Below are positions 1-64,000 of a DNA stretch of 64,000 nt, one piece after another. Numbering within the stretch: position 1 is the first letter of the stretch; each line of letters begins with the position of its first letter. Source of the DNA: Lunularia cruciata (taxonomy: Eukaryota > Streptophyta > Marchantiopsida > Lunulariales > Lunulariaceae); the NCBI GenBank assembly GCA_948567375.1, contig OX419755.1:57919945-57983944 (forward strand), read 5' to 3'. The notes beneath the pieces were generated by a model, which saw nothing but the letters and a program-made list of their open reading frames with translations, made no database searches and was not told where the DNA came from. Both the position numbers and the translations under genes were made by a program.

Positions 1-747
1 AGATCACAGAGCATGCTGCAGGCGTGTTTGCATGTGGGTACTTGACCAATAAAGCCCTCACATGATGCTTGGGAACGATCCATGCTGGCAGAGAGAAGGG
101 AGGTCACATGGACAGCAATGCAAGAAGGACTGCTCAAGAATTTCCAATCGGTGGATTCTGTGCAGATGGCTCGAACCCGACTATGGGGATTGAGACAGAA
201 GAATAGCGTACAAGAGTATGTGGAGGCATTTTTGGATCTACAAGTCGCAATTACCGACATGAGTCCAGCAGAGGCTCTCGACAATTTCAAACGAGGGTTG
301 AAAGAGCGGATTCGCCAAGAAGTCATGGTGCAAAACCCTCGCACGATATTTGAAGCCATTGCTTGTGCGTAGAGAATAGCCGGAGCATTAGGTGGAGGTG
401 AAGGAGTAGTTCCACCTCAACATTATCAAGCAGAAATGCCACACATGGGTGGACCAGTACCGATGGAATTGGGCAACCTTCGATTCCGGGATCGAGGAGC
501 ACGGCCGCTTCAAGGAGAGCGAGGACGGGTAGAAGAACGAAGAGATGGAGTCCCACGAGGAGAAGGGACTCGAGGAGAACAACGCCGTTGTTACAATTGT
601 GGCCGTATTAGGCACATATCTACCAATTGTCGCACTCATTTCCCTAGAGGCCCTCGGCCTTCATACAGGCGATCTTTGAACAACATGGAGAGGCACATTG
701 AAGAGGAGGAGGTGGAAACCACTTCAAAAAATGAAGATCGCCAGTAA
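1..747 (+). pseudogene. gag of element A (nucleocapsid polyprotein), interrupted
   Basis: This is the capsid/nucleocapsid part of element A. Frame 1 carries a retrotransposon gag domain that continues from the left edge, with in-frame stops TGA at 43-45 and TAG at 370-372. It then reads through an Arg/Glu-rich linker into an intact CX2CX4HX4C zinc knuckle (about nt 592-633, first Cys followed by YNC, His in RHIS) and ends with TAA at 745-747. The homologous region of element B (minus strand, 50.5-51.7 kb) runs in one frame from the end of gag into protease. The present split into separate frames therefore looks like later damage rather than a programmed frameshift. The 5' end is cut by the window. 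Confidence 0.85.
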
Positions 748-3700
748 ATGTAACTCGCGGCCTTATTGGCTCAATAAGGAAGCAGAGAAGCGAGGGAAGG
801 AAGAAGAATAATGCACAAAGATCCCGAAAGGCAACCTCACAATTGATTGTTGTGAATGGAATCCTAGAAGGTAATCAAGTGAGAGTATTAATAGATCCGG
901 GAGCAATAGAGAATTTCTTGTCTCGCTCTGTTGCAATCAGATTGGGAATGGATCTAGAGAGAGATGGAAGTGAAGAAGTAGAGTTACCAAATGGGCAAAT
1001 AGAGAGGATTGAATCATTACCTAGACGGGTAACCCTCTCTGTAGGAGAATATCAAGAAGCAATTGAGTGGCGAGTGATACAATTAGCCCGTTATGATGCA
1101 ATTTTAGGCATGCCATGGATGGAGCAGTACAACCCAATGGTGGATTGGAGGAAGAAAGTAGTGAGAACCCACCAATGGTCAATCATTGGGGTTAAAGAAA
1201 AATCACACAGGCAGAAACTGCCTCTATATGTCGTAGGGACGACAACTGTCTGTAAGACCGATAGATGTTTTTTGGGTCTAATAAGAGAAGTCCAGAGTGC
1301 ACAAATCGCTGGACAAATTCCTGAGAAATTGAAGGATGTGGTGGATGAGTTTCAAGATGTCTTTCCCGATGATCTACCCTCAGGATTACCACCTAAAAGG
1401 CGAGTAGATCACAAAATAGAGACACTCCCGAGGAAGACACCTCCTTGTAAGGCCCCATATCGCCTATCACCTCATGAGTTGGAGGAGTGTAAGACTCAAA
1501 TTGAGGAGATGCTACAGAAAGGGTTCATCCAACCTAGCATATCACCATATGGGGCCCTTGTCTTGTTTGTGAAGAAGAAGGATGGTACAATGCGCATGTG
1601 CATTGACTATCGGGGTCTCAATCAGCAAACAGTGAAGAACAAATACCCCTTACCTCGCATGGATGACCTGTTTGATCAACTCCATGGAGCGAGATACTTC
1701 ACCAAACTGGACTTGCGGAGCGGTTACAATCAAATCCAAATTGCAGAGGAGGATGTGTACAAAACTGCCTTTCGAACCAGGTATGGCCACTTTGAGTATC
1801 TTGTGATGCCTTTTGGCCTCACCAATGCGCCTGCCACTTTCATGAGCCTAATGAATGACATATTTTGTCCATACTTGGATAAGTCTGTTATTGTCTTCTT
1901 GGATGATATCTTAGTATATAGTAGCACGATGACAGAACACAAACAACATCTACGAGAGGTCCTCCAGATTCTAAGACAAAATCAGTTGTACGCCAAAATC
2001 TCAAAGTGTGAGTTTGGCAAGTCTGAAGTAGACTACTTAGGGCATAGAGTAAGTGCAGAGGGCATTCAAGTATTGATAGATAAAATAGAGGTCATTCAAA
2101 AATGGAGTGCCCCAGAAGATCAGACTCAACTTAAGAGCTTCTTGGGGTTGACGGGATTCTATCGTAGATTTGTCAAGGACTTCTCCAAGGTTGCACAGCC
2201 TTTAACGGCACTACTTGGCAAGGGGAAGAAGTGGACATGGGGAACTGCACAAGAGTTGGCCTTTCAAGAATTTAAGGCCGCCTTGCTACATGCACCAATC
2301 TTGAAGTGGTATGACCCAAAATGTCCAATCAAGTTGGCTACGGATGCATCAGGCGTAGCAATAGGAGCAGTCCTACAACAAGAGTGGCATGACGGATGGC
2401 ATCCAATTGCATATTTCTCTCGAAAGTTGTTACCGGCAGAGCGCAACTACCACACCACAGAACGAGAAGAGCTGGCCATTGTTCTAGCAACCAAGCATTG
2501 GAAGCACTACCTGGGCGAGAAGGCATTTGTAGTAGAGACAGACCACAAACCTCTAGTCTACCTCAAGACGCAGAAGGATCTATCTCGTCGCCAAATTCGG
2601 TGGGCAGAGTGGCAACAACGCTTCAACATGACAATCACCTACGTGGAAGGTAAGAAGCAACTTGCAGATGTGTTCACCCGCATGCCAATGGCCAACAACT
2701 TGGCGGCAGAGGTTAAGATTAACCTTGAATTCTGGCAAGAGATTCTAGCTGCTACAAAAACTGACCCACAGATTGTAGAAGCGCAAGCATCCAAAGGTGT
2801 CACCAGCACCCAAGGACTCACCTTTCGAGAGGGCCAATTGTGGATCCCAAATGTCCCAGAATTACGCACCACCATTCTAGCGGAATGTCATGATTCGGCC
2901 ATTGCAGCTCATGTCGGAGTGGACAAGACCTTGGAGGCAGTCAAGCGCCATTACTATTGGCCCAAGATGAGCAACGACGTGATGGACTATGTGCGTAGCT
3001 GCCTACTTTTTCAACAGAACAAAGCTTCTAATCAAGCTCCTGCAGGGCTCCTTCAACCTCTTCCCACTCCTACCCAACATTGGGAACAAGTGAGTATGGA
3101 TCTCATCTGTGAATTACCCAAGACCACCTCAGGGTTTGACTCCATTGTGGTCTTTGTGGACCGGCTCAGCAAAATGATTCATGTACACCCTACCACCAAG
3201 GAGGTGACCGCTCTACAACTAGCTCAACTATACTTAGATGCAATCTTTGCTCACCATGGCTTGTCTAGAGTACTCATCACCGATAGAGGCACCCAATTCA
3301 CCAGTTTGTTTTGGCGAACACTCTTTGGTTTCTTCAAAACCAAGTTGGCCATGTCTACAGCTTACCACCCACAAATAGATGGCCAAACAGAGCGGGCTAA
3401 TCGCACAATTGAAGACATGTTACGCGGCTTCACCTTAGAAGAGCAAGAGAGGTGGGACACCCTACTACCGTTGGTGGAATTTGCTTACAACAATTCAGTG
3501 AATGCCTCCACCCAGGTCACTCCATTCTTCCTCATGTATGGTGAGCATTCCTTCACACCTTCTAGCTTGATGAAGATCCGTCCAGTGACTACCAAGGTTG
3601 ATGCAGTCAACACATTTGTTTCTAGAATCCAACAAGGTGTGGAGAGCGCCAAGCACAGGTTACAGATTGCGCAAAATCGACAAAAGCAGTATGCTGATGC

Positions 3701-4172
3701 ACACCGTAGGCACATGGAGTTCAATGTTGGGGATCAAGTGTGGCTATCGACAACCAACCTCACATTAGTTGGATCTCGTAAGCTCAGACCTCGTTTTATT
3801 GGGCCTTTCTCGATTCTTCGTTGCATCGGCGCTGTGGCCTATCACCTTGAGCTACCACCACACATGAAGATCCATCCAGTGTTCCATGTCTCCCTATTAC
3901 GCAGATATGCTCCCCGATCAGGCCAAGGTACTTCCACACAGGACATTCGACCTTGTCCGACAGTCATTGATGGCATAGAGGAATATGAAGTAGAGCGGAT
4001 TCTCCAAAAGCGCATGCGTGGTACTCGCCATCTGCGGGTGGAATATCTAGTACAATGGAAAGATTACCCTCTCTATGAAGCAACCTGGGAACCCGCTGCC
4101 AATTTGGCACATGCACCGGTGTTGGTGCAAGCATTTGAGCAACAATTGCACAACGAGGACGTTGTGTCTTAA
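735..4172 (+). CDS. Pol polyprotein of element A (protease-RT-RNase H-integrase-chromodomain)
   Basis: The frame is open from 735 and overlaps the end of gag. A TTG at 843 is only the first possible start-like codon, and translation was probably as a Gag-Pol fusion. Residue positions counted from 843: retropepsin-like protease near 17-21, with motif DPGA where D-S/T-G-A is usual; reverse transcriptase about 190-400 with the FLDD catalytic motif; RNase H beginning ATDAS near 500; integrase zinc-binding region near 680-730; DDE core ([13 protein letters not shown], then GQTER); GPF module; chromodomain about 1040-1095 (EYEVERIL, then WEP). The zinc finger keeps both His and the first Cys, but the last Cys is Phe (CLLFQ, TTT for TGT). 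The changed protease Ser and zinc Cys suggest loss of activity despite the long open frame. Confidence 0.92.
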
Positions 4173-4183
4173 AAGGAGGGAGG
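4171..4183 (+). other. Polypurine tract of element A
   Basis: A 13-base all-purine run (AAAAGGAGGGAGG) overlaps the pol stop codon and lies two bases before the TG that opens the 3' LTR. This is the expected place for the plus-strand primer of an LTR retrotransposon. Element B has the matching tract, reverse-complemented, just right of 47,417. Confidence 0.85.
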
Positions 4184-4185
4184 TC

Positions 4186-4924
4186 TGTAATACCAAGGGT
4201 TAGCCATATAATCTAGATATGAAATTTGGTTTGGTAACATCTAGAATGATGTTATACATGATGGTCAAAATAGATCAGATAGAAGTATCACCAAAAGAGT
4301 ACTTCTACAAATAGGGCAGAAACCGAAATAGACTTGAGAACCTTAGAACCAATAGCTAGACATATGATTTAAAGGTGAGAATTGGTTTGGTAACATCTGG
4401 AAGGATGTTACACATGATGGACTAAACAGATCAGAAAGAGGTATCACCAAAAGGGGACTTCTACTAATAGAGTAGGAACCGAAATATGCCTGAAATCTTT
4501 GAAGGCAATTTCGGAGGCCTAAACGGATGAATTAGGCCTCAAAAATGTGCAGATTCTCCCCCCCAACAGAGGGAAGGTTGGCCTTCCTCCCCCCCAGTTT
4601 TTCTACTCGAGAGCTTTCCAATGGTACCTTACTCATGTGATTCTGAGATTCCTACAGGAAGATTCCCTAAAAGATTCCCTCCGGTCAAAGCTCGTTTGAC
4701 CAACCAGATAGGACCTAGACCAGACAGGTCACCCATCCAAGTCAGTAATCCAAGGGTGGAGCTTGCTGACATGTCACCTATCTGTGTCCCTAATCCTATG
4801 GTGGAGCTTCCTTGGAGGAGATCCTCTTTGTCTATATAATAAAGAGAAGGTGCTCCCTTGGGGCATCGAATGTTTGAGTGTGCAATCTGTGTTTTCTCTC
4901 TTCTCTTGTCCTCGGAGTATTACA
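4186..4924 (+). repeat. 3' LTR of element A (739 bp, TG...CA)
   Basis: The LTR begins TGTAATAC and ends GTATTACA, an 8-bp perfect terminal inverted repeat. It follows the polypurine tract directly. It contains a TATATAAT box at about 4834 and an overlapping AATAAA at 4838-4843. Two tandem copies of a roughly 156-bp block occupy the U3 part (about 4203-4360 and 4361-4510); the family members at 43,327 and 47,417 have one copy, which accounts for most of the length difference from the 596-bp solo LTR. The right flank CTCCA (4925-4929) should be one half of the target-site duplication; the other half is outside the window. Confidence 0.93.
4834..4843 (+). promoter_or_regulatory. LTR promoter TATA box and overlapping AATAAA signal
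   Basis: TATATAATAAA lies about 85 bp from the 3' end of the LTR. The same string is present at the same place in the solo LTR (about 43,813) and in reverse complement in element B. Conservation between copies supports it as the LTR core promoter, and its AATAAA could also act in polyadenylation. Confidence 0.6.
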
Positions 4925-7050
4925 CTCCATGAGAGTGCAAAAAGGAACTGCAATAGAAGGACATCTATTGATAAGGTAAAATGTATATGCAAAAGCTTTT
5001 GCACAATAGATTTTGGGCATATGTGTGTTGTTGAGCATAGCATAGCAGCCTATGCAATATGCTAATTCTATTATTTTTCAACTCTATTTTGTTGTCGATT
5101 GTAACTACAACTCCATTGACATTGAATGTCGTGATGCTGTAGAAACATTGTGAATTCCATGGATAAGTATTCACCTCCTCCATCTGACCTAAACTGAAGG
5201 GTATGGTGTCTAGATTGCTTCTCTTCAAGGGTGTTAAAGGTTTGGAAGACCAAAAACACTTTAGTTCCGCTTCAAGAAATAAACCCAAGTGAATCAAGAG
5301 AAATTATCAATGAAGGACACGTAGTACTAAGAAACATTCAAGTTGGATGTCAAAGTTATCCACACATCACTATGCACAAACTCAAGGATTTTGGTGGCAT
5401 ATTTACCTTGGTGATTGAAGGGTTGCCTAGCCCATTTATTGAACTAACAACCGGAGCAAATCTTTGTACTATCACTACATGTAAATTGTAAAATACCTAT
5501 AACTATAGTAGTGTTTGGTAGATTTGTCAGTTTTTGGACATTCATGTGGCCAAGGCGCTTATGCAAAATCTGCATATCATTCATGTGGGATCCACTCTAT
5601 CCATACATTACTGCTTGAATATATGTGATATTTAGTTTGAACAACCTACCACATCTAGTCCTATAGCTATCATTGTATGCATAACTATACTCTAAATCAC
5701 ACAACCATTTGGTGTAAACAAACTTGATAGCCTAACTCTAACAATTTTCCTACTGAGATAAGATTTTGAGTGATGGTTGGTACAAAGAGAACATCACTTA
5801 ATGCGGAAATCTTGGATTTTTAGGCAATAATGGGCACTTTACTCTTATGAGTGATCTGATGTTGGGTATCATAATCTATAACAACAACATCAGGATGTGG
5901 AATTGGTTCAAGATGACTAAATCTTGATGGGCTATCATGTGATTGTTTTCTCTAGAATCAATGTACCACTCCACAGTGGGCTGCACCATAGTCCCCATGA
6001 CATACGTCATTGTCAATAAGTTCTCTTCTTCAAGATCATCATAGTCATCAAAATCACAAGCTACCATATTTTGTTGAGCAACATAGCCTTGACCACCATG
6101 ATTATGGTGTTATTGTTGATGATGCTTTTGACAATCTCAAGCATAGTGGCCTTTTGCACCACAATGATTATAATGCCCAAGGGGAATGTAACCTCTACTC
6201 TGGTTTGAATCTTGTCTTTGTTGTGGTTGGGCCGGTCCATGAGTTTAGTAACAACTTGGATGTTGATGATGTGGATATCCACAACCACCTCCGCCATTAC
6301 CATTGTGTTGAACACTCACACATCCAAAAACATGAGCATGGCCTCAACCTCTTGCAGCACTTGCATGTAGAGCCTGATCTTGCTGCCACAAATTAGAGGA
6401 AGACCGTTGGTTTCTTGTCAATCACATCTCTTCACTCACCAATAGGTTGAGATCCGATCTTGAAGTGACAAAAATTTCTCACCCATAGCAATCAAGATTT
6501 GAAAAGATTGGTACTTAGGACCCAAGCCTTGTAAGGTGATCATGCTCAAATCATCTTCATTTGCTATGACTCCAATACTACCAAGTTGATCAACAATATC
6601 CTTATGGAAAACATGTACTTGTTCATAAATTGAGACTCCTTCTTGACAACATTGAGCTTCTATTTTAGCTGCAACTTGTGTACCCTAGTAGATGTCTCAA
6701 ATATCTTGCCAATTGCCTCCCATGCATCTTGTGGTGTTGCTACACCCTGAACATAACCACACATCAAGGCAAAAATAGAAATTGTAAGGTAATGCAAGAC
6801 TTAGTTGGCTTGCTTCTTCCATTTCCTTACCTTTGGACTCGTATCTTCTCCTTCTAGCTTCATCTCTTCCCCACAAGCAAGCTCCCATACTTCTTGTCCC
6901 ATAAGGAAATACTTCATGCATAGTTTCCATAAAACATAATTACCTTACCTTCTCACTTGTGATAGAACTTGCAATGAATTCAGCCATGGTGGATCTGTAC
7001 TAAAGAAAGACAGTAAATCAACAACTCTACCCCTTGCTCTGATTGAGCAT
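4925..7050 (-). mobile_element. Decayed Ty1/copia retrotransposon (element E), gag to integrase
   Basis: Minus-strand fragments in copia order. A gag start reading MAEF lies near 6985. The gag domain about 6930-6400 includes WEAIGK-like sequence. A zinc knuckle near 6140-6180 has first Cys changed to Tyr and an in-frame TGA. The protease reads WYIDSR near 5950, where DSG is usual. The pre-integrase stretch reads LEFVHSDVCG near 5345-5385. The integrase (5260 to 4925) reads SDGGGEYLS, then QQNRVEK, then LINRCPSIA. The frame is broken throughout by shifts and stops. Element A interrupts the integrase exactly at 4924/4925, so RT and RNase H should lie left of the window. Confidence 0.85.
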
Positions 7051-7289
7051 ATCTTCTTATGCACAATAGTAACTTTGCAGTCAACTCTGCACCTCTTTGA
7101 ACACACATGTTTGTCAATCCTAAGAAACAAGAAGTCAAGAATCTGTCATAAGACATAAGAAAGATGCCAATTTGAAGTAAAACTGAAAAAAGTGACTTTT
7201 ATAACAATGATTGAGTGCTAAAGACGCCAAGATTTATGAGTTTGAATGCATAGAATCCGAGTGATCTCTTAAAATGTGAGATTTTCTAG

Positions 7290-7353
7290 CCCAATTTGCT
7301 TGGGCAGGTGGGGGGCACCAGCTCAAGGCGCCGCCACCCCCCCCCCCCCCCCC
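7290..7353. repeat. Poly-C tract paired with a G-rich arm
   Basis: A run of 17 C at 7337-7353 follows GCCGCCA. Upstream lies a G-rich segment (GGTGGGGGGCACC, about 7306-7320). The two could fold as a hairpin, or the minus strand could present G-runs. It stands out strongly from the surrounding AT-rich DNA. Homopolymer length may also be affected by sequencing error. Confidence 0.6.
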
Positions 7354-7720
7354 ACTAGTTTTATTTCCTACACAAGGAATCTGTGGAGTTGTAGTTTTAA
7401 ATATGTTTGTCTTCAAAGAATAGATCATCAAAAGATTTGATTGAGTTGAAATTTGGTAGGCAGCTAAATTTGAGCCTTTTGAACAAGATGGCTCTAAAGA
7501 ATCTTCGTGATATTATTTTGGTAAAAAGACATCATCTTGGCTCTTGAAAACACACTGGAAGTTTTGACAAGGCCTATTGTTACCATCTTTTGGCAAATGA
7601 AACTTTGGGTTTAATAGCACGTCTTGTTATTGCACTACAACAAGTATTTCTCTCTCCAAGCTGCACTTCTCTATCTCACCTTCCACCAACATACATGCAA
7701 GGCTCTTTGTGCTCTCTATC

Positions 7721-7732
7721 GCTCTAATACCA
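7721..7732 (-). other. Initiator-Met-type primer-binding site, probable
   Basis: On the minus strand this reads TGGTATTAGAGC, one C-to-T change from the standard plant LTR-element primer-binding site TGGTATCAGAGC. No clean LTR end (CA) was found immediately beside it, so the element it belongs to is not settled. Confidence 0.45.
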
Positions 7733-8539
7733 AGTCAAGAAACTCTTAGTGCACATATGAGAGAGAGATAGAGATAGAGATAGAGAGAGAAAATTATCTA
7801 GGAAGGCAATGCCCCTTAGTATACATATAAAAAATTGAGAACAATGTGCAACCCACAAAGGATTGTAGGCACCAAGGACAAGTGCACCATATAGGCAATA
7901 GCTTTCTAAATAACTCCATACAAAGTACACTAAGTGAGAACTCAATGCTCTAAACTAGTTTAGTTCACACTATAGAGAGCTTGGAATCTCAACACCCTCA
8001 ATATCTCCATATACCCACCCTAGTCAACGAACAAGGCCACGAGGCTAAATTATGTATGCATTTCCTTTGGTAAGAAACAAACATCACACATGGACTAAAT
8101 AAGGTGCTCCAACTCTATCTTAGTAGTACAAAACCAAATAATCACCTTGAAGAACTTAAAAAATTACTCTATAAACTCTCTAACCTTAAGCTAAGGAACA
8201 TATTGAAATGAACTTTGGGTTTTATAATGTCACCAACCACATCAATTGACCAAGGTACACCACTACTAGAAGAGAATACTATTATCCAAAATTAGGTCCA
8301 CTAAACACTCCATTTAACACCAAAATCTTCCTCTTGCTCACATGAGTATAAACTATGCAGGGAATGGATTGCCTGGATTTAATGATGTGCTCTCTCATCA
8401 CTGAAAGTCACCTCATGTCACTCCTCAATATCATATGCTTGTCTTCAAGCTAGTCAATCTCATCCTACATATATGCAAAAGTTGGAGGAGGAGCTAGGTC
8501 TTCCGAATGTTTGGGTCTCCATGCAATAACGTCTCCACT

Positions 8540-10000
8540 CTTTTTCATCACTCAAGGCTTCTCTCTAGGCATACCTTGCACGTCCAACTCTGTCTAGGTA
8601 GCTCTAGCATGAGAAGATGGTGTCTCAAGTTTATGTTTATGGCTCAATATGGAGATAATGTCTATCTTAGTCTGCATGCATACTACTACCTCCATACTCT
8701 TGGCCTCCTCATATCTCCACTTCATGTCCTCTAACATCTTTGTTGTAATACTTAACTCTCTCTAGTAAAATTGTTCAATAGAATCCACATCCTTTGCCTT
8801 AGCCTCTCTCTCGGCCACAAGCCTATCCAATTGGACTAAGCACTCTACCCAAGTCTTCTTGATAGCTAAAAAGTGCTCCTCATGCTCTCCAAGCCTGAAT
8901 TTTCTATCTAGTAAAGCTAGCTCTCTGTGTGCTATATCTACCTCTTTGGCCCTAATCTCTACCTCTTTGCCTATGGGCTCCTCATCTAAATTTTTAGAAA
9001 TGACATATGGGAGTCAATTTGTGTAAAGGCTCTCCATCAAGAGCCAATAGTAGAGGTTTGTGGGAGAGGATTGGATCCTATAAAGGCTCAATAGTAAGAG
9101 GAGGGATTGGGAGGAAGGGATCAACAAGGAAACGTTCCTATAAATCATGTTGAAGCTCTTGCAAAGCATGTACATGAGAACAAGTATCACTTGCATGACC
9201 TATGTGCACCATGCAATACTTCAACATGATCATACAAAAATCTGAGAGTACAGTTGAGAGTAAACCATCATACCATTTGAGAGTGTGGAAAGATGAGAGT
9301 AAACCATCATACAATTTGAGAGTGTGGAAAGAGTTTTCACTATAATATTACTAACTCAATATATATCCATACAATGAACAACTTACCATCACTCATTGTT
9401 GCACTCATCATGGTCCTCATGGTCATCATCACCCTCCTCTAACCTGGAAGAGTGAAGGACAAAGAACTCCTTGGCTTCTAGTTGGTATGAAACCTCATCG
9501 TCCCCCAAGAGACCACTCTCCAAAACCAAATGAGTTAGAAACTGCCCAGCAAAGCTCATATTGAAGCGTCCTCTATCTGGATGTCTAAGTTGCTTTTGAA
9601 AATACCATATCTTAGCCTCAATTTTGGGTCACATCAGTTCCGCCCCATCATAGCCCTCATCTACATCTGTCATCTTTGTTATCACATGGAGTATCAAATG
9701 CCTATGGACCACCTTTGATCTCCTTGTGGGGATAACATGTGAACTAAGAATTTGGAAGAAGGATCTCTATATAGGAAATATACACAACCTTGTTAGATAC
9801 CTTTTTGCAGTAAAATCTCTTATGGAAAGCCACTCAAAAATTAACCCAAAACATATCATGCCTAGAGCAAATGCATGCCTAATGTAACCAAGAAAAAGTG
9901 TGCAAGATCTATTGTGTACAAAGCCAATGTGTATCATCTTATCGTAGCTTTTGACAAAATTTGTACATGTAATCACCCAAAACACAACCAGAATGTGCAA
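8540..10000 (-). pseudogene. Decayed minus-strand coding region with a coiled coil; unknown, possibly retroelement gag-like
   Basis: Reading leftwards from 10,000, one frame gives a hydrophobic/aromatic N-terminal part. After a TAG at about 9767 it continues (RSFFQILSSHVIPTRR) through a globular-looking part interrupted by one stop, to an acidic run (EEGDDDHEDHDE) near 9440. Further left, about 9000-8540, another long open stretch is Glu/Lys/Arg-rich with heptad-like spacing (KEVEIRAKEVD, then REAKAKDVD), typical of a coiled coil. The stops could be Trp or Arg codons changed by transitions. I do not recognise the family. The surroundings suggest a non-autonomous retroelement gag, but it could be a host gene remnant. 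Confidence 0.45.
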
Positions 10001-10109
10001 AAAAAAAAACTAGGGTTTGCTTTGGAAAAAATTGAATTTGCAAAAAAAGAGATAGAGTGGCTCTTGACTAGATGAATAAGCTCCAAAGAAGAATTGGATC
10101 CGCTCACAA

Positions 10110-10460
10110 GAAAATGGGTTTGCTTGCTAGCAAGCAGATTTTCTAAGGAATTATAGGGATTTGCTTGCATTGGAATTAGGTTTGCTTGCTTGGGATTGGA
10201 TCTGCTTGTGACCTTGATGGATTTGCTTGAAGAGGACTTGGCTTTGCTTAGGAATTACATGGATTCACTCAATGGAAACTCACAAAGACATGGGTTTGCT
10301 CCAAAAAAAGTGGATTTTTTGGGTGGCAATTGGGTCCACAAGGAGCCTTGATGGGTTTTCTCAGGTGGCATTTGGCTCCTCATAGATTTGACATGGATTT
10401 GCTCAAGAGACCTAGGATTTTTGCATGTTTACAAGTGGGTTTGCTCAAAAGGAAGTGAGT
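10110..10460 (+). repeat. Degenerate short repeats around the motif GGATTTGCT
   Basis: The words GGATTTGCTTG, GGTTTGCTTG, GGATCTGCTTG and GGGTTTGCTC recur about every 20-45 bases, with intervals such as CCTTGATGG also repeating. The pattern is too diverged for a clean unit. No gene is evident here. Confidence 0.5.
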
Positions 10461-11019
10461 TTGCACTCTAGTTGGGGTTTAGGGTTTTCTACAAACTCAA
10501 TATTCAAAAACATGGACACACAAAAGATTTTAGCCACTTCATAGTTGATTTCAATAATTTTTTTAATTGATTTTAGTCATTCTAGAGTGAAAGTTGAAAT
10601 TTCAAATTACATGAGGACAAAATATGGTATTTGACGTACATGAAGAGAGTGATATGGTAACCCAAATGTGACCTTTAAGTTGAGCAAATCCAAATCACAC
10701 TCCCAAATTCCCTCTATGGCAGCTCAAGTCTAGGTATGGTCAAACCATGTCCATTTAATTCTTATAATATCATCCGCTAGTTCATAGAATTCAACTAACA
10801 AATTTCTTTCACTGATTTCTTCCAAGTTAGGAGAGTCCTAACATTTTTTATAATTTGGGATATTTTCCATTACCTTTCACAATTTTGTAATCAATTTTGT
10901 GCTTCTTTTATCTCTTATAATTACCCTCAATCCCATCTGCAATTTAGCTCTACAATTCTACCTACTCTTCCCTTATGCAATTCCTTTCTCTTCTCTTTTG
11001 CAATTCTAATTGCTCTTCT

Positions 11020-11362
11020 CTTTCTACTCTCTATGGTTCTAGCTCCATGGGCAATTCTTTTAGGCTCTATTTTGATTCTACTCTCTCTATAGTTCTAGTT
11101 CCTTAGGTAATTCTAATATGCTCTCTTCTTGATTCTTCTCTCTTTGCAGTTCTAGCTCTTTGGGCAATTTTTTGTAGTTCTAGCTCTTTAGGCAATTCTG
11201 CTATGCTCTTTTCTTGATTCTTCTCTCTTTGTAGTTACAACTCTTTGAGCAATCTTGTTGGGCTTTCTTCTTGATTCTACTATCCTTACTATTATAACTC
11301 CTTGGGCGATGCTATTGTGCTCTCTCTATGGTTCTAACTAGGCTTTCTTCTTGATTCTAGAT
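11020..11362 (+). repeat. Minisatellite, about 55-bp unit, roughly six diverged copies
   Basis: Each unit carries CTCTCT, then AGTTCTAGCTC, then TTGGGCAATTCT, then CTCTTCTTGATTCT in the same order. Some copies are shortened or carry insertions. The block is pyrimidine-rich on the plus strand and has no supported coding frame. Confidence 0.7.
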
Positions 11363-12787
11363 TTTTGCTCTCATGAGTTTCTTTTCTCTACTAGCCTTTC
11401 TTCCTTCTCTACAATTTCAAAATTTCTATCTTTTTTCTCTTAAACTCTTCTTTTCCTTTTTGCAAATTTGAAATTTACCACAAATTTACCATTTGGTTGC
11501 CCTTTTTTTCAAAAAAATCTTTACTTCTCTTCTCCTGTCCTCTTGCTTCCCAAAAATTAAAAGTTACCCTTCCCTACCCTTCAACCCCTATGTAAATTTT
11601 GTTGATTAGAGCAAGAATTCTCTGAAAGCAAAATGAAAACAAGAATTCTCCAAAATTAAAATGTGATTTTCTCTCTTGATTCCTGATAGAAATAGAGCAA
11701 TACATCTTTGGAACATCTTCAAAAGGAAAATCACATTTTCCTTTTGAATTTCCTTTGAATGATTTTAATGGTATTCAAGGAACGTCATTCTCCTATGACC
11801 TTAGAATTCAAAAAAAAGAGTATAGGTAGTACACCTAAATCTCATTCTAAAGCTCATTCTCATATGATTTTAGAATTTGGAATAATTTCTCATGTACATG
11901 AACTCTCACCTTATCCCCAATTTCAAATTTTTCTTTCTCTTTGTTCATGAAAGGTACCTCACCTCATTCCTATGCCACATACCACAATTTCCAATGTTTT
12001 CCCAAAAAAGTACACCATTTCTATCCAAGGACAAACTCCTCTGCCTTTACATTTAGTTTTACTAGAGCTAGTACATAACATGAAACATTATTTCTAAAAC
12101 ATTCCTTGACATCCCAACAAACAAACATGGAATAAACTGCATTCATTTGTAAATCTACCCAAATTCACACAAGTATCATATCAATATACACCTATATTTG
12201 ATAGAAACAGATCCTCAATCAATCTACAATTATTACATTGAGAAAATACACTCTTAACTCTAAAATTAGCAAACACATTAATCTTATTTTGAAATAGCAA
12301 AACCAGATTTTGGTTCAGCAAATCCAAACCCTCCACACAAGAAACTCCTTCTTTGAACAAGCAAACCTGGCCATAATTTGGGGCACCAACATGCAACAAG
12401 CAAAGCCTGTCAAAACAAGCAAAGACAATAAAAAACCAATGAGTAAAGACAGTTAGGAAAAAAAAAGCAAATCCATGACATTTATATATACAAATTCAAA
12501 TGATAAAACATCATAATTGAAAGAACATCAAAAGAAAAAAGACTTAATTTTTATTCTAGGTTTTTGTACAAATCCACCATGAGATCAGTTCAATGCAAAG
12601 CAAGTTGCTACAACCAAAAGCCTAGTTTCCAACACCTACTTCCATCTTGCCAAAGCTCCAACCATCGTAGTTGTCAAAGTCAATGTTTTTTCTTCATCTC
12701 TGCTTAATTCCTCCTTGTCTTCCCAAAGACCACATCTATTAATCAAAATTTTCAGCAATATAACAAAACTCAATATCCAATGCTAGA
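11363..12787. other. AT-rich intergenic sequence, nothing identified
   Basis: No recognisable gene, RNA or LTR was found. Short open frames here show no family signature or codon pattern and are taken as chance. Confidence 0.4.
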
Positions 12788-15700
12788 AAAAGGCGACCGC
12801 GTAGTAAAAGCGAACGAAGAGAAGACCCCATCAAGCCGTACAAGGGAAAGACAAAAAAGGTAACATGGGGCTAAGCCCCAATATCCAATGAAGAGATAGG
12901 AATTACATTCTATATTATTCAATTGCATCCTCAACTCCCTTAAAGAATGCCAACGTGCTTTTGATATGCCAATGCAATGTTAATTACGGGACTTTGAAAT
13001 GGGGACCCATAGCTGGTTTACGCCTATTGCCTATGTCCCATAACACTTTTTTTGTATCCTCCATAAGTGCCTCATAAACTTTTGCTAGACCTCTTATATC
13101 TTTTCTTTATGGAATTTTTACGTCCACCAAAAGCAGCTAACTAAAACCCCCTAATCACATTTTCCACTAGGTCCCTGAAAACCATCTTAAACTGCATTGG
13201 GGTTGAATATTCTACATGTGTGGGGTGGTTAATACACGACTAATCTCACAAATCTTTGAAATGAGCCTCCCATGAGGGTATGGCAAGTTTGCACATTAAA
13301 CTCATTAATGCAAGAGGCGACATCAGATCGTGCGCAAAATGATACACACCATTGGTACTTTATAATTTACCATTAAATATCATCACTTTCCCTTAAACAT
13401 ACCCATCGCAATCACAAGTTTAATGCAAATTCAATTCTCACATTTTACTTTGCTTCAAGTCAATTATTCAAGAGTTTGGGAAAATCTTGCTGTTACTTTG
13501 CGGACAATAACCTTAATGAATCACTTTTTTTAGTGAGTGAAAAATGTAAAAAGCTTTGATTGGTAGATTATTAAAATGTTTTTAACCTAGTTGGAAGTGT
13601 GTGTTATTATTGAAAGGTATAAAACCTTATAAACAAGAAATAATTTAATTGCAAGGTCACAGAGCAAAAATATGTTGAAAATTATTTTTATACCATGATA
13701 AATTTGAATATAGATATAAAATATAAATATAAATAAGTAAATATGCTAATCTTAGAAGCAAACGAAAGAAGAAAAAAACAAAATCATATTTAAATATAAG
13801 AAAAGGATTTTCACAATTTTGCACAAAATCTCAATTCATATCTTTGCACTCCTTTCGTTATGAAGAATAATAGTTTTATTGGCGTTTCCGTCGCTTGATA
13901 ATCTAAGAACACTAACTCGAACATCAATTTTAATATCTAGAATTCATGATTGTTTACGAAAGTGAGCTCACGTCATGTTAGATTCACTTCGGAGGTGATT
14001 TTAACTTCCAAAATAACAAAACTGTGATAACCTGTACTTTTTGCGTATAGTTCTAATTTGTACTTGTCTTGAAACATTCTCTGTTCAGAGTGTCTTTTTC
14101 TGTCATGGTGTAAAAAACCTTCTTGAATTACAAAATCTGTAGACTCTTGTGAAAGATACATCAAAATTATCACCGGCAAATATGGCGTGCAATATAAAGA
14201 TAGCAGATTTACAACTATTCAACTAACTAAATTTACGGTGTAAGTTATTGCTCAATTTACATATTATATATGTTCAGCAATCAACTTGACACATCTGTTA
14301 GTTTGGCATTGAGTATTTTTTTCCTATCAATCTAATACTCGACTTGAATTTCTTATTGAAAAAATAAGCTCTAGTATAATAAACTAGTAAACTTTATATA
14401 GAGAAAAGTATGGTGTTTAAGTGTTAGAGTAGTAAAGCTGGAGTGGATCTCATATGATAATTGTCGAGTAAAATATTGGTCAAATGACATATACTTAAAA
14501 TATGAATTTAAATCTTATACAATCGCTTGAGAATTGATAAATATATGCAGGAACATTTCTTTATAGTTTGTAATTTGACTTGTTACTCTCTCTCAACAAT
14601 CCCGAGATAAGGAAGAATCTGTGATGATAACTGATTAGACCCAAGTTTCAAGGCGGTAGACTCTGAACAGTATTTTAGATCGATAAGAAGTATTGATTAA
14701 ACAAACATACATTACTGGCTCGATGAATTTAGTGCAATTTGATTTGAGTAAAATATTTCATTTAAACAAAGTAAACTAATTAATGAAAGAATCGTGAATC
14801 AGTCTACATCAAATAAGCAAAACGATAGAGAGGTAATGAAATAGTGGAAGTCTCAAGCCACTCTGTCCCATGGTTACACGGTTGCAACTTGCATTTCGCA
14901 TACGGAGATGTGCAGATCAGACCGTAAAGGGAGCAAAAGGTCATTGTACTTAACGGGTACAGAAAGATGAAGGAGTGAAAGAGATTACTGTATCTTGACG
15001 GGAACAAGAGACAAGGGTGTGAGCAGCCTTGTAGCAGAAGGCCACCCCAAGTGTGCACTACAGACTTACCCAAACAATGCTAACAACTAGTTCGCACCTA
15101 TCTGCAAATCCTTTAAAAGTGAGTGGGTGTACCGTCCTTTCATAAAGACAGAGAGATCCAGCGTCTTAAGACAGCTATAAGTCAAGGTTCCTTACACGTT
15201 CCAGAATTGGAGATTGAGCAAACATCCTCTTCCACCTTAGCTCCATAATGGTCAGCTCTCAGGAAAGAAAGTCAAACCATAGAGTCCTCGAACAGGGACA
15301 ATGGTACACACCTCTCACCAAAGGCGAGGGTAACTAACTCCTGCTATCAATAGATACTCCTATACAGCCAGAGCAATTAGGGTGACGGTTGTACAAATGC
15401 ACGCTCTTTCTCTGTTGCTTTGAACCATTGAAAAGTGCAGAGAATAAATAGTTGTATAATGCTGTGTGAAATGTTTGGGGAATCAACAATCTGTCTTTTG
15501 TAGGAGAGAAATGGAAACGTTGAAGAGAAAAGCACAAACTCACAGCAGCACGCAAAGGAGGTAAGTAGCTGAGAATACGTGGACCACCAAAGCGCCACAA
15601 CGTACAGGCTTATCAAAAGCTTGTTTCGTAAACTCATGAGTTGGGTACTGGAGACTTTACTGAACTGGGCTTGGTTGTCACTGCATGTTAGGTACTCACC

Positions 15701-15862
15701 CGGACTATCAGCATGTAAATATCTGGCAGAAAGCTTTAATCTATTCGGGAAGGCTTTAGGGCTTAGCCCCATTCATTTTACTTCTTAGATTTTATCCTTG
15801 TAAGGCTTGATAGGGTCTTCCCATCCCTTTCCTATCCTATGCGTGTCGCTATCTATCTGTTC
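12788..15862. mobile_element. 3.07-kb segment bounded by diverged inverted repeats, possible DNA transposon
   Basis: About 95 bp at the left (12,788-12,880) reappear reverse-complemented at the right (about 15,757-15,862). Shared blocks in order are GCGAC, GAAGACCC, ATCAAGCC, TACAAGG and ATGGGGCTAAGCCC, at roughly 70 percent identity overall. The innermost part contains the palindrome GGGGCTAAGCCCC. Between the arms lies AT-rich DNA with no transposase frame. A non-autonomous terminal-inverted-repeat element is one reading; two unrelated insertions of one repeat in opposite orientation is another. No target-site duplication was established. Confidence 0.4.
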
Positions 15863-16132
15863 TTCGGGAAGGGTTTGAGTTTTTGTTTCACCACCAACGA
15901 TCCACTCCTCCAATGTTGAATCATGGCGAGCTCCCTGCACAAGCGACACTGTGAACACGTTCTCGTTCTTGTGTAAGTAATGTTCAGCCAGTCATTTACC
16001 GAATAGCAGTCATACATCCATTTTGTCCCTCTCGCTTCCAACATGCATGGATTCTGGAGTACTCAACGGGTGCCCATGATATGACCTTTTCAACATATTC
16101 GTAGTCTCAAAGCACCAGCTTCACTCACGAGA

Positions 16133-16273
16133 ATGTCGTCATCACCACAGTTATCAAGATTCATCCAACTTCTCATCCTTCTTGTTATCGTATGCGAGTC
16201 ATTTTTCCCATCTCGAGGAGACGGGAGACGTCGAGAAGCTCACAACAAACCCAAGCAACAAATGAACAAATGA
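16133..16273 (+). CDS. Possible small secreted peptide, 46 aa
   Basis: ATG at 16,133 opens a 46-codon frame ending TGA at 16,271-16,273. The N-terminus reads like a signal peptide: polar start, then RFIQLLILLVIVCES (about residues 9-23), followed by a basic tail (GDGRRREAHNKPK). This architecture resembles precursors of secreted signalling peptides, but I recognise no CLE, CEP, RALF or PSY motif. A GT within the hydrophobic codons leaves open splicing to another exon. It lies in the gene-like composition zone with no close neighbour. Support is one frame only. Confidence 0.25.
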   Translation: MSSSPQLSRFIQLLILLVIVCESFFPSRGDGRRREAHNKPKQQMNK

Positions 16274-19200
16274 ACGAAGAGCGTCAACCCGCCCGACATA
16301 AATTACCTTCAGATGAGAAGTTCGTGAAACCAAAGAAACGCCTTGATCAACACGACTGCCTAAATGGAAAGTGAAGAGGAGTAGGCAGCCAACCTGGGGC
16401 AGAAAGGAAAAGCCCGTGAACCTCGAGAAGAGCTTCGAATTCTTGAGAGCTGTGCAGAAGTGCCTTTTCTACTGCTGCATGTACGCTATCATCAACAGCT
16501 GTATATGGGAGTCACTTCTTCAACATCCTTTTCTCTTTCATGCTTTCACTATCCAACTTCTCTCCACGTCGTCGTTTCGCCATAATCCTGTTCCAAGTAC
16601 AAGCCGAGCTCTTAGCTACTAGATATCATGCATGAATTGATACAGACATTCCATTCCCTTTTACCTTTCCCGTGCACTTCTGCATGCATTTAGGGACTAA
16701 TTCCACCATGATACATTTGAAATAGTTTACACTCATTGCAGGCAATAAAAGTCCGCCGTCAGGAAAGACATCGACTGTGGAAAATGTGGATTGACACTCG
16801 ATGCTTTTGTGGAATTCGATGACGCAATTTCTGTGCCTTTTGAAACAGTCTAGACAAAAGTAAGCCACCAAATGAATGTCTTCCAAGCTTTAAAATTGAG
16901 ATAACTAATACGTCAAGAAGGTCTTTACAAGAGCAAAACAGTCATGGCGTGATCCTTGCGTGAATTAGAACAGGAGTGATACCGGTATCCTTTTGGAACA
17001 AATAATGTAGTCATAGAAGCATATAGTTTAAGCACTTCAGATGCTTCGAAGGACTCATTACATTTTTGTATGATACAACACAAAATGATTTAGTCAAAGC
17101 AGACTAAATAATACAGTAGAAAACGATTAAAAGCTTGATGTTGCCCATAGTCAAGGATATTCTAAAAGCTTGTTTCCGTTCGACTAGCTTAGGGGGGGCT
17201 TCCAAGATAACGAGCTAGCTCAGTTCAGATTTCATAAATGCGATAGTCAATGTTCGTGTACTTTGAAGAGACTGATGTTAAATCAGGTGTGGAAATAATG
17301 ACTACATCGGGTATTGGTCAATCCGTGCTTAAAGATGTTGACCCGATTCCGAGAGATTTGCTCCTGTACTGTTGATTCGGAGTACTGGACTGCCTAGATC
17401 TTCTCTCGCAAATCTGGGACATCAGATTGTAAGATATAATCGTAATCGTGTATATTATAGGTTCGAAATCATTGTACAGTGTAAGGTGCAATATATCCGT
17501 GTTTACATACGTTATTCAACGTGAATAAAAACTTCAAGCATGTCCATGAACAACATGAAGCCTATTTTCTGCTTGATAGAAACATTGATTGACGTCGAAT
17601 ATGAAACCACAAAGAGTAGCAGATCTCTACACTCTTGAACGTTTCTCCGCTGTGATGCACAGATGGAGAACTTCTGAAAAGAGAACGATATGGAAAAAGA
17701 TCTCTTTTCACTCTCGGTATCCCAAGAACAATTTATTAGTCAATATCTTTTTATATAAGTATGATTTGAAACATCCATCTATCATTGACCATATCAAAGT
17801 TGTCCATTGCATCAAGACTAATGAGGGTGATTGAATATCTTAAGGAGGACTAACGGTCTCCTAGAAACAGATCGTGCAACTTTAAGAATTGAAGACCACC
17901 TTTCTCTTCAAGCAACGTGACCATATTAGAATATTACTGGAGACAATCAATCACTGCTGTAGACTACGTGGAGGAGACTATATACCCGACACCAATTTGC
18001 TCTGAAATGTTCTAGTGTGAGGTGATACCCAAAAATCGATTATGATCTGCTTGATAGGCCATGTGGGGAATTACGTAACGATGGAACTGGCATGATCGAA
18101 TGAACAAAAAAGTATTAATATATCATTCGGTTAAGTAGGGGTCGGCAGCTTTACCCTGCTTTCATATGTAACATAAAATTACAAGTGCATAAGCAAAGAC
18201 ATACTAGGAGTATTCTTTGATTCACTTAGATCACAAATTTGCAAGTCCATTTAATTTCTGTTGCTGATTTACCATATTTTCTGGTTTTTCTGTTTCATCA
18301 TATCAAAGCTGCTAATATGTCATATAGATAGACCACAGTACAATAAACATGGAACTGCAAATCTTGCTTAAGTACGTGAATACCGTATTCAGGTATTGCG
18401 TTTATCGAAATCAAAATATGACTGCGAGTGTTATTAGTCAAAATCGTTCTACGACGTATCTTTTTCCAAACATTATGGACTTGTGTTCTGCTCACTAGAA
18501 GATATGATTCTCTTACCTAGCTTGCCCATGAGAATCCAGCCCAGTATTTACATCTGACTATGAGTAAATAAACGAATAAAGTTGGAAGGGATCACATAGC
18601 TTGGAGCATCTCATTGACGGGATATTGCATTATTGGAGTCGTCTAGTTGTATGTAGCTTTTCCATTCAAAGATATAATGAAAGTGAACTGCGACATCCAA
18701 GCACATTGGTCAGATGACTACAGGAACTGGTTCTCTTATTATGGGCAATTAATTCCACGGAGTTACCTGATATTTAGGAAACTTAAATGGTTCTGAGGAC
18801 CTCAAATGAAGTCAGGTCCACAAGCACGGTGAAAATGAATATGCATGATACATTTTCCATAATACAGTAGTCAGGAGGACGGCATGCACTGGCCGGGTGG
18901 TTCTGTCGAGCTTGTAAAATGAGCTCGGTGAGTGTAACAGAGCAGGTCCTGCAATATACAGTTGTTTCTCTTGTCCAGCGGAAATACATATTGATGAACT
19001 CTCAGGTCACTACCACCAGTCCACGTATTCGTACAACACCTGACAAAAATTGTCTGAATCACCTGTATATAAGGAATATATCATTCCTGGTCTACGTTGA
19101 TACCCTTCAGCAGGAATTTCTGCTTCTCAAAGATCCAAGAGATGGAACTCGAATTTGGTAATTGGAAAATAAGATGTAATGTTTATTGGGGGCACCCTGT

Positions 19201-19703
19201 CTGCTGAATGTTGGAACAATGAAACGGTTTAATTCTTTGGTCTCTTGGGTAGAGCAGCTAGCTGTAGAAATGGTGATAAGGTGCGAGGAGGTGGGCACTA
19301 GTATTATAAGGTCAAGGGTTTATTTAGTAGGCTTTTGCATAAGATAGATTCGTAAACGCCGGAAGGAAAGGCTTATAGAATGATGTTGTTTATCCCCACT
19401 TTCGGATAACGAACTTCGTGTAAAGTGCAGAAAATTTATGCAGTACGACAAACAGTTATTTAGCTTTTTGAAAGATGTTTGACTGCTGAGAATACATTGT
19501 CAACATGATAGATATTTAGATATCATAAATGGAAAATAAGCAATAAACTATATATGTTGTGATGCCATGTTTCATGCGTTTCCTAGAAAGGTGCTTGACT
19601 TACTAGAAGGTCTTCGCTCATGATCTCTCTAGTATGTATTGCAAACTGTGTACCAATTGACTTAAAAAGCCAAATAGGTCTGGATCTCCTCCTCCTATAA
19701 ATC

Positions 19704-19753
<50 letters not shown>

Positions 19754-20242
19754 CTTCCAAATCAAATGCCATATAAAATGTAAAAGCGTCTTGAAATATA
19801 AGCTTCCCAAAGTCATACATCCATATGGAGTAGGCAGTTCTACTATATTTATGCTGTCGTAACAAGGAAGAAAGGGAGTATTGCGTGAGTTATATATAAC
19901 TTGATGTTTTTAAACATAAAATGTTATAAAGAAAGTTTCGTGGAGAATCCATTTAGAATCAGTACATTATATTAGTGGGTCGGAGCGAGTATCTAAAACG
20001 AATCCCATACTTATGAAATTCGTTAACAAGTAATTTATACTTGCACAACAAGGTTTGACTGGATGGAGCTAGCAAATAATTAATATCCCCATCTGGGTCC
20101 AACAGTACAGCAAACAGAAGTACAGTGATATATCATTTGCCCATTTGCCTTGAACCCTAGTTTATAATAGTTATCATACAACAATCAGGTCCCTGGTTAC
20201 TAGGGAAGATACCAGAGATAATATTACTTAGAAACCTCTGAC
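16274..20242. other. Intergenic region, no gene recognised
   Basis: Base composition is like the gene island rather than the retrotransposon flanks. Scattered frames of 60-90 codons on both strands lack family motifs. It includes a (TA)n microsatellite at 19,707-19,749. Distal regulatory sequence or an unrecognised non-coding gene cannot be excluded. Confidence 0.4.
19707..19749. repeat. (TA)n microsatellite, about 21 units
   Basis: An uninterrupted TA dinucleotide run lies in otherwise unremarkable intergenic sequence. Confidence 0.95.
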
Positions 20243-20566
20243 ATGTCAATAGACTATAGGGAAGAGAAAGTGATTAAGCGCTTCAAATCCCATTGTCAGT
20301 CAACTGAATCATGTTGTCCCGACTCGCGCAAGAAGCTGAGTATAAGCCGCTGTTTGAGGAAGCAACTCGGTGGGTTCCCCAGAAGCCAGAATTTCCGCAG
20401 TGAGAAAGAGCATAAAAGAGACGGTGAATGCATTTACTGTGTCTTGAAGAAATGGTCCTACGAGAATCTCTCTAAAAATCCACGATTGGACTGCGCTAGC
20501 TATGTGAGTGAAGAAGATACGTGGAGCGCTTCGGAGGTTGCTGAACAGGCGAGAAAGTGGAAGTAG
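20243..20566 (+). CDS. Hypothetical 107-aa frame, uncertain
   Basis: An ATG-started frame encodes a highly charged protein rich in Lys, Arg, Glu and Cys (pairs such as SCC and CIYC), ending QARKWK. I recognise no family, and no splice neighbours were found. A 161-codon frame overlaps on the opposite strand and looks like a shadow because its composition is unbalanced. It is listed because it is the most protein-like frame in this spacer. Confidence 0.15.
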   Translation: MSIDYREEKVIKRFKSHCQSTESCCPDSRKKLSISRCLRKQLGGFPRSQNFRSEKEHKRDGECIYCVLKKWSYENLSKNPRLDCASYVSEEDTWSASEVAEQARKWK

Positions 20567-21129
20567 AAGGAATTTGTAGTCTTGGGTGGAATTAGGGATA
20601 CATTTCAAACAGCATGCAGTGGAAGAATTTAAGTTAGGAAAATGATGGATGTCTTGGAGAGTTGAGATGGATATACGGAGATTGAGTACGGGTACGTGTA
20701 TATACTGTAGTGCTTTACTACAGGATTCCGACAACGGGGAACTAACGAGGTGAGGAAGATCGTGGCAACGAAATGGGCATGATAATGACGGCAATAGGGG
20801 AGAGGAGATCTAGGACGAGGTGATGACTTCAATTCAATTCATTTTGTAAGACCCAGATTTAGAAGCAGCAGGCAGATGCAGTACAGTACTTCGTAAGTTT
20901 AGACAGCTATCTAGAAAGGAAGAAACTTAAGATGACAAGGTAGTAGTAGGCAATCCTCCAACGTCGAAAAGTCTTCCACTTTGCGTGCACTTGGTAATAG
21001 TGAGAAGAGAGCTGCGACCCGATGTTCGTTCTCGTGAGGGTGGCCCCTCGTTACCAGCCTGTTGTTGCAAATGTTGCTCCACACGTGACCAGAAGAAAGT
21101 GCGCAACCTTCAGAGGAGGATTTCACCTC

Positions 21130-21500
21130 GGCAGACAGGATGCTCGGTGTAACACGAGTACTGTGGTAGAGTCACTCGCCTGCACTTGAATTGATTGGAA
21201 ACTAGAGGAAGGCGGAGGAGATCTACAGGGAAAGATAGAGAGAGATAGAGGGAGAGAACTTTAAAAGGCTTTCCCATTTCTCTACCTTCTAGTTCAAAGT
21301 TCAAACCAAGACCGTGGGTGAGGACAGTTGAGGATCAGATTTGTTTCTGAGCCTCAGTCTCGTTCAACTCTCCGCCGTAACAGTTCTACTACTGGGTTGC
21401 TGTGCTATGGAATTATAAGGCAGGCACAACACACAACACACAACACACAGGCATAACAGACCGCAATTCCTAAAATGAGACGGTAGTAAAAATTTAAAGC
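21130..21500 (+). promoter_or_regulatory. Presumed promoter/5' UTR of the GT47 gene
   Basis: The stretch carries a GA-rich run (about 21,228-21,256), a weak TATA-like TTTAAAA at about 21,260 and a CA-rich repeat (ACACAACACACAAC, about 21,427-21,448) shortly before the start codon. The transcription start is not determined; assignment rests on position. Confidence 0.3.
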
Positions 21501-24500
21501 ATGGCGTCAGCGGCAGGTTTGAGGAGAATTGGTTCCGAGTCTTTCAGCCCTGCAGTACACCCAGGAAGAGGAGGAGCGCTGGGGATAATTGACGAGTTAG
21601 ATTCCAGCACTGGACATCGAAGAGCGTCGACGAAATCATCCAAGTCTGCTGTGACCCGGTCGTGTGTTCTAGGAGCCGTGATTCTTACAAGTTTTGCTTT
21701 GCTGGTGGCCCGGTTGGCGTTTTCCTTCGATGACGGTGTGGTTGGGGACGATGAAGTAGGTCTGCATCAGTATGAATCTGTGGGGACCAGATTGCATCTG
21801 CATGAAAGAGATAGTAATGAATCGTCGTCGTCGAAGTCGACCACCTTCCCAGGTTTTGGAACTGAGCTCGGTGGCACCTCTAAGTACTCTACCCGCCAAA
21901 GGGTTCAATCTGGAATCCAAACTGGTTCTACTTCCCGTTCGCGACATAAACCTCGCATCTTTGCAAGAAACGCTCCCAGACACCTCAACGGCTCCAGCAA
22001 CTGCATCAAAGGTCAATCATCCATCTCTCTCTCATTTCTCTCATCTCATCTGATTGTCAAGTTTTAAACCCGTTTCAATTAAACTTTCGCATTTGCAATG
22101 GGTTGTACGATTCGAGGAATCCGCATCTATAATTTGGGCTTAAGATTCAAGTCGCATCATCATGGGGCTACATCGGTCTCTCTCCGGGCTTGTGAATTGG
22201 TACCGCTCTAATTTCAGGGTGATATGCACGTTCAAGCAACTGTCTTCCACCAAGTTCGGAGTGTAGAGAGGGCAATTCGACGATAAAGATTAGAGCCAAC
22301 CTAAGAGGGACGCGGATCCGACTCGATTGCACGTAATAGTGCTCTGTTGTTCTGTTCTTATGAGAGATAAGGGGAATTTCTATTGCAGGTCTAATTAGAC
22401 TGCTGAGACGGCTGAGAATCAAGAGGAAACCTCGATCATCTCTTCCTCTTGCGAAGCGGATTCATAGCTGTAGCCTTCATCTTTATCAGATCTGGAACAA
22501 ACTGGACAGTAGTTCTGATCATCAACAACAACAAGGTAGTTAACAACAAGGTTCCTGAGAGGAAACCTCGATCATCTCTTCCTCTTGCGAAGCGGATTCA
22601 TAGCTCTAGCCTTCATCTTTATCAGATCTCGAACAAACTGGACAGTAGTTCTGATCGAGCTGAGAGGAGCACCAGCCGCTGGATACTCGAACCGGCATCG
22701 GAGCTCTTTCTCATATTTAATGCGCGAGCTACCATAACTGATGTTTCTGTGCTTTAGTCTACTGATTGACGACGACCTTATTGCTGAATCTTGGAGGCTC
22801 CGCAACTAATATTTTCCAGCCTAGCTAACCAATTCATAGTGCGTGCCAAGATGCGGACCGTCCTTCTACACAGATTCCCACTTCTTGTTCAGACCGAAGC
22901 TTCCCGTGGTTCGACACCCCTTGCATGATTTGCACCCAACAAGTGTTCTCGTACGAAGCTTGCAGTAGAATAGTGCCAACAGACGAAATGGAACGACATG
23001 CAGTTTCTGTAGCTCAAATCCAGCTCGTCGACTGTAAACATGTAGAGTCTTCTATTGGCCGAGTCAATCAATCCAGTACCGAGTCAAGATTTGGTTGATA
23101 CCACTATTAGTGGGGCAGCCAAGAGTCCAAACAATTAGCCACGAGCAATTTTCCGTACTACATAAAGCCTCTGTTGACTCCACGATTTCTCGTATTCTGA
23201 TGTGGGACTGCTTCAGTAAAGGTGAACAAGAATGTCCAAAACGATATGGAAGGTCCACAAGTTCTGGGTGTACAGCTCTGGCAGTTAATGGTTATTTTTA
23301 AAGGAAAAGAACTTCGAGTGAAGTATGCATGGGAGTAAATTGGGAGCTCGCAACGATTTACATTTGCTGCTCAATTCTTTAATCTCTTTTTCACTGTGGA
23401 TTGTTTGTGGACATGTTGTTCAGATAAGGGGATTGAGGCAGCGCTTGGGATTGTTAGTCAAGCGTACCTGAGTCCACAGCTATTTTATGAGGACTTTCGG
23501 GAGATGGCATGCAAGTTCAAGGTATTTGTTTATCCCCATGATAAGGAGAGCGAGTACAAAGACCTATTCATGCCATACGAGGAGCTCCCAACGGGAAATT
23601 ATGCCAGCGAGCACTTCTTCAAGATGGCGCTATTGAACAGCAGTTTCATCACCAACGATCCCTCGAAAGCGGACCTTTTTTTCATGCCCTTCTCCATCGC
23701 CATGATGAGAACTCATCCGAAAGTTGGGCCCAAACGAATTAAGACCTTCGTAAAGCAGTACGTGGAAGGCATCAGTCAAGATTACCCGTACTGGAACAGG
23801 ACCAGTGGAGCCGATCATTTCTACGTCAATTGTCACTCGATTGGACGCAGTGCCACCGATGATGCTCCATACATCCGCTTTAATGCGATACAAGTGGTTT
23901 GTTCCTCGAGCTATTACTTGCAGGGTTATTTTCCTCACAAGGATGCCACTGTTCCTCAAATTTGGCCCCGCACTGACTTCCCAAAGCAGGCAGCGTCCAT
24001 CAAGCAAAGGTTGGTGCCATCTTACTATCTAGCCTGCCTCTATTCATTGATTGCCGTTGCAAATAGTGAACCGCCCTGATTTCGTCTGCATACCACATGC
24101 ACAGACTTCGAGAGACCAGAAAATTGCCTTGGACCAAATTTTGGTTCTTACTATATGCAACGCTTTGTGCGATTGACTGACAGTTTAGATGGTTGAGAGC
24201 TCTGGTCGATGGATGAAATACCGTGTTTGAAAATTGAGTAGACAGATTCCTTAACAGATGAATCCGTCGGGATTGAATTTTGCAGGGAAACTTTGGCCTT
24301 CTTTGCTGGGGCGGCGAATTCACCAGTGAGAGCAGAAGTTGCAAAGCACTGGAGTAACGACAGTGAGATCAGAGTGTACACCTCACGCATAGACACTCCA
24401 TACTCTGAGGCTCTTCTGACCAGCAAGTTCTGCTTGCACGTGAAAGGGTTTGAAGTTAACACAGCCCGTCTCGGAGACGCTATGCACTACGGCTGCGTTC

Positions 24501-24775
24501 CGATCATCATAGCCCCTTACCATGATCTGCCCTACAATGATGTGCTCAATTGGCAGCAATTCGCTGTGGTAGTGTCGACCAGTGATATCCCGGGGCTGAA
24601 GAATATACTGAAGAAGATTTCGCCGTTGGAGTACGCCCAGATGCAAAGCAATGTGATGCAAGTGAGGAAGCACTTCCAGTGGCATGTTCCTCCCCAACCG
24701 TTCGATGCCTTTTACATGGTCATGTACGAGCTCTGGTTGAGACGGCATCTCGTCAGATTTTCTTTGGATGAGTAA
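21501..24775 (+). CDS. Exostosin-family (GT47) glycosyltransferase, 3 exons, 528 aa
   Basis: A type II Golgi membrane enzyme of the plant GT47 family, whose members transfer sugars onto cell-wall polysaccharides; donor and acceptor cannot be told from sequence. Exons are 21,501-22,011, 23,424-24,009 and 24,286-24,775, with introns of 1,412 and 276 bp. All junctions are GT-AG and phases close exactly. Residues 55-75 form the single membrane anchor after a short Ser/Arg-rich cytosolic tail; residues 76-170 are a low-complexity stem. The exostosin domain runs from about 200 to the end, with FKVFVYP near 203-209, FFMPFS in exon 2, and in exon 3 FFAGA, SKFCLHVKGFEVNTARLGDA (about 412-431) and YGCVP, the conserved nucleotide-sugar-binding part of the family. 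The start has a good context (AGCATGGCG). No operon-like neighbours. Confidence 0.9.
22423..22656 (+). repeat. 98-bp direct duplication inside GT47 intron 1
   Basis: 22,423-22,520 and 22,559-22,656 are identical apart from two G/C differences, separated by a 38-bp AAC-rich spacer. The near identity indicates a recent local duplication. It lies within the 1.4-kb first intron and does not touch the splice sites. Confidence 0.95.
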
Positions 24776-26178
24776 GTAAAACCAATTAGAGAATATCATT
24801 CACACCGCAATTCATCCATCGGGACCGACATTGCATCGGATCGTGTTCAGCAGCAGCAGATGGGTTCGTATGCTTTGGATATACACACAAGGAGAGTGCA
24901 ATTGCATCTCAAGATGCTGCAACAGTGCTGCAACAGTGCTGCAATTTTTATCGGTCCTCGATTGCAAATGCTCGGGCTGGGCTACACGAAGCATAGCCGA
25001 AATTCAGAGAGGAGGAGAAGATGAAGCAGGAGACGGGAAGAAGGCGGCCTCTCTTGTGCACGTCAAGAAGCAACAACAACAACTGCAGCAGTATTAGCGA
25101 AACTACTAACTGCAACTATGAGAGGGAAAATCCCCATGTTAGTGAAGATTTCTTTCTCAATTTTGACTATCTCCTGCACATATGCATAAATGAAATTAAC
25201 CAGTCTTGATGACTCTACTTATCACGGTTCCATTGCACCAGACTCATTCTTGCCATGCACCTACTCAAGTTTTGGGTCCTTGACAAACTTAAATGTCACC
25301 CCAAATACTAGCAAACAACAGTCTGAAAGATCAACCCCATTTCGTCAAAATTGAGGACATAAAATGACTGGACATCATCAAACGCATCTTCAAACTTCTT
25401 TTTATGTATCCTTAAACCCTAGTCTACTTTCTTGCGTAATTCCAAGATTTGTTGGCCAAAATACCACCTTGTCCAAAACTATAATCATATCAAAATCCTT
25501 GTGGCAACAAACATCGTCTCGTCAAAAGGAGCAGAACGTTTGAAGAAGCAGCGACTAATTCTATAATAGGTTAAACTGTCGGGCTCGTAAGATGCCCACA
25601 GAAAAGTACCTCTCGCCCATCCTCTGTTTCCTCCACCGAACTGCTTCAGACAAGAAAACTGGTTCGTAGACATCATCATTGCCCCACGCTTTAGCTTTAC
25701 TGCAGTTATAGAGACACTGCAGTTCCTTCCTTCCGTCATGCAATGCCATCAAGGGAGCGAATCAATCATGAGCAGAGGCAGAGGTTGACGTCTCCAACTT
25801 TCCTTAGACCACCACCACCATCACGAGCTGCTGCTGATTAAAACCTTATCCTTAATTTCCTTCGTTGTTCGACCCTTTAAATCTTCTCGGATTGGTTAGT
25901 AGCCCAGTTTGAATCTCTGGTTTGGTGAAAATCGTCTCGGCAGCTGAAGATTTTACTCAAACGTGGAAGAAGTAGTACAGAGGATCCGGACTCCGGGTCT
26001 AGGGTTTTGTTATGCTCTGTCATGATGAGAGGCACAGGTCGTGGGAACATCCACACCAGAAAACAAATATACAGCTCTGAGATGTAGAATCTTGAGAATT
26101 AGATAATTGCAAGGACGCTTATGAGCCATTGGAATTGAACCCTAGACGACATTCTCCATTGCTCCTGTCAGCAGCAGG
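24776..26178. other. Spacer between GT47 and MurG genes (3' UTR and MurG promoter)
   Basis: No coding frame is supported. The left part should hold the GT47 3' end and the right part the MurG promoter. A trinucleotide-rich patch (AAC/CAG, about 25,060-25,090) is present. No clear TATA box was identified for MurG. Confidence 0.4.
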
Positions 26179-28298
26179 ATGATGGGGTGTCAAATTTTGC
26201 GAGGAGCTAATACTGAGCTTTTATCGCCATGGGGCTTCTCCTTTCCAGGCATCGTCTTCAAGCTCACTTCTCGTTTGGATTTTGCTGCTTCTAGTTGGGT
26301 ACTAGCCATGGTACGTTGTGAATTAGAGCTTGTACTTGAGACGTGAATTTTGATGCTATTTAAGGTTCTCTGGAAAAATCTAAACAAATTGCAGGACTTC
26401 TAGCCATTCAGCAACGCCGCGTGACAGTTAAGACGAGGAGAGTTCTTCTATATGCGAAACTGGGGGGATTTGGGAGGATGTTAGCTTTGAACGCAACGAT
26501 TCAGAATGGTGAGGATGAAAGGCTGAGGATTCTGATGGTAGCTGGAGGAACTGGAGGCCACGTATATCCCGCCATTGCCATTGCCGATGAGATCAGGAGT
26601 TTGAACAATACTGCACAGGTTGAGTTTGTTGGCACCGAGGACCGCATGGAGTGGGAAACTGTTCCTCAAGCTGGGTACGAGATTAAAGCCATTCCTGCAG
26701 TGGCAATTCGCCGGCCCTTTTATTCTCCTCAGAATCTGCTGGTGCCTGTAAAGTTGATTCTGGCTTTGTTCACCTGCATCAGATTACTCAACCAAATCCG
26801 CCCCCACGTGGTTGTTGGAACTGGAGGCTATGTCTCCGGCCCATTGTGCCTGGCAGCTGCCATCAGTGGGTACCCAGTTGTGATACAGGAGCAGAACGCC
26901 TATGCAGGAATCACTAATCGCCTTCTCGGAAGAATTGCCCAGACAGTTTTCTTAGCGTTTTGGGCTGCCACAGCGGACTTCCCCAAAGACAGGTGCATGC
27001 TCTATGGGAATCCAACTCGAGTAGATCTCCGGCAGTATGTTTCTGCTGCTGTTGCTCGTCGCTTCTTTTTTCCTCAGGATGAAGTACGCAAGGTTGAGGT
27101 GGAGTTCAGTGAAGATGGTGCTTATAGGAGGAGGAGGAAGGAAGTGGTTCTGATACTCGGGGGTTCACTTGGAGCACTGGCTGTAAACAAGGCAGTGGCT
27201 GGTATGGCTCTTAAAATGCTAGACGAACATCCTGACAGGCACATTATTTGGCAAACTGGACCCAAATACTATGAGAAGTTTGTGGAAGAAGTGGGCCGTA
27301 CCCACCCTCGTCTGGCAATATTTCCGTAAGCGAACTTTCTCAGGAGCCAAGGGGATTATCAATAAACTCATTCCTGGTTTTGAAACTTCATGTAGTCTAA
27401 GTCCCTAAACAGACCAGCTCCCTCTTTTGTGCTTGAATCCTGTCAAGTTGTAAGGCACATTGTAGTGGTGCTTATGTCTGAATAAGTTGTAATATTGCAC
27501 TCCAGTGGAGCGATGATTAGGCACTAAACCATGGTTCACTTCCACTATGCAGGTACGTAAATGCAATGCACATGGCATATGCTGCAGCTGATTTGGTTGT
27601 GGCCCGTGCGGGTGCGATAACCTGTAGCGAGCTGCTGGTTACTGGAAAACCCTCTATTCTGGTATGTAAACGGAGCTTCACGCATTGAAAGCACAGAGAA
27701 GTAATGAATTCACAACGTTTTTACAGCATTCAAGGGGAGAGAATCGTTGCCAGTTCATGGTGCTCTATTTGTTATTATGCAGTTCAAGTGAATGGCTCTA
27801 CTGTCTACCATGCAGATACCTTCACACAATGTTGCCGAGGATCATCAAAGGAAGAATGCCGAGGCCATGGCGGAGGGAGGGAGTGCGAGGGTACTTATGG
27901 AGAAATCTCTTAGTTCCTCTGAACTAGCTTCATTGATAGATCAACTCATCTGTGAGTAATGGTGCATTCCTCCCAAGGATGTTCTCTTATTAGTTTCGGT
28001 GAAATATCTCCAAACAAGTTCCGAAATTATGATGTGCAGATCCTGAAAATCAATCCGCCTGTGCTTTGCCAGATGCCTATCAGTAAATTTTGTGCCAGGC
28101 AATGCCATCTCTACTTGTATCTTTCAGTAATTGTCCTATTTTAACGTACTTGGTCCCCAAACTGTTGTAGGTGATGATGCATTGCTCATGGACATGTCGG
28201 AGAAGGCCCTCAGAGCAGCAACACCGGATGCTTCCAACCAAATTGCGCAACACATTCTTCGCCTGGCAACCAAACAAAAATCCGGGGTTATGGCTTAA
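26179..28298 (+). CDS. MURG: MurG homologue, plastid-type UDP-GlcNAc:lipid I GlcNAc transferase
   Basis: MurG adds GlcNAc to lipid I to make lipid II, the last precursor step of peptidoglycan; in plants the pathway is plastid-located and of cyanobacterial origin. Exons 2-5 are 26,395-27,325, 27,553-27,661, 27,816-27,951 and 28,171-28,298, all GT-AG with phases that close; the stop is TAA at 28,296. Motifs: GGTGGHVYPA at the N-domain, GTGGYVSGP, IQEQNAYAG, LGGSLGA, IIWQTGP, and ARAGAITCSEL followed by IPS and EDHQ in the C-domain, all matching the MurG fold. Exon 1 (about 26,179-26,314) is inferred: it starts MMGCQ and is Ser/Phe-rich like a transit peptide. The best donor there (ATG|GTACGT after 26,310) is in the wrong phase for exon 2, and only a weaker GT at 26,315 keeps the frame. 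An alternative is initiation at ATG 26,478. Confidence 0.85.
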
Positions 28299-31019
28299 AG
28301 TACGTACTTCAAATGCTTCACCAACAACCAGATGCAAATAGGAAGCCATACCTGTAGGCTTCCAGTAACAGCTGCTCCTGGAGGTAATCTACAGCACCCA
28401 CAATTGTAGCTCTCAGTTTCCTACCTGGCTTTGAGAAAGTTCAGTTTGAATGCAATGCTTTTAATTGTGGGTTTTACCTGAGCAAAATACTACCTTTCCT
28501 CATCCAGGGACCATTTATACGTCCTTCAATTACTTGTGGTAGGCGAGGTCCTCCATCATAACCAACATCATAGCCAAATGGAGGTTCTAACTTAGATTAT
28601 CCTTAAAGTTGTAGAGAGGGAACCCGAGTCCTTACGTTAAGTTAGGTTCCTGACTATAGAAGTGGGGCTATCGAGGTGACAAGCATTTGTTATAAGTACT
28701 TGATACAGGTCCGATAACGTTGAAGGGATCGGTGGCGCTATTCAGTTTTGAAAGTTCCAGGTCGATCTGAACAAAAGTTGTTGCGAGATTTAAACTACTG
28801 GAGCTGTCATATAGGAAGAAGGAATGGCCGTCCCCTTAACTAGTGATGGTCTTATAGTCGTAGCAACTTAACCACGCCTATTTGGCACCACTGCCGAGGT
28901 AAATCTAAGCGATAAATTTCCTTTTCCCTTTAGTTAGAGTCGTTGTGAACCCTTGAATCTCACAGCGGCTGTTGCTGAAAAGGTTTCAACCATTCCACAA
29001 GTGATCACAATTAGTACCAAGATAGGCTGTGGATCCATGCACCTGGATCGTTTTATTGTTGCGCCTGCATTGCTGACTCGCAAACAAGAGCTCAACTTGC
29101 TCATGTGAACTTGCAACGTAGGTGATTTTTGTCACCCGACTTGACAATGTTAATGCTCTTTATATTGAACCTCTCGTGAACTCCCATCCCTTGCAGTCCG
29201 TCCTCCCGTCTACTTGGCTGTCTGGATGTGGCGCTTAGCAGTTGGTAACAAAGACATTATTTTTCAGAATGTTTTTCACGCGTGCGATTGTTTTATGCTT
29301 GATTTGAAGTTACCTCACATGATCATACCTTGAATCGATATTGCTGGGAAGTTGTCCACCCGTGTTCGTGTATTTAGCTGTAACCGTTACACTCACGTCT
29401 AGTCTGCTGTTTTTTTTCCCCTTTAGTTTCAGTTACTGACATCATGTCATGAATAATGTTAAAGGATGCCTTGTGAACCAATTGTTTGACCCCCACCTTC
29501 TGAGATGAACAATGGAGGCTAGTAGATGGAGCAATTGACTGAGTATGACAATAGGTACAGCGATAGCGGTTAGCTTTAACAAAATCATTCCATCGGATAA
29601 ACACAGTCACAAATGGTCGACGCGGGTGAGGCGGTTTTTGCTTTATCGTATCCGATGCGAGTTATCCACAAAATCGGGAACTTGGCGTGAAAATAAATTA
29701 GATTCACAAGGTGCAAGTGTTGGGCATCTGTAAAGCCAGACTTACATGGTGATGGAAGTCTGGCTTTAATGCACTCATATGAAAGTACTTCTGCGATCGG
29801 TAATCTGAAAGGTAGTAAAATGTGCGTGGACGGAAAATAAAAGAATATGTACGTGAGGCAAGCGCCATCTGCTCGTGAGAGTAGATGTTAAATCAAGTCA
29901 CTACCAGGTAAAATCCGAGACTTGAAGAAAAAGCAGAAGCCATGATATGATTTGCCTACCCCGCGCGGACTCCAGGATGGATTAAACCACCCCATCACTG
30001 TACTTTCTCAGCATGTGATTCTGATTAAAGCCTTCGGAAAACAACCATCTCCATCTGGCTTGAGCCTTGAGGAGGAAGTCAGACTGCAACCGTAAAAGTT
30101 CACGATATATTTGTCCTGAACGCCCGAAGAGTCAAAAGTGTCGTCCTTCACGAAACGAAGTGAGGTTCATGAGATACGAGGGACAAACATCACACCATGG
30201 AACAACCAGAGTAGACAAGGATATCGATGCAGACATGCCCAACGTCAGTCCGCTGAATCAATGCCGGTATGCTGAGACAGATGTGTGGAACTACGACCAC
30301 ATTATCGCCACATAGAATAGACGTGTGGGCTTGATTGTTGGACTTGCACGTCAGGTTCACACCCTAGTAGTATTAATTATATGTTTTGCATTTCCGCTCT
30401 CCTCCCAAAATTCCAATGTTAGCTTTCCGTTAACGAGACACCTGTCCTTCGTCACAATTGTGAACTCCCCCAATCTCATGCCACCTAATACTTTTTGTAT
30501 AGAAATGGTTGAGATCTCGTAACGTCTCTGGCTTCCTTCCTGATTGCAAACTAAGAGTAGTGTTTCTCAATGTGTGTAGCCATTCACATGAACAGGTAAG
30601 AAGAAATTTCAAGATTAACGGTACAAATAGATTTTCAATATGATTAGACCCATGTTGCATACGACCGAGGGTGTACACAAACACAGAAATGTTGAAAACA
30701 TGACTACAGTATTAAACAAGACTGTACACTTTCGTCACTCACTACCAATTACAGATCAGTCTACTACGGCTCGGCAGTTGGTGTGCGGCATTCGAGAGAC
30801 AGTCATCGCAACGCCGGTTTCAACCCCATCCATCACCAATCAAATCTAACTGGACAGCAGCCAGGTAGCAAACCCTGATTAGAGCTCAAGAGAGGTTACT
30901 AAGCGCCACCCTTCACCTCCTACACTCCCAGCGTCGGAAGCGTCACCTCTGGTGAAGCTCGAGTAGCATTTGACGTGATTTACATCCAATTCCCTGATCC
31001 TAGCACAATTAACGATTAT
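28299..31019. other. Convergent spacer between MurG and SYT; no gene recognised
   Basis: It holds the 3' ends of both genes. Bases 28,883-28,899 (TGGCACCACTGCCGAGG) match the tRNA-Asp-type primer-binding site of Athila/Tat retrotransposons at about 13 of 17 positions, all differences being transitions, so an old LTR element may have landed here. Other frames of 60-80 codons carry no signature. Confidence 0.4.
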
Positions 31020-34000
31020 TTAACTCGGTCTCCATTGCAATTCTACCTGTATTTTACCGTTCTTGGAGTCTATCAGCTGGTATTTGTCATTGATGCGTTT
31101 GTTGTTCACAACATCTGACAAGTTGATGTCGACGTAACCCAAAGACTCCTGCACTCCAAGATCAAGGCACACCAATCCTTGAGACATGGCCTTCAAACAA
31201 ACAAGAATGTCATCACTCCTGATCATTAGCAACTAACGTATCATCTAGGTAAGGTAAAAGCGCATAAACAACGATACATAAGATCCAGTTCAAGACAGGG
31301 ATTTGAGAACCAGCGCCGAGGTTACCTTGAAATGATAGCCAAAACCCAGATTTTTGCTCATGACCTCTACGTGTAGACGGTCACTTATTGGTGGATCATC
31401 AAGAACCCACTGGAAACTTTGATCCCATTTCGGATCTCTGTTCTTCTTGATATGCTGCGAAACCACCAAACCCGTGTAACTGAGAACTCAACCTAGTTAA
31501 TTTTGATGATAAATCAACCTTTTGACAGGGGCTGTGGAAAAACTTCTATTTTGCAGTACTTAAAAGATTGAGAACTTCCTTATTTGTAGTCCCTGTACTG
31601 GCAGACATCCAACTCATATGGGCATATTGCTCAGGTTAGGATGGGGAGCTGAGTAGATGGTAAAAAGATAATAGTGCAAGACGACGTGCACACTTTTGCA
31701 AGTCTTACCTTCGTTCTCTTCTCATCTCCTCTGAATATCACACGGACATAGGGATTAGTGTGATGTTTGCCTTCCACGTCTTCTGCTTCATGTATAAGAA
31801 CCATCAGCAAACCTCCTCCTGCTGGTGTACCTTCTGGCGCTTTCTCAACTGCACTTTCATCTTCCTCTTCGATATCCTGTAATTCTTCTTCTTTGAAAGG
31901 TTTGTAGTTCAATTCGACAGTAAGTGACCCTCTTTGCTTTTTGTTCGCATCATCATTAGGATCCATGTTCTTAGACAAAGTCAGTTCCATGGTCTTATTC
32001 TCATCGGGTTGCAGATCTTTAAGTGGAACAACTGCCATTCCAAGAGTTTCATGAGCACCAACCTGCAAAATGCAGTGCGTAAATGAACATGAGAAACAAA
32101 ATACCAGATCTGAAGAAGTCGTTACAACCACGAATTAACTTAAAGCCAACTTACTCAGGTAGAAAGGTGGCACAACAAAGCAGAGGTCTCATGACACTGG
32201 TGTACTTTAAACAAATTGAACTTAAAGAATGTCCAAAAAGCAGAACTAAATGAACTATTGAAACATTTAAAAGCCATTTTACTCCGCTCACAGTTGAACA
32301 AAATTTTACCTTCTCCCAGTCGTAGACGTGAAGCTCAAGGTTCTGTGTTGCCGGGTCATGAACGATCAACTTGAACGACTCATCCCACACGGGATTCAGA
32401 TTGCCCTTCATGGTTTTCGTAACTTTCTTGAAGTGATGTCCTTCTCCTAGGTGGAGTTCGACGTATGGGTCGGACTTGCCCAACATGTCCTTCTTCTTTA
32501 ATCCCTTTGCCGATACGACCTTGACATTTAAAATTCCAACAGCTCGCTTCGAAGCACTGCACACCAATGTAGCAAAGAGGAAAATCAACTAAACAGCAAC
32601 AGAACTCTTATCGTTTGGTGACGGAATGGAAGTACGTCGCCAAGCACACAAGCAGAGCATACTGAACTCCTTACTTGGCATCATCCACCACATTGATTTC
32701 CATGGTCTTTGGCCATAGGTACATGTTCGCAACTTGTTCTTTAATGAGATCCTGCATACACGAAATCAATTGATACTAATTAGAATGATCTTCAAAGCTT
32801 CGATAAACCGTTCTCTTTTTGACAAAAGACTTGAAATATAGAGGTAACAAGTACAAGTTAAGGCAGGAAAAGGAAAAGAAAAAAACGTACCTGAACAAGC
32901 CTGTAAACACCAGGGATTGCCATGATATCGCCACCGAGAAGTTTCAAGCCGAAATCCACATGAGGCTGATATCACAAATTTCACGGTCTCAGCTCTACAT
33001 ACTGGAATCACAGGAATTGACTCATATAGCTTATAAGCATCCTTCAACCTGTAGGTATAGAAATCTAGAATCTTGAAAGAGCACATGTGTATCGCCAGCA
33101 TATCTTGCCAGGCTCGGAGTTACGGGCAAGCGTACCTTCTCCATGAGAGAGACAATAATCTTGGAGAAGCATGGGAAGGTTTCAATGAGAGGACGAAGAG
33201 TCACTCGAGCAGTTGCAAAAACTTGCACGTCCACCAACTGAAATAGAAAGAGAATGTTAAAATCGACAATTAGAACCGACAGTAGTTTTGATTCCTTGTA
33301 CATCGACAGGCAACATAAGCTGGAGTCGGAACAGAAAATATGTATCTTTAACTCATATCCAACAGAATAAAGCTAGCAAGAAAGGTTTTAATATTCTTAA
33401 ACAGTAAAAGAGGGATATGATCAAGCCACAGAGTTAACCTACCTGCACTGTCGCTTTCAATCCAAACGCTTTGACAGCAACAATAATGTTGGGATTTCCA
33501 GCGAACTTGAAGGAAGGCTCCATAATCATTTCTTTCTCTTGAGTATCATAGACTTTCATTCCTGTCCAAGCGAAATCTTTACCCGTCAGCTGCTAATTTC
33601 CATTAAGAGAGACCAATAAGGAAAGCTTACTAGAGGTGAAGCCAGCTTACCGACAAAGGTTGGCGGCAGTGTGCCTAGAGTAAGCTGCTCAAACTCAATA
33701 GAGTCCAATTTGAATTTGGGACCATATTGGTCGATGTATGGTTTAGCTTGCTCGCGAATTATCTGGCAAATTGCCTGGAGATCACGGATTGACGATCATG
33801 GTGAATAGTAGCTGCAGTTCCTAGCTAACGTAAACAGTTCTATGGATTCTAACATTAAAGCATCCCCGATAAACACAAAAGGATAAATTCAAAGACCTAT
33901 TCTCAGTCAACTGGCACAGCTGCAAAACTTAGAAGGATCTTTCCCACCTTATCCAGATACGGCCACAGATCCCGCACAAACTTATTAAGCCAGTCAACCT

Positions 34001-36063
34001 GAGAGAACAATACATTTTGATCAGGTTCAGAACCATGAAATTGAGCATTAAGAGCTGTATTCGCATAAAAACGAAAAGAAAATCCCGACTGAGAAAAAGA
34101 GAACATTTGGCATTCAATGACAGATCTAACGATTGAAACGCCCCCTTAGATCGAAAATCCTCCCTCTCAAGTCTTTTCCTTGCAAGCTTCTGCACGGTTT
34201 AGACATTATCTGCTGAAAGCGAAGCAAGGGTTGCGGATATTACTCTGTCGTAATCAGGATTCTTCACCCAGTGAGGAATTTCTGGCAGTAAGGCACGAAG
34301 TGTTTTCGAATCCAGGTCAGCCAAGGGCCTTATAACCGGATCCTGCACAGGACAATGTGAGAAGTACGTAAATGAAGCGATAGCTTCGCGAATATCGCAA
34401 GTGAAGTAATTTATCGGCTTACTGTCATTTCATGAGTTGCCAACGGTCAGTAAAGAAAAGGGAGGCCACAAAATTTTCGGAGGAAGGGAAGCAACTTCAT
34501 TCTCGAAAAAAATTAAGACACTAAGTTCAACTTACTCCCTGCTTAATTAGTTGACATAGAAATCTGACTGCATGAGTAGGTGATATATGGGTAATGTGAG
34601 CAGAAGCCGTTTGCGAACGTGGGACCTAAACTGCATGAGTAGATTAGTTACATGGATAATGGGAACAGATGATATAGTGATTGCTAATTAGTGTTACCAA
34701 GGTACAACTAGGCCCAGATGGAATGGCAAGAGACTCGGACCACAAGAAGGCATAAAGATTCTATCCCGTCAACGGTCCTGGTGTGGAATGCGAAGTCTTG
34801 GTTGAAATAAGCGGTACTATATAACAATACATTGATCGAGGACTGTAGTGTCTGAGGTTAAGGTGGGGTAAATGTTTTCAGCCTCATCCGCCTCCGCCTC
34901 CGCATATCCACGTGCATGTTCAACAAAGTTGAATTCCAGTGGTTGCAGTGGCATGAGAAGGACGTCGTCGTCGTTACAGCTAGTGGAGTAAGTTCGCTAT
35001 AAGTTCACCCTATTTGCAATGCTCATGACATCAGAATGGGAAAGAGTGCGAAAAGAAAAGACATGTAGGTAAAACACAAGGTCAGCATGAAATCGGTCAT
35101 GTAGAGGCCTGAGTAGAACGAAACGGGGACATCACCATCAAGCAGTATATAAAGAAACTGGGACAAGAGACTCTAGGCGTTAACCATCAAGCAGCCTACA
35201 CTTATGGAAGGTTAAGTGAATGGCTGGACATGAAAACCAACCCTACAGTTATCAGAAAAGAAATTTCCCAGAGTAATGTTCCACTAAAATGACACGAGTA
35301 TACACGTCAAACACGGCCTCTTAGGCCGGAAAACTACAACCATTAGACAAACATATGACTCATCAATTCGAGCTTGATTTCCTTCGTGATTTCCCTCGAG
35401 AAAGATACGATTGCGACTTTTGACATCTGGGAGCCATAGTCAATGAAGGTCTGGCTTATCTAACACACATGCGACCGTGTAAGATATAGCAAACAGTAGG
35501 AAGCTCTAGACAGAACTTTCCGAGATTCTAAATGAATGAGGAAGGCATCGTGACATATCTTATGGAACAAAATTTGAATCGTTGACTAATAAGTTCTGTG
35601 CAAGATAGTAACACTATACGTGACGATGAACCATGCCACACGTAATTCTTAGATCCTTCTAACACATCCAAATGTCTGCTTGACTGATCAAACCAAGCTC
35701 AAATGGAAGCATGCATGCGTAGGACTTGAGGGAGCGGTGAAGCTCTGACAATAGCATAGCACATTTAGGTGATCACATCCTACGTGCGATCAATGAGAAA
35801 CTTACGAGTGCTGGACACAAAAAATAGTACTTTCAACAGCTTTAAACTGCCACCCGGGTCCTGCTTTGGAGATATAAAGCCTGCAATCAGCTTCACTTGT
35901 GTTTGCTAGAAAAACTGTTAACAAATCAAAAAAGAAAAGAGGAGCATAGTACCTTCACATCATTAGGCTGCGTGTAGATGAAAAGAAAGTAGCCAACAAT
36001 CAGACCGATGCCGATACCCCATCCAAAACCAACCAACCCGAGCACTGTGCTCATTATCCCCAT
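31020..36063 (-). CDS. SYT: Plant synaptotagmin / extended-synaptotagmin-like protein, 12 exons, 552 aa
   Basis: Plant SYTs tether the ER to the plasma membrane, bind phospholipids and act in membrane integrity and trafficking. Exons (minus strand, in order): 36063-35953, 34342-34244, 33998-33948, 33774-33651, 33561-33443, 33237-33136, 32965-32891, 32751-32675, 32556-32310, 32062-31709, 31454-31326, 31190-31020; every phase closes, giving 1,659 nt. Residues about 6-30 are a Gly-rich membrane anchor followed by PNDVK. An SMP lipid-transfer domain spans about 70-250 (PLADLDS, EIPHWVKNPD, LPPTFVG, FPCFSKI). C2A begins near 260 (VKVVSAKGLKKKDM, SDPYV, VYDWEK). An acidic linker ends APEGTPAGGG. 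C2B begins near 419 (AEDVEGKHHTNPYV, where the usual loop-1 Asp is Asn). The end SKNGKIQVELQW is typical of the family. Intron 1 is 1,610 bp, the others short. Confidence 0.95.
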
Positions 36064-36720
36064 CTTGCTTCAATAAACTGTCCTGTCTGAAAGACCTGAC
36101 CATAAATCCCGGTCCTTAAATCTACTATCCTCCAAGACTCCTCGAAAATCCTCTTAGATCTGCATCTCTGTCTCCTTCTTTGTCCACACAAAACAAAAGC
36201 CCTAAGTCCGACAACCAGAAACACAAAAGTATCGTATCTAGAACCTCACCCCTGCTGCTTACTCATTTCTCACATAATTGCAGTAACAAAACACTCGTGG
36301 GTACTACCATTAGCATTCATACGACCTCGCATCCAGACTCACTTCTGCTGAAGTTGTTCACTTGTCCCCCAAATTTAGCGTAAAACAGCTCGATAATTCA
36401 CTTCCCGATCGATTGAAGTTTCATTCCAGCACGTGCAATTGATTAACAAAAGCTTCGATGCTCAACGTTCCCTCAATGCTCGACGTTTCCACAGATCTCA
36501 GCAGCCCAATCCTTCGATTCTCTCCTCGCTCGCCCGCATCTCTTAAAAGTATCATTCATTCTTCCCTTCTTCCTTTCTCATCGCGATCGTCCTCCTTCCT
36601 CTCGTCCCTCCCTCTCTCTCTCTCTCTCTCTCGCTTGCTGGCGCTCTCAAGGAACTTCCACAGTGAACTTACCATTTCACCATCGTAGTTCCATGTGCCA
36701 GTCGCCTTCTGAGGTGGCCT
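36064..36720 (-). promoter_or_regulatory. SYT 5' leader/promoter with GA (CT on plus) repeat
   Basis: Upstream of the SYT start is a pyrimidine-rich plus strand with (CT)11 at about 36,610-36,632, which on the gene strand is a GA repeat, common in plant 5' UTRs and promoters. A short repeat GATGCTCAACGTTCCCT / AATGCTCGACGTTTCC lies at about 36,457-36,490. The 76-codon plus-strand frame across it is low-complexity Ser/Leu and is not taken as a gene. Confidence 0.4.
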
Positions 36721-37184
36721 TGCCCCATTTGCCCCCCTGATTAACGCCACTGGCAGTAGCCGGTTCGATGTCACAGGGTGTTTAAAAAGGTGTTTCCGAC
36801 CCAAGAAGCAAGGTTATATTCATTGGATATTTGTGTTACTCGCTGGTTCTTTGCAACTGTCCGGTCGATGTGAAAGTTCTGTCAAGAAGGAGTAAAACAT
36901 GTTTCCTATGTTCCATACGCGTTGGCGACTTACCGAGATAATCTTTGGTATCGATGGAAACAGATAACTCGAAGCTGTTACGAGATCATTTGATCTGGTG
37001 GCTACCAAAGCACGCTTTCTAGCAGTCTAATCTCTCGGTTCATTTTTTCTTTTACTGGTGCACTCTTTGAGCGGGTCCGTGCTTTGAGATAGTCACTGTA
37101 CTAGCAACACGCAGAATCGGAGATCGTCTTCGGTACAAGAACCTTACCCATTCGGCTGCCTGCGTCATGTAGTCATGTAGAAAG

Positions 37185-37545
37185 CCTTGATCGGCGGGCT
37201 AGACACCTGGACGAAGTGCGAATGCCCTACGTGCCTCGCCAGGTGTGCAAGGCGAGCTAAGTTGCGTACACATGTCGAATCATCTCCCGTCTCTATTTCA
37301 GGTGCAAGGATCCGGCGACTTTCATCGACCAACCCGTCCAGGTCCGTTTCTATCTTTCCGCCGGAGACACTGTGGACACCGCAAAGTACTCTTTTGGCAG
37401 CACATAGGATTTTGTGTCCTATGTGGGCAGGGCCATACAAGAAGAGAAGGAAAAGGAATATTATGAGAAGCTTCGTGAGACGCACGTCGACAATCTGGGC
37501 CTTACTCATGCTCCTCGATCCGATTTCATTGAATACCACCTTTAG
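37185..37545 (+). pseudogene. Two-exon coding scrap of unknown family, with a premature stop
   Basis: A frame ending GLDTWTKCECPTCLA stops at 37,242 before a GT, and a TTTCAG acceptor at 37,301 opens a second frame in matching phase. Joined, they read CLARCKDPATFIDQPVQVRF, then an Asp/Thr-rich stretch, a TAG at 37,405, then a Glu/Lys-rich helix and HAPRSDFIEYHL before a TAG at 37,543. The inferred intron is 59 bp. The frame continuity across the stop and its amphipathic helix look protein-derived, but I do not recognise the family. It sits at the right edge of the gene island, beside the retrotransposon field. Confidence 0.35.
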
Positions 37546-38047
37546 GTTTACTGGAAGTCCAGAAGACCCACAAAGTAAATTCATTCTTTAACATCTAAAA
37601 GAATAAAGTTTCATTTTTCAAAATCTCAATGTCCAACTGGCTGAAACTGCTGTCACTGCCTACTCAAAGGTTGAAAGGGAAAGTAGCAGAGCACAGTTAT
37701 ATTTTGGGCATTTTACAATGCACCTAGTCTCGCAAACCATACTCATGTCGCCAAAATAAACCATCTTACTTTACATACGTTATTACCATGAGAAGGAATG
37801 CTGTGAACACGAGAAACAATTTGGAAAGCGTTTTGAGAAATTTGTTATTTTCTCATAGAACAAGAGCCGCTCACAACAACCAGGACCAAAATTATGTTTC
37901 CTGGTTGTAAAATACAACAATAGCCGGAGGTACTACCGTCAAAAAAAATTATAAAAAGTAGTTCATAGGTGTTTTGTTATTTGTTAGCTTGCTATAATTT
38001 ATATCAATCTCAGAAATAGACCATTTTGACTAAAAAAAATTCATCAA

Positions 38048-38340
38048 TACAATGGACATTTAACATGTACATTCACCCTTAGAAACTGATGAGCCATTCC
38101 GCGCATGCCTTTGCCAAACATGTTAAGCCGTTCAATTTGAATACCAACCAACTACCATGAGAATATAATCAAAGGAAAGGATTATTATTCATGTCCAATG
38201 ATACTTAACAAGTATATTTAACCTGTAGGAACTGTTGAGCTAATACATACATGCCGTTGCCAGAAAAACTTAAAACCCATCAACTACAATATGAACCAAT
38301 CAACCACCGTCATGTGATGATCAAGAAAAAGTGAAGTTAT
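38048..38340 (+). repeat. Two diverged tandem copies of a roughly 140-bp unit
   Basis: Two blocks share AACTG-TGAGC, CATGCC-TTGCCA and TTAA-CC in the same order and spacing (first about 38,048-38,180, second about 38,190-38,340). Identity is moderate. No coding signal. Confidence 0.5.
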
Positions 38341-38749
38341 TTATTTTGAGTGTATATTATAATACAAAGCACAGAAAAAAAATGTAAGTCTTCCCCTTGC
38401 TAGCCTACTCATCGAATCTATCGTTTGCACCTACACTAACACGCTCCTCCTCTACCTGCCCATCTAGAACATAAAGTTCCTCAAGAACATTACCTTCCAC
38501 CAAGGGATCAGCTTGAAGATGCCCTACCTCTCCAACCCACAAATGGTACGTAGACCATCTCCACCATAATAGTCAAAATACTTGACATCCTTGCTATACG
38601 AGCTTCCTTTGGTTGTCTCTTTCACATGTCACAACAAGGTCTTTAGCAAGTTCTCACTAGATACAAAATGCAACACCGATAAAGTAGCAAAGATCTTTCT
38701 GCACCGCAACACAATATCTACCAAGTGCTAGAGCACATATGGTGTCATC

Positions 38750-39410
38750 CCCAATCTAGAACTATGAATCGGCCTCTCTGAATGAACCTCTAATAGCTGC
38801 TATTAAGATAATGCACAATGAACCAAGAAAAAACTAAACTCCGAAATGCATCCTCCAAGTAGGGAATCCAAGCACTCTAAGACATTGTTCACTAAAAAAT
38901 TCAACAAGAAAATATAGTTGGAAATGAAAGGACTATGAATATTTATTTATCTCTTGTTTATATACTTGTGAAATCCTACACTCAAAAAGTACTAATTATC
39001 AGAATTACTAAAATCCATAGGCAAAAGGTCATCTAGAGTCAAAGTTTAAGAGAATATCCAAACCCATGGGAATAATCTCCATAAGCATGTGCTCTTATCT
39101 TCACCCAACAATTAAGGATTCTTCATATAAGCTGTCTTTGGATTGGAGGAAAATCCGTACAAGAAGACTTGTGGATCTAAAAGCTTTCAACTCCTTCTTC
39201 AAAGTGAAATATTTAGAAACAATAGAAATTCAAAATATTAACCTTTCAAATCAATTTTGCATAGTACCTCTATCTTGGTTGTGATAAACTCTAGCTAATC
39301 ATATCTAATATAGAATTTTGGTTAAATTCTACAGAAACCATTTCTTTCAACTACCTATAATGCCAAACTAGACCATAAAGCATACATGCACTCATAAGTA
39401 CTATAATATA
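38750..39410 (-). repeat. Diverged LTR of the Athila/Tat-like family C, probably solo
   Basis: The order of blocks follows the LTR at 59,467-60,157: GCCTCTCTGAATGAACC, then TTCACTAAAAAATTCAACAAG, GGAAATGAAAGG, TTTATATACTTGTGAAAT, CATAAGCATGTGCTCTTA and GCATACATGCACTCATAA. Substitutions and small indels are frequent, so it is older than the copies at 52.6 and 59.5 kb. No matching internal region was found on either side. Confidence 0.65.
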
Positions 39411-40083
39411 GAAGTACATCACCAAATCAATGGGTTTGAAAAGGATACAATTTACTCATCAATGATCTTCTAAAAAACATTTTAATAGTTTGTTAGCTTG
39501 ATGATTAGTTCTTACTCCAAAAGTTGATGGTGAATATCTCTCATTTGTTTCTTTGTGATACATGAACAGTCTGTCTTCCTGAAGTTTGACTTACACCACA
39601 TGCCACCAACACTATTCACATCAAAGTCCCTAAAAGTTGCAAGGACCTCCCCCCATATTCAAAGCTATGAAAGAACTTTAAAAGATCTAGCCAATATTTT
39701 GAAGAATTCTTCTCTAAGAAATTTAGGAGTATCTTGCAGGTATTCATGCTAAAAATACACAATGGTTATTTTTTCTTGCAGTTATTCAAGTAATATCCAT
39801 AATGTAAATGTTAATAGCAAGTGTGATGCACTTCTTCTTCACTTTGGACATGTCGTGAACATTGCCATTGACTCCAAGTCAATTATTGTACATGTTTTTC
39901 ATTAGAAGTATTGCCTTGCTTATAGTTAGAGTCTATTTTGGAACGGGTAGCCTTCAAGTATCTACCCTTTTCCTTTGTATCAAAAACAATCCTTGCCTTC
40001 CCAATATAGTAAAGGAACTTCATAGATAATATTTGCACCAGTGATGTCTTAGGGTTGCTTAAGTGCTTCTTTTTACACAATAT
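39411..40083. other. AT-rich, nothing recognised
   Basis: Short frames only. No LTR, RNA or protein signature found. Confidence 0.35.
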
Positions 40084-40565
40084 TTTTCCCAATAGTCTTC
40101 ATATTGCAATGGAATGTGTGCTTGTTCTTTGTATCTTTTTGCAAAAAATTTAAAGAAATTTTTTTATTGAACAAGCTCATCTTACTAAGAAAAAATAGAA
40201 GTTTTGCAAATAAAAAGGAGATGAGATAAAAAATTAAAATGTACCAACATTTTTGGCAGATTATTTGTAGAATTCTATTGGATTTTGGTTGGAAGCAAAT
40301 CTGCAAAATTGTGTACTCCTTGCCTAACAAACTTCTCAATAGTCTTCATATCCCAAATGTAATATTTGCTTGTTCTTGGTACCTCTTTCAAAAAAAATTA
40401 GAGAAATTTTATTATTAAACAAGCTCACCTTACTAAGAGAATTAAATTTTTTGAAAATAAGAAAGTGTAAGAGATAGATAATTGAAACTTACCAAGATTG
40501 TCGGAAATTATGCTTAAAACTCTATCACCTTTTGGTTGGAAAAAAATCTGCCCAAATTTAAAAGC
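40084..40565 (-). repeat. Tandem duplication, about 245-bp unit, containing exon-like blocks
   Basis: Copy 1 (about 40,084-40,328) and copy 2 (about 40,329-40,565) share AATAGTCTTCATAT, CTTGTTCTT, AGCTCA-CTTACTAAGA and TTTTGGTTGGAA. On the minus strand each copy contains a block preceded by a T-rich tract and GCAG and followed by a GT donor (GTAAGT in copy 2, GTACAT in copy 1). This looks like a duplicated exon in a decayed minus-strand gene, but the translated blocks are short and not recognisable. Confidence 0.5.
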
Positions 40566-41600
40566 CATTCTTCAAGATTTGAAATCTTGTTGCTTGACAA
40601 TAGTAACTTGGTTAGAGTTGTACATTATAGCACTATTGTATTGTACAACAATCCCATCAATGCTCAACTAACCACCCTCCATGTGTCAAAGAATGATGAG
40701 TTCATACTATCATTGACCAGCCACAAGTGCTTCCACCAAGGGAGCTACATATCTTGCTCCTTTGATATGAGTAGTATCACAACCTTAGGTCCTTGTACTT
40801 ACTTTTGCCACTCATACAAATTCTTTTCTTACATATAAGACATGTATTCTTGTTCATTCCACAACTCATCTATGAAAAATGAAAGTTGCTAATAATTATC
40901 ATGAGAAATAACCATATCCTATGTGTGAGCTTTAGCTGATACATTTCTTCTCTCTAGTAGTAGCCTCTTCTTCAACTGATTATCCACAACATAACACTTC
41001 TCCTTGAATTCATTCTAGAAGTACTTAATCTTCTAAGCAATTATATACTCAATTCAAAATTTTCATATATGTTGCCATCATCTGCAAAAACATTTACTTT
41101 GACCTTTAGACAAGCTCACATAAACCCAACAAAATAAACATAAGATGTAGATAAGATTGAGTCTAGAGCAACTTCCAACTAAAGCAATGTTGTGGTTGCC
41201 ACCTATAATGTGGCACTTCTAAGTGTTGAGGTGGAATGTTCACTTATCCTACTTTGTCAAGCAACTATCTTGGTCACAATGAGAATTAAATTTGAAAAAT
41301 TTTAAGTATAAATTCATCTTCCTCATTCTATTGATGAGTTTGCTCATGAAAGTGTTGCTCACAAATAAATCTGAAATGATCCTTAGTTCTCACCTTAGGA
41401 TTATTGATCTCCCAAAGATTTATGTTCAAAAATCTTAACCAGAGCCTAAAACTTATTGATAGCAATCTTTTACAACTTGATCTTCTTGTTGCAAAGAGGA
41501 TACAAAGGAATATCAGTGGAAATTTTAGAATATGAAAAATTAAACAAAAAGACCAAATAACTTAGACAAATAAGGGTAAAGAATAGAAAAAAATGAAATA
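40566..41600 (-). other. AT-rich, possible decayed minus-strand coding traces
   Basis: On the minus strand about 41,080-40,830, after a TTTTGCAG acceptor-like site, a frame rich in Lys, Glu and Arg (EKCYVVDNQLKKRLL) runs to a GT but contains stops. No family recognised. Confidence 0.25.
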
Positions 41601-41650
41601 TTTACATTGAGCTATGGCACAAGAAGTTGAACATGATGCAAGGTATGACA

Positions 41651-41709
41651 CCTCACCTCTTTTCAACATACGCCTTTTTGAAAAAGGTGTATGTTGGAAA
41701 GAGGTGAGG
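41651..41709. repeat. Near-perfect 59-bp palindrome (29-bp arms)
   Basis: Bases 41,651-41,679 pair with 41,681-41,709 at 27 of 29 positions; the two mismatches would be G-U pairs in RNA. The loop is a single base, too small for a normal microRNA precursor loop. It lies in the downstream part of the HSE-containing LTR. It could be a DNA cruciform/foldback or an RNA hairpin in the element transcript. Confidence 0.9.
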
Positions 41710-41957
41710 CTCAAATTCCTTAGTCTAGTTAGAAGTGTGAAGAAATAGCTGGTTGGAAAAGAAGAAGGAAGGTTTATAGTTGTTTGTCTTTGATCCAAGA
41801 GAAATTGCACCATGTAGGAGGAAGATGACCCAAGACATATCCAACATGGGAAGTGTAAAAGACCAAAACCGAGGAGAGAAATAGGAGAATGGAAACTCAC
41901 ATTGGGACACTTGAATGAGAGAAAACTCCGAATGCCTAGCATGAGCTTTGGCTTTGG

Positions 41958-41965
41958 TATTTATA
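41958..41965 (-). promoter_or_regulatory. TATA box of LTR F
   Basis: TATAAATA on the minus strand, downstream of the heat-shock-element array and about 310 bp from the LTR start at 42,275. Transcription would start near 41,925-41,935 and run leftwards. Confidence 0.55.
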
Positions 41966-41986
41966 GGTAGCATACAAGGCCCTTGA

Positions 41987-42205
41987 GAAGCTTCTCAAGA
42001 AGCTTCCTCAAGAAGCTTTCTTAGAGTGCAAGCCAAGTTAACTAGGAAGCTTCTCAAGAAGCTTCATTCTAGAAGCCGCCTACTTGGCGTGCAAGCTAAG
42101 CTAGTTGGAAGCTTCTAGAAGCTTCTAGAAGCTACTTACTTAAGGTGCAAGCTAAGCTAACCGGGAAGCTTCCCAAGAAGCTTCCTAGATACTTCTGGAA
42201 TATTC
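41987..42205 (-). promoter_or_regulatory. Array of heat-shock elements in the LTR promoter
   Basis: Heat-shock elements are alternating nGAAn/nTTCn units every 5 bp. Five consecutive perfect units occupy 42,108-42,130 (GAA, TTC, GAA, TTC, GAA), three occupy 42,193-42,205, and GAANNTTC or TTCNNGAA pairs occur at 41,987-41,994, about 42,052, 42,067-42,074 and about 42,167-42,186. Three more units lie in the second LTR fragment (42,351-42,363). All lie 20-240 bp upstream of the LTR TATA box on the minus strand. The motif fit is seen directly; heat induction is inferred. Confidence 0.6.
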
Positions 42206-42433
42206 TAGGCTAATTTGTCTTATGTGTTACTTTGTGAGCCCGACTGACTTCATCGCTAAACTCCATATTGTTACATATTCCCCCGCCGCCAATTGGTGAC
42301 GTCCTCATCACCAACTAGCCGGGAAGCTTCCCAAGAAGCTTCCTAGATACTTCTAGAATATTCTAGGCTAATTTGTCTTATGTGCTACTTCGTGAGCTCG
42401 ACTGACTTTGTCGCTAAACTCTATATTGTTACA

Positions 42434-43326
42434 TGAAGGCTAGAAGTTGTGAAGTAGGGAGGAGGACCTGCATCAAGGACCAATCAAGGACCTTCAACAA
42501 AAAAGGCTCAAAGTTGTACAAGGCCTTGCAGAAGGAGACCTTCATCCCAAAATCTATTTGGCATGAAACAACCTTTAGCCCAAAAACCATCCAACCTAAA
42601 TCACCCTTAGCATGAAAGTCAATCAGTTTGAAAAGATCTCAAGTACTTAAATGTGACACCAATAGATCAAGAACCACAAGTAATGACCATCTGTTTGTAT
42701 CATAATGTTCACATGTACAAGATGCAATTGCTTGCACCAAGCACACCTATAAAACATTTGTGATGGTTCAGCCATTAACTTAAATAATCAAGGAAGGCTG
42801 ATTACTTTTCACTTTTTCTTTGCAAAATTAGACAAGTGTGAATTGTAGCCACGATAGAATTCTCTTCACATTTGGCAAGAAGTTGTAGAATTGTGAGTAG
42901 GGAGTGAATCACTATATGAAAGGAGAATTAAGAGAGATGAAAGGGAGAGAAGTAGCAATAGCTCCTTGAGCACCTAAGTGCAAAAGGAAGTGCTTGATTT
43001 CATAATCAAGGCTCCAGATTGACAAAGTCTGCACTTCATTGTAGGTAGAAGTTTCTTTGCAACAAGAAGGTGGAATTCTTGTTATGGAATTTGCAGTTGA
43101 GTGATCATGCAATATTGCATGAGATATATGTGAGAATAAGGATCCAAGGACAAAGAACTTGAGAGGAAATCTATCTTGCATAGACAAAGGAACATTGGTA
43201 GAGAGTTTTGGGGCTAGAAAATTCTCTCCTAAATGCCATGACATTAGATTCTACCTAGACTTGCCCAAACTTGAGCTTGGAAGCACAATTAAGGGCAACT
43301 TTCAAGGATGACAAGACCAACAATGG
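42434..43326. other. Unannotated AT-rich stretch
   Basis: No family recognised. A 60-codon plus frame at 42,433-42,615 is Lys/Thr-rich without motifs. The right part may belong to the same decayed coding unit as 43,923-44,616, since the solo LTR splits the sequence at the AATGG target site. Confidence 0.3.
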
Positions 43327-43922
43327 TGTAATACAAGTAGCTAGACACATTAACTAGAGGTGAAAATTGGCTTGGTAACATCTAGAAGGATGTTTTGTAC
43401 AATGGGCTACAAACATCAAATAGAGGTGTCACCAAAAGAGTACTTCTACTAATAGGGCAGATGCCAAAAATAGCCTAAAAATTTTAGAGCCAATTTTGGA
43501 GGCCTAAACGGATGAATTAGGCCTTGAAAATAGAAAATATCCTACCCCTAAAGGAGAAAGACTTGCCTTCTCCTCTTATGATTTGTCTCATTGAGAGCTT
43601 TCAAAAAATACCTCATCCACATGATTTTGAGCTCTCTATAGTAAGATTCCCTAAATATTCCTTTTAATCAAACCCATTTGACCAACTAGATAGGACAAGG
43701 ATTGACATGTCACTCATCAAAGCAACTAGTCCAAGGATGGACCTCAATTACAGGTCACCAATCCATGTATTTGATCCAAGGGTGGAGCTTCTTTTGAGGG
43801 ATCCTCTTTGCTATATAATAAAGAGAAGGTGCTCCTTTAGGGCATCGGAGTATTGAGTGTGAAACTTGTATTTTCTCTCTTGTATCTCTCTTGGAGAGTT
43901 CTCTTGTCCTTAGAGTATTACA
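43327..43922 (+). repeat. Solo LTR of family A with perfect target-site duplication
   Basis: The 596-bp LTR begins TGTAATAC and ends GTATTACA, as in element A, and carries the same TATATAATAAA core. It is flanked on both sides by AATGG (43,322-43,326 and 43,923-43,927), the 5-bp duplication expected of Ty3/gypsy integration. With no internal region this is the product of LTR-LTR recombination. Its U3 holds a single copy of the block that is duplicated in element A. Confidence 0.95.
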
Positions 43923-44049
43923 AATGGTTAGTATGTTCCTAAATACAAGGATCTTGCATGAAGGGTCTTAGCCAAATCTGTGATGAAGTTCTTCAAGTCC
44001 AAACAAACAACTTATCTAAACAAATAGCAAAGCAATCTTCTTTGAGCAC

Positions 44050-44523
44050 TTGTACAAAGGAAGACTTATGAATTGGGCAGCCATGTTTAGGTGGCAAGCA
44101 CAAAAATTGGTGTGGGATATAGAAAAGGAGGGAGGATTTACCTTGGTATCCTATTTCATCATGCATTTCTACTTGGGGATGGGTTTTTTAACCTCCGTTG
44201 AGAAGAAGTATCCCAATCACTACTTCTCCGAGGGGTATTTTGAGGACCCTCAAGAAAAGTATATGATGGAAAAGAAGTATGCATTGGTGGATGTAGAGTT
44301 TGTCCCAATGGAAGAAGCTCACAATACTTGGGCTTTGAGAAGAAGAGATAGATGGATGGAGTTGGTAGAAGAACCTCACGTGAGGGAGATGAAGAAGCCA
44401 ACAACCCTTTCCAAGCCAAAAGTAAAGGCCAAGAAGACCCAAGTGGTGGAAGATTTTGAGGAAGAGGAGGAGGTTGGAAAACCAAAGGCAATACCCATTG
44501 CCAATGAGCAATCCTTCACTTGA
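44050..44523 (+). CDS. Unknown 157-codon open frame interrupted by element B
   Basis: An open frame (first codon TTG; in-frame ATG a few codons on) encodes an aromatic-rich N-terminal part (LMNWAAMFRWQAQKLVWDIE, YFIMHFYLGMGF), a middle with YFSEGYFEDPQEKY, and a C-terminal Lys/Pro plus Glu-rich tail (KVKAKK, then FEEEEE), ending TGA. Beyond the stop the same frame stays readable to 44,616, where the element B LTR begins. Upstream, 43,928-44,045 also looks coding but in shifted frames. It is therefore probably the remains of a larger gene broken by the solo LTR and element B. I do not recognise the family; retroelement gag-like or host-derived are both possible. Confidence 0.4.
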   Translation: MYKGRLMNWAAMFRWQAQKLVWDIEKEGGFTLVSYFIMHFYLGMGFLTSVEKKYPNHYFSEGYFEDPQEKYMMEKKYALVDVEFVPMEEAHNTWALRRRDRWMELVEEPHVREMKKPTTLSKPKVKAKKTQVVEDFEEEEEVGKPKAIPIANEQSFT

Positions 44524-44616
44524 ATTGCAATCTTGTCCAACAAGGAGGTGAAAGAGGACAGAGGTGGAGAAGTACAATCTATCCCAACTACAACACCTCC
44601 AAGAGCAAGGGAAGAC

Positions 44617-47417
44617 TGTAATGTTCCAAGGACATGATAACCCCCAAGAGAAAACCCAAAAGAAGAAACACAAGGCTTACATTCAAAACTCCGATTCTCC
44701 AAAGGACCACCTTGTCTTTATTATATAACAAAGAGAATTCCCTTAAAGGGAGCTCCATCCTTGGATTAGATACATCGATTGGTGACATGTTAGCAAGCTC
44801 CACCCTTATATTAGTTTCATGCATGTGTGACATGTTGGTTCAGGTCCTATCTGGTTGGTCAAACAAGCTTTGATTGGAGAGAATCTTTAGAGAATCTTCC
44901 TATAGGAATCTTAGAATCACATGGGTGAGGTACGGTTGTCGTATTTTGCTTTTCTCTCTCTTGGAACACATAGGGTGCCTAGCTATGGAGTCTATATATC
45001 AAAAGTTATAGATAAACCTGTCTCTACTATTTTGAATGCATATAGAACCCGACCAGTAGAACCTTTCATTCTAGGTTTTGGTATTTTTGCTATTGGGTAG
45101 AGTAGTAATAGGCAACCTAATTTGTCATCATAACATGCACTCCTGGTCTATTGGTCACCAAGGAGAGATAAAAAACACTCTTAGAAGAAAAGAACCTAAG
45201 TGCAATGTGTGCATACCAATCCAAACCAACTGGGCATACAAAGAAGCACACAAGCACGGAGAGGATCCAATCACAAGAATTCAGCAACAACTCTCTATTT
45301 TTTTGTCAAAATTGAGCTTCAAAGCCCTCTTGCTCTATCAACAAGCTAATTTCAACCTATATTTTGAGCTTGCTCTAGTATGTACTTCAGCCTTCAACCA
45401 ATTTGTACTCCAAGAGGAGTTATCTTATGTCATGTTGACACGGAAAATCTTATGTAACTCAGATGGGCATAACTTTCTCTTTGTGACTAGGATTTAAGTG
45501 TTCTAGGATTCAATGGAAAGCTTGTAAGATAAGCTTTCCAATGATATGAAATAAAACATAATCTGATCACTACAATTCTCCTAAAAATCTCTCAAACTTG
45601 TCTTTTTTGTAATTTTCACCCTAATTTTGAAATCCCTAATTTAAAGTTTTCTCTTGGTTCTGGGTTACTTTCCCTAGATTTCTTGATCAGAGGTGCACTT
45701 AATCATCAAAACACTATGAAAACCTAAAATATTCAATCATAGACACACAAAATAGGAGAATGGACACTCAATCATGATAGAAGATAGAAATGCTTTATGA
45801 GCTTATGATAGTATTTTTAGTAGAGTTTGTTGCATAAGCTCTCACTCTTCATAGATCCAAAGTCAACCAAACTTTTCAAAATATTTATTTGTGCCTTTTT
45901 ATAGACCTCTATAAAGTTTAGTACCCTAATCCAACACCAAACCCTAGGTATGGATCAATTCTTGAGCTGGGCTAACTTCTAAGCTCTACATACCCAAGTA
46001 TACTTGAAACAAAACCCTAAATTCTCCTTTTGAGAAATTTACATGAAACCTTCTCATGAAGATGCAAAACATAACCACCACTAACAACATAGAAATTTTT
46101 CATAAGGTGATTTACACCACAACTTGGGGAGTGACCAGAACTCCAAACCTAATCATCTACTCTTCTCCAACACCTTACATCCCAAAAGCACCAACTTCAA
46201 TCAACTAGATCTGATTTGAGATTGAGCCAAAACTAGAATTTCTAACACTCAACACTATAATCACTTTCTCTTCTCTCCAACCTACAGATAGATAATGTAA
46301 ATGTCTCATGAAGCTCTCCAAATTATCTATTTTGTACTCATAGATATCAATTCTACCCCCTTGATTCAATTGATCATATCTTCCACAAAATTAGCTCAAA
46401 TCACTTTGTTTTAGTCTCTAAATTATAGCTTGTCAACTCTTCTCTCCAACCATAGCCTTTTCTCCTTTTATTCTCTCCCCAAACTCCTTTGATCTTCCAA
46501 AAACTCCAGACTTTCACTCTTGGAACCCAATCTCTTACAATTTTATCACTTACCCTCTTCACTATTTGACAAGAGGACCCCACAACACCACCTTGAAGCT
46601 CATGAGAGAAATTGAGCCATTCTCAATCTACAAGATCACATAGATTTTCAAGTCCTAGACTTGCTTGTAAGAAAGCATTGGAAGGATAATAGAATCTGGT
46701 TTCCATCATCGACTCCATGAATACCGTCTCAAAACATACCACCATCCAATCCTGTAAGCCATCATGGTGTAGAATCTAAAGCCTAATGAGAAAAGGATTC
46801 AAGAGTGATAGATCAAGAACATGAGACATCTCCTACTCAAATTTTTCCTCCCACACTCTAATGCTCGCTCTCTGTTACAACTCTCACTCCCAACGTCCTC
46901 CTCCAACGCAAGACTCCTCAAACTAAAACACACCCTTTTACCCAACTCTTCACCATCTATATACATAAGAGTCCTCAAAGAAGACATGATCATAATCCAT
47001 GTGGCCAATCATATCCATATACATAGATTTCTCACATGGAAATAGCTCAACCGTGGGATCCGTCATACAACCTACGCCATCCTTACAAAGATAACCACAC
47101 CAATTTACTTTTTTATGGACTATGCAAACCACAACACAACACCATTAGAAAGTCTTGTTGAGAAAAATAGGGGGAGGAAAGGCCAACTATATTTTCCTTG
47201 AGAGAAGGGAATTTACACATTTTTAGGTCTTATTTATCTATTCAGCCCTCCAACATTGGCTCTAAAGATTTTAGGCTATTTTTGGTTCTTGCTCTATTAG
47301 TAATACTCTTTTGGTGATACCTCTATCTAATCTACTTATTCTATCATATATAACATCCTTCCATATGTTACTAAGCCAATTTTCACCTCTATAATATATC
47401 TAGCAATTGGTATTACA
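44617..47417 (-). repeat. 3' LTR of element B, split by an insertion
   Basis: The LTR starts TGTAATACC at 47,417 and ends at 44,617 on the minus strand. Its outer parts, 47,417-47,141 and 44,933-44,617, align with successive parts of LTR A. Between GGTAC (44,929-44,933) and ACCATT (47,141) about 2.2 kb of foreign sequence intervenes. Single-copy U3 block. Confidence 0.8.
44934..47140. mobile_element. 2.2-kb unclassified insertion within LTR B
   Basis: The insert is defined by interruption of the LTR homology. Its ends read GGTTGTCG at the left and ACAACACAAC at the right, giving only a 5-bp inverted match (GTTGT/ACAAC). A clean target duplication is not visible: GGTAC on the left faces AACAC on the right. 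Inside are AT-rich sequences and no recognisable transposase, RT or gag frame. It could be a non-autonomous DNA element, a decayed LTR or a Helitron-like piece. Confidence 0.5.
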
Positions 47418-50400
47418 AATCACCTCCCTTTTAAGATGCAATGTCCTCATTGCAAAGTTGTTGCTCAAAAACTTTCACTAACTCCGGTGCATGGGTCAAG
47501 TTGGCTATTGGCTCTCATGTTATCTCATACAATGGGTACCCTTTCCATTGTAAAAGATATTCTACATGCGGGTAGCAAGTACCACAACTGCAATTTTGGA
47601 GAATGCATTTGACTTCATATTCCTTTGTGCCATCAATGAGTGTTGGACAAGGTTGAATGTCTTGTATGGAAGGAAATTAGGACAGTCAGATGGCATATCT
47701 ACATAGTAAGGAAATATGGAATATTTGATGGATCTTCATGTGCCGGCAGTAGCTTATGGTGATAGGCCATTACATCAATTTGACAAAGAATAGGAAAAGG
47801 CCCAATAAAATGAAGGTTGAGCTTACGAGGGCCAACAAACATGCGGTTGGTTGTTGATAGCTATACTTGATCTCCAATATTGAACTCCATGTGCTAGCAA
47901 TGTGCATCTGCATATTGCTTCCATTAAGATTTTCAACTTGTGCTTGGCATCCTCTACACTTTATTGGATTCTAGAAACAAAATTGTTGACAACTTCAACC
48001 TTGGTAACCATTGGATGGATCTTCATCAAGCTCAAAGTTGTGAAAGGATGCTCTTTATACATGAAGAAGAATAGTATGACTTATGTGGATGCATTCACTA
48101 AATTTTTGTAAGAAAATTCCACCAATGCAAGTAAGGTGTCCCACCTCTCTTCCTCATCTAAGGTGAAGCCTCGGAGCATGTCTTCAATAGTGCAATTAGC
48201 CCACCCTATTTATCCATTGGTCTATGGATGGTAAGTCATGGGCACGGTCAATTTGGTTTTGAAGGAACCAAAGAGTGTTCTCCAAAACAAACTAGTGATT
48301 TGAGTGCCTCTATCGATGATGAGCACTCGAGATAGGCCATGGTGGGAAAAGACTACATTTAAGTACAATTGAGCTAGCAAATCACATCCATGGTGGTAAG
48401 ATACACATGAATCATTTTGTTGAGTCGGTGACAAAGATTATGATGAAGTCAAACCTTGAGATGGTTTTGGGCAATTCACAAACCAAATCCATGCTTACTT
48501 GTTCTCAACATTGTGTAAGAGTAGGAAGGAGTTGAAGGTCTTATGAGAGCTTGATTAAAAGCTTTATTTTGCTGATAAATTAGGTCACTCCAAACATATT
48601 CCACAACATTGTTGCTCATCTTGTACCAATAGTAATGGCATTTGACCGCATCCAAGGTCTTGTCCATTCCAACATGACCTACAATGGAAGAATCATGACA
48701 TTCTACTAAGATGGTGGTTCTTATGTTCATGAAATCTGAGATCCATAACCTACTATCACAAAAGGTGAGTCCTTAGGTGTTGGTGACACCTTTGGATGAT
48801 TGATTTCCTACAATTTATGGATATATTTTCATATTAGCAAAAATCCTTAGCCAAAATTCAGAGTTCATCTTGCCCTCTACTACAGATTGTTTGCCATCGG
48901 CATTTGTGTGAATGCATCTACAAGTTTCTTCTTGCCTTTCACAATGGTTCAACATGATGATATGTGATCATCATGTTGAACCATTGTCTCTACTTTGCCC
49001 ACCAAACCTACCAATGAGATAGATCTTTCTATGTCTCAAGGTAGAGTGGAGGTTTGTGGTTTGTCTCCACTACAAATGCCTTCTCACCAAGATAGTGCTT
49101 TCAATGTTTGGTTGCAAGGACAATGACCAAATCTCCTCATTTAATGGTGTGATAGTTACATTCTATCGGTAATAACTTTTGAGAGAAATATACAACTGAG
49201 TGCCATCCATCATGCCACTCTTGTTGTAAGACTGCTCTTATTGCCACACCTGATGCATCTATAGCCAACTTGATTGGAAGTTTTGGGTCATACTATTTCA
49301 AGGTTGGTGCATGTAGTTATGCATCTTTTAATTCTTGAAGGACCAAATCTTGTGTTGTTCTCAATATCCACTCCTTCCCATTGCCAAATAGTGTTGTTAG
49401 AGGTTGTACAACCTTAGAGAAGTCCTTGATAAATCAATGATAGAACCCCGTCAATCCTAAGAAGCTCTTAAATTGAGTTTGATCTCCTAGAGCACTCCAT
49501 TTTTGAATGACTTCTATTTTATCTACTAACACTTGGATACCTTTTGCACTTACTCTATGCCCCAAGTGGACTACTTCAGACTTGCCAAACTCACATTTTG
49601 AGATTTAGGTATACAATTGATTTTGTCTTAGAATTTGGAGGACTTCTTGTAGATATTGCTTGTATACCAACATTTTCCTATTTACACTCAGATGTTATCT
49701 AGGAAGATGATAATAAAATTATTCAAGTATGGACAAAATACTTCATTCATCAGACTCATGAAAGTGGTTGGTGCATTGGTGAGGCCAAATGGCATCACCA
49801 AGTACTCAAAGTTGCCATACCTTGTTCAAAAGCAATTTTGTGTATGCTATCCTCTACAATCTAGATTTGGTTGTAATTGCTTCATAGATCAAGTTTGGTG
49901 AAGTCTTTTGCCTAATTGAGTTGATCAAACAAGTCATCTGTATGGGATAAATGGTATTTTTTCTTCACTATTTTTTGATTTAGGTCTTGATAGTCAATGG
50001 ACATGTGCATTGTATTGTCCTTCTTCTTCACAAACAAGATAAGAGTCTCATATGGTGATACAATGTGTTAGATAAACCCTTTTTATAGTATATCCTCAAT
50101 TTGAGCCTTACACTCTTCCAACTCCTGAAGTGATAGACAATATGGGGCTTTACAAGGAGGTGTCTTCCTCGGAAATATCTCAATTTTATGATTTACTCTC
50201 CTTTTTGGTAGTAATCCTAAGGGTAGATCATATGAGAAGAAATCTTGAAACTCATTAACCACATCTTTCAATTTCTCAAGAATTTATCTATTGAGTTGTG
50301 CACTTTAGACTTCTCTTATTAGACTAATGAAACATCTATCTTTCTTATAGATAGATGTTGTCCCCATGACATAGAGAAGCAATTCTTGCATGTGTGATCT

Positions 50401-50560
50401 TTCTTTAACCCCAATGATCTTCTATTGGTGAGTTCTCACTAATTTCTTCCTCCAATTGACCATAGGGTTGTAATGCTCCATCCACTACATGCCTAAGATT
50501 ACATCGTAACAAGCTAACTATATCATTCATCACTCAATTGCTCCCTAATACTCTCCTACA
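47418..50560 (-). pseudogene. pol of element B, multiply broken
   Basis: Minus-strand pieces in order: protease with VLIDLGTT near 50,640 (DLG where DSG is usual); RT N-terminal part near 50,270-50,080 (FQDFFSYDLP, ELEECKAQ); RNase H near 49,200-49,000; integrase zinc-binding part near 48,730-48,560 (HDSSIVGHVG, then SDLIYQQNK, both Cys lost); DDE core near 48,430-48,220 ([18 protein letters not shown]). Frames change repeatedly. The region closest to the LTR aligns with the chromodomain end of element A. Non-functional. Confidence 0.8.
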
Positions 50561-51700
50561 AAGAGTATTATCTTTTTAGGTAACAACTCAATCCTCTTTG
50601 TCAGCCCATTAGGTAACTCTACCTCTTCATTTTCATTCTTCTCTAGATCCTTCAATTTTATTGCAACAAAGCAAGACAAGAAATTCTTTGTTGTTCCAAG
50701 GTCTATCAATACTCTCACCTGATTGCTTCTATGATTCCATTCATGACAATCAATCATGAGTTTATCTTCCTTGATCTTTGCACACTCTTCCTCTTCCTTT
50801 CTTTGCTTTTTTGCTTCTCCAATGAGCCAATAAGGCCATAAGGTAAATTTATTTGTCATCTTTGTTTTCAGTGTGATTTTTGCATCCTCCTCTTTAATTT
50901 TTCTTTCCATGTTGTTCAAAGATTGCCTATATGGAAGTCGAGGATCTCTAGGAAGATGAGCATGAAAAGTGATGGCCATGTACCCAACTTGGCCTCAATT
51001 GTAACAAAAATGTTGTTATGCTCAAGTCCCTTCTCCATATGGGACTCCATCTATTATTTCATCCCCTTGTCCCCATTCTCCTTGGAGCTGTCATGTTGCT
51101 TGGTCTCAAAATCAAATGTTGCATATTTCCATAGGAACTGGTCTACCAAAGTGTTTTGTTTTAGCAAAATAATGTTGATTCCAAGTGCCTTAGCTATTCT
51201 CTGAGTGCAAGCAATGGCTTCAAAAATAGCAGAAGGAGTTTGTACCATTACTTCTTGGCTCTTTTAACCCTTGTTTGAAATTGTCCAAAGCTTTTGCTAG
51301 ACTCATGTTTGTTATTACAACTTTTAGATTGAGAAATACCTCCACATACTCTTATACATAGTTCTTTTGCTTCAACTCACATAGTCAGGTTTAAGCCATC
51401 TACACAAGATCCACAAATTAGAAATTCTTCAATAGCTCTTCTTGCATTGCAATCCAAGTGACCTCTCTTTCTTTTGCCAACATTGATTATTCCCAAGCAT
51501 CATACCATGTGAGGGCTTTATCAATGGAGTACCCACATGCAAATACATGTGGAATGATTGGTGATCTCCGTTGTGAAAAATTGGATGTATTGATTCATTC
51601 TTGAAATCTAGTTCTCCACTAATCCCATGTAACATTGCTCCTTGTAAGGCTTAATATTGCATGTCTTCTTCATCCATGATAACAATGTGGCTTCATTGTT
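50561..51700 (-). pseudogene. gag of element B, broken
   Basis: Aligns with gag of element A: YLHVGTPLIKPSHG near 51,540, AIFEAIACTQRIAKALG near 51,230-51,180, a former zinc-knuckle region near 51,000, then LPYRQSLNNMERKI running in one frame into protease at 50,979-50,545. That continuous frame suggests the ancestral element encoded a single Gag-Pol protein. Confidence 0.7.
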
Positions 51701-52505
51701 GATCAAGGTTGGTGTCATTGGCATGAAAGACTCTCCAAATACTTTGGCAATTGGTATTGGTTTTGAGATGGTTCTCCTTCTCTCATTGTTTGATCACTCT
51801 TAAAGGTATGTACTTGACTTTGCAATGCCTGCATGGTCATCTTGATCTTCCAAAACTTGTTCAACATCCCTTGCATTATTTACATCAAATCTTGTTACTA
51901 TGGTTCCATGATTCTTACACGTGGCAACATTCAACCGCTACTTCTTACTTCAATAGAGAGTTACTATGATCACTCTAGAAGGAACACAAACTATTGGAAC
52001 TACCATTAGGACTTTAGAGGCTATCACTTGTTGATAATATTCCTCACCAAAATTACGGACTACAAAATCTCCAAACATCACTTTCTTTTTAACCACATAA
52101 CAAATTTCTACTTGAGTGTTGATAAGGAGAGAATTTTGTATATTTAAATCTATCATAAAAAAATTCAGATTTTCAAATCCCACTCTCTATTGTAGATCAC
52201 TATAAGTAGAATCATTGGGTTTGGTGAATTCAACATTATATCCATGAACTCTACTCCAAAATGGTAAATGAGATATACCATCACTTGCTCTTGTTGGATA
52301 TACATAATCTTGATCTTAAACAGATTCAAGAACAAAAAGCAAGGTGAGTGAAATTGTCCTTCATGGGCCTCCATTCTATTTTTTGCTCTAAAACACTTCT
52401 AATTTATCAATTTCACTATATTTTCTCTCCTCAAAATTATTTAGTCTCAATAGCCCATGTTCCTCCAAGAAGGGTGAGTCTCCACTCTCTTGGATTGAAA
52501 AACTT

Positions 52506-52517
52506 ACTCTAATACTA
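52506..52517 (-). other. Primer-binding site of element B (initiator Met tRNA type)
   Basis: On the minus strand it reads TAGTATTAGAGT directly inside the 5' LTR end at 52,519. It matches TGGTATCAGAGC at 9 of 12 positions, all three differences being transitions. Confidence 0.6.
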
Positions 52518-52518
52518 T

Positions 52519-52650
52519 TGTACTATTCCAAGGACAAGAGAACCCCCAAGAGAAAACCCAAAAGAAGAAACACAAAGCTTCACACTCAAAAGTCTAATGC
52601 CCCAAAGGAGCACCTTATCTTTATTATATAGTAAATAGTATTCTCTCAAA
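52519..52650 (-). repeat. Truncated 5' LTR of element B
   Basis: 132 bp homologous to the inner end of the LTR copy at 44,617 (CCAAGGACA, CCCCCAAGAGAAAACCC, TTTATTATATA). It stops abruptly where sequence of LTR C begins. Confidence 0.8.
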
Positions 52651-53201
52651 TGTTGCAAATGAAAGGTAGTATTAAATGAAAGGGTGATGAGTACCTCTTT
52701 GACCCTAGTTTATATACTTGTAATAAGAAATAGTTATGCACCAAAGTTATTAATTATTGGAGTAACTCAAGTTACTAGGCTAAAAGTCAAATAAAGTCAA
52801 AATGCTAAAGGACTATCTATACTCATAGGAATATTCTCCTAAGCATGTGGTCTTACCTTCACCCAACCACTAAGTCAAGAATTCCTTCACATTGGCTTTC
52901 CTTGGACTATAGAAGAATCCAAAACAAAAAAGACTTGTAGGTCCACAAGTTCTCAACTCTTTCTTCAAAGCCAAACACTTATGAATAATACCAAGTCAAT
53001 ACACTAGAATCCAAAATAGTGATGCTCATCTTTTGCACTTCTTCTAAAGTAAGGTCCCCTTTATCTTAATTATGACTGAATTTAGCTAATCATTACCAAT
53101 GTGGAACTATCTTTTATCTCTATACAAATAATATCTCTCAAGGACTTATAATATTAAACTAAATATCTCAATAGCACATACATGCACAAATAGATGTTAT
53201 A
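52651..53201 (-). repeat. 3' LTR of element C, truncated
   Basis: 551 bp matching 59,631-60,157 closely. The roughly 165 bp that form the end of the intact LTR (59,467-59,630) are missing, replaced by the LTR B stump. The inner end reads TGTTATA where the other copy reads TGTTACA. Confidence 0.85.
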
Positions 53202-56160
53202 TCTACCACTGGATTAAGATTTTACTTTGTCCTCAAAGTGAAGGTCTCTCTAACCTCTATGATACATATTCAACTTATCATGGTTAATCCTATCAAAGTG
53301 TGTTCCTCCCAAGTCCTTGAGATCATAAGTGTAATTGCCTCACATGTTCTCCACTATGAAAGGTCCAAAGTACTTAGGCAAAAACTTCTTTGGCACTTTC
53401 TTGAATCAAACGGAATCAAACAACACTACCCAATTACTTTCTTTGAAAGGCTCCACATTTTTCTTGCATTGTCTCTTGTCATAGCTCTCCTTTTTTTCCT
53501 TTGAGCTTGCTCTACTCAAACCATAGCAACTGCTCTTGTCTCTTCCAATTCCATGAGTTGATCCTTCCTTGACTTCTCTGCATCACTTCCTTGTGTTTTC
53601 TTCAATCTCCTATGAATGCTTTGGAAGGTAGGAAGATCAAAGTGAATAGGTAAGGTAAACTCAATATCTTATACCAATTGAAATGGAGAATATATGGTAG
53701 AAGTCTTCATGGTTGTCCTATATTCCCACAAAACTGCATGAATCCTCTTGTCCCAATGATGTTTAGCCCCTCCATTTTTGCATCTTTGGCCAATATCATG
53801 CACAAGGTTTGATTGGTTCTCTTTGCCAAACCATGGAATTGGGCTTATAGGATGTAATTACTTTATATGTGATAGAGAAATATTGTAGCATGGCTGTAGT
53901 AATGCTTCCTATAAACTCTCCACCTCTATTAGAAACCAACTCCAAAGGGCACCTAAACCTAATGATAATGCATTCATAAAGAAATCTCCCAACTTCATTT
54001 TCATTCTTGTCACTGAATGGTCTAGCCTCAACCACATGGTAAAATAATCAATAACTACCACAATGTACCAATTGTTCTATGGGATTATCTTGAGAGGACC
54101 TACAAAATCAATTCTTCACTTCTCAAAAAGTCCTAGCAATGGAATTGTTCTAAGTGGTAGAGTGGAAGTAAACTTTCTAGCAAAAGCTTTACAAACATGA
54201 AAATTTTTGCAATAATCAAGATAATCCTTGAAAATTCTCCTCCAATGGTAATCTGCATCCAGAATCTTGAAAGAAATCACCTTTCCTACAAAGTATCCTC
54301 CATACACTAAACCTTCATGAAACTCCTTTATGAGTAAGATAGACTCTTCCTTACCCACTACTCTTCAAAGTAGACCATCTACTCCTTGGTGAAAAAGAAT
54401 ATCCTCCACTATTTTGTAAGGCCTAGATCTTCAAGGGCTTTCTTCTCCCTAGCATACATCCGTTCTAGATAGTAACCTCTTGTAACAAAGTCCACAAGCT
54501 CCTTGTACTCCATTGGAACCTTTTGAGTGATTGGTATTGTCATGAGCTCCTCATTTTGGAAGGAATCATCCACTTGCTCATCTTCATCATTTGCAAATTT
54601 CTTCCTTGGCCTAACCTCAATGGTGTAGTCATACTCGAACAAGAGTATCATCCACCTTGTTAGCCTCCCTTCCACATGAGGCTTGATGAAGATGTACTTC
54701 AAAGCCTTGTGATCCATGACAATGGTGGCTTTTCCTCCAATCAAGTAGTGTTTAAACTTCTTTAGACCAAAGATCATTGCCAACCCTTCTCTCTCCATGA
54801 TAGAGTAGTTTTTTGCTAAAACCATTTGCTCACTAGCATAAACTATTAGATGATCATACCCATCTTGGTCTAATTGACTAAGAGTGCATCCTATATCTAC
54901 ATTGGAAACATTAGTGTAGAGGATGAAATGCTTACTCCAATCAAGTTTAGCAAGAATTGGAGCTACAACCAGGGATTGCTTAAGCTCTTCAATAGCTTTG
55001 AAAGCCTCCTTGTCCTCCAAAATCACCATGTATTCTACACCCTTCTTCATGTAGATGGTCAATATATAAGCCTTGTTTGAAAATGAGAAGATGAACCTCT
55101 CATAATATCTAACCATCCCCAAGAATTGGCAAAAGTTTTTCAAGCTTCAAGGGAATAGAAGGTCTGAGATTTTCCTCACCTTCTCAAGTTCAATTGCTAT
55201 TCCATCCTTGGAAATGATGTGCCCTAAAAGTAGACCTTCTTCACAACAAAAAATGGACTTCTCTAGGTTGAATGATGTATTTTCTTCATCTAAGCATTGC
55301 AAGACCTTGATCAGGTGCTCAAAGTGCTCCTCCTTGCTTCCATAGACACAAAAGTCATCAATGAAATCTTTCATAAATTTCCCAATGAAAGGTTCAAACA
55401 CCGTGTTCATGAATTGTTGGAATGTGATTGGAGCATTGCAAAGCCCAAAAAGGCATGACCTTGAAAGCATAAGTCCTCCAAGATGTGGTGAATGTGGTGA
55501 GCTATTGATGCTTTAGTGCAATCTTGACCCCCTATAACTATCTCCAAAGTTGTACCTCTCATGACCCACAACCTCCTCCAAGATCTCATCAATGAATGGA
55601 AAAGGGTAATGGTCCTTCTTAGTAATAGCATTGAGCTTCTTGTAATCCATATATACCCAAAGCTTGCCATTCCTTTTCTTTGCAATCAGAATTGGAGACA
55701 CTTATTTTGAATTCTTCACCTCAAAGATAAATACAACTTCTTTGACCTTATCAATCTCCCCATTCACAACCAAAAATATTGGTGGATTAATGTGATGTTG
55801 CTTTTGGCAGACTGGTCTTGCATGTGACTCCATCTCAATCTTGTGCTCCTCCAAGGTGACTTCTTTTAGATCCTTGTTACTAAAAGCAAACACATGGATG
55901 AACTTGCAAAAAATCTCCTCAAATCTTACCTTCTCTTCCTTGGTAACATTTGGACAATACTTGAGGGTAGATAACCTCCTCTCTATCTCCTTAAGTGTCA
56001 ATGGTGAATTATCTAAGTCCTTCAAAACCTCTTGTTTAGGTGAAAAATCCATAGCACAGAAAGGATACACATTTGAATTAGATTTAGATTCATCCTCTTT
56101 TGTGGAGGTCTCCTTCTCCATACTTGTGTCCACACCTGAAGCTCCTTCTTCTAAATCTTA
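53202..56160 (-). pseudogene. pol of element C, multiply broken
   Basis: Minus-strand order: RT start near 55,700-55,560 (SPILIAKKRNGKLWVYMDYKKLN), RT catalytic part near 55,470-55,150 (FIDDFCVYG), RNase H about 55,143-54,600 in a 244-codon open piece (MEREGLAMIFGLKKFKHYL; DHKAL), integrase zinc finger near 54,358-54,116 (YCKNFHVC kept, second His now Tyr in GGYF), core near 54,035-53,800 (VSNRGGEF where the catalytic Asp is Asn), C-terminal part near 53,420-53,330 (KKFLPKYFGPF). Both altered residues fit single C-to-T or G-to-A changes. Non-functional. Confidence 0.8.
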
Positions 56161-57500
56161 TTCCCAATAATCAAAAGATGGTGTATATGAATTCTTTGTG
56201 GTATTAGTCACAAGATCTATGACTTTATGGTTTGATGGTCCAATCCTCAAGCACTCTTTGTGTCATTGATCAGTTGTGCATGCTACTCTCAACCATGGAC
56301 TCCCAAGAAGCAATTATAGCTTGAATCCTTCAATACTTGGAAAGTCATGAGATTTTGAACTCCCTTAATTGAAACTACCACCTCATCCATCACCCCTACT
56401 AGTCAAATTTTTTGCTTGTTTTCCATGCTCACCACAAGTGTTGAAGTTCTAGAGTGTATCATACCCAACTTCTTCATCAACCTTTTTGACATGGCATTCA
56501 CTATTGATCTTCCATCAACAAATGCATCCTTGATGTTGTGATCATTCATTCTCACATCAATCTTGGAGGCATATTCATAAGCCTCCCATGGTGTTGATTT
56601 GGCATCTCCACCCCCATTGATATTGGAGCTTTTATCTTCTTCTTCCTCTTACTCTTTGTAGAACTCAACCACCTCTAAGTTCCTTTCTCAAGGTAAGATT
56701 CAAAGTGATAAATTGACCCATTATGATGTTAGCCTTATGACTACCAACATCCTCTAACACATTGTAGTTCCATTGTAACTTTAAGACCAAGAAGTCCTCC
56801 ACCCCAACTTCTTCCTTGGAGTCTTTGTTGTTGAGGTGAGAGTACTCCTAGTAGCCATAGGAGTATCCTTGCTATGAGTAAATCCTTGAGAAGAGTGTAC
56901 ATCCTCTACAAAACAAGCTCTCTTCTTCTCTTGTGCCAAAAGCCCCAAATTAGGACCCTCGGAGTTTGAGCACTCTCTCTTCTCATACTTGCTCTCAACC
57001 ACATCTATGGACTCTATTCCTTCACATTTGTTTGGATTAGGAGCCACTTGGGTTTCACTACTTCCCTCTTTCCCTTTATTGGCTCCCTCATAACCCCTTC
57101 CTCCAAGGTAAATGAAATTTGGGAAATTCCTTTGGATGTGAACTCTTCTTCCACAACCAAAACAATTTCTATCATTGAAATTGTTGGTTGGTTGGCCTCT
57201 TCTATGCAAGTTGTTCTGTGATGGTTTGAAATGCATCTTTTAGTAGAGGTGCAAGAACCGGAGAAATCACTACTTGTGGTGTAACCCTTGCCACCAAAGT
57301 ATCAAAAGTTCCACCATATTTGTAACCTTGAGGAGGATGTACAATCTCCTTCACCACCAAATCACTCTCATGCCTTTCCAAAATCTCCTCCATACATATT
57401 GCAATCTTGTTAGATTCAACCTTGGAAGAAGGTTACTCATATCTCACCTTACTTCTAATATGTAGTCTTAACCCTCCCACACAATTCTTGATGAGCATAG
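56161..57500 (-). pseudogene. gag/protease region of element C, broken
   Basis: A 151-codon open piece (57,236-56,781) begins with a nucleocapsid: CFGCGRRVHIQRNFP, a CX2CX4HX4C knuckle whose last Cys is Phe, followed by an acidic/Ser-rich tail. Upstream pieces read LLKDAFQTITEQLA. The following 56,780-56,170 is where protease should lie, but no intact DSG motif was found. Confidence 0.65.
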
Positions 57501-59440
57501 CTCATATGCCAATTATAGTAGTCTTCACATCATCCCTACCCTTCCTCAACACTATGCAAAATTTTTACTCTAGCTTCTCCACTCTTTCTACATAGACTAT
57601 CACTTTCTCTCCATCTCCTTGTTTGAGGAAGGTAACCTCACTCATCAATCTCTCATAACTCTCATCTTGAAGAAATTTCTTAATGAGTGTTGAAGTCAAA
57701 CTCTCCCAAGACACTTCATGTCCATCTCTCCTCTCTCTCTTTTGGTATTTTGACTCATACTATGTAAGGGCTACATCTTCAAAGAAATCTAGTAAAAATG
57801 TGGTCCAATCATTCTTCCTCTTCTCATTGTTTCCCATGCAAGCTCTCTTGAAGTCTCTCACAAAGACCTCCACATCTTCTCCATCCTTGCCAAATAAAAC
57901 TGGAATTTTCTCCATCTTAGCCCCTCACTATCTTTCTCTTTTCTCCCAATCTTTTTTTTCTCACTCTATAACTAATATAGTATGTACATGACTAACATCA
58001 TTTGAGAGTAATCCACCATAGAGAACAAACAAAGTTTCAAGTTTCTCCAAGATTTCTAAAGCAATATCAAATCCTAGAGTGCATATTAATCAAACCCTCA
58101 TAGATAGTTTATCTATAAGTTGAAATATTATCTCCATCACTAATCTTGAGAACTAGTTGATGAAGGTGGTAATATTTTTTTAGTTGTACTAAGACTCTCT
58201 CCAAGATCCTTCACTAAAGTCTCCAAAAGTGTTGTTACTCTACTACATTCATATCCTTTTGGAAGTCCTTGTACTCCACAAACCTCACATAATTCCTTGG
58301 TCTTAAATATTCTCCCTTCTAATCTTGGTGAAGAGATCCAACATGCAAACCCAATTCAAGTAAGCCTCTATTTTCTTCAATCTCTGCTTTCAAAGGTCAA
58401 TGTACATGAACTTGCCTTATGTCCCTTCTTTCCACATAAAAAATACTTGGACTCACTCTTTCCTTCAAGTGGTATATATTTTTGGATCCTCTTAACACTC
58501 TTTTCAAATTCTATTCTAAACTTCTCTTCCTCAAATCCATCCCTAAAATCACCTCAAACCATTAGAGAACCTTGCATAGCCTCAATTTCCACTCTTGGTG
58601 ACACTCCATGTTCCCAAGATGAGTCTAAACACTCAAATATATTTTTTGGTTGTTCTCACACTCCTCATGCATGAGATCTCAACTCTCCAGAATTGACCCC
58701 TCCTCACAATGTCACTCAATGCTCTCAATTGGTATCTCATAATCATCTATAATTTTGTAAACTTGATTAAAACCATAGAGCATCTTCCACAAACTAAATT
58801 TCAGATCTTTTCATCAAGCCATTTGGCCTATACATTTTTCTGTTCAGCACACATATTTCAGATTTGGTCTGAAAACCACCCCCTTACTTTAAAAACTCAG
58901 AACTTTCTTGTAGAAATAATCTCTCTTTAATTCTTGGGCCAAAATTTAGAATACTATGCATAAAATTTTCTTGGAAATCTTTAGAACAAATCCCTTGAAA
59001 ATTGAAGAAATGGTAGACTCTATACAGATTTCTAAAGAGCATGCAATTTTGGGAGCAATTTACCCTATCAACTTTCAAAAATTCAAGTTGAATGCATGTA
59101 CTAGCTCTCACAATAATTTAAAGAGTGCTAATTGAAGAATACCCAAGCTATCATGTGTAGAAATTTCAAATTCAGATCTCAAACTTGAGATTTTACCCAA
59201 AATCACCGTAATCCCCAAAATCTGCAATCCACTTCACACAATCTCTCCAAATCCTCTCATGTGTACAAGATGTACAATTTCACCTCAAGGACATCATACT
59301 GAATTACATGGTATAAAAATAGATCTTGGTTCTCTAACATAATTTCATCTCTCTCCTCCTCTAATGTTCTCTCCAACCGAGCTCTCATAGCCTTTTTGTC
59401 TAATATAGAATTGTACAAAAAACATTACCTTGCCTTCTAG
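57501..59440 (-). other. Gag N-terminal/leader region of element C, not resolved
   Basis: On the minus strand there are Lys/Glu-rich stretches broken by stops, compatible with a decayed gag N-terminus and a long untranslated leader. Plus-strand frames here are Ser/Leu-rich shadows. Confidence 0.35.
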
Positions 59441-59444
59441 AGAG

Positions 59445-59460
59445 GTCTTGGCAATGGAAC
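59445..59460 (-). other. Primer-binding site of element C, tRNA-Asp-like
   Basis: On the minus strand, immediately inside the LTR end, it reads TGTTCCATTGCCAAGA, which aligns with the Athila/Tat-type TGGCGCCGTTGCCGGGG with several changes. Position relative to the LTR supports it more than the sequence does. Confidence 0.4.
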
Positions 59461-59466
59461 AAAAAA

Positions 59467-60157
59467 TGTGAGCTGGCCTATCTCTCCCTTAGGATGAACC
59501 TCTGATTGCTTTTATGGTAGCGCACCATGCATTAAGAAGGCAAAAAACTCCAAATCCATTGTACTCCTCCAAGGCTAACACTCCAAGATTCAAAACATTG
59601 CTCACTAGAGAACTCAATAAGAGAGACATAGTTGCAAATGAAAGGGTGATGAGTACCTCCACACCCCTAGTTTATATACTTGTGAAATAGTTATGCACCA
59701 AAGTTACTAATTATTATAGTACCTCAAGTCACTAGGCTAAAAGTCAAATAAAGTCTAAATGTTAAAGGAATATCCATACTCATAGGAATATTCTCCTAAG
59801 CATGTGGTCTTACCTTCACCCAACCACTAAGTCAAGGATTCCTTCACATGGACTTTCCTTGGATTGTAGAAGAATCCAAAACAAAAAGGCTTGTGGTTCC
59901 ACAAGTTCTCAACTCTTTCTTCAAAGCCAAACACTTATGAATAATACCAAGTCAATACACTAAAATCCAAAATAGTGATGCTCACCTTTTCCACTTCCAC
60001 TAAAGTAAAGTCTTCACTATTTTAGCTATGACTAACTTTAGCTAATCATGACTGATGTAGAACCATCCTTTATCTCTATACAAATAATATCTCTTAAGTA
60101 CTTATAATTCTAAACTAAATATCTCAATAGCACATACATGCATAAATGGATGTTACA
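59467..60157 (-). repeat. LTR shared by elements C (5') and D (3'), 691 bp
   Basis: It starts TGTAACATCC at 60,157 and ends GCTCACA at 59,467 on the minus strand. On its left is a primer-binding site and the interior of element C. On its right is a polypurine tract (GGGAGTAAA) and the pol end of element D. One LTR therefore serves two elements in head-to-tail order. Confidence 0.8.
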
Positions 60158-60480
60158 TTTACTCCCAGACTAAGATTTTACTTTGTCTTCAAAGTGAAGG
60201 ACTCTTTACCTTCTATGATACATCTTCAACTTATCATGGTTAATCCTATCAAAGTATCTTCCTCCCAAGTCCTTGAGATCATAGGTGTAAATGCCTCATA
60301 CGTTCTCCACTATGAAATGTCCAAAGTACTTCGGAAAAACTTATTTTGCACTCTCTTGAATCAAATGGAATCAAACAACATAACCCAATCACTTTCTTTG
60401 AAAGGCTCCACATTCTTCTTGCATTGTTTCTTGTCATAGTTCTCCTTTTGTTTCCTTTGTTCTCCTTTTGTTAGGCATTT
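60158..60480 (-). mobile_element. Stump of element D: pol 3' end of the C family
   Basis: About 310 bp match 53,202-53,500 nearly base for base, including the integrase C-terminal codons. Homology ends near 60,461-60,480, after which unrelated sequence follows. It lies on the polypurine side of the LTR at 59,467-60,157. Confidence 0.8.
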
Positions 60481-60599
60481 CCACCACATTGCACAAGGAG
60501 TCTTAGCAAAAAGGACAAAGGTGCAAGATGACATGGTGGAAGTTTGTGGCTAACATTTGGAAACAAGGAAGTGCTGCAACAGATTGGTGTAGGAGGCGG

Positions 60600-61037
60600 C
60601 CTGGCTCAACAAAGTAGGAGCAGCCTTGGAGCAAAAATTGAAGGAGGAAGAGCAAAGAAAGCAAGATAAAGAAAGTATTTGTCACAAGGAAGAAGGAAGA
60701 CACAAAGTGCAGTTAGAGGAGCATATGAAGCTTCAAGAAGAAGAGATCAATGCTCTGAAGAGAGAGGTCAAGAAGATGAAGGTGGCTCTTTTCATAGCAA
60801 AAATGCAAATCAAGAAGCTTGCCAAAAAATTAAGGAGAAGAAGGATGAATGAGTAGGAGACTGCTCAACTTAGAGAAGATCACAATCCTGGCCAAGATGG
60901 AGATGGCATGGGATCAATTAGTAGCAATAGTAGAGGAGGTAGCAGAGTCTTCCTCGGAGAAACTAAAGTCTCATGAGTCAAGATCACAAGCACATGCATT
61001 GATGATAAAGATCTACATGGATGAGCATCGACAATAA
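60600..61037 (+). pseudogene. Coiled-coil coding remnant, unknown
   Basis: A plus-strand frame (60,626-60,856) is almost entirely Glu/Lys/Arg/Gln with heptad-like hydrophobics (EEEINALKREVKKMKVALFI), ending TAG. A shifted frame continues to 61,037 (MEMAWDQLVAIVEEVAESSSE). I recognise no family. It resembles in character, not in sequence, the coiled-coil remnant at 8.5-10 kb. It may be a retroelement gag or a host gene fragment. Confidence 0.3.
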
Positions 61038-62395
61038 TTGTATCACAAACTTCACAAATATACCTCCAAGAAATTTGAGGAAGGCACTATTGGAGATGAT
61101 CGCCAAATATCAAGATAGAATTGAATTTTGATTTGTGTCTATAAAGGCAAGTGCAATTCCTTGCAATAGTTTTAGGAGAAAGTGAACTCCAACCAAAAGG
61201 TAAAAAGATAGACAAATGTTAAGTGTGGAACATACCTTTGGCCTAGAAAGGTCTTTATCTTGAAATGCCTTTGGCCTAAAAACCTTTTAGACTTATGAAA
61301 AAAATTTTAACCTAAGAACTTGTGACACATATAAGGACAAGTTGAGTGATATAACCGGTGGTGGACGTGCATGTAGTTCTTAATGTGCATTAGGATAAGA
61401 TAAGGTAAGATTAGCAATGAATGATGTAGATGTATTTAGGAGATTACCAACATCCCTTAGCCATTGATTATCTTCTTCCAAAAATAGGAAATTTTACGTA
61501 GGAGTTTCACATGTAATGGATAATTATTTTGCACAATTTGGAGGTTTGGGCCAAAGAATACAATACCATTGGTATAAGCCCAAAGTGCTCTACCTATTGT
61601 AAACAAGCTCTTTACTTCATAATCAAATGTTGATGTGTAAGGACCTTTGTGATCCTTAGCCTTAAATTTCCTACACTTTGTGTTCTTGATTGTATGCTTG
61701 GTTGAGTAGTGGTGAGGAATGCTACAATAAGAATGTGTGTTTGAGTACTTATTCAAGAAATTTGCACAATGTCATATCCTCTAGTCAATATTCTCAAAAG
61801 CAACAAGGTTTCTATTTGCAATTTTGGTGAGCAATTCAAGACTCTTAGAGTCCAAGCAATCTTATGTTCAAGAAAGGTAAATATAGTCTAAAAATTCCAT
61901 ATTGTTATGCCATATGAATGATATAGTAATTCTTTTGCATCAAATAAATGAACTCATGAAAGATTGTGGGATTTTTTACCTTGAGATGATCATTCTTCTC
62001 TTTGGATGTTGTTCAATTGGAACTTAGGTAGTAATTATTAAACTTGGAATGTGTTCAATTAGAGGAGTATCCTTTTCTATATTTAAACTAGTATGATTGA
62101 GGTAATTTGGATGTTGTTGAGCCATAATCTTTATGTCTTGACCTTGTACTATCATTGTATATTTGATGGAATTATACAATTACAATCTTACTAAACATAA
62201 TAGATGTCTTCAATTGAACATATTGCTCCTCTCCTACCCATCTTGCTCAACAAGCAAATGAATATGAGAGACTAAAACATCAAAGGAGAACATGTTTCTC
62301 TCAACAAGAGAAATACCTTGGCATTTGGATCAGGAATAAATTACAAGCCCACATTTCATCAAGAAACAAAAATTCATTCAACATGTCTAGTTAGT
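61038..62395. other. AT-rich, nothing recognised
   Basis: A 99-codon minus frame (61,756-61,457) is Lys/Asn/Tyr-rich without motifs. No LTR or RNA seen. Confidence 0.35.
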
Positions 62396-63463
62396 TGTAG
62401 AACATATAGTTGGAGTATTAATCTTCAATGGCAACATAAAAAATAACATTTTAGACTTTTAACAATCTAACATTTATTTCAAATTTGACCATTATGTTGT
62501 TTCATTTCAACTAAGTGGACTTTAATACCTTAGATGCAAATTTTCCATTAGAGGTATTTTGGTCGTTTGAGATAGTTACAACTAGCTAAGTTTAGTCATG
62601 ACTATGTTAGATATACCTCTAATTAAGTTGGAGTATGGCTAAATAAGAAGAAGGATCCAATATTTTACTGTTGGGTACTTCATTGGACTCCCTTAGTGAA
62701 TTTTAGATTAATTATATTAGAGCAAGATCTCTTTAAAGAACTTTTATATTAGAGTGGAATCCTCTATTTATATAAAAGGAGTTTTATATAAAAGAGTATT
62801 TTGGAGTGGTATCTCAGTATCTGACTTTGTATTGTCAAGTTGACTTGATATGTAGGAGGTAACAAATTCATATTGACGTGACTAAGTTAGGTGACCTTTG
62901 GTAGTGGAGGTGGGTCAAGTTAAGTGGATTTTACTTGACTTTGGAATATGTGTAATTAGGATAAGGTCTTATATTCATAGAGAATATGCTTAGAAGCTCC
63001 AAAGGGACGAGTGTGAGACCAAAAACACATACAAGGGCACATTGACTAGAGATTCCTTACCTATGATAATTTAGGATAAGTAGAGAAAAGGCTTAAGAAG
63101 TGAAAGGAATCTATTTCTTAGAGAGCTCAGTATGTGGAGTGAGTTAAGGGATTAGTATCAAGCCAAGCCAACAAGGCACAAGCCTTGATGCAATCTACTA
63201 ATCGGGAAACGGGTAATATGTAACATGGTACGAATGAAATCAATGAATTAGTTGTTTTCACGTATCGTTGAGACTGAACATATTTTCCCATCTTCCCATC
63301 AGTAATGAAGTCACTTTGAAGTCCTACAGATGTTAATTTATTTTCTTACTTCTTATGAGTAGTTCAAGGTGTCTTCTTATGGTAAAACTTGCTTCTTGGA
63401 AAATACAAGTGGAAGGACACTAGCTCATCTATTTTCTAGTGGTCTTCTTGTTCTAGAACTACA
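62396..63463 (+). repeat. Possible LTR (TGTAG...CTACA), about 1.07 kb
   Basis: TGTAG at 62,396 and CTACA at 63,459-63,463 could be LTR ends. TATATAAAAG lies near 62,775, and directly after the right end comes TTTGGTA, the start of a common primer-binding-site context, although the rest (CATTGGGGGC) departs from it. No second copy is in the window, so this is tentative. Confidence 0.25.
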
Positions 63464-64000
63464 TTTGGTACATTGGGGGCTTTACCAGTAGTGTTAGTTG
63501 TTACTTATCATAAAGCTCATAAAACTTCTTATCATATATGCTAAGCATATCATTTAACTAACTAGATCATATAAGAGTGGGATATATAATGTGCAAAGGT
63601 ACACATGGTGCAAAAGAAAAAGTGTATATAAGTTTCTATAGATACACTATTGAGTGTATATGTATATAAATGAACACAAGAAGTATACTATGTTTGCAGA
63701 TGCTGGAGTGCATCCTCAAAGGCTAAAATTCCAGACTCTAGTCTACTTCTTGTTCTCTTTTATATACTAATACACTCTTTATTTGCATCATTATTTAAAC
63801 CTTTATTTTCATACTCATTTATGAAGTATGAAGGCTTACCACGTACAAAAATTAGATTTAAAATCAATAAATTATTCAAAACTACATAGGATTCTTCTTA
63901 TGGACTTTGGGTGATGTTTTCAAAAAGTGTCACCTTTTAAGTGTTTGCAATGATAATAAGCTCTTCAATTATATATCCAATGAAATTAAAATAAAATAAA
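63464..64000. other. AT-rich end of window, nothing recognised
   Basis: No supported frame. If 62,396-63,463 is an LTR this would be its untranslated leader. Confidence 0.3.

Follow-up and report, generated by a model that had tools for sequence, protein, structure and literature searches.

The 64-kb window of Lunularia cruciata DNA analysed here (the whole stretch of 64,000 nucleotides) contains a 406-bp interval, 41,958–42,363, crowded with heat-shock elements (HSEs) made of contiguous nGAAn/nTTCn units, and raises the question of whether this interval marks a retrotransposon that is switched on by heat. The five-unit run and the two three-unit runs lie exactly where the initial annotation had placed them (Table 1), and the crowding of pairs that it described amounts to 12 GAANNTTC and 5 TTCNNGAA pairs, mostly within tandem repeats of about 59 bp. 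The interval holds the sole such cluster in the 64 kb, the whole window having four runs of at least three units, with the fourth at 60,727. Dinucleotide shuffling of the whole window (n=100) gave a mean of 1.31 runs of at least three units and 0.01 of at least five, the latter possibly a single five-unit run in one of the 100 shuffles. When the 406-bp stretch was shuffled 2,000 times in the same manner, three runs occurred in none (mean 0.003), nor did a five-unit run. A chance cluster without biological meaning, in whose favour only the shortness of the motif can be cited, is refuted by these shuffles and by the reversed-pattern controls across the genome described below, and we consider it extremely improbable. 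Since 42,157–42,276 and 42,315–42,434 form a 120-nt direct repeat (93%), the two three-unit runs represent one site in two LTR copies and are not independent. The repeated unit, initially read as a sign that the site had been amplified, is present (CTTCTAGAAG at 42,112 and 42,122), and the duplication is visible in the family alignment.

The array belongs to an LTR on the minus strand, as had been proposed: both ends match the LTR ends of relatives, the terminal TGTAACA directly follows a polypurine tract, and the HSE sites lie upstream of a TATA box (Table 1). The LTR itself is larger than first described, comprising a complete 3' LTR plus a 5' stump. The same internal tail precedes the 3' LTR in the seven relatives compared, the first junction bases being different. 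The candidate retrotransposon has likewise proved to be an LTR element, but the copy in the window is a deletion derivative devoid of coding sequence and primer site, not a working element. We conclude that this spot is a broken remnant of a high-copy Ty3/gypsy chromovirus LTR retrotransposon. Its flanks, TGAAG and GGAAG, are as for a decayed target duplication and constitute a candidate for one. The two LTR parts differ at 8 of 120 bases, all transitions (K about 0.07, calculated by hand), and all eight lie outside the GAA and TTC of the HSE pairs. The U3 region is a tandem, palindrome-rich array containing 10 CG and 8 CHG cytosines, both strands counted. An Rfam search of 36,000–48,000 returned no matches, a tRNA search across the window found none, and the minus-strand ORF at 41,565–41,960 matched no Pfam family. 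Just beyond the LTR end lies a 59-bp inverted repeat (41651–41709, 91.5% complementary), a candidate hairpin or foldback element, and a sequence of roughly 248 bp is directly duplicated at 40086–40551 (77% matches).

Table 1. Features of the HSE-bearing LTR remnant, in window positions.
Feature	Position	Strand	Basis
Candidate target duplication, downstream end, GGAAG	41849..41853		4/5 bases shared with TGAAG
3' LTR, 422 bp, TGTAACA...TTTTACA	41854..42275	-	Ends agree with LTR ends of relatives
TATA box TATAAATA	41958..41965	-	Same place in most aligned relatives
Tandem repeat of ~59 bp, 3.4 copies, GAAGCTTC palindromes in every unit	41987..42186		
Perfect five-unit HSE	42108..42130		Motif scan; 4-bp gap relative to its clade's four-unit form
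Perfect three-unit HSE of the 3' LTR	42193..42205		Motif scan
Internal 3' tail, 39 nt; polypurine tract GGCGGCGGGGGAATA at 42,276–42,290	42276..42314	-	Tail of relatives
5' LTR stump, 119 bp, remainder deleted	42315..42433	-	120-nt direct repeat with 42,157–42,276
Three-unit HSE in the 5' LTR stump, equivalent to the 42193..42205 site	42351..42363		Motif scan, direct repeat
Candidate target duplication, upstream end, TGAAG	42434..42438		4/5 bases shared with GGAAG

The genome searched comprised 565.8 Mb in 74 contigs, eight large contigs of 60–85 Mb summing to about 558 of 566 Mb. With the window LTR as query, 40 of 6,029 first-look candidates were scored and 41 rows obtained, namely the LTR itself, 39 others at 95–96% and one weak match within the window. 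Copies sharing the LTR and its array, for which the initial annotation had advised a genome search, are found elsewhere in large number. Twenty stretches of about 10 kb were taken, all from the copies closest to the window LTR, and only near-complete LTR matches were retained from them (399–429 bp). Both ends were set by hand for 13 elements, leaving out the complete-looking inner L013 element and any copy whose 5' LTR was split or missing. Twelve of the 13 measured 5,407–5,655 bp and one 6,857 bp, and 11 are flanked by exact 5-bp target duplications. On the 3' side of most 5' LTRs lies TTGGTATCAGAGC, which we take to be an initiator-Met-type primer site.

Pfam analysis of 10 unmended pieces from four relatives (L010, L020, L022 and L027) identified protease (PR), reverse transcriptase (RT), RNase H (RH), zinc-binding and core integrase (INT), SH3 and chromodomain segments, in the order of chromoviruses, with the chromodomain after INT. 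This PR-RT-RH-INT-chromodomain arrangement places the family among the Ty3/gypsy chromoviruses, in agreement with the gypsy-like character first ascribed to the LTR. Because the window copy has no coding sequence, its own membership rests on the LTR and tail: relatives display TG..CA LTRs, the primer site, the polypurine tract and the 5-bp duplication, of which the remnant retains the polypurine tract, the LTR ends and four of five duplication bases. Exact-pattern scans for the LTR start/polypurine tract in viral and bacterial/archaeal genome contigs, and for the HSE in viral contigs, gave no matches, as expected of plant DNA.

The window harbours another chromovirus (735–4,169), to which the RT and INT pieces of the relatives are 50% and 48% identical, so that the HSE-bearing chromovirus constitutes a separate family, presumably Reina-like judging by its size. 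That other chromovirus is present as two copies in opposite orientation, 77% identical (24–4353 and 47255–51546), the first of which holds a 1,145-aa open frame with PR, RT, RNase H, integrase and chromodomain. Direct repeats of ~830 bp, 89% identical, at 52674–53503 and 59636–60459 flank an RNase H fragment (54,412–55,146), and together they probably represent a further LTR element. The open frame at 26364–27326 encodes a family-28 glycosyltransferase N-terminal domain, the solved structures most closely related to it being those of bacterial MurG enzymes, and is possibly a plant MurG-like gene.

When one LTR was kept per element, the longest perfect run in the resulting 64 LTRs was five units in 1, four in 29, three in 27 and two in 7. 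Upstream of the TATA box, 57 of the 64 LTRs carried at least three adjacent units, the arrangement typical of ONSEN-type promoters (shuffle mean 0.57, maximum 3, n=100), and 30 carried at least four (none in 100 shuffles), while no run exceeded two units in the remaining seven. We regard the array as a real, family-wide feature of the predicted promoter, met here in a dead local copy. A young clade, the closest one (34 LTRs of 20 elements), was compared with an older set of 21 LTRs, excluding the LTR of the window copy and the two of the inner L013 element. The longest run was four units in 30, three in 3 and two in 1 of the young LTRs, 28 of which carried two or more runs of at least three units; it was three units in 17, two in 3 and four in 1 of the older ones. 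Mean pairwise K was 0.037 in the young clade versus 0.114 in the older set, and the four-unit clade forms a tight, short-branched group in the tree. A third set, of 21 LTRs and of greater diversity, had four units in 9, three in 9 and fewer than three in 3.

In the alignment, the older set reads AGCTTCTAGAAGCTTCC; about 16 additional bp precede this in the young clade, which reads TTCTAGAAGGAAGCTTCTAGAAGCTTCC. This arrangement indicates that the four-unit site of the young clade arose via duplication of about 16 bp. The second-copy LTR of L018 carries one further repeat beyond the four-unit form. The window copy is 4 bp shorter at that place, and the parts fuse into its five perfect units. We had also considered the five-unit run to be private to the window copy, which proved wrong, other family members having five or six units.

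Genome-wide, the perfect four-unit pattern, being self-complementary and thus counted once per site, occurs at 7,083 sites, about one per 80 kb, versus 117 for the reversed pattern. Among the first 20 of these sites, all from one end of contig C1, 18 lie in the LTR family (74–98% over at least 279 bp), one lies in a second repeat and one has a 43-bp match only. The five-unit pattern produced 67 + 71 matches versus 7 + 2 for the reversed pattern, a six-unit run scoring on both strands; 20 of these 138 matches were chosen by hand so as to cover different letter variants, and 18 belonged to the family, eight of them with six units, and two to another repeat. The exact 28-mer of the young clade occurs 874 + 870 times and the exact junction of polypurine tract and LTR 729 + 739 times (control 0 in both cases), and among the listed 28-mer rows 13 same-strand pairs are, by eye, 5.19–5.24 kb apart, which is the LTR-to-LTR distance. 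The second repeat (L085, L086 and L090, copies 82–85% alike) bears a perfect four- to five-unit HSE (GAATTTTCAAGAATGTTCAAG(AA)). Its nearby reverse strand reads TTTTGGTGCCGCTGCCGGGG, which looks to us like the tRNA-Asp-type primer site of another LTR element, in which case the HSE would lie in the leader. The five-unit HSE at L089 (C1:359640-359960), which matches the LTR family over 43 bp only, is either a diverged fragment or an independent site. We tentatively propose, as a possibility that falls short of an even chance, that one chromovirus family supplied most of the strong HSEs of this genome, as ~7,000 four-unit sites lengthened stepwise by duplication, and that heat would draw heat-shock factor (HSF) mainly to LTRs. 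If most strong HSEs do sit in LTRs, they would form a dispersed promoter network, an HSF sink, or both.

LTR enhancers often grow by slippage and duplication. The U3 of this family may have expanded in that way as palindromic material, with the HSE phase incidental and the promoter either constitutive or governed by another factor. Its material consists of GAAGCTTC palindromes and ~59-bp units in a strong tandem structure, and U3, folded as single-stranded DNA, has a z of -2.85, with 0 of 100 shuffles equally stable. Palindrome pairs whose 4-nt linker sets them out of perfect HSE phase number 35,534 genome-wide (control 214), about five times as many as the 7,083 sites with the in-phase 2-nt linker, and three such pairs (41,987, 42,046 and 42,165) occur in the tandem repeat of the window copy. 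On the other hand, the in-phase site is kept at three units or more across LTRs about 78–98% alike to the window LTR, and also occurs as the quite different sequence GAATATTCNNGAA.

Conservation of the GAA/TTC core bears on the same issue and appears modest across the family. With methylation context matched, pairwise diversity in the young clade was 0.0153 for the core and 0.0300 for the comparison positions (3.1% of resamples equally low); the corresponding values were 0.0805 and 0.0881 for the older set (34%), and 0.0443 and 0.0852 for the pooled set (0.8%). In columns free of CG and CHG, the young clade (p=0.0004) and the pooled set (p=0.02) showed lower variability in the core than in the inner nn, a difference that did not reach significance in the older set (p=0.21). 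Compared with the remainder of U3, the core was not significantly lower in any of the sets (p=0.10, 0.47 and 0.12). All these conservation p-values are optimistic because the rows are related. A comparison ignoring CHG context had given 0.0087 for the core versus 0.0267 for matched positions, an effect that becomes modest once context is controlled. The weak context-matched conservation favours incidental palindrome expansion, and the inner nn of the young clade, more variable than its core, speaks against it. On balance, we judge that origin rather unlikely.

The explanation we favour, and hold to be reasonably likely, is that the locus is the remnant of a Ty3/gypsy chromovirus whose U3 was built around HSEs and which HSF activated in heat. 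What is read directly from sequence comprises the LTR anatomy, the chromovirus domains of relatives and the predicted HSE runs that precede the TATA box, mostly of three or four units within a range of two to six, together with the way these runs grew by local duplication and spread to thousands of places. Since relatives have spread thousands of predicted HSF sites through the genome, the family may switch on in heat, and it is probably heat-responsive where active. Trimers of class-A heat-shock factors would bind the LTR HSEs upon heating and direct transcription to start about 25–30 bp beyond the TATA box (for the window copy, near minus-strand position 41,930), yielding the transcripts of the family; gaining a fourth unit may have favoured the youngest burst. 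We infer this HSF-driven transcription from the analogy with ONSEN, whose LTR site is bound by HSFA2 and whose activation requires HSFA1-class factors (PMC3907296, as far as the available text goes), and from the ranking of adjacent motifs, in which four are strongest, above three-unit sites (PMC5059998, likewise). The window copy would now be a stray heat-responsive promoter or enhancer at most. Counting for heat activation are the 57 of 64 LTRs with at least three units, the 7,083 four-unit sites, the visible duplication and the lower diversity of the young-clade core relative to nn; counting against it are the 35,534 out-of-phase pairs, the weak conservation in the older set, the seven of 64 LTRs with two units or fewer and the broken frames of all 13 elements measured.

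These broken frames also suit a family that was formerly heat-responsive and is now inert, HSF having driven past bursts and silencing and decay having left no responsive copy. All 13 elements measured lack a long open frame, their longest stop-free stretches being 167–457 aa, so that none encodes a full-length pol frame. LTR pairs within elements differ by K of 0.0095–0.057, with no identical pair among those measured, and the CG and CHG cytosines of the window U3 are unlike ONSEN. Nevertheless, the sample is limited to the copies nearest the window LTR, coding capacity is not required for an LTR promoter to respond, and the five-unit site of the window copy contains 0 CG and 0 CHG cytosines. 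We consider a wholly inert family unlikely.

Among known systems of heat activation through HSEs, the closest is ONSEN/COPIA78 of Arabidopsis, where, in the text available, a heat-responsive element (HRE) of four nGAAn motifs is bound by HSFA2 (PMC3907296). As in the Lunularia family, its LTR combines an HSE cluster of four-unit and weaker sites (PMC3907296, PMC5059998). ONSEN differs in being a Ty1/copia element, present in 8 copies in Col-0, whose promoter lacks CG and CHG (PMC3907296), whereas the Lunularia family, known here from sequence, belongs to the Ty3 chromoviruses and has thousands of four-unit sites as well as CG and CHG in U3 (10 and 8 cytosines in the window copy). It may work like ONSEN, yet, not being Ty1/copia, it is no member of the ONSEN family. 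In the Brassicaceae elements TERESTRA/Alesia.FAM.7, ROMANIAT5 and COPIA37, according to the excerpts available, HREs were likewise gained and lengthened within families, with clusters of up to six nGAAn motifs; those are copia elements with a measured heat response, in contrast to the Ty3 family described here. Overall, ONSEN and its relatives, with a defined HSF-bound HSE, appear in these sources as copia elements of low copy number.

Heat-induced Ty3 elements are already known from the portions available of PMC9780303 and PMC8656106. PHRE1 and PHRE2 of moso bamboo, studied under heat, are Ty3/gypsy elements of 4,980 and 5,515 bp (PMC8656106), but their LTRs have been linked to TCP, DOF and GATA factors, and the term HSE is absent from the searched text of that paper. 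No Ty3 chromovirus with multi-unit LTR HSEs is described in the titles and abstract openings of the open-licence papers surveyed, which does not prove absence. The family provides a natural series of HSE lengths, from two to six units, in one promoter background, and this series could serve as an in vivo measure of HSF dosage and cooperativity. Should a heat response be absent, it would caution that textbook HSEs can be inert by the thousand.

The closest parallel in genomic scale is that of the Caenorhabditis Helitrons, where, in the available part of the source, one transposon class holds most genomic HSEs (61.4%, 11,527/18,766; PMC6927752). Those are nematode DNA transposons with measured HSF-1 occupancy, whereas the Lunularia sites are predicted from the sequence of a plant LTR element. 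If heat activation of this family is true, the HSE mechanism would extend to the other LTR superfamily, and the family would represent a plant counterpart of the nematode Helitron case.
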